From: Clostridia bacterium
GTDB taxonomy: Bacteria; Bacillota; Clostridia; Christensenellales; Aristaeellaceae
Assembly: GCA_017938695.1 (NCBI GenBank)
Contig: JAGBBA010000040.1
Coordinates: 1 to 61,575 of the forward strand
Direction: 5' to 3'
Length of the DNA stretch: 61,575 bases
In this document: one piece after another, positions 1 through 61,575 of the stretch
How positions within the stretch are numbered: the first letter of the stretch is position 1
Layout: each line of letters starts with the position of its first letter
Program-made: the position numbers and the translations under genes
The notes under the pieces: model-generated
The model's input: the letters and a program-made list of their open reading frames with translations, nothing else
Database searches by the model: none
Told to the model about the DNA's origin: nothing

Positions 1-140
1 AAAAGCAGCCCCCGAGTAGGGGGCCGCCCGTGATAACCTTGCGGTTGTCAGACTGTTCGGTGCCCTCTTTAGAGGGCGACCGCAAGTGATAAGCCCTTAT
101 AGGGCTTGGTCAAACCACCCGTTCAACGGGTGGTCATGAC
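1..140. repeat. Cluster of strong hairpins, possibly a transposon end or structured RNA
   Basis: Several perfect inverted repeats lie head to tail: stem 8-13/19-24; outer stem 38-45/79-86 enclosing 62-68/71-77; stem 91-97/101-107; and 10-bp stem 114-123/125-134. The last hairpin runs almost directly into the stop codon of the amidase gene (140-142). The nested arrangement and short loops look like a folded RNA or the subterminal hairpins of an IS200/IS605-type element rather than a simple terminator, because no T-run follows. From memory, the last hairpin with its CAAACC and CATGAC flanks resembles IscB/HEARO omega RNA; this is only an impression. The window edge hides the rest. Confidence 0.45.
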
Positions 141-1444
141 TATTGGAGTATGCCGCGGAACACCGCCACATCGTAGATGCCGTTCACCATGCCCTCTGCC
201 AGCCACTGCTGGTAGGTGGGATGGGCCAGCAGCAGGTCTTCGCGCTTGTTGCTCATAAAGCCCATTTCAATGAGGAAGCAGGGCATCTGCGCCCAGTTGC
301 TGCCGATGTAGTTGTTGTTGGCCCGAACCACGCCCGTGTGCTCGATCAGGTCATAGCCCACGGCGGTCTTCATCTGGTCCAGCAAAAGCTGGCCCATGTG
401 CTCGTAGGTGGGCTGGTCGGCCACGGCCTTGGCGTACTCGGAATCACGGGGGATGTAAATGTTGATGCCGGTGCGGTTCTGCTGGCTGGAATTATCGCAG
501 TGCAGGCGCAGCAAAATGTGGGCTCCGGCGTTGGCGGCGATATCGGCTCGCTCGATGTTGGAAACGAAGGTATCCTGGATCTCACGGGTCATCACCACGG
601 TGGCGCCTTCAGCCATGAGGGCGTCGCGGAGCTTCATGGCGATCTCCAGCACCACGATGGACTCGCGCCGCAGGGTGTGGGTGCCCAGGGCCATGCCGGG
701 GGTGGTGGAGGACTTCTGCGTCCAGCCGGGACCGCGCGGCTCGGAAACGAACTTGGTCTGCTCCTGGTGGCCGGGGTCGATGCACACCACCAGGCCGGAG
801 AGGCGGCCGGGCTGGATCTCCGGCTTGGCCGGGGCCTCATAGCCCTTGTAGCAGATGGCGTCCTTCTTCACATGCCCCTTGAAGTTGCACACGGAGATGG
901 TCATCTGTGTGCGGGCGTAGGTCAGGGGCATGGTCACCTTGCCCATGAAGTTTCCTTCGTCATCAATGGGGTAAACGGGCAGGGTGAAGTCCTCCTGGCG
1001 GCTGTGGCAGTCCAGCAGCATGAAGTCCGCACCCGGGGCGTTGAAGGAATAGATAAAGCCCTCGGGGGTTTCGATCAGCTTCAGGTTCTGCACGCGCACG
1101 TCGCTGTTGCCGGTGGGGATGGGGTAGCTTTCATCCGCAGGCAGCTCGATGCGGCCCTTGCCGATGGTTTGCAAATGCACGTTCTGCAGGGTGACGTTGG
1201 TCAGTCCTCCCTTATAGGAAGAAACCAGGTCGATGCTGCCGGCATAGTGGTAGTCCTCGCTGTAAAGCGTCATGGAGCCCTGCTGGTAGTTGTTCTTGAA
1301 GGTGAGGTAAACGAAGTTCTGCCCGGGGACGGTGAAGTCGTAATCCAGGCGGCAGGGGGCGGCGGTGAGGGTGATCTCCACCTCGGCCAGGGCTGGCAGG
1401 GCGGCGAGCAGCAGCACCGCCAGCAGCAAAAGCAGCTTTTTCAT
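140..1444 (-). CDS. Exported N-acetylmuramoyl-L-alanine amidase (Amidase_3)
   Basis: A 434-aa zinc hydrolase that cleaves the MurNAc-L-Ala bond of peptidoglycan outside the cell. Residues 1-20 form a signal peptide (MKKLLLLLAVLLLAALPALA). A beta-rich N-terminal region of unknown role (about 25-205) precedes the Amidase_3 domain (about 215-430). Visible zinc and catalytic residues are His in CIDPGHQ, Glu in LRRES, His in LRLHCDNSS and Glu in LIEMGFMSN, so the enzyme looks active. The start is preceded by AGAGGTG. It lies 15 nt downstream of the deacetylase gene and is very probably co-transcribed with it, suggesting joint peptidoglycan remodelling. A spore-cortex role (CwlD-like) is possible but not shown. 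Confidence 0.9.
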   Translation of the reverse strand: MKKLLLLLAVLLLAALPALAEVEITLTAAPCRLDYDFTVPGQNFVYLTFKNNYQQGSMTLYSEDYHYAGSIDLVSSYKGGLTNVTLQNVHLQTIGKGRIELPADESYPIPTGNSDVRVQNLKLIETPEGFIYSFNAPGADFMLLDCHSRQEDFTLPVYPIDDEGNFMGKVTMPLTYARTQMTISVCNFKGHVKKDAICYKGYEAPAKPEIQPGRLSGLVVCIDPGHQEQTKFVSEPRGPGWTQKSSTTPGMALGTHTLRRESIVVLEIAMKLRDALMAEGATVVMTREIQDTFVSNIERADIAANAGAHILLRLHCDNSSQQNRTGINIYIPRDSEYAKAVADQPTYEHMGQLLLDQMKTAVGYDLIEHTGVVRANNNYIGSNWAQMPCFLIEMGFMSNKREDLLLAHPTYQQWLAEGMVNGIYDVAVFRGILQ

Positions 1445-1459
1445 ATCGGCACCTCTGCT

Positions 1460-2797
1460 TTACTGGGCGGAAGGGGTGTACACCAGAGCCTCGCGGTCGG
1501 CAGGCATGGGGGGCAGCTCGCGGCCGCTGAGGGCCATCAGCTCGGTGACGGGCACGCACTTGAAGCCCTTCACGTTCTGATAGTAGGGGATTACCTGATC
1601 CAGGTTCTCGGCGCACTTGAGGCCGTTGATGTGGAACAGGATGATGGAGCCGTTCACCAGGGTCTTTTCGTTGGTGACGCGCTCAATGATGCGGGACTGG
1701 GTGAACTCCGCATGCCAGTCGTAGGAGTCGATGGTCCACATGACTTCCTCCATGCCCTCGGCGCGCACCAGGCAGGTGACCTTCTCGTTGGTATCGCCGT
1801 AGGGGGGACGGAACAGGCGGGGGGACACGCCCAGCAGGTCTTCGATCAGCTTGGTGCAGCGCATGACCTCGCGGTGCATGGTGCGGTAGTCCACCTGGGT
1901 CATGCGGGGATGGGTGGCGGTGTGGTTGGCGATCTCATGGCCAGCCTCCAGGATCATCCGGGCACTTTCGGTCTGAGTTTCCACGAAGGAGCCGGTCATG
2001 AAGAAAGTGGCCTTCACGCCGTACTTCTCCAGCACGGCCAGCACGTCCTTGGTCTGCTGGGGCGTCTTGATGGAGGGGGAGCCGCAGTCGATGGTGATGC
2101 TCATGGCAGGCTCGGAGGGATTCATGGTAGACAGACGCTTCACGGAGGTGTCGCTGAGGAACAGGTAGCCCTCATCAGCGGTGACACAGATGCCGTTCAG
2201 CCACACGGAAAGGTTTTGCTTGCCCAGCAGCTCGGGGGTGACGTCAAACTTGAAGGAAGCATCCTTGGAGGGATTGGACCAGGTGATGGTGTCCAGCACC
2301 TCGCCCTTCAGGTTGCGCAGCTCGAAGGTGTTGTTGCCAGCCACCACGGAGTTGGGGTTCTGGCACACCACGCGCACGGCGGCTTCCTTGCCCAGGTGGT
2401 TCATCATATAGGGGGAGTAGAAGATCACCTTGGGCATGGAATACACCTGCAGGGCGAACTTCTCCTTGGTGGGGGCATAGCCTTCGCCGGACTGCATCAC
2501 GAAATCCAGCCGCTGGCCGCGGCTCTCTTCGGGGATGGTGATGGTCACGCTGCCGGTATCCTGCCCGGCGGGGATGGCCGCCTGATAGGTGGCGTTCAGC
2601 GCGGAGCACTGCAGGAAAACAATGGTGTCGCTGCTGACGGGCGCAGCGGCTTTCACGGTCACGGTATAATCCATGCCGCAGTTGATCTTGCCGCTCTTGG
2701 CAGCAAAGGCAACAGCGGGGGCGGTATCCTCAGCCAGACCGCAGGTACAGGCCAGCAGCAGGCAGCAGATCAGGAGCAGTCCTGCCCATTTCTTCAT
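1460..2797 (-). CDS. Exported NodB-type polysaccharide deacetylase with altered metal motif
   Basis: A 445-aa protein with a signal peptide (MKKWAGLLLICCLLLACTCG). An N-terminal beta-sandwich-like half (about 25-220) is followed by a NodB homology domain. NodB motifs seen: motif 1 TIDCG instead of TFDDG, motif 2 HTATH, motif 3 RPPYGD, motif 4 DSYDW, motif 5 ILFHI. The second Asp of motif 1, normally a metal ligand, is Cys here; the presumed catalytic-base Asp is kept. I chose the start at 2797 because AAAGGAGAG sits just upstream and the signal peptide follows; an in-frame extension reaches 2929 but lacks these. It leads the operon with the amidase and has its own sigma-A-like promoter. Likely substrate is peptidoglycan or another exported glycan. 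Confidence 0.85.
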   Translation of the reverse strand: MKKWAGLLLICCLLLACTCGLAEDTAPAVAFAAKSGKINCGMDYTVTVKAAAPVSSDTIVFLQCSALNATYQAAIPAGQDTGSVTITIPEESRGQRLDFVMQSGEGYAPTKEKFALQVYSMPKVIFYSPYMMNHLGKEAAVRVVCQNPNSVVAGNNTFELRNLKGEVLDTITWSNPSKDASFKFDVTPELLGKQNLSVWLNGICVTADEGYLFLSDTSVKRLSTMNPSEPAMSITIDCGSPSIKTPQQTKDVLAVLEKYGVKATFFMTGSFVETQTESARMILEAGHEIANHTATHPRMTQVDYRTMHREVMRCTKLIEDLLGVSPRLFRPPYGDTNEKVTCLVRAEGMEEVMWTIDSYDWHAEFTQSRIIERVTNEKTLVNGSIILFHINGLKCAENLDQVIPYYQNVKGFKCVPVTELMALSGRELPPMPADREALVYTPSAQ

Positions 2798-2829
2798 ATG
2801 TATCTCTCCTTTGGAAAAATGTTGATGAA

Positions 2830-2859
2830 AGCATAGCACGTTCAGGCGATTTTTGTCAA
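2830..2859 (-). promoter_or_regulatory. Sigma-A-like promoter for deacetylase-amidase operon
   Basis: On the minus strand TTGACA (2859-2854) is followed after 18 bp by TATGCT (2835-2830), about 30 nt upstream of the deacetylase start. Confidence 0.6.
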
Positions 2860-2883
2860 GAAAAAGGGATGCGCGCAGGCATG

Positions 2884-2919
2884 AAAAAAGCCGCGCCTCT
2901 GCTATGTCAGAAGCGCGGC
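2884..2919 (-). terminator. Terminator after GH43 gene
   Basis: GC stem (arms 2889-2896 and 2913-2919) followed on the minus strand by a run of six T. It separates the GH43 gene from the deacetylase operon. Confidence 0.75.
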
Positions 2920-2929
2920 GGAAAGGCAT

Positions 2930-4417
2930 TTACTGCGCAGGGGCAACGCGCCACCAATCGGTAGTGGCATTGCCTGCAAAGGTGATGAACACATCCTGCT
3001 GGCCGGAAACAGCGGCGGTATCCACAGTGATCTCGGTCATCTCGCCGCCGGCAGGGATGGTCAGGTAGCACAGCACATCGCCGGTGATGCGGCCCACTGT
3101 CACCCGGACGGCGCAGCCTTCCTGGGAGGCGGCGCGCAGGGTGAACTGGCTGGCCCCCTGAGAGAAATCAACGCCCTTCACATGGATCCAGGAACCGGCG
3201 GAGGCCGTAAGGGCAATGTCATCTGCATAGCCGGTGACCTCGATGGCGGCCTGGCGGTAGATGGTCCGTGCGGAAACCTGCTGGTAGGGGTCCAGGGGCT
3301 GGAGCTGCTCCACACCCTTCATGGTGCCGATCACGGTCTTGATGCTGCCGTCCTCGTTCACGGTCAGCTTGTTGATCTGCGGGCTGCGGTAGTCGCCGGT
3401 GATCTTCATGGCCTTTTCCACGGGACGGTTGTGATACAAAAGGTAGTGCTCGCCCCGGAAGGTCACGATGCTGTGATGGTTGTTGCCATACAGGCCGAAG
3501 AAACGGCCCTGGTTGGGGAACAATTCGCCCTGGTAGGTGAAGGGCCCCATGGGGGAGGAACTGGTCATGTACTGGATCGCACCGCTGGTCAGGCCCAGGT
3601 TGTTGCCGTCGGTCTGCCAGTTGGAGCAGTAGGAATAGTAATAGGTGTCGCCGATGCGGTTGATGCCGGAATCCTCAAACACATAGGGGGCGTTGATCAC
3701 CTGGGGCACGCCCACGATGGAGATCATGTCCTCGCCCAGCTGCACGCAGCGGATGGTGCCGGGGTCAGCCGTCTTGCCCTCGGGGACGCCGCCGCCGAAG
3801 TAGAGGTAGCCGGTGCCGTCTTCATCCACGAAAACGGCGGGGTCGAACAGCCATGTCACGTTGGCGCAGTTGGGCACGGAACGGGTGATCAGCCCGTGGC
3901 CCAGGGGATCAGTCCAGGGGCCGGCAGGGTCGTCTGCGGTCAGCACGGACACGCCGTTGCCACCGTTGCAGAAGTACAGGAAGAACTTGTCCTGGCCGTC
4001 GATCACCTTGTGGGCGGCGCAGGGGGCCCAGGAATGGCTAGCCCATTTGGCAATACCCTCGCGCCCGGCCACGGGGATGGCGCCGTGATCCGTCCAGTTC
4101 ACCAGATCGGCGGAGGAAATGCAGTTGATCTTGTTGATCAGGCCGTAGGTGTTTTCCTTCACGTTGCCCTGGGCGTCGTATTCAATAATGTCGTTGGTGG
4201 TATACACATACATGCGGTCGTTCCACACCAGCACGCCGGGATCCGCCCCGAAACGCTGGGTGAACAGGGGATTGTTTTCGCCCATGGTTTTATAGGTGTT
4301 TTGCAGCTTGACGGTTTTGAACAAAGCGGTCATCTCTTCTTTCTGGGTGTTGGCTTCCTCTGCCGATGCGGCGGCCAGCCACAAAAGCGACAGAATAAAC
4401 GCAAACAGCTTTTTCAT
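2930..4417 (-). CDS. Exported GH43-family glycosidase (arabinanase/xylosidase type)
   Basis: A 495-aa protein beginning with a signal peptide (MKKLFAFILSLLWLAAASA). The body is a five-bladed beta-propeller typical of GH43: RFGADPGVLVWNDRMYVY carries the first-blade Asp (general base position), WAPCAAHKVIDG and a later VDEDGTGYLYFGGG are family-like, and VFEDSGINR probably contains the acid Glu. About 130 C-terminal residues look like a CBM6-type beta-sandwich (VDFSQGASQFTLRAAS). GGAGGTGCACC directly precedes the chosen ATG. It probably removes arabinose or xylose from plant polysaccharide outside the cell; exact specificity cannot be read. It stands alone, with its own terminator. Confidence 0.85.
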   Translation of the reverse strand: MKKLFAFILSLLWLAAASAEEANTQKEEMTALFKTVKLQNTYKTMGENNPLFTQRFGADPGVLVWNDRMYVYTTNDIIEYDAQGNVKENTYGLINKINCISSADLVNWTDHGAIPVAGREGIAKWASHSWAPCAAHKVIDGQDKFFLYFCNGGNGVSVLTADDPAGPWTDPLGHGLITRSVPNCANVTWLFDPAVFVDEDGTGYLYFGGGVPEGKTADPGTIRCVQLGEDMISIVGVPQVINAPYVFEDSGINRIGDTYYYSYCSNWQTDGNNLGLTSGAIQYMTSSSPMGPFTYQGELFPNQGRFFGLYGNNHHSIVTFRGEHYLLYHNRPVEKAMKITGDYRSPQINKLTVNEDGSIKTVIGTMKGVEQLQPLDPYQQVSARTIYRQAAIEVTGYADDIALTASAGSWIHVKGVDFSQGASQFTLRAASQEGCAVRVTVGRITGDVLCYLTIPAGGEMTEITVDTAAVSGQQDVFITFAGNATTDWWRVAPAQ

Positions 4418-4722
4418 GGTGCACCTCCATGCTGTCGGTTTCATCCGTCCATATTCGATGACGGGTGATTTGATCCCTTTTGCATCGCACAAATTGACCC
4501 ATTTTTGTTTGGCGTTGTCAAAAGTATCGTGCTCGAAGGGCTTCTTCTTTGGTGGCTGATTCCTATATTCCGCAGCGAAAAATAGCGAAAAATAACGAAA
4601 ATGAACAACAGTGGCCGAAACATTGCATTGCAAGCTTTTGTGTAGTATAATTATCCTAACAACATTTCGTGCAAAATGCGTTGCATCATATTGAGCGAAA
4701 ATGCTTTTACTTGGAGGAACCC
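4418..4722. other. Divergent intergenic region, GH43 / GGDEF
   Basis: About 305 bp, more AT-rich than its flanks. Around 4572-4605 it contains an imperfect tandem of a roughly 10-bp CGAAAAATA unit (about three copies), a possible binding site for a regulator of either gene. A promoter for the GGDEF gene is given separately; no clear minus-strand promoter was seen. Confidence 0.4.
4623..4651 (+). promoter_or_regulatory. Promoter of GGDEF gene
   Basis: Perfect TATAAT at 4646-4651; the -35 candidate TTGCAT (4623-4628) is weak but correctly spaced at 17 bp. Confidence 0.55.
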
Positions 4723-5778
4723 ATGTACACAAAAGAGCAACTGTCGAAGTATGCATACTTTGAAGAAGTGTTCAAGTCGAGAGATGTGAGCAATGTTGTC
4801 GACTCCTTGACGGGGCTTGTTTCCAGACAATATATGATCGGATTCATTCAGAACCTGATAGAGAACAAGGTGCCCTTCACCCTGGCGCTTCTGGATTTGG
4901 ACAACTTCAAGTTTATCAACGATACTTATGGCCACAAGATCGGCGACGGCGTGCTGGCGGGTGTATCCAGCGACCTGGAAAAATACCTGGCCGATTATGC
5001 CATTGCTGGCCGGTACGGCGGAGACGAATTCCTGATCGTGAATCTGAGGGATCAGAGCTACGATGAAGTCAAGACCTTCTTCAAGGGGCTTTACTCCAAT
5101 TACAACGTTCTCCGTAAAAACATCTTTCTGGGCGACTATGAGCCCTTTGTCACCGGAACGATCGGCAGTGCCGTATATCCGAAGGACGCGCAGGATTACA
5201 CGTCGCTGTTCGGCCTGATCGACAAGGTACTGTACCGGGGCAAGACCAAGGGCAGAAACTGCCATATCATTTATGTAGAAGAAAAGCATAAGGATATCAC
5301 GATCCAGAAGCTGGCTGGGCGGGGCATCTATACGATCTTCCACGATCTGTCCCGCGGGTTCGACTCCCAGTCTGCCCTGACTGACAAGCTGAAGGCCATG
5401 CTGGGCATCCTGCACGATGACATGCGGATATCCGATCTGTATTATGTGGGCAATGACGGCCAGTTCAGAAGCGTGAGCGCAGGCGAATCTCTTGGCGAAG
5501 TCAGCGACCTGGACAAGCTGATCGTGGAGGACATTTACACCACCAACGAGATCAACCATATTGAGCCCAAATCGCGCAGTATGTTTGATTTGTGCCTGAA
5601 GCGGGAGTTTGAAACGGTGCTGATGATCCGCATCGGCATACAGGACAAGACCTTCGGCTACCTGATCTGTGCTGAGCCCCACAACCTGCGCATCTGGCAG
5701 GAGGATGAGCATGCGATCATGTTCTTTGTCGCCAGGATGCTGGCCGTGTATATGCAGGCATCGGGAGAAATTGCATAA
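4723..5778 (+). CDS. Diguanylate cyclase, GGDEF followed by GAF-like domain
   Basis: A 351-aa cytoplasmic protein predicted to make cyclic di-GMP from two GTP. The GGDEF domain is near the N-terminus (about 25-175) with LLDLDNFKFINDTYGH and an intact GRYGGDEF active-site loop. No RxxD inhibitory site is visible five residues upstream. The C-terminal half (about 195-345) looks like a GAF sensor (ISDLYYVGNDGQ, MIRIGIQDKTFGYLICAE). Sensor after cyclase is the reverse of the common order. Start chosen at 4723 because TTGGAGG lies just upstream and YAYFEEVFKSRD follows; an in-frame ATG at 4669 has no such site. Monocistronic, closed by a strong terminator. Confidence 0.85.
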   Translation: MYTKEQLSKYAYFEEVFKSRDVSNVVDSLTGLVSRQYMIGFIQNLIENKVPFTLALLDLDNFKFINDTYGHKIGDGVLAGVSSDLEKYLADYAIAGRYGGDEFLIVNLRDQSYDEVKTFFKGLYSNYNVLRKNIFLGDYEPFVTGTIGSAVYPKDAQDYTSLFGLIDKVLYRGKTKGRNCHIIYVEEKHKDITIQKLAGRGIYTIFHDLSRGFDSQSALTDKLKAMLGILHDDMRISDLYYVGNDGQFRSVSAGESLGEVSDLDKLIVEDIYTTNEINHIEPKSRSMFDLCLKREFETVLMIRIGIQDKTFGYLICAEPHNLRIWQEDEHAIMFFVARMLAVYMQASGEIA

Positions 5779-5795
5779 CGTTATCAAGCAAGTTG

Positions 5796-5835
5796 AAAAG
5801 GCCCTGGGAAAACGTCGTTTCCCAGGGCCTTTTGG
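5796..5835 (+). terminator. Terminator after GGDEF gene
   Basis: Long perfect stem (AAAAGGCCCTGGGA with its complement) followed by TTTT, 17 nt past the stop codon. Confidence 0.8.
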
Positions 5836-5840
5836 CAAAG

Positions 5841-5867
5841 AAAAAACCGCTTGCTTTCAAGCGGTTT
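5841..5867 (-). terminator. Former tRNA-Val terminator at island left end
   Basis: Stem AAACCGCTTG/CAAGCGGTTT with a T-run on the minus strand, directly downstream of the partial tRNA copy in tRNA orientation. It is probably the original terminator of the tRNA gene before integration. Confidence 0.6.
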
Positions 5868-5869
5868 GT

Positions 5870-5912
5870 GTGGGATTAGTAGGGCTCGAACCTATGACCT
5901 CCACGATGTCAA
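5870..5912 (-). repeat. attL-like partial copy of tRNA-Val 3' half
   Basis: 43 bp identical to 13338-13380, which covers the anticodon-loop to 3'-end half of the tRNA-Val gene. It lacks the 5' half and so is not a functional tRNA. This is the usual trace left when an element integrates by recombination into a tRNA 3' end. Confidence 0.85.
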
Positions 5913-5973
5913 GCGACCTTGAAACCCTTGAAAATACTGCGCTTGCTTCATGTTTTGTGTGTTCAATTGTCAG

Positions 5974-6005
5974 AAAACAGAACGGTGATTCCGTTCTGTT
6001 TTTAT
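5974..6005 (+). terminator. Hairpin terminator inside island left end
   Basis: Perfect 12-bp stem (arms 5974-5985 and 5991-6002) followed by T-rich sequence. It could end a transcript of which the gene has been lost. Confidence 0.55.
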
Positions 6006-6549
6006 ATTGAAATTAAGATAGAAGAATCAACTATGACTTCCGGTTGATTCGTTACAACTTTCTAATATTGCCTAGTGCGGTGGAGGCTTTATTCTATGAC
6101 TGTCTGACTTTCGCTTGCAACAATCGACCTTTTACCTACAACGATGAGAAAAGCGGGAACTCTTTCAGTCGTGAAGTGTGCAGTTTTTTAGAATTCAACA
6201 AAAGAAAAAAACGTAAAAGAAATTAATGCAATTTCTTGATTTTTTCTGAATAACTCCTCCATTTATAAGCACTTATTCATAGCGATATACACGAATTTCC
6301 GCATTTTATGCAGAAATCATTGAATATCGCATAAACTTTCTTTTCGTTTCAGACATCTAATTTTGTATTTATTAACAGGCCTTAAACATTGGTATGATAA
6401 GGCTTTGTGGGTTTCCTATTCATTTTGGCGTATTTCTATGCATTGGACATACATGGAATCCTGAGTATAATGTGAATTGTGGCCACGATAACAACGAAAC
6501 TCAAACGACAAACGGCAAGGCCGTAGGAGAAAGAAAAGTAAAGTATTCT
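6006..6549. other. AT-rich leader of the island, no convincing gene
   Basis: Markedly more AT-rich than the flanking chromosome. A 60-codon frame (6044-6226) has no recognisable content or good ribosome site and is not called. An extended -10 (TGG-TATGAT, 6390-6398) could drive the downstream trio, giving a leader of about 150 nt with a small hairpin (ACGGC/GCCGT, about 6512-6524) next to AGGAGA (6525-6530). Confidence 0.35.
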
Positions 6550-6927
6550 ATGGGTTACGAGGTAAGCCTCGTGGAAAAGAAAATTGTCATGACGAAAGAT
6601 TTCGCACGCAAGGCCGCCATTCTCGGCACGGAAGAGTATGCACGATATATGCAACTCAAAGCGCAGTATCCTACCTTTACACCTACCCGCTACTCCATTG
6701 ACCAGAAAGCTGACCGGGTATCCTACGAGAAGCTAAGTTATAAGAGCATGGCCATCCTGATTGCTGAATGGAGACCCAACGATAAGGCGGCCTTAGAGGA
6801 ATTGGAAAGTATCAAGCGTGAGGCAAAAGCCTATGCCGGTTCCTACGGTATCGTCAAGCATTGGTTCCTTTCCAACTATAAGGAACAGTATATGTCCCGT
6901 ATGAGTGCAAGCACGAACGATGATTGA
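6550..6927 (+). CDS. Island protein of unknown family, paralog 1 of 3
   Basis: A 125-aa soluble, basic protein not recognised. It resembles the two genes that follow: an N-terminal block with YEVSLVEKKIVMTKDFARKA and AILGTEE, a middle LSYKSM block, and a C-terminal YGIVKHWFLSNYKEQY block. No signal peptide, membrane segment or catalytic motif is visible. Start at 6550 is chosen because the homology with the paralogs begins there; AGGAGA lies 19 nt upstream, further than usual, so a start at 6394 in the same frame cannot be excluded. First gene of a likely three-gene operon. Base composition is lower in GC than the chromosome around the island. Confidence 0.6.
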   Translation: MGYEVSLVEKKIVMTKDFARKAAILGTEEYARYMQLKAQYPTFTPTRYSIDQKADRVSYEKLSYKSMAILIAEWRPNDKAALEELESIKREAKAYAGSYGIVKHWFLSNYKEQYMSRMSASTNDD

Positions 6928-6941
6928 GAGGAGTGACAATT

Positions 6942-7343
6942 GTGAATCGCAACGGATATTATGTGGATTTCATCGGCAATACGGTTACTGTTAGCAAGAA
7001 GTTCCTGATGAAAGCAAGTGAAATTGGAAGCCCTTCTTATAAGACCATGATGAAGCTCCGCGCTTTGGGTATGCCCATCGTCCAGGAGAAGCGCAAAAAG
7101 CCCAAGCGTGCGGCAAAGCTCTCCTATCAGAAAATGCGGCACTACATCACTTGCCTTGCAGATGCTCAAACCTATCTGCTGCAATTTGAGGCTGCCCGCA
7201 ACGCCTCCCGGGGCGAAAAAGACCCTTACGGCTATATGCTGAACTGGTTTGAAGACACTTTCCCTAATCACGCCGCGGTTCCTGAGTTCGACGAAAACTA
7301 TCGAATCGTCAACACTCCCGCCAACTACGCTAACAATGCTTGA
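6942..7343 (+). CDS. Island protein of unknown family, paralog 2 of 3
   Basis: A 133-aa basic protein of the same unknown family: YYVDFIGNTVTVSKKFLMKA, then EIGSPSY, a lysine-rich linker, LSYQKMRHYI, and a C-terminal DPYGYMLNWFEDTFPNH block. A GTG start at 6942 with GAGAGGAG seven nt upstream is preferred over in-frame TTG 6924. It begins 14 nt after paralog 1 stops and is followed 23 nt later by paralog 3, so the three are probably one transcript. The shared pattern K-x-F-x-x-x-A near the N-terminus and P-Y-x-Y-(V/M)-x-x-W-F near the C-terminus defines the family. Function unknown. Confidence 0.7.
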   Translation: MNRNGYYVDFIGNTVTVSKKFLMKASEIGSPSYKTMMKLRALGMPIVQEKRKKPKRAAKLSYQKMRHYITCLADAQTYLLQFEAARNASRGEKDPYGYMLNWFEDTFPNHAAVPEFDENYRIVNTPANYANNA

Positions 7344-7366
7344 TAAAAGAAAGGAAGTAAATCACT

Positions 7367-7852
7367 ATGCGTATTAACAAAATGTGTGCTCGTTACAACT
7401 TTGACCTTTTCACCAATACCCTGACCATCTCTAAGGAATTTGAAAAGCGCGCTGCCATCCCCGGCTCGATTGAGCAACTGACTTTCTGCCAGTTTGCTGC
7501 CTCTTATGGGGAAAGTCTGGTGGTAAAGCACTATGAGACGCACCAGGTCAAAAAGGGTTTGACCTTTAAGCAGATGGAAGTCTTCATCGACAAGTGTCGC
7601 GATGCGGACAAGCGCAAAAAGGAATTTGAGGCAGTCAAAGAAATGTCCCAGGGACAGACAAGCCCCTATAGGTATGTGAAGACCTGGTTCCTGGATAACT
7701 ACGCCAACTACTCCGAAACTCCTGTATTTGATGCAGATGGCTTTGCCGTTGTGAAGACCAAGGCACAGATGGATGCAGAGAAGAAAGCAACGGAAGAATC
7801 GGTAGTGGCTATGGAAATTTCAAACATAACCCCACTTCCTGTGTCTGCTTGA
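7367..7852 (+). CDS. Island protein of unknown family, paralog 3 of 3
   Basis: A 161-aa protein, the longest of the trio: YNFDLFTNTLTISKEFEKRA, AIPGSIEQ, a KKGLTFKQMEVFIDKC block, and SPYRYVKTWFLDNYANY near residue 105, followed by an extra Lys/Glu-rich tail. AAAGGAAGT lies upstream of the ATG, and a strong terminator follows the stop. Alternating beta-strand-like N-terminus and helical middle suggest a compact alpha/beta fold that could bind nucleic acid, but this is a guess. No function can be assigned. Confidence 0.7.
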   Translation: MRINKMCARYNFDLFTNTLTISKEFEKRAAIPGSIEQLTFCQFAASYGESLVVKHYETHQVKKGLTFKQMEVFIDKCRDADKRKKEFEAVKEMSQGQTSPYRYVKTWFLDNYANYSETPVFDADGFAVVKTKAQMDAEKKATEESVVAMEISNITPLPVSA

Positions 7853-7857
7853 AAGTA

Positions 7858-7891
7858 GAAAGGCGAAGACAGATGTTCTTCGCCTTTTTCT
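7858..7891 (+). terminator. Terminator of the three-paralog operon
   Basis: Stem AAAGGCGAAGA/TCTTCGCCTTT followed by a T-rich tail, just after the paralog 3 stop. Confidence 0.8.
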
Positions 7892-8029
7892 TTTGTTCTG
7901 GATTCAAGGAAAAAGAGTAGGAAAAGGCAAGTTGTGGCTGAACCTCATACGTGAAGAGCGAGAAAGAAAATAAAATAGTTATTATTTCTATTGTGAAGCA
8001 GAAGGACATCCATAAACATACTTGCGGCT

Positions 8030-8376
8030 GCGGCCTCACCGTAGATGGGCTTGGGCATGAAGGTGGCTCTCTTGCCATGCTTGAGGGCGGTGTTTCATGG
8101 CGTTGCCCGTCATGGACAGGGTGGGGATGTCGCAGAAGGGATCAATGACGGCGGTGTCAGGATCGGGGATGAAGACCATGTCGCTCTTTTCCACCACGGC
8201 ATAGCCATAGTTGAGGCGTCGAAGCCGATGGCGCTCTTCATGGTATCCTCAGAGAAGTTCTCGGCAGGGATGGTCACGTGACGATACTGACCGTTGATGT
8301 CGGCGATTTTGAAATCGACCATGCGGATGCCTTTTTCCTGGATCAGATTCATGATGTCCTGTACGCTCTTTGCTAT
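8030..8376 (-). pseudogene. glnA: Glutamine synthetase remnant
   Basis: Minus-strand translation gives glutamine synthetase pieces in three frames. The N-terminal piece includes IRMVDFKIADINGQYRHVTI and ends at IGFDAS. A one-base deletion near 8205 shifts to YGYAVVEKSDMVFIPDPDTA. After TLSMTGNAM an internal deletion joins LKHGKRATFMPKPIYGEA, the conserved ATFMPKP region, and then homology stops. The expected start codon reads ATA behind a good AGGAGA site. About three quarters of the gene is missing. It lies inside the island between the trio and the ABC importer. No product is expected. Confidence 0.85.
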
Positions 8377-8487
8377 GGTGTATCTCCTTGAACAGTCGGT
8401 TTGTTCCTTCCAGTATATATAACAGGGAAGGCGGGATGCGTCAGTGTGTATTGCGGGGAATAAGCATCCGGAGTACAAAACAGACAA

Positions 8488-8516
8488 TTGACACAATGTG
8501 CCATGAAGGGTATAAT
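8488..8516 (+). promoter_or_regulatory. Consensus promoter of the Fe-type ABC operon
   Basis: Perfect TTGACA (8488-8493) and perfect TATAAT (8511-8516) with 17-bp spacing; start codon about 50 nt beyond the expected +1. Both hexamers match the full consensus, so strong expression is likely unless an operator intervenes. Confidence 0.85.
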
Positions 8517-8571
8517 AGAGACAACGATAGGCTTGGAGGCCTGAAAAATTCATAGCGAAGGAGAAACAACC

Positions 8572-9645
8572 ATGAAGAAACTGTTTTCTCTCCTGTTGAC
8601 CTTGGCCATGATCCTTGGCTGCGTGAGCTTTGCTTCCGCCGAGATCGACGCTGACCTGATCAAGGCCGCCCAGGAAGAGGGCGAACTGATCGTCTACGGC
8701 TCCTGCGAAGAGCCCTACCTGAATGCTGCTGCCCGTCACTTCGAAGAGCTGTATGGCATTAAGGTATATCCCCAGCGCCTGTCCACCGGCGAAGTGCAGG
8801 CCAAGATCACCGAAGAAGCCGGCAACCCCTCTGCTGACGTGTGGTTCGGCGGCACGACCGATCCCTACAACGAGAGCGCCAAGGCTGGCCTGCTGATGGC
8901 CTATGAAGCCAAGAACGCTGCTGACCTGGCCGGTGCTATGTACCGTGACGCCGATGGCTACTGGTACGGCATCTACAAGGGCATCCTGGGCTTCATGGTC
9001 AACACCGAAGAACTGGCTCGCCTGAACCTGGAGGCTCCTAAGGGCTGGGACGATCTGCTCAAGCCCGAGTACAAGGACCTGGTATGGGTTTCCAACCCCA
9101 ACACCGCCGGCACCGCCAAGCTGATCATCAACACCATGGTGCAGCTGAAAGGCCACGACGACGCCATGAAGTACTTTGTGGAGCTGGACAAGAACGTTGC
9201 CCAGTACACCAAGTCCGGCTCCGGCCCCTCCAAGAAGGTCGGCATCGGCGAATGCGTCATTGGCGTTGGCTTCCTGCATGACGGCATCGCCCAGATCCTC
9301 TCCGGTTACGACAATATCGCCCTGGTGATCCCCGAGGAAGGCACTTCCTTCGAAATCGGCGCTACCGCTATTTTCGAGGGCTGCGCTCATCCCAATGCTG
9401 CCAAGCTGTGGGTGGAATACGCCCTGTCTCCCGAGTGCGTGGAGCTGGCTGACGATGCCGAGAGCTATCAGTTCCTGGTCATCAACTCCGCCAAGCAGCC
9501 TGCTGCTGTGGAGCCCTTCGGCCTGGATCCCAACAATGTGATCGATTACGATTTCGAAGATGCCAAGAACAACACCACCCAGTATGTGCAGGACTTCTTC
9601 AATGCCCTGGGTGCTGCTGCTGACAGCCGCTTCAAGACCGAATAA
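8572..9645 (+). CDS. ABC importer substrate-binding protein, FbpA/AfuA (Fe3+) type
   Basis: A 357-aa exported binding protein that captures substrate for the permease and ATPase encoded next. The signal region MKKLFSLLLTLAMILGC contains an imperfect lipobox (ILGC), so it may be lipid-anchored. The mature part fits the family 1 binding proteins for ferric iron, putrescine or phosphonate: ELIVYGSCEEPYLNAA, GIKVYPQRLSTGEVQAKI, SADVWFGGTTDPY. Iron is the best guess; the ligand residues were not checked against a structure. AAGGAGA precedes the ATG. First gene of a three-gene operon inside the tRNA-Val island. Confidence 0.82.
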   Translation: MKKLFSLLLTLAMILGCVSFASAEIDADLIKAAQEEGELIVYGSCEEPYLNAAARHFEELYGIKVYPQRLSTGEVQAKITEEAGNPSADVWFGGTTDPYNESAKAGLLMAYEAKNAADLAGAMYRDADGYWYGIYKGILGFMVNTEELARLNLEAPKGWDDLLKPEYKDLVWVSNPNTAGTAKLIINTMVQLKGHDDAMKYFVELDKNVAQYTKSGSGPSKKVGIGECVIGVGFLHDGIAQILSGYDNIALVIPEEGTSFEIGATAIFEGCAHPNAAKLWVEYALSPECVELADDAESYQFLVINSAKQPAAVEPFGLDPNNVIDYDFEDAKNNTTQYVQDFFNALGAAADSRFKTE

Positions 9646-9671
9646 TCCCGATACAACTACATGACAACTTC

Positions 9672-9699
9672 GGGGGGATGGGAGTGATCCCATCCCCCT
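9672..9699 (+). promoter_or_regulatory. Intercistronic hairpin between binding protein and permease
   Basis: An 11-bp GC stem with GTGA loop (arms 9673-9683 and 9688-9698) and only a short T-poor tail. This is typical of a hairpin that stabilises the upstream mRNA and lowers expression of downstream genes. Confidence 0.6.
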
Positions 9700-9723
9700 C
9701 ATTTTCCAAAGGGGTGAAGACCC

Positions 9724-11667
9724 GTGAGAACAAAGCAAAGCGCGGCGCTGGAGCGCAAGAAGTTCTTTGGTGATCCCGTGATGGTGGTCACCATTGGGCT
9801 GCTTTTGGTGCTGCTGGCGCTGTTCATCCTATATCCTCTGGCCATGCTGCTGGTGGACAGCGTTCACGTGAGCCAGAACCAGATGCTGACCCTGGAGAGC
9901 GTGCTCTCCGGCCAGGCGGAAGCTCCCTATGAGCAGGAGGGCAAGGCCGTCAGCGTGCTGGACAAAAAGAACAATCCGCTGACTGTCTCCCTGGACGAGC
10001 TGGACGGTGCCTATGGTTATCTTTTTGCCAAGAATGGCCGTGTGCTGGCCGAGGGGGATGAGATCGATCCCGCCAATACCTATGTGAAGGTGAAGCAGGA
10101 ATACTGGACGGCGGACGCATTCCCCCGCATTTTTGCGGATTATACCTTCAACACAGCTTTCTTCAACACCCTGCGGCTGGGCTTTATCACCAGCTTTGGC
10201 GCGGTGGTGGTGGGCCTCTTGTTTGCCTATGTGGATTGCTATGTGAACGTCCGCTCCCGCATCGTGAAGAAGATGTTCGACGTGGTATCCACCTTGCCGG
10301 TGGTTTCGCCGCCCTTTGTGCTTTCCCTTTCCATGATCCTGCTCTTTGGCCGCGGGGGACTCATTACCCGCAAGCTGCTGGGCATCTACGACAGCGACGT
10401 GTACGGCATGTGGGGCATTGCCATTGTGCAGATCCTCACGTTCTTCCCTGTGTGCTACATGATGCTCAAGGGCCTGCTGAAGAACATTGATCCCTCCATG
10501 GAGGAAGCTGCCCGCAACATGGGCGCCAGCCGCTGGAAGGTGTTTACCACCGTGACCCTGCCGCTGATGCTCCCGGGCCTGGGCAATGCCTTCCTGGTGA
10601 CCTTCATTGAGTCCGTGGCTGACTTTGCCAATCCCATGATGATCGGCGGCAGCTACGATACCCTGGCCACCACCATCTACCTGCGCATTACCGGCGGCAG
10701 TTATGACACCACCGGTGCCGCTGCCATGGCTGTGGTGCTTTTGTGCATCACGCTGGTATTGTTCCTGATCCAGAAGTATTACCTGGAGGCCAAAACGGCG
10801 GCCACCCTCACCGGCAAGGCCAGCCGCGCCCGCGCCCTGATTGAGGATCGAAGCGTGCGCATCCCACTGACCACCATCTGTTCGGTGATCTCTGCTTTTG
10901 TAATCCTGATGTACATCGCCATCCCCTTCGGCGCGCTGTTCAAGCTGTGGGGAAGAGATTACAGCCTGAGCCTGAAGTGGTTCCAGCAGCTGTTCCGGGA
11001 TGACGGCTTCAAGGCCTTTACGGATTCCTTTGTCCTGTCGCTGATTGCTGCGCCTATTACTGCGCTGCTTTCCATGATCATCTCCTACCTGGTGGTGAAG
11101 AAGAAATTCCGCGGCAAGGGATTCATCGAGTTTGTATCCATGCTGGCCATGGCGGTGCCCGGCACGGTGCTGGGCGTGGGCTTTATCCGTGGCTTTGCTG
11201 GCGGTGTGTTCCGCACCGGCTTCCTGCAGGGGATCTACGGCACAGGCATCATCCTGGTGATCGTCTTTGTGGTGCGCTCGCTGCCGGTGGGTACCCGCAG
11301 CGGCATTTCTGCCCTGCGGCAGATTGACAAGTCCATCGAGGAATCCGCCTATGACCTGGGTGCTGGCAGCGCGAAAGTGTTTACCTCCGTGACCCTGCCG
11401 CTGATCAAGGATTCCTTCCTCAGCGGTCTGGTAACCACCTTTGTGCGTTCCATCACGGCCATCAGCGCCATCATTCTGCTGGTTACGCCCAGGTATCTGC
11501 TCATTACCTGCCGCATCAATGAATTCGCCGAGAAGGGCGCCTATGGCGTGGCCTGCGCTTACGCCACCATTCTGATCGCCATCGTTTACGCGGCCATTGT
11601 GCTCATGAACCTGGTCATCAAATACTTCGGTACCAGCAAGAAAATGCGTGTGAAGGAGAGTGATTGA
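9724..11667 (+). CDS. ABC importer permease, double-domain FbpB type
   Basis: A 647-aa inner-membrane permease consisting of two fused BPD_transp_1 domains, as usual for FbpB-type ferric permeases. Two EAA-type loops that contact the ATPase are visible: EEAARNMGASRWKVFTTVTL in the first half and EESAYDLGAGSAKVFTSVTL in the second. Between the first membrane helix and the first domain lies a roughly 100-residue non-membrane insert (about 40-135) rich in Glu and Lys. Start is GTG at 9724 behind AAAGGGGTGA. It follows the binding protein by 78 nt and is one nt from the ATPase start. Confidence 0.88.
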   Translation: MRTKQSAALERKKFFGDPVMVVTIGLLLVLLALFILYPLAMLLVDSVHVSQNQMLTLESVLSGQAEAPYEQEGKAVSVLDKKNNPLTVSLDELDGAYGYLFAKNGRVLAEGDEIDPANTYVKVKQEYWTADAFPRIFADYTFNTAFFNTLRLGFITSFGAVVVGLLFAYVDCYVNVRSRIVKKMFDVVSTLPVVSPPFVLSLSMILLFGRGGLITRKLLGIYDSDVYGMWGIAIVQILTFFPVCYMMLKGLLKNIDPSMEEAARNMGASRWKVFTTVTLPLMLPGLGNAFLVTFIESVADFANPMMIGGSYDTLATTIYLRITGGSYDTTGAAAMAVVLLCITLVLFLIQKYYLEAKTAATLTGKASRARALIEDRSVRIPLTTICSVISAFVILMYIAIPFGALFKLWGRDYSLSLKWFQQLFRDDGFKAFTDSFVLSLIAAPITALLSMIISYLVVKKKFRGKGFIEFVSMLAMAVPGTVLGVGFIRGFAGGVFRTGFLQGIYGTGIILVIVFVVRSLPVGTRSGISALRQIDKSIEESAYDLGAGSAKVFTSVTLPLIKDSFLSGLVTTFVRSITAISAIILLVTPRYLLITCRINEFAEKGAYGVACAYATILIAIVYAAIVLMNLVIKYFGTSKKMRVKESD

Positions 11668-11668
11668 T

Positions 11669-12748
11669 ATGGCTGGCAAGGAAAAGAAAGGGGTTAAGCT
11701 GGATCATATCTCCAAGATTTACAACGACCCGAAAACCGGCAAGCAGTTTTACGCGGTGAATGACGTCTCGCTGGAGATCCAGCCGGGCAGCTTTGTGACG
11801 CTGCTGGGCCCCTCCGGCTGCGGCAAAACCACCACCCTGCGCATGATCGCCGGCTTTGAAAGCCCCGATGAGGGCGAAATCTACCTGGGCGATCAGGCCA
11901 TCAACGCCCTGACCCCCAACAAGCGAGACACAGCCATGGTATTCCAGAGCTATGCGCTGTTCCCGCACTACAATGTTTACGACAACGTGGCCTATGGCCT
12001 GAAGCTGCGTAAGGTGCCCAAGGCGGAAATGGATGAGCGCATTGCGAAGATCCTGGAGCTGGTGGAGCTCACCGGCATGGAAAGCCGCATGACCAACCAG
12101 CTTTCCGGCGGCCAGCAGCAGCGCGTGGCCCTGGCCCGCGCCATGGTGGTGGAGCCCAGCGTGCTCCTGTTTGACGAGCCCCTCTCCAACCTGGACGCCA
12201 AGTTGCGCGTCTCCATGCGCACGGAGATCCGCCGCATCCAGCAAACCCTGGGCATTACCGCCGTGTATGTGACCCACGACCAGGCGGAGGCCATGGCGAT
12301 CTCTGACCAGATCATCATCATGAACAAGGGTGTCATTGCCCAGATGGGCACGCCGGAGGAGATCTACCATCATCCCAACAGCGAATTCGTGGCGGACTTC
12401 ATCGGTGAGGTGAACTTCCTGACCGGCGAGGTGGTGAAGGTGAAGACCAAGGGCTGCGTGATCCGCATTGCCGGTCATGACGTGAAGGTGGAGAACCCCG
12501 ATGGCTTTGAAGTGGGCCAGACCTGCAAAGTGGTGCTCCGCCCCGAGGCGGGCATCCTGGCAGACGAGGGCGCTTTGCCTTGCAAGGTAGTGCTGAGCTG
12601 CTTCATGGGTGCTTACCAGAATTACCACGTCATGGTAGGCGACACTTTGGTAAAGCTGGCGGATTACTGCCCTGTGGGCCGCAAGGTCTATCAGGTGGGA
12701 GACACCGCCTATCTCAGCTTCCGCGAAGGTTGCGTACACATGCTGTAA
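11669..12748 (+). CDS. ABC importer ATPase, FbpC/PotA type
   Basis: A 359-aa ATPase that powers the importer. Walker A GPSGCGKTT, Q-loop MVFQSYALFPH, signature LSGGQQQRVALARAM, Walker B VLLFDEPLSNLD and switch His in VYVTHDQAEAMA are all intact. A C-terminal TOBE-like domain (about 245-355) is present. ATG 11669 is chosen because AAGGAG ends 10 nt upstream; an in-frame GTG at 11660 is too close to that site. Last gene of the operon, followed by a terminator. Confidence 0.9.
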   Translation: MAGKEKKGVKLDHISKIYNDPKTGKQFYAVNDVSLEIQPGSFVTLLGPSGCGKTTTLRMIAGFESPDEGEIYLGDQAINALTPNKRDTAMVFQSYALFPHYNVYDNVAYGLKLRKVPKAEMDERIAKILELVELTGMESRMTNQLSGGQQQRVALARAMVVEPSVLLFDEPLSNLDAKLRVSMRTEIRRIQQTLGITAVYVTHDQAEAMAISDQIIIMNKGVIAQMGTPEEIYHHPNSEFVADFIGEVNFLTGEVVKVKTKGCVIRIAGHDVKVENPDGFEVGQTCKVVLRPEAGILADEGALPCKVVLSCFMGAYQNYHVMVGDTLVKLADYCPVGRKVYQVGDTAYLSFREGCVHML

Positions 12749-12765
12749 AAAACGGAAAATGACAT

Positions 12766-12800
12766 AGAACGCCATGACACGGGTCATGGCGTTCTTCATG
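12766..12800 (+). terminator. Terminator of Fe-type ABC operon
   Basis: 13-bp perfect stem (arms 12766-12778 and 12783-12795) and TTC-rich tail. Confidence 0.7.
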
Positions 12801-12811
12801 TTGAGGTATAT

Positions 12812-12958
12812 TTACGCGCTCTGCTGCTCCAGGCGGAATTTATCACTAAGCATGGCGATGAATTCCCCATTGGTGGGTTTGTCCTCCTTGGTGGCTACCT
12901 TGCAGCCGAAGGCCTTGTTCAGGGTAGGGAAGCCTTCAAAAAACTTGGCATCCTCGGA
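12812..12958 (-). pseudogene. spo0A: Stranded 3' fragment of spo0A
   Basis: The last 49 codons of a minus-strand frame resemble the C-terminal end of the sporulation master regulator Spo0A: KPTNGEFIAMLSDKFRLEQ is close to the well-known KPTNSEFIAMVADKLRLE of Bacillus. A preceding LNKAFGCKV matches the expected LF/AFG-x-x-V segment. Upstream of about 12958 the similarity ends, and the frame closes at 13001. No receiver domain, no start codon and no ribosome site are present, so this is a broken-off tail. It directly abuts the integrase remnant on the opposite strand. Confidence 0.72.
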
Positions 12959-12970
12959 AAATACAACAAC

Positions 12971-13150
12971 CACGATTGGAGCTCGACTTTCGGCACTCAG
13001 TTAAAAGAGCGCGGCATGAGTAGTGCCATCGTGGCTGATTTGCTGGGACATGCGGACACGAGAATGGTTGAAACAACCTATGCAAGAACCCGGCATGAGG
13101 GCATCCTGAAACAGCGAAGCGCGGTGGAGGCTCTTAACGATTTTCTGTAA
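12971..13150 (+). pseudogene. C-terminal remnant of tyrosine recombinase (integrase)
   Basis: Sixty codons without a start: HDWSSTFGTQLKERG, then IVADLLGHADTRMVETTYA and a charged tail to a TAA stop. This matches the end of phage or ICE integrases: the LLGH histidine and the nucleophile tyrosine (TTY) are present, but the catalytic Arg expected in HDLRHTF is replaced (HDWSSTF), perhaps because the break lies there. It sits about 190 bp from the tRNA-Val att site, the normal place of an integrase, and supports the integration model. It cannot work on its own. Confidence 0.8.
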
Positions 13151-13296
13151 AGGGAATGCACCGCCGTTGCACCGGCCAATATGTTGCGAACCATTGAAAT
13201 TGCTGCGTTTGCGCCGTCAATGAAAAAAGCGTATTTGCACCAATTACTGCACTTTTGCCTGTTTTTTCATGTGGGTGCATCAATCTTAAGGCAAAA
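13151..13296. other. Gap between integrase remnant and tRNA terminator
   Basis: No coding or structured signal was recognised in these 146 bases. Confidence 0.4.
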
Positions 13297-13335
13297 GAAA
13301 AACCGCAAGCCCTTGTTTTCAAAGACTTGCGGTTT
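13297..13335 (-). terminator. tRNA-Val terminator brought by the element
   Basis: Stem AACCGCAAG/CTTGCGGTT (13301-13309, 13326-13334) with minus-strand T-run, immediately downstream of the tRNA. It is analogous to but different from the hairpin at 5841-5867. Confidence 0.65.
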
Positions 13336-13337
13336 AA

Positions 13338-13380
13338 GTGGGATTAGTAGGGCTCGAACCTATGACCTCCACGATGTCAA
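13338..13380 (-). repeat. attR-like direct repeat inside tRNA-Val
   Basis: Perfect 43-bp match to 5870-5912. The bases beyond either end differ between the copies, fixing the repeat limits. Confidence 0.85.
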
Positions 13381-13412
13381 CGTGGCGCTCTAACCAACTG
13401 AGCTATAATCCC
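13339..13412 (-). tRNA. tRNA-Val (anticodon GAC)
   Basis: Complete cloverleaf on the minus strand: acceptor GGGATTA/TAATCCC, D arm GCTC/GAGC, anticodon stem CCACG/CGTGG with loop TTGACAT (anticodon GAC), and T arm with TTCGAGC. CCA is not encoded. It served as the integration site of the island. Confidence 0.93.
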
Positions 13413-13452
13413 ATGCGGTCAACGCAATATACTATATCATATCACAAACGAA

Positions 13453-13486
13453 AAAGCAAGCACTTTTTTTAAAAAAGTGCCTGCCT
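13453..13486 (-). terminator. Terminator of SsuABC-type operon
   Basis: Long near-palindrome around GCACTTTTTTAAAAAAGTGC with T-runs, just past the stop of the binding-protein gene on the minus strand. Confidence 0.7.
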
Positions 13487-13491
13487 TGTGA

Positions 13492-14484
13492 TTATTCCGC
13501 GCTGTTCATTTCAACAAACTTCATATCCACCGCATCTTCATAGGTGTACTCGCCCTCAAACAGGCCGGAGGCCCTCAAAACTGTCATGGTCATGTCCACT
13601 GCGGCCTGGCTGATCACGCCGTCCACGCTCCACAGGTTGTCTTCATAGGCGCGCTTGAGGGCGGCGGCGCGGCCTTCCTCGGTGAGGGTGGAGAACTCCT
13701 TCTCCAGGATGCGGGCTGCCAGGTCGTGATCCTCCTGCACGGCGGCGAGGGCTTTCATCATGGCCCGGACGAATTTTTCGCAGGTGTCAGGGTCGTTCTC
13801 GATGGTGGACTTCTTTACGCCGATGACGGAGTAGGCGTAGTCGCCCAGGTCAGGGAACTTGACGAAGGGCTCCTCCCAGATGCCAGCGGTGACGCCCTCC
13901 ATGATCTGCGGCTCGCCGCCGTTGCCAATGTCGCCCTGGCCGTGCTGAAGCATGGCGGTGACGGTGGAAGCATCGGCGTTTTCGATGAGGGTCACATCCT
14001 TGTCAGGGTCCAGACCGACTTGCTGTACCAGGTACCGGGTCAGCAGGTTGGGGGAGCCGCCGAAGCGGCCGGCCACGATGCTCTTGCCTTTGAGGAAGGC
14101 GGCCATGTCGGCATCGCTGTCAGAGGCAGGGGCCAGACCCTTGCGGGCGAAGAGGTACACATTGGCCCGGTTCACGCAGTTGACGATGCCGATGATGGGG
14201 TCGGCGTTGCCCTCGTTGGCCAGGGCGCAGGAGTCCACACCGCCGATGACGGCGAAGGCATCGCCAGAAACCACAGCGGTCACGTGGGCACCGCCGGTGG
14301 CCTGCACCACGCTAACTTCCAGGCCTTCCTCAGCAAAGTAACCCTCATGGATGGCCACATACAGGGGCAGGTAGCCGATGAGGTGCACGGGCTCGGCCAC
14401 GGTGAGCTGCTTCATCTCGCCCTCGGCTGCGGCGCAGGAGAAAAGCAGCAGGGCAGTCATCAGGAGTGCAAGGAGCTTCTTCAT
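13492..14484 (-). CDS. ABC importer binding protein, NMT1/SsuA-like
   Basis: A 330-aa exported protein with signal peptide MKKLLALLMTALLLFSCAAA; LFSC could be a lipobox. Family features: YLPLYVAIHEGYFAEEGLEV followed by a Gly-rich TGGAHVTAVVSGDAFAVIGG segment split over two strands. Such proteins bind sulfonates, taurine, nitrate or thiamine-pyrimidine precursors; the sequence does not decide which. I prefer the ATG at 14484, eight nt from GGAGG, over the ATG six bases upstream. Third gene of the operon ATPase-permease-binding protein, 15 nt after the permease. Confidence 0.82.
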   Translation of the reverse strand: MKKLLALLMTALLLFSCAAAEGEMKQLTVAEPVHLIGYLPLYVAIHEGYFAEEGLEVSVVQATGGAHVTAVVSGDAFAVIGGVDSCALANEGNADPIIGIVNCVNRANVYLFARKGLAPASDSDADMAAFLKGKSIVAGRFGGSPNLLTRYLVQQVGLDPDKDVTLIENADASTVTAMLQHGQGDIGNGGEPQIMEGVTAGIWEEPFVKFPDLGDYAYSVIGVKKSTIENDPDTCEKFVRAMMKALAAVQEDHDLAARILEKEFSTLTEEGRAAALKRAYEDNLWSVDGVISQAAVDMTMTVLRASGLFEGEYTYEDAVDMKFVEMNSAE

Positions 14485-14499
14485 GGGCATGACCTCCGA

Positions 14500-15321
14500 T
14501 CAAGTTTGGTTTTGTTCTGCCGACCAGCGGCGGCTGAGCAGATTTTCCAGCAGCACCACCGCCAGGTACATCAGAACGGAGAGGATGGACAGCACCACCA
14601 CGCCGACCCAGACCAGCTTCAGGTCGAAAGTGGTGCCTGCATAAACGATCATACGCCCAAGGCCCCGGTCTGATGCAATGAATTCGCCCACGATGGAACC
14701 GGCCATGCTCAGGGCGATGTTCACCCGCAGGCCGGAGATGATCCAGGGCATGGCGGAGGGAACCACCAGCAGGGTGAAGACCTGGCGGCGTTTGGCACCC
14801 AGGGAAAACAGCAGCGTGGTGAGGGCAGGATCGACGGCCTTGGCACCACTCCAGGCGGAAATGGCGGCGGTGATGACGGTCATCAGGAAGGCTAGGATCA
14901 CCTTGGAGGAAAAGCCGATGCCGAAGAGGATCACCAGCACCGGAGCTAGGGCCAGCTTGGGCAGGGCATTGAGCACCACCAGCCAGGGCTCCGCCACCAG
15001 GGCGGCCCTGCGGCTGAACCAGAACAAAAGCCCGATGAGCGAGCCGATCACCGTGCCCAGGGCAAAGCCCAGAAGGGTGGAAGCACTGGTGTAGGCAATA
15101 TCGCGCCACAGGTCACCGGTTTGCCATTTGGTAACGGCGGTGCGGAAGATTTCTGTGGGGCTGGAAAAGAAGAACGGATCCAGCCAGCCCAGGCGGGCAC
15201 CCAGTTCCCACAGGGCGATCAGGGCGATGAGCAGCCCCCACCGCCACAGATTGACGGCATGGCGGCTCAGACGTTTTTCCTCCTGCACGCCGCTGGGCAG
15301 ATCGCGGACGGGTTTGGTCAT
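14500..15321 (-). CDS. ABC importer permease, SsuC/TauC-like
   Basis: A 273-aa membrane protein with about six helices and one BPD_transp_1 domain. The ATPase-contact loop is around residues 160-180 (LTTLLFSLGAKRRQVFTLLV). An Arg-rich N-terminal cytoplasmic tail precedes the first helix. Its ATG overlaps the stop of the ATPase gene by four bases (ATGA), so translation is coupled. Confidence 0.85.
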   Translation of the reverse strand: MTKPVRDLPSGVQEEKRLSRHAVNLWRWGLLIALIALWELGARLGWLDPFFFSSPTEIFRTAVTKWQTGDLWRDIAYTSASTLLGFALGTVIGSLIGLLFWFSRRAALVAEPWLVVLNALPKLALAPVLVILFGIGFSSKVILAFLMTVITAAISAWSGAKAVDPALTTLLFSLGAKRRQVFTLLVVPSAMPWIISGLRVNIALSMAGSIVGEFIASDRGLGRMIVYAGTTFDLKLVWVGVVVLSILSVLMYLAVVLLENLLSRRWSAEQNQT

Positions 15322-16094
15322 GGCTCGGTCACCTCCTGGAGCAAGAGGGTCATCAGCTGGGCCTTAAGCTGCATCAGGTCGGGGGAGGCCAGCATATCCG
15401 GTGTGCGGGGGCGGGGCAGGTCAACGGTGAGCCGTGCACGCACACGCCCGGGCCGCTGGGTGAGCACGATGATCTCGTCGGACAGGAGCAGGGCTTCGTC
15501 CACATCATGGGTCACGAAAAGAATGGTTTTACGGGTCTCCTGCCATACGTCGATGAGGGTCATCTGCAATTGCAGCCGGGTGATGGCGTCCAGTGCGCCG
15601 AAGGGTTCATCCAGCAAAAGCACATCCTTGCCGGTGAGCAGCGTGCGCAGGAGTGCGGCGCGCTGCCGCATGCCGCCGGACAGCTGATGGGGCTTCTTTT
15701 TCTCAAAATGGGCCAGGCCGCAGCGGTCAATGAGCGGCGCGGCGGCTTGCCGGGCTGTGCGCTTGCGGATGCCACGCAGGGTTTGCCCCAGGGTGATGTT
15801 GTCTTCGATGGTGCGCCAGGGCAAAAGCAGATCCTTTTGCAGCATGTAGCCCACCTGGCCGGCTTTTCCGATGATGGATGTATCGCCCAGCCGCACATCG
15901 CCTGCGGTGGGGGGCAGCAGCCCTGCGATCACGTTGAACAGCGTTGATTTGCCGCAGCCGCTGGGCCCAAGGATGGACACGAAAGAACCGCGGGCGATAT
16001 CAAAACTGACGTCCTCGATGGCAGAAACTGCATTGCCGCCGCTGTCAAACTGCTTCGACACGCCCCGGACGCTAAGGTAATCCACGTCAGGCAT
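15318..16094 (-). CDS. ABC importer ATPase, SsuB/TauB-like
   Basis: A 258-aa ATPase with intact Walker A GPSGCGKST, signature QLSGGMRQRAALLRTL, Walker B VLLLDEPFGALD and switch VTHDVDEAL. No C-terminal regulatory domain, as is usual for this branch. GGAAGGAAGTGAAGC precedes the ATG. First gene of the operon; I looked for a thiamine (TPP) riboswitch in the 105-bp leader and saw none, which weakens a thiamine-precursor role. Confidence 0.88.
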   Translation of the reverse strand: MPDVDYLSVRGVSKQFDSGGNAVSAIEDVSFDIARGSFVSILGPSGCGKSTLFNVIAGLLPPTAGDVRLGDTSIIGKAGQVGYMLQKDLLLPWRTIEDNITLGQTLRGIRKRTARQAAAPLIDRCGLAHFEKKKPHQLSGGMRQRAALLRTLLTGKDVLLLDEPFGALDAITRLQLQMTLIDVWQETRKTILFVTHDVDEALLLSDEIIVLTQRPGRVRARLTVDLPRPRTPDMLASPDLMQLKAQLMTLLLQEVTEP

Positions 16095-16199
16095 GCTTCA
16101 CTTCCTTCCCGGGCAGGTTCGTGAATGCTCCGCCCTGCCGTCAGCATCAACCTATGCAAGCGGCGGAAAAGGGTGTATAATGGCAGCGAGGTGAAGTGT

Positions 16200-16907
16200 A
16201 TGCTGGGACTGTGGATCGCCCGTGACGGCAGCGGCAGGGAGAGCGAAGTGCAGGCACTACTGGACAGGCTGATGATCCCCCTGGAGGGCTTTGTGGATGC
16301 TGCTGTTAGCTATGACAGCCGCCGTGATGCTTTTCTGCGCCATGCCATAGCCGCCGTGATGCGCGGTGAGCCCCTGTCCATGCAGGGGGTGCTGACGCAT
16401 CTTTCCACCCCGGAGGCCATGCCCGGCAATGTGCTGCGCAAGTATGTTTTTCTGCAATTGAGTCTGCTGCCCTACCTGCGCCCCAACGCTGCGGTGACCG
16501 AGCTGGAAGGCTGCTTTCTGCTGGGAAATGATTTGCTTGTCGCGCCCCTGGGCGAGGATGGGTGCATCGACGCGCAGCTTCCGGAGGGCACCTGGACGGA
16601 GCTTGCCGCCGGCGAGTGCATGCAGGGGCGGTTGCGGCGCATCCGCGGCCTGAACGAAATGCCCGTCCTGGCCCGGGAGAACAGCATCATCCCCATTGGC
16701 GTGAATGACCGCACCACCACCGCTGACGATGCCGACCGGGTGACCCTGCACTGGTTCCAGCCGCAGGGGGAAGCCATTTGCACCCTGGCAGACGGCACCA
16801 GTTATCATTTGATGGCGCAGGATGGCCGGTACACGGCGGAGAGCACATCAGCAAAGGTGTGGCATGTGATCGTACACCGGGACGGGGAAGAAGTTTTCGT
16901 CCGGTAA
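16200..16907 (+). CDS. Stand-alone GH31 C-terminal-like protein
   Basis: A 235-aa protein resembling only the end of GH31 alpha-glucosidases: LLPYLRPNAAV, LLGNDLLVAPLGEDG, LPEGTWTELAAGE and NEMPVLARENSIIPIG. These belong to the final barrel helix and the proximal beta domain; the catalytic Asp residues (WxDMNE region) are absent. The N-terminal 80 residues only vaguely recall the barrel. GAGGTGA precedes ATG 16200, and a TATAAT lies at 16176-16181, so it is probably expressed. It may be a decayed alpha-glucosidase or a repurposed binding protein. Confidence 0.6.
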   Translation: MLGLWIARDGSGRESEVQALLDRLMIPLEGFVDAAVSYDSRRDAFLRHAIAAVMRGEPLSMQGVLTHLSTPEAMPGNVLRKYVFLQLSLLPYLRPNAAVTELEGCFLLGNDLLVAPLGEDGCIDAQLPEGTWTELAAGECMQGRLRRIRGLNEMPVLARENSIIPIGVNDRTTTADDADRVTLHWFQPQGEAICTLADGTSYHLMAQDGRYTAESTSAKVWHVIVHRDGEEVFVR

Positions 16908-16935
16908 TGCAGGGGTTTCGCTGCTGCGGCAGCGA

Positions 16936-16962
16936 GGCGGGGGCTTTCCGATCGCCCCCGCC
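16936..16962. other. GC hairpin after GH31-like gene
   Basis: Perfect 9-bp stem (arms 16936-16944, 16954-16962) with no T-run; may act with the next hairpin. Confidence 0.4.
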
Positions 16963-17012
16963 ACCCCTTCGGGCCCCCATATTTTTAGTTGATCGTAAAT
17001 GAAACAAAAAAG

Positions 17013-17042
17013 AAAGCAGCTTGCATCAACAAGCTGCTTTTT
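17013..17042. terminator. Bidirectional terminator
   Basis: 11-bp stem AAAGCAGCTTG/CAAGCTGCTTT flanked by A and T runs, between the converging GH31-like and DegV genes. Confidence 0.75.
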
Positions 17043-17059
17043 CACATATTGCCGGGTCA

Positions 17060-17181
17060 CCCCGAATGGGTTTCGAAAGGGCCGAACGGCCCTTCGCGGG
17101 GTGCAGGGGCAGAGCCCCTGCTCAGGGGAGTCCAGAGGGGATGAAATCCCCTCTGGTGGGGTCCAGGGGCAAAGCCCCTGG
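17060..17181. repeat. Four-hairpin intergenic repeat, copy 1
   Basis: Starts with CCCCGAATGGGTTTCGAAAG, shared with copy 2 at 48232. Four hairpins follow: AAGGGCC/GGCCCTT, CAGGGGC/GCCCCTG, CCAGAGGGGAT/ATCCCCTCTGG and CCAGGGGC/GCCCCTGG. The last ends on the base before the stop codon of the DegV gene. The same order occurs in copy 2 with different stem bases. Confidence 0.8.
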
Positions 17182-18069
17182 TCAGTCTTTGCGTTCGGTG
17201 CCCCAGAAGAAGAGGGCGACGGTGCCGGGGCCGGTGTGGCTGCCGATGGTGGTGCCGATGTGGTTGATTTCGACCTTGCCGTTGAGGTTGGGGAAACGGG
17301 TTTCGATCAGGTCGGCCACGGCGCGGGCGTCATCGTAGCAGGCGGACTGGCTGATGTAGCACTTGCCGGCATAGTCGGTGCCGTCCTGGGCATGCTCGGC
17401 CATGCGGTCAACGATGGCGGAGATTACCTTGCGCTTGGTGCGGATCTTCTCGCGGGGGATCAGCTTGCCTTCGTAGCTGACGTTCAGCAGGGGGCAAATG
17501 TTCAGCAGCTTGCCCACGAAGCCGGAGGTCTTGCTGACGCGGCCGCCCTTGATGAAGAAGGTCAGGTCGGAGGTGAAGAACCAGTGGTGAAGGTTCAGCT
17601 TGTGGCTCTCGGCCCAGGCGGTCAGGTCGTCCAGGGACATGCCCTCGTCGCGCAGGTCGGCCAGCTTATCCATCAGAAGGCCAAAGCCGGAGGAGGCGGC
17701 CAGGGAGTCCACAATGTTGACCTTGCGGCCGGGGAACTTGGCTTCCAGGCTTTCCTTGGCCAGACGGGCAGAGTTGTAGGTGCCGGAAATGCCGGAGGAC
17801 AGCGTGAGGTGCAGTACATCCAGCCCCTGCTCCAGGAAGGGGGTGAAATAGGCCTCGAATTCCTCGGCATTCACCTGGGCGGTACGGGTGTCGGCACCGT
17901 CCACCATGGCCTGATAGAACTTGTCGAAGGGCATGGACTGGCCCAGGTCGTCGGCATAATCAACGCCGTCGAGCTGGTAGTGGAAGCAAACGTAGTGGAT
18001 GTTGCGCTGCTCGAAGTGCTCGCGGGACAGATCGGCCGTGGAACAGCAGCTGAGTACATAATTGGGCAT
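17182..18069 (-). CDS. DegV family fatty-acid-binding protein
   Basis: A 295-aa cytoplasmic protein with the two-domain DegV fold. Members bind a fatty acid and can deliver it to the FakA kinase. Family signs: an early CSTADL segment, LTLSSGISGTYNSA, NIVDSLAASSGFG and FIKGGRVSKTSG; the final IGTTIGSHTGPGTVALFF is the typical C-terminal glycine motif. The chosen ATG is seven nt after GGAGG; an ATG six bases earlier is too near it. Gene ends exactly at the four-hairpin repeat. Confidence 0.92.
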   Translation of the reverse strand: MPNYVLSCCSTADLSREHFEQRNIHYVCFHYQLDGVDYADDLGQSMPFDKFYQAMVDGADTRTAQVNAEEFEAYFTPFLEQGLDVLHLTLSSGISGTYNSARLAKESLEAKFPGRKVNIVDSLAASSGFGLLMDKLADLRDEGMSLDDLTAWAESHKLNLHHWFFTSDLTFFIKGGRVSKTSGFVGKLLNICPLLNVSYEGKLIPREKIRTKRKVISAIVDRMAEHAQDGTDYAGKCYISQSACYDDARAVADLIETRFPNLNGKVEINHIGTTIGSHTGPGTVALFFWGTERKD

Positions 18070-18230
18070 GATCATTCCTCCTGGATAATGCCGTATGAAT
18101 CAATGAACAAAGATATTATACAACGTTTCAGCCCAAAACGGAACCCCTATTTTTTATTAAAAACCGTACAACGGTTTTTCAAAAACCGGAACAATGCGAA
18201 ATGCGGGTGACGCAGGCGCAACGGACAAAA

Positions 18231-18266
18231 GAACCGTCCGCAGGCGGTGAGGCTTGCGGACGGTTC
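18231..18266 (-). terminator. Terminator after alpha-galactosidase
   Basis: 15-bp stem (18231-18245 and 18252-18266, one wobble) followed on the minus strand by TTTT-rich sequence. Confidence 0.7.
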
Positions 18267-18288
18267 GGCATGGTTGTGTTGCGGGGGC

Positions 18289-20478
18289 TTATGCTTCCAC
18301 GATGTGGATCAGCTTGCCTTTGAAATCGCCCCACATGTTGCTAACCAGGATGCCGGCCTGCATCAGGGTGCTGCCCAAATAGGTGCGGTCCTCGCCCTCG
18401 ATGCGGTAGAGCTTATCGGGGCACAGGCCCTTGAGCAGAATGCGGCGGGAGTGGGAGCTGGGACGGCCCAGCACCTGGATGAAGGTGACCAGGGCTTCGG
18501 ACTTGTCCTTCTTCACCACCATCCAGCAGTCGTACAGGTGGTTCTGCTGGTAGGAGGCCACGCGGTAGTAATCGCCGGTGCGCACCAGGTCGTTGTACTT
18601 GTGGTACATGGCCACCTGGTCGGGGATCATGTTGCGGTCTTCCTCGGGGATCTTGGTCACATCCAGCTCATAGCCGAAGGTGCCGGCCAGGGCCACGTAG
18701 CCGCGGGTCTCGAAGGGCGTGGTGCGGCCCACGGTGTGGTTGGGGCAGTCGCTGACGTGGGCACCCATGGCGGACAGGGGGTAGATCAGCGCGGTGCCTT
18801 CCTGGATGGACAGACGCTCAACGGCGTCGGTGTCGTCGGAGCACCAGATCTGGGGGCCGTAATACAGCATGCCTGCGTCGAAGCGGGCACCGCCGCCGGA
18901 GCAGTTCTCCAGCAGGATGTGGGGGAACTCGCTGGTCAGGCGTTCCTGCAGGCGGTACACGCCCAGCACATACCGGTGGTACAGTTCGCCCTGGCACTCG
19001 GCAGACAGGGCGTAGCTGCCCAGGTCGGACAGGGGACGGTTCATGTCCCACTTCACATATTCGATGTTGGCGCTGCGCAGCACCTTCGAAATCATGTCGA
19101 ATACATTGTCCTGGATCTCTCTGCGGGACATATCCAGCACATACTGGTTGCGGCCCAGTGCAGCGGTGCGGCCGGGGATCTGGATGGCCCAGTCGGGATG
19201 GGCGCGGTACAGGTCGGAATCGGGGCTGATCATTTCCGGCTCCACCCAGATGCCAAACTTCATGCCCAGCTTGTTCACTTCATCCACCAGGTACTTCAGG
19301 CCGCCGGGGAGCTTCTCTTCGTTCACGAACCAGTCGCCCAAGGCGCGGTTGTCGTCGAAGCGGTTGCCGAACCAGCCGTCGTCCATCACCAGCATTTCAA
19401 TGCCCAGCTTGGAGGCCTGGCGGGCGATATCCAGCAGCTTTTCGGTGTTGAAGTTGAAGTAGGTGGCCTCCCAGTTGTTGATGAGGATGGGACGCTTCTT
19501 GTCGCGGTACTGGCCGCGGATGAGATGCTCGCGATACAGGTCGTGGAAGGCGTGGCTCATGCCGTTGAGGCCCTCGGCAGAGTACACCAGCACGGCTTCG
19601 GGGGCCTGGAAGCTCTCGCCGGGGTTCAGCTTCCAGCAGAAGCCCTCGGGGTTGATGCCGGTCATCACGCGCACGTTGTCGAACTGGCCGCGATCCGCCA
19701 GGGTGAGGAAGTTGCCGGAGTAAACCAGGTTGATGCCGTACACATCGCCAGCGTCCTCGGTGGCGTTCTTGTCCAGCAGGGCCATGAAGGGATGGGTCTG
19801 ATGGCCTTCCTCGCCGCGGATGGAGGACATGCCCTGGATGCCGTAATTCACCGGGGTGCGGTTGATGCGGCGTTCACGGGCCCAGGAGCCGGTGAGCAGG
19901 ATCTTGTCATACTCGTTGTTGTCCATGTCCATGGAGGCGGACATGATGCGGTCGATATACACGGGCGCGTCGCTTTCGTTGATCAGCTTCACGCTGCGAA
20001 CCACCGCGTCGATGCCCTCGAAGATGCTGTAGGAAAGGATGGCCTTCACCTTCAGCACCTTGTCGGTCAGCACCAGCTCCAGGGTTTCGGTATCATCCTC
20101 GCTGCCCCAGGTGGCAGGCAGGCCCTCCAGGGGCTTTTTGCCCTTGTAGATGTTGTAGCTGTCCAGGGTCAATTGCAGGGCACGGTGGCCGCCGCTGCTG
20201 CGCACCACAATGGCACTCTCGCGGAAGTCGCCGATGCCGCCGGTGGGGTATTCCATGGGGAAGCAGTCCAGGAAGGACAGCCGGTCGCGGGCGTTGACTT
20301 CGGGGGTGAAGGGGCCTTCGCCGGTGCGCATCAGGTAGGTCACATCGTCCTGGCCCAGCTTTTTGCCAAAGTAGGCATGGCCCACAAAGCCCTCGGCATC
20401 CACCACGCCGATGACGTAAGAGGCGGCCTTGGTATCCAGCTGGAAGCTTTTGTTGTTTGCATTGTAACGGATCGCCAT
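18289..20478 (-). CDS. Alpha-galactosidase, GH36
   Basis: A 729-aa intracellular enzyme, the usual length for tetrameric bacterial GH36, that releases alpha-1,6-galactose from raffinose or melibiose. Visible: LVMDDGWFGNRFDD and GIWVEPEMISPDSDLY in the barrel, nucleophile Asp in YVKWDMNRPLSD, and the acid/base Asp in WCSDDTDAVERL after LLENCSGGGARFDAGML. An N-terminal beta-supersandwich fills residues 1-320. No signal peptide. AGGAGTGAGC precedes the ATG. The divergent AraC-type regulator next door is its likely activator. Confidence 0.93.
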   Translation of the reverse strand: MAIRYNANNKSFQLDTKAASYVIGVVDAEGFVGHAYFGKKLGQDDVTYLMRTGEGPFTPEVNARDRLSFLDCFPMEYPTGGIGDFRESAIVVRSSGGHRALQLTLDSYNIYKGKKPLEGLPATWGSEDDTETLELVLTDKVLKVKAILSYSIFEGIDAVVRSVKLINESDAPVYIDRIMSASMDMDNNEYDKILLTGSWARERRINRTPVNYGIQGMSSIRGEEGHQTHPFMALLDKNATEDAGDVYGINLVYSGNFLTLADRGQFDNVRVMTGINPEGFCWKLNPGESFQAPEAVLVYSAEGLNGMSHAFHDLYREHLIRGQYRDKKRPILINNWEATYFNFNTEKLLDIARQASKLGIEMLVMDDGWFGNRFDDNRALGDWFVNEEKLPGGLKYLVDEVNKLGMKFGIWVEPEMISPDSDLYRAHPDWAIQIPGRTAALGRNQYVLDMSRREIQDNVFDMISKVLRSANIEYVKWDMNRPLSDLGSYALSAECQGELYHRYVLGVYRLQERLTSEFPHILLENCSGGGARFDAGMLYYGPQIWCSDDTDAVERLSIQEGTALIYPLSAMGAHVSDCPNHTVGRTTPFETRGYVALAGTFGYELDVTKIPEEDRNMIPDQVAMYHKYNDLVRTGDYYRVASYQQNHLYDCWMVVKKDKSEALVTFIQVLGRPSSHSRRILLKGLCPDKLYRIEGEDRTYLGSTLMQAGILVSNMWGDFKGKLIHIVEA

Positions 20479-20652
20479 ATGCTCACTCCTGTTCTATGGA
20501 TGGGGTATACAGGTTGATCGAACGGATATCATACATTTCTATTGTACCGGAACGCATGCGAATTGGCTATACCGAATAGCGACTTGTTTCGAAATTGCAT
20601 GGTTGCTATTTTTAACATGATGTGCTATGCTTGCAGGCAAGGGGGAATCGCC

Positions 20653-21495
20653 TTGAATATTGATATCATGCCCAACAAACCGCTGTATATGGACATGGCC
20701 TACATCAACGGTAACTGGAAATATTACACCATGGACATCCACCGCCACGGCCTGCTGGAGTGCAATTATATCGCCGAGGGCAAGTGTACCTATGAGATCG
20801 GCGGCGTGCCCTATCATTTAACCAAGCGGAACCTGATCCTGCTGGATTCGTCCATTCCCCATAAGATCACCTTCAACCATGAGCATCCCTGCACGGTAAT
20901 GGGCATGTCGCTTTCCTTTGCCGATGCGCAGGCCCCTGCCGCCATGCCGGGCTTCCGGGAGGTGCTGGCGCAATCGCCGGACATGCACCGGCTGATCCTT
21001 TCGCTGGAGCAGGCACTGGTTTTCCCGGATGCCCGGGCCCTGCAGGGGGATATCCTGCGCCTGGCCCGTGAGTATGACGGCCGCCGGGATGCGCTGTACA
21101 TGAACAGCCTGAGCTACCACCTGCTGTCCCAGATCGCCAGGCTGCCGCTGACGGAACAATCCTCCGTGCAGCATTATGTGGAGAAGACGCAGAACTACAT
21201 CAAGGAGGCCTTCTATCTTATCAGGAACAATGAGCAGATCGCCGAGCACCTGGGCCTGAACGCCACTTACCTGGAAAGGATCTACAAAAAAGCCACGGGC
21301 AGCACACTGTGGGAAAGCGTGACCGCCTGCCGCATGGCCGCAGCGGAGGAACTGCTGGCCCAGCCTGCCATCCCCATCCATGAGATCGACAACATGATCG
21401 GGTTTGTGAACCGGCAGACCTTCTACCTGCAATTCAAAAAGCGGTACGGCATGTCGCCCACGGAATTCCGGAAAAACAAAATGAACTGCCCTTGA
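20653..21495 (+). CDS. AraC-family regulator, probable activator of the GH36 gene
   Basis: A 280-aa regulator. An N-terminal cupin (about 30-110, GLLECNYIAEGKCTYEIGG) should bind the inducing sugar; two C-terminal helix-turn-helix motifs (IAEHLGLNATYLERIYKKAT and the final FVNRQTFYLQFKKRYG) bind DNA. A TTG start at 20653 is chosen from AAGGGGG seven nt upstream; an ATG at 20668 or a longer form from 20542 are alternatives. It is transcribed away from the alpha-galactosidase with only 174 bp between. Confidence 0.85.
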   Translation: MNIDIMPNKPLYMDMAYINGNWKYYTMDIHRHGLLECNYIAEGKCTYEIGGVPYHLTKRNLILLDSSIPHKITFNHEHPCTVMGMSLSFADAQAPAAMPGFREVLAQSPDMHRLILSLEQALVFPDARALQGDILRLAREYDGRRDALYMNSLSYHLLSQIARLPLTEQSSVQHYVEKTQNYIKEAFYLIRNNEQIAEHLGLNATYLERIYKKATGSTLWESVTACRMAAAEELLAQPAIPIHEIDNMIGFVNRQTFYLQFKKRYGMSPTEFRKNKMNCP

Positions 21496-21504
21496 AAAAG
21501 CAAA

Positions 21505-21540
21505 GAGCCGCCGATGCAGTTTCGGCGGCTCCGTTTTTTG
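21505..21540. terminator. Terminator between AraC gene and glgP
   Basis: 10-bp stem GAGCCGCCGA/TCGGCGGCTC with A-rich left and T-rich right flanks, serving both converging genes. Confidence 0.8.
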
Positions 21541-21554
21541 TTTTTGAGGGATGA

Positions 21555-23915
21555 TTATACGCGCCAGATCTCCTCGGCGTACTGCTGAATGGTGCGGTCG
21601 GAGGAGAACTTGCCGGCGGAGGCCACGTTCATCAGGCACTTGCGGGCAAAGGACAGGCTGTCCTTGTAGTCGCGGTTGGCCCGAAGCTTGGCGTCCATGT
21701 AGGAGGCGAAGTCCTTGAGGATGAAGTAGTGGTCCGGAGCGTGCCAGGATGCGCCTTCCAGCAGGGCGGAGTGCAGCTCATGCAGCGCGCCGTCCTCGTC
21801 GGGGAAGGTGCCGTCCACCAGGGCGTCCAGGCAACGGGCCAGCAGGGGATCGGCGTTGTAGTATTCCTTGGGGTCATAGCTGCCCTTGATGGCGTTGAGC
21901 TCTTCCACCGTGGCACCGAAGATGTAGTTGTTCTCCCGGCCAGCCTGCTCTACGATCTCGATGTTCGCGCCGTCGAAGGTACCCAGGGTCACTGCGCCGT
22001 TGAGCATCAGCTTCATGTTGCCGGTGCCGCTGGCCTCGGTGCCTGCGGGGGAGATCTGCTCGGAGATATCCGCGGCGGGGATGATCTTCTCCGCCCAGGA
22101 GCAGTTGTAGTTCTGCACGAAGACCACCTTGAGCTTGTCGCAGGTGTCGGGGTCATCGTTGACCATATCGGCGATCATGTTGATCAGGTGGATCACAGCC
22201 TTGGCCCGGGCATAGCCTGCGGCGGCTTTGGCACCGAAGATGAAGGCGGTGGGGGTAAAGTCCGGCAGGAGGCCGTCCTTCAGCCGGTAGTAGATGCCCA
22301 GGATGGACAGCGCGTTCATCAGCTGCCGCTTGTACTCATGCAGACGCTTCACCTGCACCTGGAAGATCATGTTGGGGTCCAGGACAACGCCCTCCATGTG
22401 GGCGATCTCCGCGGCCAATTGGAGCTTCTTTTCATGCTTGACCTGGATGAAATCGCGGCACAGGTCATCGTTGATATGGGGCTTGAGCTGCTCCAGCTGG
22501 TACAGGTCGGTGAGGAAGCCATCGCCGATCTTGCCTTTGATCAGGGCAGAAAGCTCCGGGTTGCACAGGCCCAGCCAGCGACGCTGGGTGATGCCGTTGG
22601 TCTTGTTCTGGAACCGCTCGGGGTAGAGGGTGAACCAGTCGGCGAACACGTCGTCCTTGAGGATCTGGGAGTGGATGGCTGCCACGCCGTTGATGGTGTG
22701 GGAGGCGTACAGGGCCAGCTGGGCCATGTGCACCTGCATCACATCGGGGTTCCACCGGTTGGGCCAGATGATGCAGCGCGTGGCGGAAACCTCCGCGTTC
22801 TTCTCGGCCATTTCCGCCTTGAAGCGGGCGTCGATCTTGCGGATGATGCGCACGATCTCCGGGCACACGGCAGACAGTAGGGGCAGATCCCACTTTTCCA
22901 GGGCTTCCTGCATCACGGTGTGGTTGGTGTAGGAGCAGGTCTCCCGGGTGATCTGGAAGGCCTCTTCGAAGGACACGCCGTCGGCCATCAGCAGGCGGAT
23001 GATCTCCGGGATGGCCATCACGGGGTGGGTATCGTTGAGCTGCACGGCATGCTCGGCAGCGAAGAAGGAATAGTCGCTGCCGTGGCGGGCCTTGTAGGCG
23101 CGGAACAGATCCTGCATGGAGGCACTGACCAGCACATACTGCTGCTCCACGCGCAGAAGCTTGCCTGCGCGGCGGGAATCGTTGGGGTAAAGGAACTTGG
23201 TGATGTTTTCGGCCTTGATCTTGTCAGCCACGGCGGCGGAGTACTTCTGCTGGTTGAACAGCGGGAAGTCGATGTCCTTCAGGCTTTCGCACTGCCAAAG
23301 GCGCAGGGTGCCGATGCTCTTGGCACCGTAGCCGATGACGGGCATATCGTAGGGCACGGCCAGCACATCGCCGGTCTTCATGGGGACGATCACGGCCTGA
23401 TCCAGCCTGCGGATGCTCCACGGGTCGCCGAAGCGGGACCAGTCGTCGGGCTCCTCGTGCTGGCGGCCGTCCACAAAGATCTGCTTGAACAGGCCGTAGC
23501 GGTAGCGCAGACCGTAGCCGGTCAGCGGCACGCCGTGGGTGGCGGCACTGTCCAGGAAGCAGGCGGCCAGACGGCCCAGACCGCCGTTGCCAAAGGCGTC
23601 ATCCTCGATGTCCTCCAGGATGGCCAGGTCGACGCCGCGCTGGGCCAGGAGCTGACGGGCTTCGTCCAGCAGGCCCAGGCAGAACAGGTTGTTGTACACC
23701 ATGCGGCCCACCAGGTATTCGCAGGAGAGGTAGTAGGCCTGCCGCTTGGTGGCACGCTCTTCCTCGCACTTGATCCAGGTGGGGGTCAGGGCCTCCATGG
23801 CAGCGGCGGAAAGGGCGTTGTGCAGCTGGATGGCATTGGCCTTTTCCAGCGTGATATGCTCCTGGGTCAGCAGGAGCTTCTCGGTTTGGGCAATGAGTTC
23901 GGTTGCGGTCATCAT
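21555..23915 (-). CDS. glgP: Glycogen/maltodextrin phosphorylase
   Basis: A 786-aa PLP enzyme that releases glucose-1-phosphate from alpha-1,4-glucan ends. The PLP lysine lies in ASGTGNMKLMLNGAV; other family blocks include FGNGGLGRLAACFLDS, LNDTHP and HEYKRQLMNALSILG. Length is slightly shorter than E. coli GlgP, as usual for Firmicutes. AAGGGGGAAATAATCC precedes the tandem ATGs. It follows malQ by only three nt, so the two are co-expressed for maltodextrin breakdown: MalQ lengthens the chains that GlgP phosphorolyses. Confidence 0.95.
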   Translation of the reverse strand: MMTATELIAQTEKLLLTQEHITLEKANAIQLHNALSAAAMEALTPTWIKCEEERATKRQAYYLSCEYLVGRMVYNNLFCLGLLDEARQLLAQRGVDLAILEDIEDDAFGNGGLGRLAACFLDSAATHGVPLTGYGLRYRYGLFKQIFVDGRQHEEPDDWSRFGDPWSIRRLDQAVIVPMKTGDVLAVPYDMPVIGYGAKSIGTLRLWQCESLKDIDFPLFNQQKYSAAVADKIKAENITKFLYPNDSRRAGKLLRVEQQYVLVSASMQDLFRAYKARHGSDYSFFAAEHAVQLNDTHPVMAIPEIIRLLMADGVSFEEAFQITRETCSYTNHTVMQEALEKWDLPLLSAVCPEIVRIIRKIDARFKAEMAEKNAEVSATRCIIWPNRWNPDVMQVHMAQLALYASHTINGVAAIHSQILKDDVFADWFTLYPERFQNKTNGITQRRWLGLCNPELSALIKGKIGDGFLTDLYQLEQLKPHINDDLCRDFIQVKHEKKLQLAAEIAHMEGVVLDPNMIFQVQVKRLHEYKRQLMNALSILGIYYRLKDGLLPDFTPTAFIFGAKAAAGYARAKAVIHLINMIADMVNDDPDTCDKLKVVFVQNYNCSWAEKIIPAADISEQISPAGTEASGTGNMKLMLNGAVTLGTFDGANIEIVEQAGRENNYIFGATVEELNAIKGSYDPKEYYNADPLLARCLDALVDGTFPDEDGALHELHSALLEGASWHAPDHYFILKDFASYMDAKLRANRDYKDSLSFARKCLMNVASAGKFSSDRTIQQYAEEIWRV

Positions 23916-23918
23916 GGA

Positions 23919-25394
23919 TTATTTCCCCCTTTGACAAGCAATGTTGATATCTCGAAGCCGCTGGGCGGTCTCACGGGTGGTGGCACCGGGCAGCATGCGC
24001 CACTGCCAGTTGGTGCCGATGGTGCCCGGCAGGTTCATCCGGGCTTCGCTGCCCAGGCAGAGCACATCCTGCATGGGCACCATAGCGATCTTGGCCTTGG
24101 AGGCCATCACCGTGCGGATGAAAGCCTGGGGCGCATCCTCCAGGTCGTCGAAGCCCGCCACGCGCCGGGCGTGGTTCAGGGCGTTTTCATCAGCGGAGCG
24201 TACCCAGCCCAGCACGGTGTCGTTGTCGTGGGTGCCGGTGTAGGCCACGCAGTTTTCGTTGTAGTTGGCAGGCAGATGGGGGTTGCCGTCATCGCCGCCA
24301 AAGGCAAAGGAGAGCACCTTCATGCCGGGGTATTTCACATAGTCCAGCAGCTTGTATACCCGATCGCTCAGGCACCCCAGATCCTCGGCGATGATGGGCA
24401 GGCCGGGCAGCTTTTTGTTCAGCACATTGAACAGGTGCTTGCCAGGGCCCACTACCCATTTGCCGTTGCGGGCATTGGGCGCGCCGTAGGGTACGGAGTA
24501 GTAGTTGGCAAAGCCGATGAAGTGATCCACGCGGATGAAATCATACATCTTGGCCATGTGGCGCATGCGCTCCACCCACCAGCCGTAGCCGTGGAAGCGC
24601 AGCCAGGTCCACCGGTAGAGGGGATTGCCCCACAGCTGGCCGTCGGCGGAGAAATAATCCGGCGGCACACCGGCTACCTGCTTGGGCAAAAGCTCCTTGT
24701 CCAATTGGAAGACCTCGGGGTGCGTCCAGGTATCGGCACTGTCCTCAGCCACATAGATGGGCATATCGCCGAAAAGCTTGATGCCCAGGCCGTTGCAATA
24801 CTTTTTCAGGGCGAACCACTGCCGCTGGAAAAGATACTGGCAGAAGATATGATACCGCACTTCCAGCGAAAGCATACTGCGATAATAAACAACGCACTCC
24901 TTGCGGCGAACGCGGATATCATGGTCGGGCCACTTGGACCACATGGCACCGCCGAACTGATTCTTGATGGCGGTGAACAGGGCGAAGTCCTTCACCCAGG
25001 CGTTCTGCTGCACGAAGTCCTCCAGCTCCCGGGTCAGGTGACGCTCGGACTGGTCGAAGCAGCGGCGCAGGAGCATTTCCTTGTTCTCCTTCACGGCGGC
25101 ATAATCCACCTTGTCCAGCTGTTCGGGGGCGTACTCTTCCTCCGGCTCGTAGGAGAGCAGGCCGTCCGCCTTCAGCTTGGCGCAGGAGATCAGCATGGTG
25201 TTGCCTGCAAACACGCTGGAGGACTGGTAGGGAGATTCGCCGTAGCCCGTGGGGCCCATGGGCAGCACCTGCCACAGCGTCATGCCGGAAGCCTTGAGGA
25301 AATCAGCAAACTCATAGGCCTCCTGGCCCAGACTGCCGATGCCGCCGGGGCCGGGCAGGGAGGAAATGTGCATCAGAATACCGCTTTGACGCAT
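23919..25394 (-). CDS. malQ: 4-alpha-glucanotransferase (amylomaltase, GH77)
   Basis: A 491-aa enzyme that transfers alpha-1,4-glucan segments between maltodextrins. GH77 motifs are complete: GDMPIYVAEDSADTW, nucleophile Asp in IRVDHFIGF, acid/base Glu in IIAEDLG, and the transition-state Asp in YTGTHDNDT. N-terminal LMHISSLPGPGGIGSLG is the usual substrate-site opening. GAAAGGGCG lies before the ATG. An operator-like palindrome (25415-25428) in its leader matches one at the LacI gene. Confidence 0.95.
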   Translation of the reverse strand: MRQSGILMHISSLPGPGGIGSLGQEAYEFADFLKASGMTLWQVLPMGPTGYGESPYQSSSVFAGNTMLISCAKLKADGLLSYEPEEEYAPEQLDKVDYAAVKENKEMLLRRCFDQSERHLTRELEDFVQQNAWVKDFALFTAIKNQFGGAMWSKWPDHDIRVRRKECVVYYRSMLSLEVRYHIFCQYLFQRQWFALKKYCNGLGIKLFGDMPIYVAEDSADTWTHPEVFQLDKELLPKQVAGVPPDYFSADGQLWGNPLYRWTWLRFHGYGWWVERMRHMAKMYDFIRVDHFIGFANYYSVPYGAPNARNGKWVVGPGKHLFNVLNKKLPGLPIIAEDLGCLSDRVYKLLDYVKYPGMKVLSFAFGGDDGNPHLPANYNENCVAYTGTHDNDTVLGWVRSADENALNHARRVAGFDDLEDAPQAFIRTVMASKAKIAMVPMQDVLCLGSEARMNLPGTIGTNWQWRMLPGATTRETAQRLRDINIACQRGK

Positions 25395-25414
25395 GGTGAT
25401 ACGCCCTTTCGTAA

Positions 25415-25428
25415 TGGTATCGTTTTCA
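25415..25428. promoter_or_regulatory. LacI-type operator upstream of malQ-glgP
   Basis: TGGTATCGTTTTCA differs at 2 of 14 positions from the palindrome at 26506-26519 (TGGTAACGTTTCCA) and lies 21 bp ahead of the malQ start. Confidence 0.65.
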
Positions 25429-25435
25429 TAACCGA

Positions 25436-25464
25436 CGGAAAAGAAAGCGGGAACCGTCCCGCTT
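25436..25464 (-). terminator. Terminator after LacI-type gene
   Basis: Stem AAGCGGGA/TCCCGCTT with T-rich tail on the minus strand, just downstream of the regulator stop. It implies that malQ-glgP has its own promoter or depends on read-through. Confidence 0.65.
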
Positions 25465-25468
25465 GTGT

Positions 25469-26473
25469 TTATTTCACGGATTCACGCAGCCGCAGGGTGG
25501 CTTCCACCACCACATGGCGGGGAGCTACGCCGTGCTCCAGCATGTCGGTGAGCACCAGCACGCTCTGCTGGGCCAGTTCATCCACGGGCTGCTCCACGGT
25601 GGAGAGCCTCGGAATGAAGTATTTCCCCATTTCCACGCCGTCAAACCCGAAAACGCTGACATCTTCCGGCACGCGCTTGCCCATGTCCTGCAGGGCGCGG
25701 ATCACGCCCATGGCCACAGTGTCGCTCATGGCGAACACGGCGGTGGTGTCTGCCTTGTCGGCAAAGAAGGTCTTGGCGCAGTCGTAGGCCCCCTTGAGGG
25801 AGAAACGCGTTTCCACATAGCGGCTCTCATCGAAGGTCAGGCCGACGTTGCGGAAGGCATCTTTGGCACCCTGATAACGCTGGGCCAGGTTGTCGCCGTC
25901 GGCACGGCTGGCACCGAACACGGCGATCTTCGTGTGGCCGCGGTCCAGCAGGGCCTTGGTGACCTCTCGGGCCATGGCGCGGTCGTCAATGGAGACGGAG
26001 GCCGCATGGGAAAGCCTGGCCTGCTCGGCATTCACGGTGGTGAACACCATAGGCAGATCCAGGGCGGCAATGGCCTTGGCGCGCTCGTCAATGCGGCTGC
26101 CCACGAAAATAAAGCCGTTCACACGTTTTTCGTGCAGCAGGCGAAGGGCGGTCTGGAACTCGTCGGCCTTCTCGTCGATGTATTCGGTGAGGAAAGCGGC
26201 CTTGCAGTCCTTGGTGTACTGCAGGATGGTTTCGGCCAGGGCGTTGAGGAAGGGATTCTGATGGCCGCGGATGATGATGGCCACCAGGTCGCCGTCGGTC
26301 TGCTTCAGGCCGCGGGCGTTGGCGTTGCCCACAAAATGGCAGGCGGCCATCACCTGCTCCACCTTTTCACGGGTGGCCTGGTTCACATCGGGCCGGTGGT
26401 TCAGCACACGGCTCACCGTGGTGACGCTCACCCCGGCTTTTTGCGCAATATCCTTGATAGTATAGATCTTCAT
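25469..26473 (-). CDS. LacI-family repressor, likely of maltodextrin genes
   Basis: A 334-aa regulator: helix-turn-helix IYTIKDIAQKAGVSVTTVSR with hinge LNHRPDVN at the N-terminus, then a periplasmic-binding-like sugar domain (about 60-330, e.g. DTTAVFAMSDTVAMGVIRAL). CAGGAGGCAGCC precedes the chosen ATG; the frame is open further upstream without a good site. A sigma-A-like promoter is followed at once by an operator palindrome, and a near copy precedes malQ. I infer negative autoregulation and repression of malQ-glgP in the absence of maltodextrin. Confidence 0.92.
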   Translation of the reverse strand: MKIYTIKDIAQKAGVSVTTVSRVLNHRPDVNQATREKVEQVMAACHFVGNANARGLKQTDGDLVAIIIRGHQNPFLNALAETILQYTKDCKAAFLTEYIDEKADEFQTALRLLHEKRVNGFIFVGSRIDERAKAIAALDLPMVFTTVNAEQARLSHAASVSIDDRAMAREVTKALLDRGHTKIAVFGASRADGDNLAQRYQGAKDAFRNVGLTFDESRYVETRFSLKGAYDCAKTFFADKADTTAVFAMSDTVAMGVIRALQDMGKRVPEDVSVFGFDGVEMGKYFIPRLSTVEQPVDELAQQSVLVLTDMLEHGVAPRHVVVEATLRLRESVK

Positions 26474-26505
26474 GGCTGCCTCCTGAATGGTGCGCCAGCG
26501 ATTTC

Positions 26506-26519
26506 TGGTAACGTTTCCA
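26506..26519. promoter_or_regulatory. LacI-type operator at regulator promoter
   Basis: TGGTAACGTTTCCA, a near-perfect palindrome centred on CG, located immediately downstream of the regulator's -10 box, where bound repressor would block transcription. Confidence 0.75.
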
Positions 26520-26528
26520 TCCATTTCA

Positions 26529-26557
26529 AGAATAGCATAATCCCTGGGGGAAGTCAA
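26529..26557 (-). promoter_or_regulatory. Promoter of LacI-type gene
   Basis: Minus strand TTGACT (26557-26552), 17-bp spacer, TATTCT (26534-26529). Confidence 0.65.
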
Positions 26558-26584
26558 GCATAATTTCAATAGATGGGCTCTGCA

Positions 26585-26613
26585 TTGCCTGCGGGGCCGA
26601 TATGTGGTATAAT
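26585..26613 (+). promoter_or_regulatory. Promoter of small membrane-protein operon
   Basis: TTGCCT (26585-26590), 17 bp, extended -10 TGG-TATAAT (26605-26613). Confidence 0.7.
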
Positions 26614-26640
26614 ACCTTTCATACGAAAGGAGGCGAGTTG

Positions 26641-27063
26641 ATGTCTGAAGAGAAAAATGTGTCCAAGCCCATGCAGCTGTGGAACAATGCGCTCAAGGCC
26701 GTGAAGGGTGACAGCACCACCCAGCTGGTGGAGCAGTTCACCGCCGAGATGACCCTGGTGGCCGAGGGCTTGTGCGAGGATCAGGCACGGCTGCGCCAGG
26801 CAGTGGAGGAGCTCCGCCGGGGCGAGGATCGCACTGCCCAGAAGTTTGCCAGCGAAGTGGAGGCCATCGAAACCGCCATCCGAGAGAATCAGCGTGACAC
26901 CGACCGCCGCCTGGATGACATGAACCGCCGCCTGGAGGCTATCGAAAGCAAGCAGCACAACCGCAAAAGCAAGCAGCTGGGGCTTGTCCAGCAATTGACG
27001 ATACTGGCGGCCATCGTGTGCGGCTCGTGGATCATTGTGACGATACTGAATCTCTTCAAATAA
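26641..27063 (+). CDS. Coiled-coil protein with C-terminal membrane anchor
   Basis: A 140-aa protein of unknown function. Residues about 20-110 are highly charged heptad-like helix (QLVEQFTAEMTLVAEGL, RLDDMNRRLEAIES); a single hydrophobic segment near the C-terminus (ILAAIVCGSWIIVTILNLF) should anchor it with the coil in the cytoplasm. GAAAGGAGGC precedes the ATG, and an extended -10 promoter lies upstream. Thirteen nt separate it from the next gene, also a small membrane-associated unknown, so they likely act together. Confidence 0.72.
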   Translation: MSEEKNVSKPMQLWNNALKAVKGDSTTQLVEQFTAEMTLVAEGLCEDQARLRQAVEELRRGEDRTAQKFASEVEAIETAIRENQRDTDRRLDDMNRRLEAIESKQHNRKSKQLGLVQQLTILAAIVCGSWIIVTILNLFK

Positions 27064-27076
27064 AGAGGATATGCCG

Positions 27077-27604
27077 ATGAAAACCTATGCGGAGATCGTA
27101 AAGGAATACAAGAAACGCCAGCGGGACACGGTGATCGACACCATCGCCACCGGTCTGACTTATATGGACGAACTGGCTGTGGATGCCGGTCTGCTGGAAG
27201 AAGCTGGCCTGATGACGGAGCTGAGTGAATCCGTGTGCAGTGCGCTGCCTTTTGCGGTGATTGCCGCCACCGAGGGCACCAAGGTGCTCCTGGGCCGCAA
27301 GCCTGGCGTGACCGGTGTGAAGGACGGCGCGTACCGCATGGTCAAAACCGGCGCAGCCATGGGCGTGGGCAGTGTGGTGGCCTCGGCGGCAGGCTTCTGG
27401 GCGGCCATCCCGGTGACCATGGGCGTGCGCGCAATGTTTGACCGGTATCGCTCCAAGGCACTGACGGGCGTCCGGGTGCAGGGGCGGATCAATCGGCTGA
27501 AGGAGCTGAACGCCTTCCTGCGGCAGGAAAAAGCCGAAACAGAAACCGTTGCACCGGCCTGTGCATGGGTGGACAGCGTGGACGCAGTGGCTTCCATCGA
27601 GTAA
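27077..27604 (+). CDS. Small membrane-associated protein of unknown function
   Basis: A 175-aa protein, not recognised. Helical N-terminus (KTYAEIVKEYKKRQRDTV), then two Gly/Ala-rich hydrophobic stretches (ALPFAVIAATEGTKVLLG and GAAMGVGSVVASAAGFWAAI) that could form a membrane hairpin, and a basic C-terminal helix. ATG at 27077 is chosen: AGAGGA is seven nt away, while an ATG six bases earlier is too close. It shares a transcript with the coiled-coil anchor protein and the following hydrolase. Confidence 0.7.
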   Translation: MKTYAEIVKEYKKRQRDTVIDTIATGLTYMDELAVDAGLLEEAGLMTELSESVCSALPFAVIAATEGTKVLLGRKPGVTGVKDGAYRMVKTGAAMGVGSVVASAAGFWAAIPVTMGVRAMFDRYRSKALTGVRVQGRINRLKELNAFLRQEKAETETVAPACAWVDSVDAVASIE

Positions 27605-27613
27605 AGGAAAAGT

Positions 27614-28312
27614 ATGAGCATCAAAGCAGAAAAACGGAGTATCGCAGGCATCCCGGCCGTGATCTGGGGTGAGGAATCTGATAAAGCATACCTGTGCGTG
27701 CACGGAAAAATGTCCTGCAAGGAATCTGCTGAAGGGCTGGCAAAGCTGGCGGCAGAACGGGGATATCAGACCATTGCCTTTGATTTGCCCCAGCATGGCG
27801 AGCGGCAGGGACAGGCAGCACGCTGCGACGTGTGGAACGGCGTGCACGACCTGGCGGTAATGGCGGACCATGCCTTCAGCCGCTGGAGGGAAGTGGCACT
27901 GTATGCCTGCAGCCTGGGGGCGTATTTCAGCCTGCAGGCGTATCCCCGGCGCAGGTTCAGCAAGTGCCTGTTTCAGTCGCCGATTCTCGACATGGAGTAT
28001 CTCATCCGGCAGATGTTCCTTTGGTTTGGTATTTCCGAGAAACGCCTGGAAGCTGAAAAAGAGATAGAAACGCCCATTGACTTGATGCGCTGGGATTATT
28101 TCCAGTATGTACTGGCCCACCCTGTGACGGAGTGGGAAATACCCACAAGCATACTTTACGGCTCGCTGGATGATTTGCAATCCCGCAGGGTGATGGACGA
28201 TTTCGTCCGCCGGTTCGGGTGCTGCCTTACGGTGGCGGAGGGAAGCAAGCATCCCTTTATGGAAGAGACTGATTTCCCTATTGTGGAGCAATGGCTGAAA
28301 GAACATTTGTAA
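27614..28312 (+). CDS. Alpha/beta hydrolase
   Basis: A 232-aa single-domain hydrolase of the alpha/beta fold. Oxyanion strand YLCVHGKMSCKES, nucleophile elbow LYACSLGAYFS (A-C-S-L-G in place of G-x-S-x-G, serine kept), and late catalytic His in SKHPFMEETD. No signal peptide, so cytoplasmic. Starts ten nt after the preceding gene and is closed by a terminator. Substrate unknown; esterase or carboxylic-ester hydrolase is likely. Confidence 0.82.
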   Translation: MSIKAEKRSIAGIPAVIWGEESDKAYLCVHGKMSCKESAEGLAKLAAERGYQTIAFDLPQHGERQGQAARCDVWNGVHDLAVMADHAFSRWREVALYACSLGAYFSLQAYPRRRFSKCLFQSPILDMEYLIRQMFLWFGISEKRLEAEKEIETPIDLMRWDYFQYVLAHPVTEWEIPTSILYGSLDDLQSRRVMDDFVRRFGCCLTVAEGSKHPFMEETDFPIVEQWLKEHL

Positions 28313-28317
28313 AAGGT

Positions 28318-28360
28318 AAGCCCCTCTGCATGGCGCATGGCCGTGCGGAGGGGATTGTTT
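28318..28360 (+). terminator. Terminator after hydrolase gene
   Basis: 10-bp stem CCCCTCTGCA/TGCGGAGGGG (one wobble) then TTGTTTTAT; converging cysteine-rich gene ends here too. Confidence 0.7.
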
Positions 28361-28914
28361 TATATCCGGTACGGCTGGGGATACAGCGGCAGTTCCGGGC
28401 ACTTAGGCTTGCAGGGCTGCTGCCCCATGCAGGGTTCCCAGCGCAGCAGATAGGCTTCAACCATCACCTCCAGCTGGGTCTGGAAGCAAGCGGTGTGGCT
28501 GCACTCGGCACACACCAGCCGCACGCAGGGCAGTACCATCATGCAGCTGCGCCAGCACTCCGGCAAAGGACAGCTGGGGTGAAGCTGCATGCAAAGGCTG
28601 ATGCTTCCGCGTCCTGTGTGGATGCAGCCGCAGCCGTCGCGCACCTGGCACAGCAAGGGGATGGTCACGCGGAAATGCAGCGGACGGCCATCCGGTACAG
28701 GCTCCCAGCCGGGATCGCCGCAGGGGTACACGCTGACCAGTGCATAGGGTGGCTGGGCACAGGCCGGGAGGCCTTCTACCTCCAGGGCGAAGCATTGTCG
28801 CCGCAGCCACTCCCGGCCGTTGGCAATGATCTTGGGCAGCAGAAATCCCTGGCAGGGAGCAGGCTTGGGCGAAGTACACATACCGCAGGAGCAATCGTGA
28901 TGCTTCATGTTCAT
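28360..28914 (-). CDS. Very cysteine-rich protein of unknown function
   Basis: A 184-aa protein with 21 cysteines (about 11 percent) spread over its whole length: CSCGMC at the N-terminus, CQVRDGCGC in the middle and CKPKC near the end. No signal peptide or membrane segment. Many Pro and aromatic residues (ending LPLYPQPYRI) suggest a compact, disulfide- or metal-linked structure; a spore-coat component or metal-binding protein are both possible, neither shown. GGAGG lies four nt before ATG 28914; ATG 28908 is an alternative. It stands alone between two terminators. Confidence 0.65.
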   Translation of the reverse strand: MNMKHHDCSCGMCTSPKPAPCQGFLLPKIIANGREWLRRQCFALEVEGLPACAQPPYALVSVYPCGDPGWEPVPDGRPLHFRVTIPLLCQVRDGCGCIHTGRGSISLCMQLHPSCPLPECWRSCMMVLPCVRLVCAECSHTACFQTQLEVMVEAYLLRWEPCMGQQPCKPKCPELPLYPQPYRI

Positions 28915-28969
28915 CAATCCTCCAGTTCACTGGCAGTGTATGCTGGCGGACGCGGCATGTGCAAAAAAC

Positions 28970-28996
28970 AGCCTCCGCCAATGGATGACGGAGGCT
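28970..28996 (-). terminator. Hairpin upstream of cysteine-rich gene
   Basis: Stem AGCCTCCG/CGGAGGCT with TTTTTT on the minus strand; second hairpin behind yajC. Confidence 0.6.
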
Positions 28997-29038
28997 GCGG
29001 ACGCGTATAACCCGGGAGGTGTCGGAGCACCAAAGATC

Positions 29039-29064
29039 AAAAAAGTGGCCGCAGCCACTTTTTT
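29039..29064. terminator. Terminator after yajC
   Basis: 11-bp stem AAAAAAGTGGC/GCCACTTTTTT, flanking A and T runs. Confidence 0.75.
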
Positions 29065-29072
29065 GAATCGCT

Positions 29073-29474
29073 TTAGTTCAGTGCTTCGGCATCGTTCTCG
29101 ATGGTCAGCTCTTCCACGTTGCGGATGGCCCAGCGGGCGAACACCAGCTTCACGTTGTCGGTGCCGACGGACAGGGTGATGGTATCATCCTTGATGTTGA
29201 CGATGGTGCCGTAGATGCCGCCGATGGTGCATACACGGTCGCCGTGCTTCAGGTTGGCCAGCATGTCCTTGACCTGCTTGTCCTTCTTCTTCTGGGGACG
29301 GATGAGGAAGAAGTAGAACACCACAAAGATCAGGATCATGGGCAGGAAGGTGCCGATCATGCTCACAACGGCAGCAGCACCGGAGAGCTCTTCGGGGGCA
29401 CCGGCAGCGGCGGGATCAGTGGCGACGGTCTCGGCCACAGCGGAAGCAATGCCGAAAATCTTGGTGAAATCCAT
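29073..29474 (-). CDS. yajC: Preprotein translocase subunit YajC
   Basis: A 133-aa single-pass membrane protein of the SecDF-YajC accessory complex. The core is the helix MIGTFLPMILIFVVFYFFLI followed by RPQKKKDKQ and a small beta-domain with LKHGDRVCTIGGIYGTIV, all diagnostic. A 35-residue Ala/Glu-rich N-terminal extension before the helix is longer than in E. coli. AAAGGAGATT precedes the ATG. Monocistronic here; secDF is not in the window. Confidence 0.95.
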   Translation of the reverse strand: MDFTKIFGIASAVAETVATDPAAAGAPEELSGAAAVVSMIGTFLPMILIFVVFYFFLIRPQKKKDKQVKDMLANLKHGDRVCTIGGIYGTIVNIKDDTITLSVGTDNVKLVFARWAIRNVEELTIENDAEALN

Positions 29475-29578
29475 GATTTGAATCTCCTTTCAACTATGCC
29501 TTTTGCAGACACTTTTGACATTATAGCAAAACTTTGCCTTTCAAACAAGAGGGGAATGCAAAGTTTACGGCCTGTTCA

Positions 29579-29932
29579 TCATTCCACGGATTTGGTGGCG
29601 ATGATATCCACGCCGGTGCCGCACACATCGGGGAGCACCACGTCGCCCATGTGGACGGGGGCGGTGATTTCCACCTGGGCCAGGGCCTGCATGCAGGCGT
29701 TGATCTTGGCCTTGGGGATGGGGGTGCGGGTCTTGACGGACAGGGGCATGGCGGCACCCTTCACGGGGATCACGGCGGTGACCATGCGCTCGGGGGCGAC
29801 GCATTCCTGGCGGGCATAGACCTCGCCGCGCTTGCAGGTGTTGCCGGTCACGGAAACGAACGCGCCGTTTTCCAGGGTGACGGTCATGCGGCAGCCCACG
29901 GGGCAGGAGATACAAGTGATGGTCTGTTCCAT
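29579..29932 (-). CDS. DUF1667 small cysteine protein, partner of FAD oxidoreductases
   Basis: A 117-aa protein starting with a metal-binding-like CISCPVGC, then CKRGEVYARQEC; this four-to-five cysteine pattern is typical of DUF1667. In Clostridia it is regularly the last gene of a trio with a GlpA-like dehydrogenase and an FAD/NAD oxidoreductase, as here. It may carry electrons between the partners. GAAAGGGGCG precedes the ATG, which follows the stop of the previous gene by one nt. Confidence 0.85.
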   Translation of the reverse strand: MEQTITCISCPVGCRMTVTLENGAFVSVTGNTCKRGEVYARQECVAPERMVTAVIPVKGAAMPLSVKTRTPIPKAKINACMQALAQVEITAPVHMGDVVLPDVCGTGVDIIATKSVE

Positions 29933-29933
29933 A

Positions 29934-31199
29934 TCATTCGCCCCTTTCGATCTCAACAGTCACAGTGTCGTTCAGTGCGGAAACGATCTCCGGCTTCAGG
30001 GTTACCACGGCCATCTCGCCGGGGGTGAAGATGGGGGCCTTCTTGCGGGCGATTTCCTTCTCGCCGCACTTGACAATGCAGGTGGCCTTGCGGAACACGC
30101 CGGAGGGACGGAACATCAGGTCGACGGACTCGTTCACGCCCTTGCGGATGCGCTGGGGCACGGTGCCGCGCACGCCGTTTCCGTCCTTGACAGCGATGGT
30201 CTCGGCCTGGTCGATCTGGCCGCGGGCATAGGCGGCGGCAGCATGACCGGCCTTGAAGCTTTCGTTGGACACATGGTCCACCAGGTCGTGCACATGCAGC
30301 ACGTTGCCGCAGGCGAAGATGCCGGGGATGTTGGTCTGCAGCACGTCGTCCACTTCCGCGCCGGAGGTGAGGGGAGAAAGCTTCACGCCTGCGCCCTGGC
30401 TCAGCTCGTTTTCGGGGATCAGGCCCACGGAGAGCAGCAGCGTGTCGCAGTCGAACTGGATCTCGGTGCCGGGGATGGGCTGGCGGTTTTCGTCCACCTT
30501 GGCCACGGTGACACCGGAAAGGCGATCCTTGCCCTGAATGTCGATAACGGTGTGGCTCAGGTACAGCGGAATGTCATAGTCGTTCAGGCACTGGACAATG
30601 TTGCGGTTCAGGCCGGAGGAATAGGGCATCAGCTCCACGCAGGCCAGCACCTTCGCGCCTTGCAGGGTCATGCGGCGGGCCATGATCAGGCCGATGTCGC
30701 CGCTGCCCAGGATCACCACGCGCTTGCCGGGCATGTAGCCCTCCAGGTTGACGAACTTCTGGGCGGTGCCGGCGGAGTAGATGCCGGCGCAGCGGGTGCC
30801 GGGGGTGGCCAGTGCGCCGCGGGGACGCTCACGGCAGCCCATGGCCAGAATGATGGCCTTGGCCTTGATGATCTGCAACCCGTGCTCGCTGCTCACGCAG
30901 GTCACGGTGTGGTCTTCCTCAACGGAAAGCACGGTGGTATCGCACTGGATGTAAATGCCGAGCTCCTTGGCGCGGTCGATATCGCGCTGGGCGTACTCGG
31001 GGCCGGTGAGCTCTTCCTTGAAGCGGTGCAGGCCGAAGCCGTTGTGGATGCACTGCCGCAGGATGCCGCCGGGGTTGTGCTCGCGCTCGATGACCATCAG
31101 GTTGTCGATGCCGTCTTCACGGGCGGCGATGGCGGCGGCCAGACCGGCAGGGCCTGCGCCCACCACCAGCACGTCCACATTCATGATGGGATTACTCAT
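29934..31199 (-). CDS. FAD/NAD(P)-dependent oxidoreductase of glycerol-3-P type operon
   Basis: A 421-aa flavoprotein. FAD-binding GxGxxG in VLVVGAGPAGLAAAIAARE, a second nucleotide-binding VVILGSGDIGLIMARRM (NAD), and GIFACGNVLHVHDLVD, the final FAD motif of pyridine nucleotide-disulfide oxidoreductases. The redox CxxxxC disulfide is not seen. It overlaps the GlpA-like gene by eight bases. Likely reoxidises the electron carrier of the complex; the true acceptor is unknown. Confidence 0.88.
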   Translation of the reverse strand: MSNPIMNVDVLVVGAGPAGLAAAIAAREDGIDNLMVIEREHNPGGILRQCIHNGFGLHRFKEELTGPEYAQRDIDRAKELGIYIQCDTTVLSVEEDHTVTCVSSEHGLQIIKAKAIILAMGCRERPRGALATPGTRCAGIYSAGTAQKFVNLEGYMPGKRVVILGSGDIGLIMARRMTLQGAKVLACVELMPYSSGLNRNIVQCLNDYDIPLYLSHTVIDIQGKDRLSGVTVAKVDENRQPIPGTEIQFDCDTLLLSVGLIPENELSQGAGVKLSPLTSGAEVDDVLQTNIPGIFACGNVLHVHDLVDHVSNESFKAGHAAAAYARGQIDQAETIAVKDGNGVRGTVPQRIRKGVNESVDLMFRPSGVFRKATCIVKCGEKEIARKKAPIFTPGEMAVVTLKPEIVSALNDTVTVEIERGE

Positions 31200-32655
31200 G
31201 GCAGCAGCCCTCCTTCATCGCGTCCTGAATGGTACCGGTGAGCAAGCGGCTCTCGCCGCCGCACTTGGTCACTTCGGTCATGGGGATACCCAGCTCCTCG
31301 GCGATGATCTCCGCCACGCGGGGGGAGCAGAAGCCACCCTGGCAGCGGCCCATGCCGGCACGGGTGCGACGCTTGACACCGTCGATGGTGTGGGCACCCA
31401 CGGGGCGGCGGATGGCGGCGCGGATCTCGGCCTCGGTGACCACTTCGCAGCGGCACACCAGCTTGCCGTAGAGGGGATTGGCGGCCACGGCGGCAGCGCG
31501 TTCCTCGTTGGTCATGGCGTGGAAGGGCTTGGGCAGGGGCTGGGCAGGCTTGTAGTCAGCCTTCTTGGCCAGGCCCTGCTCTTCAGCGATCTGCTGACCC
31601 AGCATTTCAGCGATGGCCGGGGCAGAGGACAGGCCGGGGCTTTCGATGCCCACGGTTTCATAGGCATTGGTGCGGCCGGCCACGGCACCGATCACGAAAT
31701 CGCCCTTGGCTTCATGGGCGCGGATGCCGGAGAAGTTGGTGATGGTGCCCCGGGGAGAAGCGGCAGGCCAGGTCAGCTTGCTCTTTTCCAGCACGAAGGC
31801 CAGGCCGTCGGCGGTGGTGCTGACGTCCAGCGCGTCGGGGATATCCTCGGCAGAGGGGCCCAGCAGAACATTGCCGTGCACCGTGGGGGATACCAGCACG
31901 CCCTTGCCCATCTTGGTGGGGCACTGGAACATGGTCATGGTGAAGGGCAGGGGAGTGACGCGGTCCATCAGGTAATACTGGCCGCGGCGGTTGATGATCT
32001 CACGCTTGTCGTCGCTCATCATATTATGGATGATGGCACTGCCCACGCCTGCGCAGTTGATGACCACCTTGCAGGTGTATTCGCCGGAGGTGGCCTGCAC
32101 ATGCCACAGGCCGGTTTCATCCTGCCACACGTTGGTGACCTCTTCGTTCATCTTGAAGGTCACGCCGTTAAGGGCGGCATGATCCGCCAGGGCGAAGGTC
32201 ATCTCATAGGGGCTGGTGAGGCCGGAGGTGGGGGCGTACAGGGCGCAGAGCACCTCGGGGTTGGTGTTGGGCTCCATGCGGAGCACCTCGTCCCGCTCGA
32301 TCAGGCGCACGCCGGGCACGCCGTTGTCGATGCCCTGCTGCACCAGATTTTCGAGGGTCTTGCGGTCTTCTTCATTAAAGCCGATGACCAGTGCGCCGGG
32401 CTGGCCATAGGGAACGCCCAGCTCCTTGCACAGGTCGGGGTACATGGTGGCACCTTCCACATTAAGCTTGGCCTTCATGGTGCCGGGGTGGGCATCGAAG
32501 CCGGCATGGACGATGCCGCTGTTGGCCTTGGATGCACCCTCGGCTACGTCGGCACCGCGGTCGATCACGGTGACCTGCACGTCGTAGCGGCTGAGCACAC
32601 GGGCCAGGGCGCAGCCGGTGATGCCTGCGCCGATGAGCAGAATTTCGGTGTACAA
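31192..32655 (-). CDS. GlpA-like FAD dehydrogenase with C-terminal [2Fe-2S] domain
   Basis: A 487-aa flavoprotein (DAO fold) that probably oxidises glycerol-3-phosphate or a similar 2-hydroxy acid. FAD motif ILLIGAGITGCALARVLSRY, substrate part with ANSGIVHAGFD, and a C-terminal BFD-like domain with VCRCE and GRCQGGFC (four cysteines for a [2Fe-2S] cluster). Start is TTG, with AAGGAGG nine nt upstream. First gene of a three-gene operon. L-2-hydroxyglutarate-type substrates are an alternative. Confidence 0.87.
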   Translation of the reverse strand: MYTEILLIGAGITGCALARVLSRYDVQVTVIDRGADVAEGASKANSGIVHAGFDAHPGTMKAKLNVEGATMYPDLCKELGVPYGQPGALVIGFNEEDRKTLENLVQQGIDNGVPGVRLIERDEVLRMEPNTNPEVLCALYAPTSGLTSPYEMTFALADHAALNGVTFKMNEEVTNVWQDETGLWHVQATSGEYTCKVVINCAGVGSAIIHNMMSDDKREIINRRGQYYLMDRVTPLPFTMTMFQCPTKMGKGVLVSPTVHGNVLLGPSAEDIPDALDVSTTADGLAFVLEKSKLTWPAASPRGTITNFSGIRAHEAKGDFVIGAVAGRTNAYETVGIESPGLSSAPAIAEMLGQQIAEEQGLAKKADYKPAQPLPKPFHAMTNEERAAAVAANPLYGKLVCRCEVVTEAEIRAAIRRPVGAHTIDGVKRRTRAGMGRCQGGFCSPRVAEIIAEELGIPMTEVTKCGGESRLLTGTIQDAMKEGCCHE

Positions 32656-32808
32656 AAGGTTCTGCCTCCTTGTCAGTTTCTATTTAGTGATAGTATAACA
32701 CACTTTCCTCAAAGATGGAAGGATTACACGCAAATACCGGTTTTGTGCATTTTCAGCACAGAAAATGAGGCTTTCGGGCGCGAAATTGTATCAATTATGT
32801 CTTAAGTG

Positions 32809-32837
32809 GTGACAAAGTAGGGCGAATTGTGTATAAT
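32809..32837 (+). promoter_or_regulatory. Promoter of exported-protein gene
   Basis: GTGACA (32809-32814, 5/6), 17 bp, TATAAT (32832-32837). Confidence 0.75.
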
Positions 32838-32882
32838 GCAGGTGTCATGAGATAACTAAACCGATTGAGGAGGTCGACATTC

Positions 32883-34400
32883 ATGAAAAAGTTTACTGCC
32901 ATGCTGCTTGCGCTGCTGATGCTGGCCCTGCCTGTGATGGGCATGGCTGCGTCCCCCAGCGAAATGGTGGACACCGCTGTGGCCAATGGCGCTCCCCTGA
33001 ACACCGCCATCCGCTTTGAGGCTGGCGTGATCCCCGGCCTGGACGAGGAAATCGCTGTGATCGTCAGCGATCTGATCAACGCCATCAGCATGACCACTGA
33101 TCAGCAGGGCGGCGATGCGCCCCAATTCGACTTTGCGCTGCAGCTCACCGGCACCGACGTGCTGACCCTGAGCGGCGCTGCCAAGGGCGACGACATCTAT
33201 GTGAAGTCCAACCTGCTGGGCGAAGACGTGATGGCCGCCAACGGCGACGAAGCCAAGATCATCTTCGAGCGTCTGCTGGACATGGGCGCGGAAGCCGGCA
33301 TGTTCACCGCCAACGATGTGGCTGAGATCAAGCAGGTCATCGAGCAGGCTGCTGCCCAGGTGAACGTTCCCGCTGTGGAACTGGACGTGGACGACCTGGA
33401 TCCCGCCAAGGTGATCGAAGTGGTCCTCAAGCTGGCCGAAAAGGCCCAGACGGGCGAAGTGACCGCTCAGCCCAAGAACTGCGATCCCGCTGCTTCCATG
33501 ATCACCATCACCCTGACCGGTGATGACATCGCCGATGTGTACGACGCCATCTTCGACATGATGAAGAACAGCGAAAGCTTCATGCAGGGCTTTGCTTCCA
33601 CCTTCGAATCCATGAACGCTCAGATGGACGGCGAACCCATCACCGCTGCTGAATTCATGGAGAAGGCTCCTGCCGCTGTGCGCGAAGCCATGGGCATGAT
33701 CCAGGGCGACGTGCCTGTGGTCATCTACCTGGACGAGGAAGGCATGCCCGTGTGCGGCAGCATTGCCATGACCATGAAGGGCGAAAATGAGAACGGCGAG
33801 ACCGAAACCATCGCCATGGATATGCACTATGACCGCCTGACCGTGAACGACGCTGTGAACCATGGATTCACCGTGAAAGCCGAAGACGCCAAGAACGAGG
33901 GCGTGGCCATGGGCCTGTACATTCAGGATAGCGAAAAGCTGCTGAACGTGCAGTTCAATGCTGACAGCCTGAACAACGGCACTGCCCAGCCTGTGATCGC
34001 TGTGAACGTGAAGCAGGAGAAGGAATACGGCGAAACCAAGTCTGAGGAAGATACCGACATCGCCATCACCGTCGTGGACAGCGACTCCGGCGAAGAGGTT
34101 GGCTTCGTGATCGAAGTTGACATGGAAGCTGAGATCCTGGCCGAGGGCGTTGTGAAGGCCGAGTCCGAAATGGATATCGCCCTGAAGGGTATGGAAGAGG
34201 AACTGATCACCATCAAGGTGGATCAGGTGACCGGTGCTGCTGCCGAGTCCATCGCTGTGGCTGACGCTGTCCGTCCCGGCCAGATGACCGACGAAGAGTT
34301 TGCTGCCATGGTCAACGGCCTGGGCGACAACCTGATGAACGTGCTGATCCAGGCCATGCAGTGCCTGCCCGCCAGCACCCTGGAACTGATGATGCAGTAA
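32883..34400 (+). CDS. Exported Asp/Glu-rich protein of unknown function
   Basis: A 505-aa secreted protein. Signal peptide MKKFTAMLLALLMLALPVMG. The mature chain is very acidic and built of beta-strand-like repeats (FDFALQLTGTDVLTLSG; later VVIYLDEEGMPVCGSIAMTM) separated by helices, similar to the large LolA/DUF-type exported proteins of Clostridia, but no family was recognised. GAGGAGGTCGAC precedes the ATG. Monocistronic between a near-consensus promoter and a strong terminator. Nothing suggests catalysis. Confidence 0.7.
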   Translation: MKKFTAMLLALLMLALPVMGMAASPSEMVDTAVANGAPLNTAIRFEAGVIPGLDEEIAVIVSDLINAISMTTDQQGGDAPQFDFALQLTGTDVLTLSGAAKGDDIYVKSNLLGEDVMAANGDEAKIIFERLLDMGAEAGMFTANDVAEIKQVIEQAAAQVNVPAVELDVDDLDPAKVIEVVLKLAEKAQTGEVTAQPKNCDPAASMITITLTGDDIADVYDAIFDMMKNSESFMQGFASTFESMNAQMDGEPITAAEFMEKAPAAVREAMGMIQGDVPVVIYLDEEGMPVCGSIAMTMKGENENGETETIAMDMHYDRLTVNDAVNHGFTVKAEDAKNEGVAMGLYIQDSEKLLNVQFNADSLNNGTAQPVIAVNVKQEKEYGETKSEEDTDIAITVVDSDSGEEVGFVIEVDMEAEILAEGVVKAESEMDIALKGMEEELITIKVDQVTGAAAESIAVADAVRPGQMTDEEFAAMVNGLGDNLMNVLIQAMQCLPASTLELMMQ

Positions 34401-34413
34401 AACCTGTGAATCA

Positions 34414-34446
34414 AAGAGGAGCGGCCTTCGGGCCGCTCTTTTCCTT
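34414..34446 (+). terminator. Terminator after exported-protein gene
   Basis: GC stem with TTCG tetraloop (GAGCGGCC-TTCG-GGCCGCTC) and T-rich tail. Confidence 0.85.
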
Positions 34447-34460
34447 TTGTTAAGGAAATG

Positions 34461-34489
34461 TTGCAAACGCTGGAAAACCGTGGTATAAT
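34461..34489 (+). promoter_or_regulatory. Promoter of CNNM/CorC-type gene
   Basis: TTGCAA (34461-34466), 17 bp, extended -10 TGG-TATAAT (34481-34489). Confidence 0.75.
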
Positions 34490-34560
34490 ATAAGTTGGTG
34501 TGGTGAATACAATTCCACACCGGGAAAAATAACCACCGAAAAACATAAGGAGTGATCACT

Positions 34561-35922
34561 TTGTCTTCCGACCCATGGGGAGGTCCCTTGCTGCTTCAGC
34601 TGATCCTGATTCTTGTCAACGGCTGGTTTGCTGCGACTGAGGTCGCCGTGCTTTCTGTGAACGAGGCGAAGCTCCGCCACGATGCAGAAGAAGGCGACAA
34701 GGTGGCTGAGCAGCTGATGAAACTGTCCGAGTCGCCCAACAAGTTCCTTTCCACCATTCAGGTGTGCATCACCCTGGCTGGCTTCCTGGGCTCCGCATTC
34801 GCTGCTGACCAGTTTGCTTCCCGCCTGGCTGATGCGGTCAAAGGCTTCATCGCCATTGACCCTGCTGTGCTGAATACCATCTGCGTGGTGCTCATCACCC
34901 TGGTGCTGTCTTACTTCACCCTGGTCTTTGGCGAACTGGTGCCCAAGCGCATCGCCATGCACCATCCGGATAAAATGGCCCGTCTGGCCCTGGGTATGCT
35001 GAAGTTCTGCTCCAGCACCTTCAAGCCCATCGTGTGGCTGCTTTCCGCCAGCACCAACGGCGTGCTGCGCCTGATCGGCATCGACCCCAATGCCGAGCCG
35101 GAGGAGGTCACCGAGGAAGAAATCCGCATGATGGTGGACATGGGCGGCGAGACCGGTGCCATCGAAGAGACCGAGAAGGAAATGATCGAGAACATCTTCG
35201 AGTTCAATAACCTGTCCGCTGAAGATGTGATGACCCACCGAACCGATGTGTTCAGCATCTGGGTGGGGGACGACAACGACACCATCCTCAAAACCATCCG
35301 CGAGTCCGGCCTGAGCCGCTTCCCGGTGTATGACGAGGACATGGACGATATCGTGGGCGTGCTGTCTGCCCGCAGCTTCCTGCTGAATGCAGCCTCCGCT
35401 GCGCCCCGGCCCACCCGTGAGCTGATCCGCGACGCCTACTTCGTGCCCGAAACCGTGCAGGCCGACGCCCTCTTCCGCGACATGCAGAAGAAGCGCATCC
35501 ATATGGCCGTGGTGGTGGACGAGTACGGCGGCATGAGCGGCATCGTCACCATGGAGGACCTGCTGGAAGAGATCGTGGGCAATATCTACGACGAGACCGA
35601 TCACAAGGTGGAGGCGGAGATCGAGCTGGTGGAGGAAGACACCTGGCGCATCGCTGGTACCACCATGCTGGAGGACATCGCCGAGGCACTGGACATCGAC
35701 CTGCCCCTGGAAGAGGAATACGATACCCTGGGCGGCCTGATCTTCAGCCAGTTTACCACCATCCCCCAGGACGGTACCAACCCCGAGGTTACCGTGCACG
35801 GGCTGCACATCCAGGTGGAGAAGATCGAAGATCACCGCGTGGAATACGCCCTGGTGACCAAGCTCCCTGCCGAGGATGAAAAGGCCGAGGACGCGGAAAC
35901 CGAGGAAAGCAAAGATGAATGA
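34561..35922 (+). CDS. CNNM/CorC-family (hemolysin-like) membrane transporter
   Basis: A 453-aa membrane protein with the usual order: DUF21/CNNM four-helix region (about 1-190, e.g. [20 protein letters not shown]), two CBS domains (about 205-330, with [14 protein letters not shown] and [20 protein letters not shown]), and a CorC/HlyC C-terminal domain. Members export or regulate Mg2+ and sometimes Na+. TTG 34561 is chosen because AAGGAG ends eight nt before it; GTG 34552 overlaps that site. The next gene overlaps its end by eight bases. Confidence 0.9.
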
Positions 35923-36442
35923 AGAAGCTCGATTCAAAACCACCGGTAAGCTGAATGAGGCCTTCTTCCGCCGAAACAGCCGGTATCTGCTTTCGCCAAA
36001 GTATATCAGAACGAAGCTGATCCTGCTGGCGGTGGTGACGGTGCTTCTGCTGGGCAGCTATTTCCTCATGCGGTGGCCCTTGTACCTGATCATGCTGGCG
36101 GTCTATGCGGTATTTTCGGCGGCGATGCTCTTTGTTGACCGCAATCGCGCTGCCAAAACGCTGACGAAACGCCTGCTCGAAACTGCGCCGGACGGTGAAG
36201 TGCTGCTGACCACCAGCTGCACGGACAGCGGCATCCGCAGTGAAAACCACACCAACGGCGGTACGACGGAGATCGAGTACAAGCACCTGAGCACCCTGGC
36301 GGTGGCCGAAGGCGCGATGATCCTGATGACCAAGGCCAGCCAGTTCACCGTGCTTTTCACCGACTGCCTGACGGAGCAGGAACAGCGCGAGCTGCAAGTT
36401 TTCATTGAGGAAAAGTGTCCGCAAATCAAAATCAAGCGATAA
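35915..36442 (+). CDS. YcxB-like membrane protein
   Basis: A 175-aa protein with two membrane helices (LILLAVVTVLLLGSYFLM and YLIMLAVYAVFSAAMLFV) followed by a soluble part that fits the YcxB-like family (TEIEYKHLSTLAVAEGAMIL and a final helix). Its role is unknown. The ATG at 35915 overlaps the 3' end of the CNNM gene, GAGGAAAG being inside that gene, so translation is probably coupled. Confidence 0.75.
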   Translation: MNEEARFKTTGKLNEAFFRRNSRYLLSPKYIRTKLILLAVVTVLLLGSYFLMRWPLYLIMLAVYAVFSAAMLFVDRNRAAKTLTKRLLETAPDGEVLLTTSCTDSGIRSENHTNGGTTEIEYKHLSTLAVAEGAMILMTKASQFTVLFTDCLTEQEQRELQVFIEEKCPQIKIKR

Positions 36443-36446
36443 TAAA

Positions 36447-36480
36447 AGAACCGCTGCATGATGTGCAGCGGTTCTTCTTT
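36447..36480. terminator. Bidirectional terminator
   Basis: 12-bp stem AGAACCGCTGCA/TGCAGCGGTTCT with TCTTTG tail, between converging genes. Confidence 0.75.
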
Positions 36481-36488
36481 GTATGCTC

Positions 36489-37487
36489 TTAGCCGACGAT
36501 GCTGTCGATGAGGTCCAGCTCTTCCTTGGTGAAGGCGGGGCCGTTCAGGGCGGCCACGTTCTCGATGATCTGCTCAGGGCGGCTGGCACCGATCAGGGCA
36601 GAGGTGACCACCTCGTCGCGCAGCACCCACTGCAGGGCCATCTGAGCCAGCTTCTGGCCGCGGGCCTGGGCGATGTCGTTCAGCTTGCGGATCATGGCCA
36701 GCTTGTCCTCGGTGATGGAGGAGGGCTTCAGGAAGCGGGGATCCTGGGCAGCACGGGAATCGGCGGGGATGCCATTGAGATACTTGCCGGTGAGCAGGCC
36801 GTTCTGCAGGGGGGCGAAGCAGATGCAGCCCACGCCCTCGCGGCGCAGCACATCGGTCAGGCTGCCGGTGCCCTCCATGGGCTTTTCGATGTGGCGGTTC
36901 AGCATGGAATAGCTGGGCTGGTGAATCAGCAGGTGAGTACCCAGGGCCTTCACAGCGGCCTCGGTCTGCTGAGCGTTGTAGTTGGAAATGCCCACGTAGA
37001 GGGCCTTGCCGCTGCGCAGGATCTGCTCCAGGGCACCCATGGTTTCCTCGATGGGGGTGTCCGGGTCGGGACGGTGGTGGTAGAAGATATCCACATAGTC
37101 CACGTTCATGCGCTTCAGGGACTGATCCAGGCTGGAGATCAGGTACTTGCGGCTGCCGTGGTCGCCGTAGGGGCCCTTCCACATATCGTAGCCAGCCTTG
37201 GTGGAGATCACCAATTCGTCGCGGTAGGGCTTCCAGTCGCGCTGCATCAGGATGCCGAAGTTGCACTCGGCTTCGCCGTAGGGCGGGCCGTAGTTGTTGG
37301 CCAGGTCAAAGTGGGTGATGCCGTTGTCGAAGGCGGTGCGCAGCAGGCTCTGCTGCACGCCCAGGGGGGTGATGTTGCCGAAGTTGTGCCACAGGCCCAG
37401 GGAGATGGCGGGCAGCATCAGGCCGCTCTTGCCGCAGCGGCGGTACTGCATGGTGTCGTAGCGTTTTTCGCTGGCGATGTAATCCAT
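36489..37487 (-). CDS. Aldo/keto reductase, YghZ-like
   Basis: A 332-aa NADPH-dependent reductase closest to the L-glyceraldehyde-3-phosphate reductase branch. Catalytic tetrad visible: Asp and Tyr in FDLANNYGPPYG, Lys in VISTKAGYDMW, His in DIFYHHRPDP. C-terminal cofactor site SALIGASRPEQI is typical. GGAGGATTCC lies before the ATG. Forms a probable operon with the upstream UroD-family gene (26 nt). Confidence 0.92.
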   Translation of the reverse strand: MDYIASEKRYDTMQYRRCGKSGLMLPAISLGLWHNFGNITPLGVQQSLLRTAFDNGITHFDLANNYGPPYGEAECNFGILMQRDWKPYRDELVISTKAGYDMWKGPYGDHGSRKYLISSLDQSLKRMNVDYVDIFYHHRPDPDTPIEETMGALEQILRSGKALYVGISNYNAQQTEAAVKALGTHLLIHQPSYSMLNRHIEKPMEGTGSLTDVLRREGVGCICFAPLQNGLLTGKYLNGIPADSRAAQDPRFLKPSSITEDKLAMIRKLNDIAQARGQKLAQMALQWVLRDEVVTSALIGASRPEQIIENVAALNGPAFTKEELDLIDSIVG

Positions 37488-37513
37488 GGGGAATCCTCCT
37501 TTATTTCACTTCG

Positions 37514-38473
37514 TTATTTGAGCTCGTTCATTGCATCCACAACCCACTGGATGCGCTGCATATCAACGGTGGCGGGCAGGGTGCAGTCGGCCCCCAGCAT
37601 GATGCCGGTACTGCCGTGGGTGCGCACCAGCTCCTTAGCGTAGTGCTGAACTTCTTCCTTGCTGCCGGTGTTGATCAGGCTGCCGGCGCGGTTGTCAAAG
37701 CCGCCCAGCACGCACTTGCCGCCGAAGAAAGCCTTGCCGGCGGTCAGGTCCACATTCTCCACAAAGCAGGCCCAGTTGATGGCCTTGGCAGGGTAATCCT
37801 GCCACACCTCCAGGTGGTTGGGGATGCCTGCCCAGCCGCAGCAATGCAGCACGTTCAGCTGGGAGAAACGGTTGGCATGCTCCAGCACCTTCAGGTCGCT
37901 GGGGGTGATCAGGCTGCGGTATTCCGCCGGGGTGAAGCGGTCCTTCTCGCCGCCCTGCACGCAGTAGTACACGCCGTCGATGCCTGCCTCGGTGATCAGC
38001 TTTTCGCACAAGAGCGCATTGTCCTGGGCGATAACGTCCAGGGCGTACAGGATGGCCTCGGGCTTCTCCTTCAGGTGCTTCATCACCAATTCGTCGCTGG
38101 TGCCGAAGCGGATGGTGGAGAAGGGCGCGAACACATTGTACAGCACCAGGCAGTCGCTGGTGAGCCCGGCCTTCACGGCCTTGGCGCGCTCCACCTGGCC
38201 GCGGATGAAGTCGCTCTCCGGGCCCAGGGGCTTGAGGGCAAACCAGTCGTCAGGCTCCTTCACGGCCTTGGCCACGGGGTGGGGGTAATCGAAGTATCCG
38301 TCGCACATCAGCTTGGCTATGTCGGCGTCGATGTGGTTGTAGTACGCCAGGTGGGCATCCACGCAGGGCTGGCCCAGCTGCTTTTCCTCGGGGAAGTGGA
38401 ACCAGAAGCCCACCGGGGGCCGGTCAACGGGCTGGTTGTTCATGGCGGCTATCACGCGCTCGCGCTTGGTCAT
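37514..38473 (-). CDS. Uroporphyrinogen-decarboxylase family protein
   Basis: A 319-aa protein of the UroD/MtaA superfamily (TIM barrel). MTKRERVIAAMNNQPVDRPP is the typical opening; LNVLHCCGWAGIP holds the position where corrinoid methyltransferases keep a zinc-site HxC. The heme-pathway active-site pattern is not evident, so a methyltransferase or other role is more likely than heme synthesis. AAGGAGGCG precedes the chosen ATG. Co-transcribed with the aldo/keto reductase. Confidence 0.8.
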   Translation of the reverse strand: MTKRERVIAAMNNQPVDRPPVGFWFHFPEEKQLGQPCVDAHLAYYNHIDADIAKLMCDGYFDYPHPVAKAVKEPDDWFALKPLGPESDFIRGQVERAKAVKAGLTSDCLVLYNVFAPFSTIRFGTSDELVMKHLKEKPEAILYALDVIAQDNALLCEKLITEAGIDGVYYCVQGGEKDRFTPAEYRSLITPSDLKVLEHANRFSQLNVLHCCGWAGIPNHLEVWQDYPAKAINWACFVENVDLTAGKAFFGGKCVLGGFDNRAGSLINTGSKEEVQHYAKELVRTHGSTGIMLGADCTLPATVDMQRIQWVVDAMNELK

Positions 38474-38728
38474 GAGGGATCGCCTCCTTATGCAGTATGG
38501 AAAGAACAAAAACTTCTGTTTCTATCATAGCATGAGGGGAGGATGGGCTTCATCTGATAAATGACACAAATCTGTGCAGAAACGATCATTTATCCGGCGG
38601 AGATGGCTATGAAAGAGGAAAGAAATGCTTCGGGGTCGAACGTAGAAAACATATCGCACAGGCTTCTTCTGCGTTTATCATACGGCAAGCAGGGGAGAAA
38701 GTCAATGCGCAAAAAGGAAGTGGCGCAC

Positions 38729-40180
38729 ATGGAGAAATACATCGCTTTGATGGAAAAAGCCCGGGCGTGGATCGACGCGCACCGGGATGAGTTTATTGCG
38801 GAATTGCAGGCCTGGGCGCGGATCCCCTCGGTTAGCCGGGCAGACCTGGCGGCACCCGGCATGCCCTTTGGCCCGGACTGCCGGAAAATGCTGGACTTCG
38901 CCATGGAGCGCGGCAGGCACTACGGCTTTGACGTAACTGAGCACGACGGCTGCGCCTGCTCCATCACCTGGGGCGACGGGGAGGACAGCATCGGCATGAT
39001 CGCCCACCTGGATGTGGTGCCCGTGGGTGAGGGCTGGGTGTATCCGCCCTTCGGCGCGACCTACCTGCCCGAGCACGATGTGATGATCGGCCGCGGCGTG
39101 GATGACAACAAGGGCTCGGCCATTGCGGGCCTGTTTGCCATGCGGATGCTCCGCGAGTTCGGCTGGCCCATGCGCCATGGCATCCGGCTGATGTGCGGCA
39201 CCAGCGAGGAAACCGGCATGCAGGACATGCAGCGGCTGAAGGAGCAGGGGCTGCGCTTCCCCAAGGTGTCGCTGGTGCCGGACGCCGGCTTCCCGGTGAA
39301 CTTCGGCCAGAAGGGCAGCGTGGACGCTACGCTGCATTTCCCCTGCGAAGGAAATCTGCTGCGCCTGGACGCTGGCTCGGTGCGGAACATCATCCCCGAT
39401 CTGGCCCAGTGCGTGGTGGCTATGCCTGTGGCGGAGGTGCAGCAAGCCTTTGCCACGCTGGATGCGGAGCTGATGGCTTATCTGACCGTGGAGGCATGCC
39501 CGGAAGGCACGGCCATTGCGGCCAGCGGACGCTCTGGCCACGCGGCGTTCCTGGCCGGGGGCGACAATGCCATCAGCCACCTGACCCGTGCGCTGGCGGA
39601 AAGCGGCATTCTGCAGGGCAGCTGCGCGGCGGCCATCCGTGCCGTGGCTGACCTGACGGCGGACGCCTATGGCCGCAGCGAGGGCGTAGCGTACAGTGAC
39701 GAAATCTCCGGCGAGCTGACGCTGGTGTACGGCGTGGCGCATTTGCAGAACGGTGTGCTGAAGCTGAGCGTGGACTGCCGCTATCCCATCACCTGCCAGG
39801 GTGATGCACTGGAAGCAGCCCTGCGGCAGGACTGGGCGCGCCGGGGCGGCAGCGTGGCCGCCTTTGAGCGCAGCGAGCCCTTCTATATCCCCAAGGATGA
39901 TCCCTATGTGGTGGCATTGCAGGCTGTCTACAAGGCGGCCACCGGCCGGGACGACGAGCCCTACACCATGGGCGGCGGTACTTACTCCCGGGTGGTGACC
40001 AATGCGATCTCCTTCGGCCCCGGCATGCCCGGCACCAAGCACGACTGGTCGGCCTTCCTGCCGGAGGGCCACGGCGGGGCCCATGGCCGGGATGAAACCA
40101 TCCCCATGCAGAAACTCTACGACTGCTGCTGCATCTATGTGGCTGCCTTGGCCGCCATGGATGAACTGGTGCCGTCGTGA
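38729..40180 (+). CDS. M20 family dipeptidase (PepV-like)
   Basis: A 483-aa zinc peptidase. Metal ligands: His in IAHLDVVPVG, bridging Asp in RGVDDNKG, catalytic Glu pair in GTSEETGMQD, and a later Asp in VPDAGFP. The dimerisation-lid insertion and C-terminal GTKHDWSAFLPEGHGGAHG agree with PepV-type dipeptidases that finish peptide breakdown in the cytoplasm. ATG 38729 is chosen as MEKYIALMEKAR matches the family start and AAGGAAG is nine nt away; ATG 38705 also has a fair site. Confidence 0.9.
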   Translation: MEKYIALMEKARAWIDAHRDEFIAELQAWARIPSVSRADLAAPGMPFGPDCRKMLDFAMERGRHYGFDVTEHDGCACSITWGDGEDSIGMIAHLDVVPVGEGWVYPPFGATYLPEHDVMIGRGVDDNKGSAIAGLFAMRMLREFGWPMRHGIRLMCGTSEETGMQDMQRLKEQGLRFPKVSLVPDAGFPVNFGQKGSVDATLHFPCEGNLLRLDAGSVRNIIPDLAQCVVAMPVAEVQQAFATLDAELMAYLTVEACPEGTAIAASGRSGHAAFLAGGDNAISHLTRALAESGILQGSCAAAIRAVADLTADAYGRSEGVAYSDEISGELTLVYGVAHLQNGVLKLSVDCRYPITCQGDALEAALRQDWARRGGSVAAFERSEPFYIPKDDPYVVALQAVYKAATGRDDEPYTMGGGTYSRVVTNAISFGPGMPGTKHDWSAFLPEGHGGAHGRDETIPMQKLYDCCCIYVAALAAMDELVPS

Positions 40181-40194
40181 TATGAATCAATCAG

Positions 40195-40228
40195 CACCGC
40201 CTGGCGTCACACAAGGCGGTGTTTCTTA
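40195..40228 (+). terminator. Terminator after dipeptidase
   Basis: Stem CACCGCC/GGCGGTG followed by TTTCTT. Confidence 0.6.
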
Positions 40229-40259
40229 TGTAAATCTTGCGCCGAAAGCCCCGGAAAGG

Positions 40260-40300
40260 TTGACAATCGCCGCCGCTTGATTTACCATGTAATTTGGTAA
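40260..40300 (+). promoter_or_regulatory. Promoter with inverted repeat before the giant surface protein
   Basis: TTGACA (40260-40265), 17 bp, TACCAT (40283-40288). An inverted repeat TTACCA/TGGTAA (40282-40287, 40295-40300) covers the -10 box, a place for a repressor. Confidence 0.5.
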
Positions 40301-40354
40301 TTTATCTGAATGACCATCGGACGCTTATGTCCGTTGTACGGAGGAATCCGGTTT

Positions 40355-43300
40355 ATGAAGAATGTATGGACGAAGATCCTGGCCCTGATGACCTGTGTGA
40401 TGCTGCTGATGACCATGGCCCCTGCCGCCCTGGCGGAGTGGACCACCCTGGAGGTGGACTTCCGCGGCCTGATCGCCCTGGCAGACGGCCAGTGGCGCAT
40501 GGAGAAGCTGATGGGCTCCTTCCAGGTGCTGCAGAATGGCAAGGAAGTCGGCGTGATCACGGCCAATGAAAAGGGCAGCAATCTGCTGACCCTGTCCAGC
40601 ACGGAGAACGCCCTGCTGATCCCCGACATGGCCACCATGCCCGAGGGATATCTGATCCAGGAACTGGGCTACTCTGCGTCCATCACGGAGGGCCGGCTGA
40701 ACACCGCCCTGGTCATGGCTTATGCCGACGCGGGCCTGTTCACCCTGCAGGCAGAAGGCCGGGGCAGCTTTGTGCTGATCAACGATCAGAACGAGAACAT
40801 TCTGTCCTTCGAAACGGATGAAACCGGCTATTATGCCCTGGCAGAGGCCATCCCTGCCGGTGTGTACACGGCGCGCCAGGTGAAGGCTGCGGAGGGCACC
40901 ACCCCCTGGCCCGACTTCGCCCTGACGGTGAATGCCTATCGCGGCATGCCTGAGCAGGTTGTGCAGGTGGATGCTACCTATGCCCAGGTGGCAAGCCTGG
41001 TGCCCGTTGTGACGCCGGAACCCACTGCTGAGCCCACGGCAGTCCCCACGGAGGAACCCACTGCCGAGCCTACGGCGGTTCCCACCGAGGAACCCACCGC
41101 CGAACCTACTGAGGAACCCACTGCCGAACCTACGGCGGTTCCCACCGAGGAACCAACTGCCGAACCCACGGCAGTTCCCACCGAGGAACCCACTCCCGAA
41201 CCTACGGCAGTTCCCACCGAGGAACCCACTGCTGAGCCTACGGCAGTTCCTACCGAAGAACCCACTGCCGAACCTACGGCGGTTCCCACCGAGGAACCCA
41301 CCGCCGAGCCCACGGCGGTTCCCACTGAAAAACCCACTCCCGAACCCACTGAGGTGCCCACCGAGGAACCCACCGCCGAGCCTACGGCAGTACCCACCGA
41401 AGAACCCACTCCCGAACCTACGGCAGTTCCCACCGAAGAACCCACTGCCGAGCCTACGGCGGTTCCCACCGAAGAGCCCACTGCCGAGCCTACGGCAGTT
41501 CCTACCGAAGAACCTACTGCCGAGCCTACGGAAGTTCCCACCGAAGAACCCACCGCTGAGCCCACGGAAGTTCCTACCGAGGAACCCACTCCCGAACCTG
41601 CTGCTGAACCCACCGCCGAGCCTCTCCCAGTGCTGGACATCGCCAGCTATGCGGGCCCCAAGGGCGCGCTGAAGGTGTGGGTCTACAATGACCGCGATAA
41701 CAACGGCGAGCGCGGCACCTATGACATGGGTGTGGAGAACGTTGCGCTGACCATCCTCACCGCGGACGGCGGCATGATGGCCGCCACCGCCGTGACGGAC
41801 GGCGAAGGCATTCTTGTGTTTGAAGGCCTGCCCGCTGGGCAGTATGTCATCCGCGCGGAAGTGCCCGCCGGCAACGGCTTCAGCAAGATGGGTGACAACG
41901 GCCGCCCCAGTGCCAGCAACATCATGGATTACAGCATCGAGCGCGTGCAGCTCAGCCCCGTGGTCGAGGTGGCCGCCGATGCTGAAAAAGTGGTGGCCAT
42001 GGGCCTTACCAAGCTGGCGGCTGTGTCCGGCAAGGCCTGGAACGACATCAACGGCGACGGCATCATGCAGGAGGACGAGCCCGGCCAGGAGGACGTGCTG
42101 ATCTCCCTGGCTGGCGTGCACAACGGCCTGGTGTATGAGTTCGTCACCGGCGAGGACGGCGAGTTCTACATCGGCCAGGTGAAGCCCGGCAACTACAAGA
42201 TGACCGTCACCACGCCGGAAGGAACCATGTTCACCAAGTATTCCAAGACCGGCGGTGCCAATCGCTCCTATTACACCACCGAGGGCAAACGCACCGATGC
42301 CCGCGCCTTTGAACTCAAGGCCGAGCAGCACTTTGACAAGCGTTACATCGGCGTGGTGGGCGACGGCACCATCCAGGCCCTGTGCTTCCTGGACGCCAAC
42401 TTCAACGGCTTCTACGACGAGGGCGAGGCACTGCTCCCCGGCGTGGAGGTGGAGATCCTCAAGGCCAACGGCAAAACCGTGAGCACCAAGGTCTCCGGCG
42501 AGGATGGCATTGCCACCATCGGTGCGTTGCGCACGGCGACTTACAGCGTGCACGCGCTGCTGCCTGCTGGCTACACCTACACCTGCGTGGTGGAGGGCGG
42601 CAACCAGTTTGATTCCCGCAACGGCCGCCGTGAATATACCGTGAAGGGCATTGATGTGGCAGTGGGCGACACCACCACGGTGCTCATCGGTGCGGTGCAG
42701 CCTGCCTCTGTTACCGGCATCGCGTACCTGGACGACAACTTCTCCGGCACCATGGATGCAGGGGAGGACGTGGTTTCCGGCCTGATCATTGCCCTGCTGG
42801 ACGAAAATGGTGAGCAGCTGGCGGTGGACCGCACCACGGTGAAGGGCAAGTATATCTTTGAGGGTCTGAACCCCGGCACCTACACCATGCGCCTGGAAGC
42901 CAAGCGCGGCTACGCCTTTACCAAGCTGGGCGAGGGCAACTACTTTGTGAATATCGGCGACGGCAGGGGGCAGACTCAGCCCTTTACCGTGGCCTTGGGC
43001 CAGCAGATCACCGGCATGGACATCGGTCAAATCCTCCCCGGCACAGTGCAGGGCAGCGTTTTTGCCGATGCCAACGACAACGGCATCCAGGACGAGGGTG
43101 AAACCGGCTTTGCCGGAACCACCGTGCGCCTGATGGACGAAACCGGCGAGCAGTTCGCCGCCACCATCGGCGATGACGGCGCGTTCGTCTTTGATGCTGT
43201 GATGCCCGGGCGGTATTTCCTGCGCTACGAGCTGCCGGGCGAGAGCACCTTTGCCCAGGTGGTGGGTGGCGGCAATACCATCGCTGGCAGCGGCAATGTG

Positions 43301-44788
43301 GCCGACGGTGCGTGGTTCGACTTCACTGTGGGCAGCACGGTGAATGCTCCCCTGTGCGGCGGCCTGAAGCTGGGCGCGGTGACGGGCACGGCCTTCGCCG
43401 ACCACAACGGCAGCGGCGTACAGGACGAGGGCGAAGCAGCTCTCTCCGGCGTGAACATTGCTCTGATGCCCAGCCGAGTTGACCTGGCGGCAACTGCCGT
43501 CACCACGGCGGAGGACGGCAGCTTTGCCATCCATGGTCTGCACCCGGATAACTACACCCTGAAGGTAACTTACCCCGACGGGTATGTCATTTCCCGCACC
43601 GATGCGGTGGCCCTGCCCCTGGTGCCCGGCGTGAACAGCCAGTCGGCTGCGCTGACGCTGAACATGGGCGACAGTTGGATCGACCAGCCCCTGGGCGGCG
43701 TGCAGCCTGCTTCTCTGGCTGGCCAGGCCTGGCTGGATGAGAACAACGACGGCCGCTTTGACGCTGCCGAGGCCAAGCCTGCGGGCGAAACCGTGACCAT
43801 CATCGACCAGCACAACGGCCAGGTGTTTGCCACCCTCACCATCGGCGAGGACGGCAGCTTTGCCACCGAGGGCCTGATCCCCGGCAGCTACACGGTGCAG
43901 CACGGCCCGGCCATTGAGATCAAGGCTGGCGACAGCACCTTTGCGTACGAAGACGGGCAGATGATCATGCGCGACGTGACCTTGACCGAGGGCCAGAGCC
44001 GCAGCGATCTGGTGCTGGGCATTGTGCGCCACACCACCATCGGCGGCCAGGTCTGGGTGGATCAGGGCGGCGAGATCGCTCCTCTGGGCGGCGCAGAACT
44101 GACCCTGACGGATGCCTCCGGCGCGTTGCTGGCTACCACGGCCTCCAGCGGCATCGGCGCGTATGTGTTTGAGGGCCTGATGCCAGGCCAGTACAAGGTT
44201 TCCGTCACCCTGCCCGAGGGCCAGGTGGTGGTGGAACCCAATGACGAGCGCATCACCTCCGGCGCGCAGAGCAGCCTGATGGTCGCCTGCAACGGCCGCA
44301 GCGGCGAAAGCGATATCATCGACCTGAAGATGGCCCAAAACCGCACCGACGTGAACGTGGGCAGCGTGCTGCCCGGCACCCTGGGCGACCTGTGCTGGCT
44401 GGACCTGAACGCCAACGGCCTGCAGGACAGCGGCGAGGGTGGCATCCCCGGTGTGAAGATCGCGCTGGTGCGCGGCGGCAGCGTGGTGGCGGAAACCGTC
44501 ACCGACCAGTATGGCTTCTACCGCTTCAAGGATGTGTATCCTGCCAGTTACACCCTGCAGGTGACCATCCCCGTCGAGGTGCAGCCCACCCAGCAGCGCA
44601 CGGACTTCCCCATGGTGGTCTCCGTGCTGAATGCTGACGGCACCACTCCGGCCCTGCAGGTGGTCAGCGACAAGAACAACCTGAATGCCGACCTGGGCTT
44701 TACCCTGGTGCAGCAGGGCGTGTATCCTGCCGGCTACGGCCAGGGTGCCACCCAGGACTGGACCAAGCTGATCCTTGAAGAAAAGTAA
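40355..44788 (+). CDS. Giant exported SdrD-B-repeat protein with Pro-Thr-Glu stalk
   Basis: A 1477-aa exported protein. Signal peptide about 1-29 (WTKILALMTCVMLLMTMAP). About 30-220: beta domain. About 222-424: a Pro-Thr-Glu repeat built on PTEEPTAEPTAVPTEE. Then nine tandem SdrD-B/Cna-B-like modules, each starting with a calcium-loop-like D-x-N-x-N/D-G-x-x-D-x-G-E (for example FADANDNGIQDEGE). The C-terminus ends LILEEK with no LPxTG, membrane helix or SLH domain, so how it stays on the cell is unclear; it may be released or held by another protein. GGAGG ten nt upstream fixes the start. Confidence 0.88.
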   Translation: MKNVWTKILALMTCVMLLMTMAPAALAEWTTLEVDFRGLIALADGQWRMEKLMGSFQVLQNGKEVGVITANEKGSNLLTLSSTENALLIPDMATMPEGYLIQELGYSASITEGRLNTALVMAYADAGLFTLQAEGRGSFVLINDQNENILSFETDETGYYALAEAIPAGVYTARQVKAAEGTTPWPDFALTVNAYRGMPEQVVQVDATYAQVASLVPVVTPEPTAEPTAVPTEEPTAEPTAVPTEEPTAEPTEEPTAEPTAVPTEEPTAEPTAVPTEEPTPEPTAVPTEEPTAEPTAVPTEEPTAEPTAVPTEEPTAEPTAVPTEKPTPEPTEVPTEEPTAEPTAVPTEEPTPEPTAVPTEEPTAEPTAVPTEEPTAEPTAVPTEEPTAEPTEVPTEEPTAEPTEVPTEEPTPEPAAEPTAEPLPVLDIASYAGPKGALKVWVYNDRDNNGERGTYDMGVENVALTILTADGGMMAATAVTDGEGILVFEGLPAGQYVIRAEVPAGNGFSKMGDNGRPSASNIMDYSIERVQLSPVVEVAADAEKVVAMGLTKLAAVSGKAWNDINGDGIMQEDEPGQEDVLISLAGVHNGLVYEFVTGEDGEFYIGQVKPGNYKMTVTTPEGTMFTKYSKTGGANRSYYTTEGKRTDARAFELKAEQHFDKRYIGVVGDGTIQALCFLDANFNGFYDEGEALLPGVEVEILKANGKTVSTKVSGEDGIATIGALRTATYSVHALLPAGYTYTCVVEGGNQFDSRNGRREYTVKGIDVAVGDTTTVLIGAVQPASVTGIAYLDDNFSGTMDAGEDVVSGLIIALLDENGEQLAVDRTTVKGKYIFEGLNPGTYTMRLEAKRGYAFTKLGEGNYFVNIGDGRGQTQPFTVALGQQITGMDIGQILPGTVQGSVFADANDNGIQDEGETGFAGTTVRLMDETGEQFAATIGDDGAFVFDAVMPGRYFLRYELPGESTFAQVVGGGNTIAGSGNVADGAWFDFTVGSTVNAPLCGGLKLGAVTGTAFADHNGSGVQDEGEAALSGVNIALMPSRVDLAATAVTTAEDGSFAIHGLHPDNYTLKVTYPDGYVISRTDAVALPLVPGVNSQSAALTLNMGDSWIDQPLGGVQPASLAGQAWLDENNDGRFDAAEAKPAGETVTIIDQHNGQVFATLTIGEDGSFATEGLIPGSYTVQHGPAIEIKAGDSTFAYEDGQMIMRDVTLTEGQSRSDLVLGIVRHTTIGGQVWVDQGGEIAPLGGAELTLTDASGALLATTASSGIGAYVFEGLMPGQYKVSVTLPEGQVVVEPNDERITSGAQSSLMVACNGRSGESDIIDLKMAQNRTDVNVGSVLPGTLGDLCWLDLNANGLQDSGEGGIPGVKIALVRGGSVVAETVTDQYGFYRFKDVYPASYTLQVTIPVEVQPTQQRTDFPMVVSVLNADGTTPALQVVSDKNNLNADLGFTLVQQGVYPAGYGQGATQDWTKLILEEK
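41018..41625 (+). repeat. Coding tandem repeat for Pro-Thr-Glu stalk
   Basis: About 600 bp of imperfect units of 24 and 36 bp encoding PTAEPTAVPTEE variants (Ala/Pro/Glu swaps). Silent changes between units show it is an old, selected array, but the near identity makes length changes by slippage likely. Confidence 0.9.
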
Positions 44789-44800
44789 TCGCATATGCAC

Positions 44801-44833
44801 AGAGGGACTTGCGCGTGCAAGTTCCTCTTTTTT
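44801..44833 (+). terminator. Terminator after surface protein
   Basis: 12-bp stem AGAGGGACTTGC/GCAAGTTCCTCT and TTTTTTC tail. Confidence 0.8.
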
Positions 44834-44834
44834 C

Positions 44835-44863
44835 TTGCCATACGGGGCTGAATGTGCTATAAT
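44835..44863 (+). promoter_or_regulatory. Promoter of yicC-remA-gmk-rpoZ-coaBC operon
   Basis: TTGCCA (44835-44840), 17 bp, extended -10 TGC-TATAAT (44855-44863). Confidence 0.75.
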
Positions 44864-44888
44864 ATCTGTTCACAAAGGAGGCACACTT

Positions 44889-45761
44889 ATGCGTAGTATG
44901 ACGGGTTGCGGACGCTGCCAGATGCTTCGCGGTCATTGGGAGATCACCGTGGAGCTCAAGAGCGTCAACCACCGTTTTCTGGATATTTCCTGCCGCCTGC
45001 CCAGGAGCATCGCCTTCCTGGAGGAAACCGTGCGCCAAGCCATTTCCACCCAGATGAAGCGCGGCCATGTGGATGTGTTCATCACCGTGCGCCGGGTGGG
45101 CGAATCCAACCGCCAGGTGGAAGTGGATGCGTCGCTGGCCAAGTCTTATATGGATGCAGCCAGGGCCGTGGCAGAGGCCATCGGCGAGACCGCGCTGCCT
45201 GCGGTGACCGACGTAATGAAGCTGGAGGGCGTGATCACCCTCACCGAGGCTGACATGGACGAGGAACTGGTCACTGCTCTGTGCCGCGAGGCGGCGGAGG
45301 GTGCGGTGAACCAGCTGTGCGACATGCGGGACAAGGAGGGCGTGAACCTCCGTGCAGACCTGTCTGCCCACCTGGGGGCAGCAGCGGCCCTGCGCGAGAA
45401 GATCCTGCTTCGCGCTCCCGGCGTGGTGGAGGACTACCGCACCCGGTTGCAGCAGAAGCTGGCCCAGATGGTGGCCGATGCGGTAGAACCCCAGCGGCTG
45501 GCCCAGGAGGTCGCCATTCTGGCTGACCGCTGCGCCATTGATGAGGAGCTCTCCCGCTTGGACAGCCACATCGGCCAGATGCGCAAGTTCTTCGAGGCCA
45601 AGGGCGAGATCGGCAAGAAGATGGATTTCCTGATCCAGGAAATGAACCGCGAGGCCAATACCATCGGCTCCAAGGCGTCGGATGCGCAGATCGCCCAGCA
45701 TGTGGTGGACCTGAAGTCCGAAATCGAGAAGATGCGCGAACAGGTGCAGAATGTGGAGTAA
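44889..45761 (+). CDS. yicC: YicC/YloC family endoribonuclease
   Basis: A 290-aa protein starting MRSMTGCGR, the family hallmark, with ELKSVNHRFLDISCRLP and the closing DLKSEIEKMREQVQNVE. YicC proteins degrade certain small RNAs in E. coli and are conserved in Firmicutes as YloC. Between, IDEELSRLDSHIGQMRKFF forms the conserved ring-helix region. AAAGGAGGC precedes the ATG. First gene of the conserved operon. Confidence 0.95.
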   Translation: MRSMTGCGRCQMLRGHWEITVELKSVNHRFLDISCRLPRSIAFLEETVRQAISTQMKRGHVDVFITVRRVGESNRQVEVDASLAKSYMDAARAVAEAIGETALPAVTDVMKLEGVITLTEADMDEELVTALCREAAEGAVNQLCDMRDKEGVNLRADLSAHLGAAAALREKILLRAPGVVEDYRTRLQQKLAQMVADAVEPQRLAQEVAILADRCAIDEELSRLDSHIGQMRKFFEAKGEIGKKMDFLIQEMNREANTIGSKASDAQIAQHVVDLKSEIEKMREQVQNVE

Positions 45762-45764
45762 CGC

Positions 45765-46031
45765 ATGAAGCTTATCAATGTTGGCTTTGGCAACATGGTG
45801 AACGCCGCGCGGATGGTGGCCATCGTGGCCCCGGACGCCGCGCCGGTGAAACGCCTGGTGCAGGACGCCAGGGACGCAGGCCGGGTGATCGACGCCACCT
45901 GCGGACGACGCACCAGGGCGGTGATCGTGATGGATTCCGACCATGTGGTGCTCTCGCCCCTGCAGCCGGAAACGGTGGCCGGGCGCATGGAGGACAAGGG
46001 CAAAGGTACGGATGAGGAGGATGTGGAATGA
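45765..46031 (+). CDS. remA: Extracellular matrix regulator RemA (DUF370)
   Basis: An 88-aa DNA-binding protein of the RemA family, which in Bacillus activates biofilm-matrix and osmoprotection genes. [20 protein letters not shown] and [20 protein letters not shown] are diagnostic. Three nt after yicC and overlapping gmk by four bases. Confidence 0.93.
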
Positions 46032-46633
46032 AAACAACGCGCAAGGGCATGCTGCTGGTGATCTCCGGTCCCTCTGGTACAGGTAAAGGCACGCTGATCG
46101 ACAAACTGCTGAAGGAAGACCCGAGTTTCGTGTTCTCGGTGAGTGTTACCACCAGAAAACCCCGGGATTATGAGATCCAAGATGTGCATTACCACTTTAT
46201 TTCCGACGAAGAATATGATAAACTATTGGCGGAGGATGCTTTCATCGAGCATGCTACCGTTCACGCCAACCGTTACGGCACGCTGAAAAGCGAAGTGTAT
46301 GAGCGGATGGAGAAGGGCCAAAACGTGCTGCTGGACATCGACCCCCAGGGCGCAAGGGCTGTGGTGGAAAAGGAAAAGGAATGCGTGAGCGTGTTCATCC
46401 TGCCCCCCAGCTACAAGGTGCTCAAGGAGCGGCTCCATACCCGCAACACCGAGGATCCTGTGGAGATCGCCCGCCGCCTGGGCAATGCCAAGGGTGAGAT
46501 CGACCAACTGCAGCGGTACCAGTACGCTGTGGTGAACGATAACCTGGAACTGGCCTTTGATCAGCTGACGTCCATTGTCAACGCGGAGAAGCAGCGCACC
46601 AACCGCTACTTCCCCGTGGTCGAGGAAGAATAA
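46028..46633 (+). CDS. gmk: Guanylate kinase
   Basis: A 201-aa essential kinase converting GMP to GDP. P-loop [13 protein letters not shown]-binding [12 protein letters not shown] and DVHYHFIS, and lid Arg in LHTRNTEDP are all present. Normal length. Overlaps the end of remA (ATGA). Confidence 0.97.
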
Positions 46634-46648
46634 AGGAGGAAGAGTCCT

Positions 46649-46876
46649 ATGTCGTCTATTGTTGAACCCAATGTCCTGGAGCTGCTGGAGCATGCTGAAT
46701 CCCGCTACACCCTGGTGGTGGAGGCTTCCAAGCGCGGCCGCCAGATCGTGGCCGGCAGCCAGCCCCTGATCGACGCCCACGACATGAAGCCCCTGAAGGT
46801 GGCCGTGGAGGAGATCAACCGCGACCTGATCACCTACGACAATCCTGTGCTGGATGAGGAGCAGACCGAACAATGA
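46649..46876 (+). CDS. rpoZ: RNA polymerase omega subunit
   Basis: A 75-aa subunit that helps assemble the beta' subunit. RYTLVVEASKRGRQIV is the conserved omega core, followed by KPLKVAVEEIN. Behind AAAGGAGGAAG, and overlapping the coaBC start by four bases. Confidence 0.93.
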   Translation: MSSIVEPNVLELLEHAESRYTLVVEASKRGRQIVAGSQPLIDAHDMKPLKVAVEEINRDLITYDNPVLDEEQTEQ

Positions 46877-48075
46877 AATTGACCGGCAGAGAAATCGTGC
46901 TGGGTGTGACGGGAGGCATCGCTGCGTATAAGAGCGCGGAGATCGTCTCCCGTTTGCGCAAACTGGGGGCAAATGTCCACGTCATCATGACGAAGAACGC
47001 TACCCAGTTCATCACCCCCCTGACCATGGAAACCATGTCCAACAACCCGGTGGCGGTGGATACCTTCGACCGCCCTGCTACCTGGGAGGTGGAGCACATC
47101 GCCCTGGCCAAGCGGGCAGAGGTGTTCGTCATCGCCCCGGCCACGGCCAACATCATGGCCAAGATGGCCTGTGGCATCGCGGATGACATGCTCTCCACCA
47201 CTGTGCTGGCCACCAAGGCCCCTGTGCTGCTGGCCCCTGCCATGAATGTGGGCATGTGGACGGCTCCCGTCACCCAGGAAAACGCTGCCACGCTGAAAAA
47301 GCGCGGCGTGCATTTCGTGGGCCCGGACGCGGGCTTCCAGGCCTGCGGCGACATGGGCACCGGCCGCATGAGCGAGCCTGTGGGCATTGTGGAGGCCATC
47401 TGTGCCATCCTTTGTCCCAAGCTGGACATGGCTGGCCTGAAGGTGATGGTCACCGCTGGCGGCACCCGTGAACGCCTTGACCCCGTGCGCTACCTGGGGA
47501 ACGATTCCTCCGGCAAAATGGGTTTTGCCATTGCCGCAGCCGCCAAGGCCCGAGGCGCAGAGGTCACCCTGGTGTGCGGCCACACCACCGCCACGCAGCC
47601 TGCGGATATCCCCGTGGTTCGCGTGGAATCCACCTGCGACCTGTACGACGCCGTTACCAGCCGCGCCCCTGAGATGGACGTGATCATCCAGGCGGCGGCT
47701 CCGGCGGACTACCGCTTTGCCAACCCCAGCGACCAGAAGATGAAGAAGGAAGCTGGCAAGCCGCTGATCTTCGAGCTGGTGGAGAACCCCGACATCGCTG
47801 CCGCTGTGGGCAAGGCCAAGCACCCCGGTCAGACCCTGGTGGGCTTTGCCGCCGAGACCGAAAACTTGCTGGACAACGCCCGCCGCAAGCTGGACAAAAA
47901 GAACCTGGACATGATCGTGGCCAACGATGTGTCCAAGCCCGGTGCTGGCTTCAATGTGGATACCAACATCGCCACCCTTATCACCCACAACGGCCTGACC
48001 GACTGCCCCCTGCAAAGCAAAGCAGAGCTGGCCGAAACCATCCTGGACAAAGTGATGGAACTGCGCAAGGCGTAA
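46873..48075 (+). CDS. coaBC: Bifunctional CoaBC (phosphopantothenoylcysteine synthetase/decarboxylase)
   Basis: A 400-aa enzyme for two coenzyme A steps. N-terminal flavin decarboxylase: GVTGGIAAYKSAEI, conserved PAMNVGMW segment and catalytic His in WEVEHIALAKRA. C-terminal synthetase: VTAGGTRERLDPVRYLGN, and NDVSKPGAGFNVDTN. Both halves are complete. Last gene of the operon, with a strong terminator. Confidence 0.96.
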   Translation: MKLTGREIVLGVTGGIAAYKSAEIVSRLRKLGANVHVIMTKNATQFITPLTMETMSNNPVAVDTFDRPATWEVEHIALAKRAEVFVIAPATANIMAKMACGIADDMLSTTVLATKAPVLLAPAMNVGMWTAPVTQENAATLKKRGVHFVGPDAGFQACGDMGTGRMSEPVGIVEAICAILCPKLDMAGLKVMVTAGGTRERLDPVRYLGNDSSGKMGFAIAAAAKARGAEVTLVCGHTTATQPADIPVVRVESTCDLYDAVTSRAPEMDVIIQAAAPADYRFANPSDQKMKKEAGKPLIFELVENPDIAAAVGKAKHPGQTLVGFAAETENLLDNARRKLDKKNLDMIVANDVSKPGAGFNVDTNIATLITHNGLTDCPLQSKAELAETILDKVMELRKA

Positions 48076-48104
48076 GAAAAGAGCCTCCGAAAGGAGGCTC
48101 TTTT
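48075..48104 (+). terminator. Terminator of coaBC operon
   Basis: 14-bp perfect stem AGAAAAGAGCCTCC-GAAA-GGAGGCTCTTTTCT right at the stop codon. Confidence 0.88.
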
Positions 48105-48105
48105 C

Positions 48106-48139
48106 TAATTCGGAATGCGGAATTCGGAATGCGGAATTT
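48106..48139. repeat. Short tandem repeat
   Basis: Unit AATTCGGAATGCGG (14 bp) about 2.3 times, the trailing copy partial. Confidence 0.8.
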
Positions 48140-48178
48140 AGTTTGTGGCGGAATCCTTCAGCGACTTGCTCCGCGTCG

Positions 48179-48231
48179 CGGCGCATCTGTTATGCGCCGT
48201 GACCCCATCTTATGTGGCGTACGTATGCCAC
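48179..48231. other. Two extra hairpins before repeat copy 2
   Basis: Stems CGGCGCAT/ATGCGCCG (48179-48199) and GTGGCGTAC/GTATGCCAC (48214-48231) lie directly before the four-hairpin repeat. Confidence 0.55.
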
Positions 48232-48350
48232 CCCCGAATGGGTTTCGAAAGGGCTGAAAGCCCTTCGCGGGGTGGAGGGGCAGAGCCCCTCCCGGGAGTG
48301 CAGAGGGCAGAGCCCTCTGCTGAGGATTCTAAAGGGGCAACGCCCCTTTA
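48232..48350. repeat. Four-hairpin intergenic repeat, copy 2
   Basis: Shares CCCCGAATGGGTTTCGAAAG and GCCCTTCGCGGGGTG with copy 1 (17060). Hairpins: AAGGGCT/AGCCCTT, AGGGGC/GCCCCT, CAGAGGGC/GCCCTCTG and AAAGGGGC/GCCCCTTT. The last covers the stop codon of the RNA methyltransferase gene. Confidence 0.8.
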
Positions 48351-49181
48351 GCGGTGGCCGTCGAAGTTGCGCTGACGGGCAATTTCGTAGAGGCAGATGC
48401 TGGCGGCGCAGCCCACGTTCAGCGAACTGGCGGCACCGTAGATGGGGATGCGCAGCAGGAGATCGCAGGCTTCCTTCCAGGCGCGGCTCATGCCGAAGGT
48501 TTCGTTGCCCACGATGAGCACGGTGGGGCCGGTGAAGTCCGCTTCGTGGAGGGAGGCGGTGCCTTTGGCACTGGTGCCCACGATCTGCGGAGGGGTGGGC
48601 AGGCTGCGCAGGAAGGTGACGGCTTCCTCACAGGAAGGAAAGTTGCAGAAGGGCACATGGAACAGCGTGCCGATGCTGGCGCGAATGCACTGGCTGTCGT
48701 AAAAGTCTGCGCTGTGGCCGGTGGTGATCACGCAGCAGGCACCGAAAGCATCGGCGGAGCGGATGATGGTGCCCAGGTTGCCGGGGGTGTTGGGCCGGTC
48801 GCACAGGACGATCAGCGGATTGGGTGCAGCCTCGATGGCGCGGCGCACACGGGCCGGGGCATCGCTGCGCTGGCGGATAAGGCACACCAGCTCGCAGGGG
48901 TTCTCGCGGTCGCTGAGTTCGGCCATCATGTCGGCAGGCATGGGGTGGAGAAGCTCCGGGGCGGCCTTGGCGATCATGTCCTGGGCCCAGCCGGAAAGCC
49001 GCTTGTCGCTGGCATAGCCGATGGCATAAAACTGCTCGCGGGCGGCGATGGCCTGCTCCACGGGATGCACGCCTTCCAGGAAATACAGCTTCATGTGGGT
49101 GCGCTTTTCCCGGTTGCGGCGCAGGGTTTCGTAGAGCTGGAAAACATCGTTGCGGGCGCGCAATGGGCGGATCTCAGGCAT
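48348..49181 (-). CDS. TrmH/SpoU-family RNA methyltransferase
   Basis: A 277-aa SPOUT enzyme that 2'-O-methylates rRNA or tRNA. Motif 1 LCDRPNTPGNLGTIIRSADA, motif 2 TVLIVGNETFGMS, and motif 3 IPIYGAASSLNVGCAASICL form the knotted S-adenosylmethionine site. An N-terminal substrate-binding part covers about 1-115. GAGGAAG precedes the ATG; the end of the upstream ogt gene overlaps it by eight bases. Target base unknown. Confidence 0.92.
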   Translation of the reverse strand: MPEIRPLRARNDVFQLYETLRRNREKRTHMKLYFLEGVHPVEQAIAAREQFYAIGYASDKRLSGWAQDMIAKAAPELLHPMPADMMAELSDRENPCELVCLIRQRSDAPARVRRAIEAAPNPLIVLCDRPNTPGNLGTIIRSADAFGACCVITTGHSADFYDSQCIRASIGTLFHVPFCNFPSCEEAVTFLRSLPTPPQIVGTSAKGTASLHEADFTGPTVLIVGNETFGMSRAWKEACDLLLRIPIYGAASSLNVGCAASICLYEIARQRNFDGHR

Positions 49182-49629
49182 GACGGTTCTTCCTCTCGTG
49201 TTCAAGCAGCCATTTCTTCATGTCCAGGCCGCCGCCGTAGCCGGTCAGGGAGCCATTGGCCCCGATGACCCGGTGGCAGGGGACGATGATGGAAATGGGG
49301 TTGTGGTGGTTGGCACCGCCCACGGCGCGGAATGCACTGGGCTGGCCGATCATGCAGGCCAGGTCGGCATAGGAACAGGTTTCGCCGTAGGGGATGGTGC
49401 ACAGGGCTTCCCACACCTTCATGCGGAAGGGAGAGCCTTCCAGCTGGATGGGCAAGTCAAAAGCCGTCAGCTTGCCTGCAAAATAGGCTTCCAGCTGACG
49501 GGTGCAGTCGGCCAAAAGGACGGTGGACGGCGGCGTGAGCGGCTCTGTGGTGCGGTTCACGCCGGTGATAGCCCGGGTGTTTGCATCAATGCGCAGATGC
49601 CCCACGGGCGTGGCGATGACGCAGTGCAT
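49174..49629 (-). CDS. ogt: Methylated-DNA--protein-cysteine methyltransferase
   Basis: A 151-aa suicide DNA-repair protein that removes O6-alkyl groups from guanine. Active-site ISIIVPCHRVIGANGSLTGY with the acceptor Cys, and the DNA-binding YGETCSYADLACMIGQPSAF before it. Start overlaps the stop of rsfS (TGATG), so translation is coupled. Confidence 0.94.
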   Translation of the reverse strand: MHCVIATPVGHLRIDANTRAITGVNRTTEPLTPPSTVLLADCTRQLEAYFAGKLTAFDLPIQLEGSPFRMKVWEALCTIPYGETCSYADLACMIGQPSAFRAVGGANHHNPISIIVPCHRVIGANGSLTGYGGGLDMKKWLLEHERKNRHA

Positions 49630-49994
49630 CAGTCCAGCACCGTCTGGTCGAAGGGCAGCACCAGGCGGTTGGTGCCGTCTTCCCACAGGCGTTCCAGGTT
49701 GTAATAGGCGCGCTCTTCCTGGTGGAACAGATGCACCATGATGTGGCCGTAGTCCATCACGATCCAGCGGCCTTCACCCTGGCCTTCGGTGCGGCGGAGA
49801 GCCAGGCCGCGCTGGGCCATGCGATCGTCCACCTCGTCGGCCAGAGCCTTGACCTGGGAGGCACTGCGGCCGGTGGCGATGACCATATAGTCGCAGATAA
49901 CGGTCAGGCCCTGCACATCCAGAGCGATGATGTCGCGGCCTTTTTTGTCGTAGATCACCTGGGCAATTTCTTGGACGAGAGCGTTGTCCTGCAT
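49629..49994 (-). CDS. rsfS: Ribosomal silencing factor RsfS
   Basis: A 121-aa protein that binds uL14 and keeps ribosomal subunits apart when nutrients are low. CDYMVIATGRSASQVKALAD and WIVMDYGHIMVHLFHQEER are the hallmark segments. Located after nadD-yqeK, the conserved Firmicute order. Confidence 0.96.
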   Translation of the reverse strand: MQDNALVQEIAQVIYDKKGRDIIALDVQGLTVICDYMVIATGRSASQVKALADEVDDRMAQRGLALRRTEGQGEGRWIVMDYGHIMVHLFHQEERAYYNLERLWEDGTNRLVLPFDQTVLD

Positions 49995-50015
49995 AAGTTC
50001 CTCCTGAATAATTCG

Positions 50016-51203
50016 TTATTTTGTCTTGGGCAGGGTGTGCAGCCACGCCAGGGTTTCCAGGGTGGTGGGGTGCAGTGCCTTGCCGCCTTTTTTCACATAT
50101 TTGGTGGTGCCCTCCATGCTGCACAGCAGGGCCTTTTCCAGGGATAGCTGGGCCAGCAGGCGAACCTTGTTCAGCAGGGGATAGTCCGCGCGGGTGGGCT
50201 CGATCTTGTCGGCCAGATATACGGCCATGTCCAGCTGGGTCATCTGGGGCTTGCCGGTGGTGTGGCAGGCGATGGCACGGAGGATCTCCGGGTCGGTGAT
50301 GCCGTACTCCGCCGCAGCCAGATACGCGCCGGTGACGGAATGCAGCAGGTTGCCGCTTTCGATGAGGGTCTCATCGCCGGTCAGTTTGTGCAGACGGCTG
50401 ATGTCCTGCATGTCCTTCAGGGGCAGGCACTTGGCGCAGTCGTGCAGAAGGCCGGCTACTTCGGCCTTGTGGGCATCCAGCTGATGCACCCGGGCCAGCT
50501 GCCGGGCGGTGTGGGCCACGGCCAGGGTATGGGCAAAACGCTTGACCGTCAGGGCGGCGAAGAGCTTGTCCATCCATTCATCGGCCTGGGCCATGCGTCC
50601 CGTCATGCCGTAGAGACCCTTCACGCCGCAGTATTCCCGAACGGGCACGGGCAGGGCTGGGGTGGGACGGCCGTGGGCCAGATCCTCCCGGATGGCCGTG
50701 GAGGACGCATCCATGGGCTCCATGGTCAGCATGATGATGGAAGCACCAATGTCGCACAGCCGCTTGTGCTGGTCGCGCACCTGGGCAGGGGTGTGGTTCC
50801 AGGCCCGGGGACATACCAGAAAGGTGCACATGCTGAGCACCTGGGCAGCGGCGCGCCAGTGCTCCAGCTCCATCAGGGTGTCGGCCCCGATGATATAGAA
50901 TAAATCTGCCTTGGGATATTGCTCCTTCAGAATGGACAGAGTATCCACTGTGTAGATCACGCCGGAGCGGTCCAGCTCGACGCGGCTGGGCTCCAGGAGG
51001 GGTTCCTGGGCGCAGGCGGCGCAGAGCATCTTCCAGCGGTCCTCGGCAGGAGCAATGTCCTTTTTGTGGGGCGGATTGCCCGTGGGGATCATCAGCACAC
51101 GATCCAGCTTCGCCTCGGCCATGGCGGCCTTGGCCATTTCGATATGTCCCAGATGGATCGGGTCGAAGGTCCCGCCCATGATGCCAATGCGTTCTTTAGC
51201 CAC
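50016..51203 (-). CDS. nadD: NadD-YqeK fusion (nicotinate-nucleotide adenylyltransferase plus HD phosphohydrolase)
   Basis: A 395-aa two-domain protein. Residues about 1-200: NadD, with IGIMGGTFDPIHLGH and an SSTAIREDL signature, making nicotinate adenine dinucleotide for NAD. Residues about 210-395: HD-domain YqeK, with AHTLAVAHTARQLA and the metal pair in LLHDCAKCL, which hydrolyses Ap4A in other species. Usually these are neighbouring genes; here no stop separates them. GTG start behind AAAGGAGGATG. Confidence 0.93.
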   Translation of the reverse strand: MAKERIGIMGGTFDPIHLGHIEMAKAAMAEAKLDRVLMIPTGNPPHKKDIAPAEDRWKMLCAACAQEPLLEPSRVELDRSGVIYTVDTLSILKEQYPKADLFYIIGADTLMELEHWRAAAQVLSMCTFLVCPRAWNHTPAQVRDQHKRLCDIGASIIMLTMEPMDASSTAIREDLAHGRPTPALPVPVREYCGVKGLYGMTGRMAQADEWMDKLFAALTVKRFAHTLAVAHTARQLARVHQLDAHKAEVAGLLHDCAKCLPLKDMQDISRLHKLTGDETLIESGNLLHSVTGAYLAAAEYGITDPEILRAIACHTTGKPQMTQLDMAVYLADKIEPTRADYPLLNKVRLLAQLSLEKALLCSMEGTTKYVKKGGKALHPTTLETLAWLHTLPKTK

Positions 51204-51284
51204 CGCGCATCCTCCTTTGAATACTCCTATTATAAACGATTTTCGGCAAACAATAAAGAAGAAAATGCAAAAGGAGGGCGCATT

Positions 51285-52112
51285 GTGCAAAGTTATCTGC
51301 GAAAAGCCCGCTTCAGCACCTGGATCGACAATGCGGGGCTGCGGCTGCTGATTATGCTGCTGGGGCTGGGGTGGTTTGTGTACCTGTGGGGGCTGAGCGT
51401 GCCTGCGCTGCTGGCCGGACTTGCACTGGGAGCACTGGGGCAGATGGGGTTGAGCTGCTACCGCCGCCACACAGTGGGACGCCGCGAAAAGGCCCTGCGC
51501 AGCCGTTTGGGAGCAGAAATGTTCCTGGAGGAGATCCTGCTGGCCCCGGCCAAACAGGCGCATTTCCAAACAGCCTTGCTGCTGGGGGAGAGGTATTCCC
51601 TGACCATGGAACGGGTGACGGCAGACGGCATGCTGTGCCGCAGCGGCGAAGAACAGCTGCTGGTGAGCTGCATCCCCCTGCCGGAGAATGCCGAGGCAGG
51701 GCAAGGGCAGATCATCGCGGTGCAGCGGGCATGCAAGGCCCATGGAGCCATCCGGGGCGTGGCCTGTGTGACGGGCCGGTGCTCCGCCAAAGTGGAGGCC
51801 ATGGCGGCGGAAGGGACGATCCCCGTGAGGATCATCCGCCGGGAAACCCTGCTGGAGCTGGCAGGCCAGGTGAGCCCTGCCACGGACGAACAACTGGTGG
51901 AGCTGGGTAAACGCAAAAAACGCCCTGCCCCCATGGGGATCAGGCGGATGATCCTCCGGCGGGACAAGGCGAAAACCTATCTGATTTATGGCACCGGGCT
52001 GATGCTGATGTATGTGGTCACGGGGCTGCGATACTATCCTGTGCCCGGGGCGGTATGCCTGTTGCTGGCGGTGCTCAGCAAAACCTGGAAGGGCGGCGAG
52101 GAGAGGCTGTGA
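51285..52112 (+). CDS. Membrane protein with possible Mrr/PD-(D/E)xK-like domain
   Basis: A 275-aa protein, family not certain. Two hydrophobic helices near the N-terminus (LRLLIMLLGLGWFVYLWGL), a soluble central part (about 70-200) and one or two C-terminal helices (YLIYGTGLMLMYVVTGL). The central segment with AVQRACKAHGAIRGVACVTG and PVRIIRRETLLELAG recalls the membrane-linked Mrr-like nuclease fold, but the catalytic Asp/Glu-x-Lys pattern is not clear. GTG start with AAGGAGG seven nt upstream. Divergent from nadD. Confidence 0.6.
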   Translation: MQSYLRKARFSTWIDNAGLRLLIMLLGLGWFVYLWGLSVPALLAGLALGALGQMGLSCYRRHTVGRREKALRSRLGAEMFLEEILLAPAKQAHFQTALLLGERYSLTMERVTADGMLCRSGEEQLLVSCIPLPENAEAGQGQIIAVQRACKAHGAIRGVACVTGRCSAKVEAMAAEGTIPVRIIRRETLLELAGQVSPATDEQLVELGKRKKRPAPMGIRRMILRRDKAKTYLIYGTGLMLMYVVTGLRYYPVPGAVCLLLAVLSKTWKGGEERL

Positions 52113-52115
52113 GCA

Positions 52116-52610
52116 TCAGTCGTACTGGTCAATGATGCGGCGCATTTCCTGAACGATCTCGCCGGGGTTTTTGTCATCCGTCCAGATAACGTGGTCGCCG
52201 GGGTAGGGCGGCATGCGCAGCCAGTGGTAGAGCACCTCGCCCTTGTCGCCGCGCTGGTGATGGCGGCGGGCCAGGGTCTCCTCGGTGCATTTCAGGGTGA
52301 AGGCAATGACCTGGACATCCTTTGCGGTGATGTCGCGCAAAATATTGGCGCGGATGCCATCCTCGGCAAGGATGACCACGGAGGAAAAGAACACGTAGTC
52401 GAACCGGGAATGCAGATAATTGGACAGCGCAAAAGACATGACCTTGTCGCCGTTGCGCAGCCGGGGATCGGCAACGGAAAAGGGATGGACGCACCAGGCC
52501 CAGTCGCCGTCGAAAAAGGCACTGTTGTCATAGGACTGGAAAAGTAAATCGGTCACGGTGGTTTTGCCCACGCAGGGCGAACCGGTGATCAGAATCAGCT
52601 TTTTCTTCAT
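52116..52610 (-). CDS. P-loop nucleotide kinase
   Basis: A 164-aa AAA/kinase-like protein: Walker A ILITGSPCVGKTTVTDLL and an acidic FDGDWAWCVHPF that could be the Walker B-like acceptor site, followed by a lid with RRHHQRGDKG. Small molecule kinase activity is likely; substrate unknown. Start directly at MKKKL, with GGAGGCACTCC upstream. Converges on the membrane protein gene. Confidence 0.78.
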   Translation of the reverse strand: MKKKLILITGSPCVGKTTVTDLLFQSYDNSAFFDGDWAWCVHPFSVADPRLRNGDKVMSFALSNYLHSRFDYVFFSSVVILAEDGIRANILRDITAKDVQVIAFTLKCTEETLARRHHQRGDKGEVLYHWLRMPPYPGDHVIWTDDKNPGEIVQEMRRIIDQYD

Positions 52611-52660
52611 GGAGTGCCTCCTGCGTTTTTGACCATTGTAGCACATGCAGGCGGCGTTGT

Positions 52661-53797
52661 CTATTTCAGCGTGACCAGCCTTTCCAGCACGGCGGCGGCA
52701 TCGTCCATGTCTTGCTCGGTGTTGTAGATGCCGGGGGACACCCTCACTGCGCCGCTTTGCAGCGTGCCCAGCCAGGTATGGATGGCCGGTGCGCAGTGCA
52801 GACCGCCGCGCACCGCAATGCCCGAAGCATCCAGGCCGTCGGCGATGTGGCCTGCATCGATTTCGCTGGAAACAAAGCTGGTGATGCCCACGCACCCGGC
52901 ATCCGGGTGACCCAGCAGGGTCAGCCCCGGCAGTCCGGCAATGCGGCGGCGGAAACGCTGGTTCAGCCAGCATTCGTATTCGTGGATTTCCTCCCGGTGC
53001 TGGCGCACGAACCGCATTCCCTGCAAAAGCCCTGCGATGCCCGGCAGGTTCAGGGTGCCGCTTTCGTACCGGTCGGGGAGCAGATCGGGCTGGAGCATGC
53101 TTTCCGATGCGCTGCCCGTGCCGCCCACCATCAGCGGCTCGGGGGATACCCCAGCACCCAACAGCAGCATGCCAGTGCCGTGGGGGCCCAGCAGCCCCTT
53201 GTGCCCCGGCATGGCCACCAGGTCGGCCCGGAGGGCGGCGGGGCTCACATCCAGCACACCGGCGGTCTGGGCGGCATCCACCAGGAAGGGGATGCCGTTC
53301 TCCCGGCAGACAGCGCCCAGGCGGCTCACGGGCTGGATCACCCCGGTCACGTTGCTGGCGTGGCAGACCACCACCAGAGCAGTCTTCTGGCTGATGTGCT
53401 GCTGCAGCGTGTGGGGCTGAAGGATGCCCAGGTTGTCCGGCGGCAGCACCCGCAGGGTGATTTGCCCCCAGGCGGCGTAACGCTTCAAAAGGCGCATCAC
53501 GGCGTTATGCTCCCCGTGGGAGCACAGCACCTCGTCGCCCTGGCGCAGCATGCCGCTGATGGCCAGGTTCAGGGCCTCCGTGCAGTTTTTGGTGAAGATG
53601 ATCCGGCTGGGGTCGTTCATGCTGAACAGCCGGGCGGCTTCCTCCCGGCAGGCTTGTACCACCCGGCCTGCCTGCAATGCCAGCCGGTGTCCGCCGCGGC
53701 CAGGGTTCACGCCCAGCTTATCCAGCGTGCCGGTCACGGCGCGGATCACCTGGGGCGGCTTGGGGAAGCTGGTGGCGGCGTTGTCCAGATAGATCAT
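52661..53797 (-). CDS. Class V aminotransferase, cysteine desulfurase-like
   Basis: A 378-aa PLP enzyme near the SufS/CsdB branch. MIYLDNAATSFPKPP start, CHASNVTGVIQPV, DAAQTAGVLDV and PLP-lysine in PGHKGLLGPHGTG are clear. A class V opening VRGGLHCAPAIHTWLGT holds the Cys of the catalytic loop. It may supply sulfur or selenium. It faces a DUF3343 gene across 72 bp, an association I know from selenium-trait gene sets. Confidence 0.85.
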   Translation of the reverse strand: MIYLDNAATSFPKPPQVIRAVTGTLDKLGVNPGRGGHRLALQAGRVVQACREEAARLFSMNDPSRIIFTKNCTEALNLAISGMLRQGDEVLCSHGEHNAVMRLLKRYAAWGQITLRVLPPDNLGILQPHTLQQHISQKTALVVVCHASNVTGVIQPVSRLGAVCRENGIPFLVDAAQTAGVLDVSPAALRADLVAMPGHKGLLGPHGTGMLLLGAGVSPEPLMVGGTGSASESMLQPDLLPDRYESGTLNLPGIAGLLQGMRFVRQHREEIHEYECWLNQRFRRRIAGLPGLTLLGHPDAGCVGITSFVSSEIDAGHIADGLDASGIAVRGGLHCAPAIHTWLGTLQSGAVRVSPGIYNTEQDMDDAAAVLERLVTLK

Positions 53798-53869
53798 GAA
53801 CGGTTCATCTCCTTTGCACCAAATGCGGCTCCCGGGACTATTGTATGGTGTGGGGAAGGAGGTAGAACC

Positions 53870-54157
53870 ATGGAAGAGCAATTTGGCATCGCGTCGTTCC
53901 GGTCGCGGCAGCAGGTGATGCAGTTTGAAAAGGCCCTGCGCCGGGCGGGCGTACCGGCCTCGATCATCACCACGCCCCGCAGCGTTTCGGTGGGCTGCGG
54001 CCTGTCGGTGATGTTCCATCTGCCGGACGCCAGGGACGTGTATGATGTGTATCAGGTGGCAAAACCTGGGAATCTCATTGGCTTTTACCGGGTGGAACGC
54101 GCCGGCGGACACACCGATGTGAAGCCTTTGGGCATGCAAACGGGATATACAGGGTAA
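53870..54157 (+). CDS. DUF3343 protein
   Basis: A 95-aa cytoplasmic protein matching DUF3343: FGIASFRSRQQVMQFEKAL, VPASIITTPRSVSVGCGLSV and a Cys in the latter. Its biochemical role is not known; family members often stand next to cysteine desulfurases and selenium genes. AAGGAGGTAGAACC precedes the ATG. Divergent partner of the class V aminotransferase. Confidence 0.82.
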   Translation: MEEQFGIASFRSRQQVMQFEKALRRAGVPASIITTPRSVSVGCGLSVMFHLPDARDVYDVYQVAKPGNLIGFYRVERAGGHTDVKPLGMQTGYTG

Positions 54158-54184
54158 AAAACACAAAAAAATGTTTGAAAAGGC

Positions 54185-54213
54185 TTGCAATTTTCGGCTG
54201 GTCGTGGTATTAT
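54185..54213 (+). promoter_or_regulatory. Promoter of rpsT
   Basis: TTGCAA (54185-54190), 17 bp, extended -10 TGG-TATTAT (54205-54213). Confidence 0.7.
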
Positions 54214-54253
54214 AACTTGCGATGTTTCCAAACACTTGAAGGAGGTGAATCGA

Positions 54254-54514
54254 GTGCCGAATATTAAGTCCGCTAAGAAGCGCGTGAAGGTCAGCGAGAA
54301 GAAGAATCTCCTCAATCGTATGGTGAAGAGTGCTATGCGTACTTCTGTCAAGAAGTTCGAGGCTGCGCTGGCTGATCCTCAGACCGCCAATGTGCAGTTG
54401 ACCGCGACCACCTCCGCGATTGATAAGGCCGCCGCTAAGGGCGTTATCCACAAGAATGCCGCCAATCGCAAGAAGGCCCGTCTGGCCAAGCAGCTCAACA
54501 AGGCTGCTATCTAA
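54254..54514 (+). CDS. rpsT: Ribosomal protein S20
   Basis: An 86-aa basic helical protein of the 30S subunit: PNIKSAKKRVKVSEKKNLLN at the start and KGVIHKNAANRKKARLAKQL at the end are diagnostic. GTG start after GGAGGTGAATCGA. Monocistronic, with its own promoter and terminator. Confidence 0.97.
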   Translation: MPNIKSAKKRVKVSEKKNLLNRMVKSAMRTSVKKFEAALADPQTANVQLTATTSAIDKAAAKGVIHKNAANRKKARLAKQLNKAAI

Positions 54515-54538
54515 CGCCTGCCGGTTTCGCGTTTGATA

Positions 54539-54570
54539 AACCTCTTTCCGAACAGGAAGGGGTTTTTCTT
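54539..54570 (+). terminator. Terminator of rpsT
   Basis: Stem AACCTCTTTCC/GGAAGGGGTT and TTTTT tail. Confidence 0.8.
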
Positions 54571-54679
54571 TTTATCCCGAATGTTGTAGGATACAAGTGT
54601 AAATCATGGCAGGGCTGCAAGAAACTGCCAGGCTGCCCCGTTGTATGGGCAGATGCCAATGATGAAGGGGGACGTGCCC

Positions 54680-55672
54680 ATGAAGAAATTCCTTGCGCTG
54701 CTGGCCGCACTGTGCCTGCTGATGCCGTCCGCCGTGGCGGAGGAGAACATCCTGCCTGCGGTGCAGCCGCTGGTGGATGTGACCGCCACCGCAGTGATGC
54801 TCACCGGCGAGCAGATCCAACCGGATCAAACCATGAGCGATACGCTGGTGCAGGCGATTTTGCAGGCCGGGCTGAAGCAGGGGCTGTATACGGCCTTTGA
54901 CATGAATAACATCGCCTGGCGCGACAGCTACCTGACCTCCGCCTATGCGGTGCCCTTCGGCCTGACTGGCGAAGTGGCCGAACTGGCAAGCTACGCCTTC
55001 ATGGGTGTGCGGCCCATGGCCATTGATGAAAGTGACGACGGCCGGGCGGTGCGCATCCTGGGGGATATCTACCAGGCGGACGGTCCGCTGGACACCCTGA
55101 CTACCGAGCAATACGCCCAGGTGCAGTGGCTGGATCGCCGGGCCGTGGTGGAGCTGCGGGCCTATCCGGAATACCCGGAGGCTCCCACGGGCTGGCGGAT
55201 CGCGTCCTTTGTGCTGGACGCCGAATGGGAGATGGAGGACGCCGCCCAGAGCTACTTTGCCGAAACCATGGCGGAGTATGTGAATGCGGAGTGGGGCTTC
55301 TCCATCCAGTACCCGGCAGTGTTCGGCGAGGAAGCCATCACTATGGAGGAAAACGGCATTGCCGGTGCCCTGGACGGGGCATCCTTCCGGGTGGAACGGC
55401 TGGAAAATACCCAGGGCTGGACCACGGAAACACTTCTGGCGCACTACAAGCAGGAAACTCCCGGGGCCGAGGCGAATATGAATGATATTACAGGCCTTGG
55501 CAAAGTGACGGCTGTGGCGGAAAAGCAGGTGCAGGTGCGCATGCTGGTGGTAACGGATGCGTATATCTACCAGGTCCAGCTGAGCTACGACGAAAGCCTG
55601 AGCAAGGATTTTTCCCTGTACAGCGATTATATGATCAATTCGTTCACCGTGGACGAATTAGGTCAGGGTTGA
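54680..55672 (+). CDS. Exported PsbP-like protein of unknown function
   Basis: A 330-aa secreted protein. Signal peptide MKKFLALLAALCLLMPSAVA. The C-terminal third (about 205-325: NAEWGFSIQYPAVFGEEAIT) has the pattern of a PsbP-like beta domain; the N-terminal part is unassigned. AAGGGGGA precedes the ATG. The next exported protein starts 22 nt after it, so they are probably co-transcribed. Confidence 0.7.
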   Translation: MKKFLALLAALCLLMPSAVAEENILPAVQPLVDVTATAVMLTGEQIQPDQTMSDTLVQAILQAGLKQGLYTAFDMNNIAWRDSYLTSAYAVPFGLTGEVAELASYAFMGVRPMAIDESDDGRAVRILGDIYQADGPLDTLTTEQYAQVQWLDRRAVVELRAYPEYPEAPTGWRIASFVLDAEWEMEDAAQSYFAETMAEYVNAEWGFSIQYPAVFGEEAITMEENGIAGALDGASFRVERLENTQGWTTETLLAHYKQETPGAEANMNDITGLGKVTAVAEKQVQVRMLVVTDAYIYQVQLSYDESLSKDFSLYSDYMINSFTVDELGQG

Positions 55673-55694
55673 ATACCGGATGGAGGATATCATC

Positions 55695-57692
55695 ATGAAA
55701 CGCTTATTGGCAATGTGTCTTGCGCTGATCCTGATGCTGGGCGTTGTGCCCATGCAGCAGGCAGAGGCAGCCTCTGTGACCCTGACGGTGAAGGGCGGCT
55801 GGCTGCGGCTGCGTGAAAAGCCTGACTTCAACGCAGATACCATCAGCAGCTATTACACCGGCACCAAGGTAACGGTGCTGAGCGTATCCGGCGCGTGGTA
55901 CTGCGTGCGCACACCTGATAACCGGGTGGGCTATATGTACGGCAGCTATCTCAGTGCCAGTGCCAGCAGCGGCGCAACGGGCAATGAGAATATCACCGCC
56001 TATGTCACCAGCAAAAACGGCAAGGGCGTGCGCATGCGCACCGGCCCCGGCACCGCCTATGGCGTGGTGCGCCTCTACGACGTGGGCACCAAGGTGACCA
56101 TCCTGTCCTCCGGCACGTATTGGGATTATATCAGCATCAACGGCCAGAAGGGCTATATGCAGTCCCAGTACCTGACCACCGCCCAGGTGGCACCGCCGGT
56201 GAACGAGACTACCAGCTATGTGGCCTATGTCACCAGCAGCAACGGCAAGGGTGTGAACCTGCGCAAGGGCCCCTCCACCAGCTATGGCTCCTACGGCAGC
56301 TATGCCGTGGGTACGCAGCTGACGGTGACCGCCCACACCGGCGACTGGAGCTACGTGACCATCAACGGCCTGAAGGGCTACATGATGAACAAGTACCTCA
56401 CCACGGAGAAGCCCTCCAACCCGGTGGATACCACCTATACCGCCTATGTGACCAGCTCCAATGGCCGCGGCGTGAACCTGCGCAAGGGACCCAACACCAA
56501 CTATGGCTCCTACGGCACCTATGACGTGGGCACCCAGGTCACGGTGCTGTCCAAGAACGGCAGCTGGAGCTACATCGACGTGGCTGGCCGCAAGGGCTAC
56601 ATGATGAGTAAGTACCTCACCACCACCAAGCCCTCTGGCTCCACGGGCGGCAGCTCCGTGCCCACCGGCTATACCGCTTATGTCACCAGCGAAAACGGCA
56701 AGGGCGTGTACCTGCGTTCCGGCGCGGGGCAGACGTACAAGTCCCTGGGTCTGTACAGCGTGGGTACCCAGGTCACGGTGCTGCGGCACAATTCCACCTG
56801 GGATTATATCCGCATCGGCAGCCGCGAAGGCTACATGATGAACAAGTACCTGACCACTACCAAGCCTGATACCAACAGCTATGTGATCACCGGCGTGACC
56901 CTCAGCAATGCCTATCCCACCTCCGGCGAGACCCTGTGGGCCAATGTGACGCCCTCCGGTGCTAATGTGACCTACGAGTGGATGACCGACAACGGCTTGC
57001 TCTTGTCCAGCGACGCCAGCTACAAGCTGACGGACAGCGATGTGGGCCGCCGCATCCGCGTGCGCGTCACCGGCAAGAATGGCTACACCGGCAGTGCGGT
57101 GAGCTCCTATGCTACCGTGAGTGCCAAGGGCACCAGCAGCCAGACCACGGCTATCAAGAGCGTATCCATCGACAACGGCAATCCCACCGTGGGCGATACC
57201 CTCACTGCGGGTGTGCTGCCTACCGGTGCCACCGCCAACTACCGCTGGGTGCGCGACGACGGCGTGCAGGTTGGCAGCGCCAAGGCCTATACCGTGCAGA
57301 CGGCTGATGTGGGCCATGCCCTGTACTGCGAAGTGACCGGTACCGGCAGCTACTCCGGCACGGTGAACAGCAGCAAGACCGCTGCTGTGAAGGCCAATAC
57401 CCCTGCGGCCACGCTTATTTCCGGCACGGTGGACCTGAAGTGCTCCGCCATTATGCCCGGCGTGTCCATCAACCCCAGCGTGTCCACCAATTGCAGCAGC
57501 GTGACCTACCACTGGTATGTGGGCGGCGCGGTGGTGTCCAACGGCACCTCCCTCACCGTGACCGAAGCCATGGCGGGCAAGACCATCATCCTGGTGGTCA
57601 AGCCTGCAGAGGGCAGCGGCTACTCCGGCCAGGTGGAGAGCAACAGCTGCATCGTGCTGGGCAATCCGGCAACTCCTACGGATCTGAGCTGA
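55695..57692 (+). CDS. Exported five-SH3b plus Ig-like repeat protein
   Basis: A 665-aa secreted protein. Signal peptide (KRLLAMCLALILMLGVVP...), then five SH3b domains (about 27-395), each with the KG-x-LR-x-GP...W-x-Y-I...GYM-x-x-YL pattern, followed by three Ig-like domains (for example VTLSNAYPTSGETLWANV). SH3b repeats bind peptidoglycan, so the protein likely coats the wall. The internal SH3b copies are near identical. No enzyme domain. TGGAGGATATC precedes the ATG. Confidence 0.87.
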   Translation: MKRLLAMCLALILMLGVVPMQQAEAASVTLTVKGGWLRLREKPDFNADTISSYYTGTKVTVLSVSGAWYCVRTPDNRVGYMYGSYLSASASSGATGNENITAYVTSKNGKGVRMRTGPGTAYGVVRLYDVGTKVTILSSGTYWDYISINGQKGYMQSQYLTTAQVAPPVNETTSYVAYVTSSNGKGVNLRKGPSTSYGSYGSYAVGTQLTVTAHTGDWSYVTINGLKGYMMNKYLTTEKPSNPVDTTYTAYVTSSNGRGVNLRKGPNTNYGSYGTYDVGTQVTVLSKNGSWSYIDVAGRKGYMMSKYLTTTKPSGSTGGSSVPTGYTAYVTSENGKGVYLRSGAGQTYKSLGLYSVGTQVTVLRHNSTWDYIRIGSREGYMMNKYLTTTKPDTNSYVITGVTLSNAYPTSGETLWANVTPSGANVTYEWMTDNGLLLSSDASYKLTDSDVGRRIRVRVTGKNGYTGSAVSSYATVSAKGTSSQTTAIKSVSIDNGNPTVGDTLTAGVLPTGATANYRWVRDDGVQVGSAKAYTVQTADVGHALYCEVTGTGSYSGTVNSSKTAAVKANTPAATLISGTVDLKCSAIMPGVSINPSVSTNCSSVTYHWYVGGAVVSNGTSLTVTEAMAGKTIILVVKPAEGSGYSGQVESNSCIVLGNPATPTDLS

Positions 57693-57700
57693 ACATCCTC

Positions 57701-57727
57701 AAGGCGCACTTTCGGGTGCGCCTTTTT
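57701..57727 (+). terminator. Terminator after SH3b protein
   Basis: Stem AGGCGCAC/GTGCGCCT with TTTTT tail. Confidence 0.82.
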
Positions 57728-57800
57728 CTATGCGTTGGCAGGGGATACAGGCCCTTTTACAGAATGGTTCATGCAATAGGTACATCAAGGAGGACGGCTT

Positions 57801-59132
57801 ATGCGCCCTGCATTTCACTATCGCCCGGAGGCCAACTGGATCAACGACCCCAACGGTCTGTGCCAGGTGGACGGGTGGTATCATCTGTTTTACCAGTATA
57901 ATCCCCATGGCAGCGAGTGGGGGGATATCCACTGGGGCCACGCCCGGTCGCTGGATCTTCTGCACTGGCAGGCCATGCCCATCGCCATGACACCGGATGC
58001 AGCCAAAGGGGAGCTGCACTGCTTTTCCGGCTCCTGCTGCAAGGATCAGCAGGGACGGCCGCACTTCTTCTATACCAGCATTGGCAGCGAGGCCGACGGG
58101 CGCGACTGCGTCCACGGAGCCCAGCAGTGGATGGCGGAACCGACAGACGCCGACCTGACGTGCCTTGTGCAGACCGACGAGTTTGCCGTGACGGATGCCA
58201 TCCACGGCGGCGTGCATGTGCGCGACTGGCGCGACCCCTGCGTGTTCTTCTGGCGGGGGCAGTACCTGATGGTGCTGGGCGGCTGCCTGGAGGGCCGGGG
58301 CTGCGTGCTGTTGTATACCTCGCCCGACATGAAGCACTGGACCTACCGGCACGTGCTGGCCCAGTCGGCGGTGGCGGACGGCGTGCCGTGGGAGTGCCCG
58401 AACTTCTTTCCGCTGGACGGCAAGTTTGTGCTGTTCTATTCGCCCTGTGCCCAGGTGATGGTGCAGGTGGGCGAACTGGACGAGGAACTGCACTTCCATT
58501 GCCTGCGTGAAGAAGTCCTTGATCCCGGCGAGCGGCAGGGATACTATGCGCCCCAGGCCTTCCGGGATGAAAAGGGCCGCACGATTCTCTTCGGGTGGAT
58601 GCCCGAGTGCGACGGCAAGCTGTCGCTGCAAAAGGGCTGGAGTGGCGTGATGAGCCTGCCACGGCAGCTGCATGTGCAGGGCGACCGGCTGGTGGCCGAA
58701 CCGGTGGAAGAAGTGGACAGCCTGGTGCAGTGGCAGAGCGTGGAGCATCCGGGCGGCGAAACCCTGCTGGCGGAAGACGGACGGCAAATGCTCTTGCGCA
58801 TGCGCTGCAAGGTGACGGACACGCTGACGCTGCGCCTGTTCGCCGGTGAAACCGAGGAAACCCTGCTGACGCTTTCGCCCCAGGGCGAGCTGACCTTGCA
58901 CCGGAAACATTCCAGCACGGATGCGGAGATCAGCCGCACGCCCATCAGCCGCAGGGTGGAGTTGCCCGGCGGCCAGGCAGAAATATTCCTGGCACTGGAT
59001 CACTCCACGGTGGAGTGCATGGTCAACGGGCAGTGGCTGTCGGGCCGGGTTTATCCCCGGGAGGACAGCCGACGGGTGTACCTGTCCTGCAGCGGCAAGG
59101 TGACTGTGCAGGTGGGCTGCATGGAAGCATAA
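57801..59132 (+). CDS. Sucrose-6-phosphate hydrolase / fructosidase, GH32
   Basis: A 443-aa intracellular beta-fructosidase. GH32 motifs: nucleophile Asp in NWINDPNGL, transition-state Asp in VRDWRDPCVF, acid/base Glu in PWECPNFF, and CFSGSC. The C-terminal beta-sandwich is present. It lacks a signal peptide and lacks a linked PTS gene in the window, so it may split sucrose, sucrose-6-phosphate or inulin fragments. AAGGAGGACGGC precedes the ATG. Confidence 0.92.
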   Translation: MRPAFHYRPEANWINDPNGLCQVDGWYHLFYQYNPHGSEWGDIHWGHARSLDLLHWQAMPIAMTPDAAKGELHCFSGSCCKDQQGRPHFFYTSIGSEADGRDCVHGAQQWMAEPTDADLTCLVQTDEFAVTDAIHGGVHVRDWRDPCVFFWRGQYLMVLGGCLEGRGCVLLYTSPDMKHWTYRHVLAQSAVADGVPWECPNFFPLDGKFVLFYSPCAQVMVQVGELDEELHFHCLREEVLDPGERQGYYAPQAFRDEKGRTILFGWMPECDGKLSLQKGWSGVMSLPRQLHVQGDRLVAEPVEEVDSLVQWQSVEHPGGETLLAEDGRQMLLRMRCKVTDTLTLRLFAGETEETLLTLSPQGELTLHRKHSSTDAEISRTPISRRVELPGGQAEIFLALDHSTVECMVNGQWLSGRVYPREDSRRVYLSCSGKVTVQVGCMEA

Positions 59133-59142
59133 ATAAAAGAAT

Positions 59143-59174
59143 CCCTGCCTGGCGGCTTGCCGGGCAGGGGTTTT
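59143..59174. terminator. Terminator between GH32 gene and nnr
   Basis: 11-bp stem CCCTGCCTGGC/GCCGGGCAGGG and TTTTG tail. Confidence 0.78.
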
Positions 59175-59175
59175 G

Positions 59176-60624
59176 TCAATGCTGGATGCAATTGATCAAA
59201 TCGAAGGGGGTAACACAGTTTTCGCCGCAAAGTCCGGCGGCGCGGATGCCAGCCAGCCCGTGCAGCAATGCGCCCAGCTGGACGGTTTCCAGCGTGGAGC
59301 AGGGGAGCCTCCGGGCCAGCAGCGCGCCCAGGATGCCAGCCAACACGTCGCCGCTGCCGCCCTTAGCCATGGCCGGGGAACCATGCCGGTTGACGGCGGT
59401 GAGCACGCCGTCGGTCATCAGGGTGCGGGCACCCTTCAGCAGCACCGTGCAGCCGCAGGCGTCATGCAGGGCGGAGAGGGCCTCCAGGGGCCTGGCGGTG
59501 ATATCGGCTGTGCCGCAGTGCAGAAGCCGCGCAGCCTCGCCCGGATGGGGCGTGATGACCGCGTTCGCAGGCAAGGGCAGCAGCTCGGCGTGCTGGGAAA
59601 GCAGGTTCAGCGCGTCTGCATCCCATACTATGGGGCAGGGGGCAGCGCGGAAGTATTCCAAGTAGGGGAGCATCTCCGGCGACTGCCCCAGGCCGCAGCC
59701 GACGACAGCTGCATCGGCAGTGGCCAGCAGGTGGGGAACATCGGCTGTTTCCAGCGGAACGCAGGTGGCACCGGGGGCGTGGAGCTGCACCACGGGCATC
59801 ACATCCTGGGTGCACAGCACGGTGGTCAGGCCAGCCCCGGCCTTCACCGCCGCAGCGGCGCAGAAGGCAGCGGCTCCGGCCATGCCGCAGCTGCCAGCCA
59901 GGATCACCACACGGCCAAAGGTACCCTTGTGGGCATCCACGGGACGGGGCGGCACCAGGGCGGAAATATCATCAGGCTCCAGGCAGCGCAGACCGTCCTG
60001 GGTGCCGTAATCAGTAGGAATCAGAATGGGCGCGACGGTGATTTTACCTGCATGGGCAGGGCATTCGCCCAGCAGCAGACCAGGCTTGATCCGGTGAAAG
60101 GTCACTGTTTCGGCGGCGCGGATGGCACATCCCAGCACGCAGCCCGTTGCACCGTGCAGCCCGGAGGGAATATCCACGGCGATCACGGGAACGCCGCTTG
60201 CATTAGCCTCTTGGATCCACTGGGCGGCCAGACCGTCAACGGGCCGGGCTATGCCGGTGCCGAACAGGGCATCCACGATGGCGTCGCAGGGCGGAAGCTT
60301 GTCCTGGGCGGTGATGATATCCACACCCGCCTGCAGGGCCAGGATGCGGTTCATGGCGGCATCGCCGGTAGCGGCAGGGGCGAGCTCCATGATCACGGCT
60401 TGTCCACCCTGGCGCGTCCATAAACGGGCAGCGGCATAGCCGTCGCCGCCGTTATTGCCCGGGCCGCACAAAAACAGCACCTTGCCGCCGGAAACATGCC
60501 GGGTCAGGGCTGCGCAAAGGGCCTGGGCGGCGTGCTCCATCAGCAGCGCGCCGGGAACGCCGTATTGCTGCATGAAGTCGGATTCAAGCTGCTTCATGGC
60601 ATCGGGGGTGATGGTGATCTGCAT
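59176..60624 (-). CDS. nnr: Bifunctional NAD(P)H-hydrate repair enzyme (epimerase/dehydratase)
   Basis: A 482-aa fusion. N-terminal YjeF_N epimerase (about 1-200: VLFLCGPGNNGGDGYAAA, and VIAVDIPSGLHGATG). C-terminal dehydratase (about 220-480: PVDAHKGTFGRVVILAGS, VITPHPGEAARLL and AMAKGGSGDVLAGILGALLA, the ADP-binding site). Normal arrangement and length. CAGGAGGCCCGC precedes the ATG. Confidence 0.95.
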   Translation of the reverse strand: MQITITPDAMKQLESDFMQQYGVPGALLMEHAAQALCAALTRHVSGGKVLFLCGPGNNGGDGYAAARLWTRQGGQAVIMELAPAATGDAAMNRILALQAGVDIITAQDKLPPCDAIVDALFGTGIARPVDGLAAQWIQEANASGVPVIAVDIPSGLHGATGCVLGCAIRAAETVTFHRIKPGLLLGECPAHAGKITVAPILIPTDYGTQDGLRCLEPDDISALVPPRPVDAHKGTFGRVVILAGSCGMAGAAAFCAAAAVKAGAGLTTVLCTQDVMPVVQLHAPGATCVPLETADVPHLLATADAAVVGCGLGQSPEMLPYLEYFRAAPCPIVWDADALNLLSQHAELLPLPANAVITPHPGEAARLLHCGTADITARPLEALSALHDACGCTVLLKGARTLMTDGVLTAVNRHGSPAMAKGGSGDVLAGILGALLARRLPCSTLETVQLGALLHGLAGIRAAGLCGENCVTPFDLINCIQH

Positions 60625-60678
60625 AGCGGGCCTCCTGAGAATCAGCATATCACCAGTATACCGCAATTGGCGGAAAAT

Positions 60679-60927
60679 TCAAGCCCGGCTGTACCGCGCC
60701 TTGGTGGCAGCACCGCCGCGTAGGTGGCGCACGGCCTTGTTGTAGCACATCAGGGCAGAAACCTGGCTGCTCAACCGCTGGTCGATGTGAGGCAGCCGCT
60801 CGCCCATATCCTTGTGGACAGAGGACTTCGATATGCCGAACACCCGGGCGGCCTGGCGCACCGTGGCGTGATGCTCAATCATGTAGGCGGCGATGGTCAG
60901 GCAGCGCAGGCGGATGCTTTCATCCAT
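60679..60927 (-). CDS. spoIIID: Sporulation transcription regulator SpoIIID
   Basis: An 82-aa helix-turn-helix protein that switches mother-cell gene expression during sporulation. ATVRQAARVFGISKSSVHKD is the DNA-binding core, and RHLRGGAATKARYSR the diagnostic C-terminus. AAGGAGT lies eight nt before ATG 60927; GTG 60936 is an alternative. Marks the organism as a spore former or recent descendant of one. Confidence 0.95.
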   Translation of the reverse strand: MDESIRLRCLTIAAYMIEHHATVRQAARVFGISKSSVHKDMGERLPHIDQRLSSQVSALMCYNKAVRHLRGGAATKARYSRA

Positions 60928-61031
60928 GGGGGTCACTCCTTAACCGTTTTGCTGCAATATATGTGCAGACGCGGCGTGGAAGAACGGCGGAGGCGCATCG
61001 AAAAAAAGTGAAAAAAGTTTTGAAAAAGGTG

Positions 61032-61060
61032 TTGACAAAACGGACGTTATCGTGTATTAT
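61032..61060 (+). promoter_or_regulatory. Promoter of tRNA operon
   Basis: Perfect TTGACA (61032-61037), 17 bp, TATTAT (61055-61060), about 45 bp ahead of tRNA-Pro. Confidence 0.8.
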
Positions 61061-61104
61061 ATGTTTCGTCGCCTGCGGGAAGTAACCACGGGGGATGAAA
61101 AAAC

Positions 61105-61181
61105 CGGGGTGTAGCGCAGTCTGGTAGCGCACGTGCTTTGGGAGCATGGGGCCGGGGGTTCAAATCCCTTCACCCCGACCA
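61105..61181 (+). tRNA. tRNA-Pro (TGG)
   Basis: Acceptor CGGGGTG/CACCCCG, anticodon loop with TGG, T loop TTCAAAT, encoded CCA end. Confidence 0.95.
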
Positions 61182-61201
61182 GACCTCACTCCAAATAGCG
61201 T

Positions 61202-61276
61202 GGCTCCTTGGTCAAGCGGTTAAGACACCGCCCTTTCACGGCGGCTACAGGGGTTCGAATCCCCTAGGAGTCACCA
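61202..61276 (+). tRNA. tRNA-Glu (TTC)
   Basis: Acceptor GGCTCCT/AGGAGTC, anticodon stem CCGCC/GGCGG with loop CTTTCAC, encoded CCA. Confidence 0.95.
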
Positions 61277-61299
61277 TTTTTTCTCCTTTCACCACGGAT

Positions 61300-61373
<74 letters not shown>

Positions 61374-61382
61374 CACTTTTGT

Positions 61383-61459
61383 GGCCCGGTAGCTCAGTTG
61401 GTTAGAGCGCCAGCCTGTCACGTTGGAGGTCGAGGGTTCGAGCCCCTTCCGGGTCGCCA
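61383..61459 (+). tRNA. tRNA-Asp (GTC)
   Basis: Acceptor GGCCCGG/CCGGGTC, anticodon loop CTGTCAC, encoded CCA. Confidence 0.95.
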
Positions 61460-61480
61460 TTTTCTCTACTGGTTGGGTTG

Positions 61481-61557
61481 TGCTGGTGTAGCTCAATTGG
61501 CAGAGCAGCTGATTTGTAATCAGCAGGTTGCGGGTTCAAGTCCCTTCGCCAGCTCCA
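61481..61557 (+). tRNA. tRNA-Thr (TGT)
   Basis: Acceptor GCTGGTG/CGCCAGC, anticodon stem CTGAT/ATCAG with loop TTGTA containing TGT, encoded CCA. Confidence 0.95.
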
Positions 61558-61575
61558 TTCTCCCCCAGGGAGACG

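Follow-up and report, generated by a model that had tools for sequence, protein, structure and literature searches.

Three small adjacent genes, lying in an island at a tRNA gene of a Clostridia bacterium, raise the question of which genetic unit such a set belongs to and what it does there. The genes occupy positions 6550-7852 of the window, i.e., the whole stretch of 61,575 nucleotides that was analysed, which is one contig of a draft genome (2.53 Mb in 76 contigs, 87.5% complete). The first-pass annotation had read them as tandem paralogs of an unrecognised family, carried in one transcript, lower in GC than the chromosome and located in an integrated island, and had proposed a multi-subunit assembly, an anti-phage or antitoxin-like set, or regulators of the element. 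The main features of the island are as follows.

5861-5912: att repeat at the trio end of the island (52-nt direct repeat, 96% identical)
6466-6471, plus strand: TATAAT, candidate -10 of the trio promoter (by eye; diverged from the cassette of the relatives)
6550-6927, plus strand: first paralog, P0001, 125 aa (open reading frame, sequence match to sister genes)
6942-7343, plus strand: second paralog, P0002, 133 aa, GTG start (open reading frame, sequence match; model pLDDT 90.1)
7367-7852, plus strand: third paralog, P0003, 161 aa (open reading frame, sequence match; model pLDDT 90.9)
7852-7894, plus strand: inverted repeat after the third paralog (terminator-like by eye)
12962-13150, plus strand: C-terminal remnant of a tyrosine recombinase (PF00589, E 2.8e-5 over 12986-13150)
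13329-13380: att repeat at the tRNA-Val end (52-nt direct repeat, 96% identical)
13338-13412, minus strand: tRNA-Val (gac), the integration target, its 3' end overlapped by the att repeat

The trio and its island

The three genes are true paralogs and not a chance likeness, since a search of their own genome with P0003 retrieves both neighbours (E 4.4e-14 and 9.3e-9); the same search found no further copy there. The common blocks noticed at first reading are also recovered, the MAFFT alignment of the trio having 14 invariant columns that include the K-x-F-x-x-x-A, Met and W-F blocks, and the predicted models of P0002 and P0003 share the same order of secondary-structure elements. Compared with their counterparts in L053, the closest trio, the genes look constrained (dN/dS of 0.17 for gene 1 and 0.12 for gene 3, dS being saturated for gene 2). 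Their low GC content holds as well, with 47.4% over 6550-7852 vs 60.7% outside the island.

The family to which the trio belongs is unrecognised, as first stated, and is given here the working name FAM. No match was found in Pfam or NCBIfam at E up to 10, the best PHROGs match has an E value of 0.029, and searches of the PDB by sequence and by fold gave no credible family. With PADLOC, two of the proteins have no match and the third has a weak one, to a CARF model (E 0.0073). When 43 FAM members were scanned, any family that was matched was reached by just one or two of them. The FAM profile has a match to NANOG (E 0.016) that covers about 32 positions, and no homeodomain-like chain appears among the fold matches listed. 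No account of FAM or of its element was found among the titles and abstracts listed by searches of the open-access PMC literature. Furthermore, the homologs described below are not single housekeeping genes.

The 52-nt repeats copy the 3' end of tRNA-Val, which bears out the proposed tRNA island. The recombinase remnant shares 73% identity over 59 aa with the recombinase located beside the L053 trio. In L053, the recombinase is separated by about 160 bp from a 43-nt att core, after which another 620 bp or so lead to the trio. This core is 95% identical to the tRNA-Val repeat, and positions 5870-6563 of the window align with the L053 stretch at 70% over 711 columns. The identity of the remnant, joined to these alignments of the att core and of the upstream region, suggests that the two halves found in the window fit both ends of one L053-type element. 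The window copy reads as a decayed element with an intact trio.

The rest of the island is heterogeneous. Directly after the trio lies a frameshifted fragment resembling the start of a glutamine synthetase gene (8036-8380, minus strand; identity by eye). Three transporter genes, which by eye form an ABC binding-protein system, follow at 8572-12748 inside the att repeats, with a GC content of 58.0%, near that of the chromosome. A fragment encoding the C-terminus of Spo0A (12812-12973, minus strand; PF08769, E 2.6e-5) stands beside the recombinase remnant; two sister elements, L086 and L088, adjoin a gene read as spo0A. The middle of the island could be explained by decay and rearrangement, or by a join in the draft assembly. 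Elsewhere in the window, five tRNA genes (Pro, Glu, Met, Asp and Thr) are found at 61105-61557, near the contig end.

FAM relatives and the element that carries them

Relatives of the trio are concentrated in its own taxonomic family, where P0003 matches 37 of the 300 genomes searched (own included), spread over 13 of 50 genera. Two of these matches, in G028 and G198, are weak, with E values near 0.007 and frames that span 559 and 399 aa; they are probably due to chance and were left out of the retrieved loci. Matches to the A1 profile occur in 6 of the 18 genomes of the genus, those to the A2 profile in 5/297 genomes of the order (own included, two being from other families) and in 1/398 genomes of the phylum (own included). 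Forty regions were retrieved for the comparison of FAM. Nine named loci belong to Clostridia, Clostridiales and Christensenella assemblies and to Oscillibacter valericigenes, three of them from sheep rumen or rectum, eight of the nine not being independent of contigs already in the family-genome set. So far as the records indicate, most relatives come from metagenome assemblies. None was found in collections of phages, plasmids and viral contigs, the scans of the latter depending on short conserved peptides.

An iterated profile retrieved 102 FAM ORFs from 41 sources, and the most central member matches all of the 99 rows compared (self included) at E<1e-5. Gene calls were made with a custom script and not with a published caller. 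The clusters of the 41 sources are mostly triads (18) and pairs (16), along with 3 fours and 4 singles, some of them being cut by contig ends. In a tree of the 99 rows, gene positions change label 25 times vs 65.8 times in shuffles (none of 200 as low). Genes 1, 2 and 3 of the triads group mostly by position, likewise both genes of most pairs, and no gene position forms a single clade. Such old paralogs kept in order display the pattern expected of partners with separate roles, which upholds the early proposal of accessory genes whose diverged products plausibly act together. Between close FAM pairs, dN/dS ranges from 0.12 to 0.52 (for the 15 of 17 comparisons with an estimable dS). The cores of the triad proteins are basic (pI 9.2-9.3); those encoded by the first genes of pairs are nearly neutral (+1.4).

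The company of FAM genes is recurrent. Across 44 sources, a recombinase is found in 29 (window remnant included), a resolvase in 20, ArdC in 16, c5 in 14, WYL in 11 and c8 in 8; the 29 recombinase matches bear on whether the trio travels with integrases. Pfam identifies these companions as tyrosine recombinase (PF00589), serine resolvase, ArdC, helicase-like ATPase (c5) and WYL regulator. It should be emphasized that the counts describe FAM loci and not a random sample, since L053-L092 were picked for containing FAM.

Direct att repeats spanning the cluster and other genes were detected on 9 of 18 contigs, with spans of 4.8-22.8 kb; none was found on the other nine, some of which are cut by contig ends. 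The repeats derive from the 3' end of a GAPDH gene (four), a rubrerythrin gene (three) or a tRNA-Arg gene (one), and the ninth, of 275 nt, has no assignment. GAPDH, rubrerythrin and full-length Spo0A were named by reading the sequences and not by a family search. The FAM cluster is positioned just within the repeat at the end of the host gene, with or without the recombinase between them, and variable cargo sits between constant element ends. For example, the cargo of L112 (genome G060) includes type I methylase and specificity genes, and that of L113 (genome G282) encodes DndB, DndC and DndD according to PADLOC. The location of the cluster in the constant left end by att, with the cargo between the ends, indicates that FAM is backbone-like and not cargo.

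Two very large similar ORFs are present in one element, at 12193-16605 of L063 (1470 aa) and at 17742-21929 of the joined contig (1395 aa); the first has no match in PADLOC. Signs of tandem elements were seen at 10948-11647 of L069 (G010:C77), where a second GAPDH repeat and the start of a recombinase gene follow the first element, and on contig G084:C24, which has three ArdC places.

The FAM set itself is not obligatory. Among 37 ArdC places in 33 FAM-positive genomes, 16 were judged, by reading of tables, to lie away from FAM, and no FAM was detected around them, several of the 16 stopping at a contig end. In one of these, L131, GAPDH is accompanied by recombinase, resolvase and ArdC genes, and a fragment of GAPDH lies at the far end.

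One protein family in a fixed order, its place on the att side, the company of recombinase, ArdC, resolvase, c5 and WYL, and the cassettes found in relatives (see below) lead us to read the FAM clusters as left-end genes of an apparently undescribed site-specific integrative element of Christensenellales-like Clostridia; their membership in this element can be regarded as close to shown. Like integrative and mobilizable elements (IMEs; PMC5704250 and PMC12904643), this element is small, carries a tyrosine recombinase, integrates at the 3' end of genes and harbours variable cargo. Unlike them, it has no relaxase of the two Pfam families searched: PF03432 has five matching places, spread over four of the nine genomes and all off the element contigs, and PF02486 has none in the nine genomes. 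With neither relaxase on the nine element contigs, entry by conjugation is at most conjectural. No oriT was found in the FAM elements either. Three elements (L067, L068 and L089) encode an RHH protein (cluster c24; PF01402, E 2.6e-7), which is only a candidate repressor, Cro-like HTH and WYL proteins being encoded in elements as well.

The promoter-leader cassette

Many FAM genes of the relatives are preceded by a cassette made of an upstream block, an extended -10 (TGnTATAAT), a CAC and a leader in which a GRGGAA-like motif is included in a hairpin; its interpretation as a promoter was made by eye. The upstream blocks are alike inside a locus and different among loci. A profile built from 44 copies, on sequence only, was applied to 1.26 Mb and gave 60 matches with E values no higher than 0.0012. 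Sixteen were absent from the training set, and one match lies in another taxonomic family (L125). Of the 58 cassettes in L053-L092, 47 stand ahead of FAM genes (46 different ones), and the remaining 11 are followed by genes of other kinds, in one case c2, itself followed by ArdC. A locus may hold up to five cassettes (L061 and L055), each ahead of a gene. The cassette precedes c2-ArdC in L081 (E 1.2e-6), in L130 (E 5e-4) and, weakly, in L066 (E 0.15); in most elements, the profile found none ahead of the ArdC unit.

The distribution of cassettes bears on the single transcript that the first-pass annotation had assumed. This remains plausible in the window, where the intergenic gaps are 14 and 23 nt, but in the triads of the relatives, the cassette precedes not only gene 1 (12/17) but often also gene 2 (8/17) and gene 3 (7/17). 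In pairs, it is found before gene 1 in 11/16 cases and before gene 2 in none of 16. At the promoter of the window itself, which is too diverged, the cassette profile (R1) finds no match.

The leader is predicted to be structured. Relative to shuffled sequences, the mean z of its fold is -3.01, with 39 of 53 leaders below -2, vs -0.64 and 9 of 53 for upstream control stretches. In an arm-swap test, from which nine leaders of mixed type were left out, the leader's own 3' arm pairs better than the average foreign arm in 39 of 44 cases and worse in five, and 28 of the 44 leaders beat 95% of foreign arms. Two leaders that are probably false (L056 8153 and L059 1027) were included in the fold test and excluded from both the swap test and the profile model.

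Other observations concern the same regions. By eye, many FAM genes of the relatives have a second small hairpin just 5' of the start codon, whose loop is AAGGA-like, together with a conserved stretch, AAACCAGAAAGGA, at the ribosome site. A CsrA gene, which control of these mRNAs by CsrA would call for, was found in none of 40 genomes (own included), the control being positive in 3 of 14 genomes. In L076, a small protein consisting only of a WCX domain (2943-3305; PF25583, E 2.1e-9) is encoded behind its own cassette and is perhaps a modulator of the WYL regulator of the element.

Possible roles of the set

The best explanation, to which a probability of roughly 40% is given, is that the trio may consist of early-acting, probably nucleic-acid-binding establishment proteins that work as a set. 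In a settled element, a repressor would hold the cassettes down. Upon entry of the DNA into a cell devoid of this repressor, the strong extended -10 promoters would fire, the 5' hairpin would guard the mRNA and the paralogs would be produced at once. Through their basic cores, the proteins, as a set of two or three different subunits, would then stay bound to the entering nucleic acid until integration, and the bound set could shield the element from host defence or aid its conversion to the double-stranded form. The nearly neutral cores of the first proteins of pairs, the ArdC places free of FAM, the small number of recognisable cassettes before ArdC, the absence of both relaxase families from the element contigs, the leaders that do not outdo foreign arms in the swap test and the lack of a recognisable cassette in the window count against this explanation.

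The nearest described logic, which the FAM elements may resemble, is that of the establishment regulon of the conjugative plasmid p576 and of the clade II pLS20-family plasmids (EGeRS2), as set out in passages of PMC8708921. According to these, strong repressed promoters precede several operons, short 5' inverted repeats are thought to lengthen the life of the mRNA, the regulon includes ardC and many small genes of unknown function, and the RHH repressor does not travel with the DNA. Both p576 and the FAM elements have several units behind similar promoters and 5' inverted repeats, the near-identical promoters on several units being present in the relatives but absent from the window copy; ardC is also present in FAM elements, behind a recognisable cassette in a few of them, and three encode an RHH protein. 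Unlike p576, the FAM element is integrative, has no recognised relaxase and differs in its promoter, an extended -10, and in its leader, any operator or repressor being conjectural; FAM proteins are not mentioned in the p576 passages of that paper. The leading-region anti-defence genes of plasmids (PMC11541004) offer another likeness, with early genes clustered by an antirestriction gene and repeated hairpin promoters. However, in FAM elements the -10 is placed, by eye, outside the hairpin, which starts at about +1, unlike in the single-stranded promoters of leading regions, and a reading of the cassette as a promoter of that type was dropped for this reason.

Other roles would also account for part of the data. 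The paralogs could be replication or maintenance partners of the gene that often comes next (c5 or c8), the two together opening the excised element, replicating it or keeping it in the cell. This seems unlikely, even if c5 (14/44 sources) and c8 (8/44) often adjoin the cluster, c5 has weak DEAD/ResIII matches and matches to phage helicases (best E 9.7e-6), a locus from another family shows the order rubrerythrin, cassette, FAM, FAM, c5, and the basic cores fit such a role: c5 is sometimes in the opposite orientation, about half of the sources lack c5 and c8, and no replication initiator was recognised. The small size and basic nature of the proteins, encoded next to att and often next to the recombinase too, would also suit excisionase-like or architectural DNA binders that assist the tyrosine recombinase. 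It is quite unlikely that they are such accessory factors, as the type of paralogs and the integration site vary independently (triads at GAPDH and tRNA genes, a pair at GAPDH in L079, a four with a rubrerythrin match in L055), which weakens an excisionase role, and the recombinase lies at the opposite end in several elements (e.g., L075 and G088). Moreover, two or three paralogs would be unusual for a directionality factor.

The presence of the cassette before FAM genes and other left-end genes, its structured leader and the basic cores could instead point to regulators, i.e., RNA or DNA binders that would recognise the leader hairpin or the upstream block and control their own and neighbouring genes. 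This appears improbable, since the elements encode other candidate regulators (RHH, Cro-like HTH and WYL proteins) and no known nucleic-acid-binding domain occurs among the fold matches listed. As for anti-phage defence or toxin-antitoxin cargo, defence genes do occur in sister elements (type I R-M in G060, DndB/C/D in G282), but in another, variable part of them; the position of the cluster in the constant left end and the near-empty PADLOC result weaken this explanation, which is highly improbable. Thus, in the interpretation first put forward, the unrecognised accessory family, the tRNA island and the diverged paralogs stand, the anti-phage or antitoxin set is not supported, and the multi-subunit assembly and the regulators are candidates only.

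A bolder proposal can also be made, which is tentative and rather doubtful. FAM could be a new family with an unrecognised two-part fold (a beta-beta-alpha-alpha-beta part and a three-helix part), whose fixed paralogs would join by twos or threes into hetero-sets and cover or process the DNA of the entering element, and a new type of hairpin promoter would coordinate the entry of a relaxase-less, defence-carrying integrative element.

These results link a protein family that had no annotation with a defined unit, namely integrative elements found in uncultured Clostridia from gut and rumen. Some of these elements carry defence genes, and their attachment sites are GAPDH, rubrerythrin and tRNA genes, with spo0A as a possible further one. 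The cassette provides a regulon signature with which more early genes could be found without homology, and the set would make testable how elements with no recognised relaxase enter their hosts and settle there.
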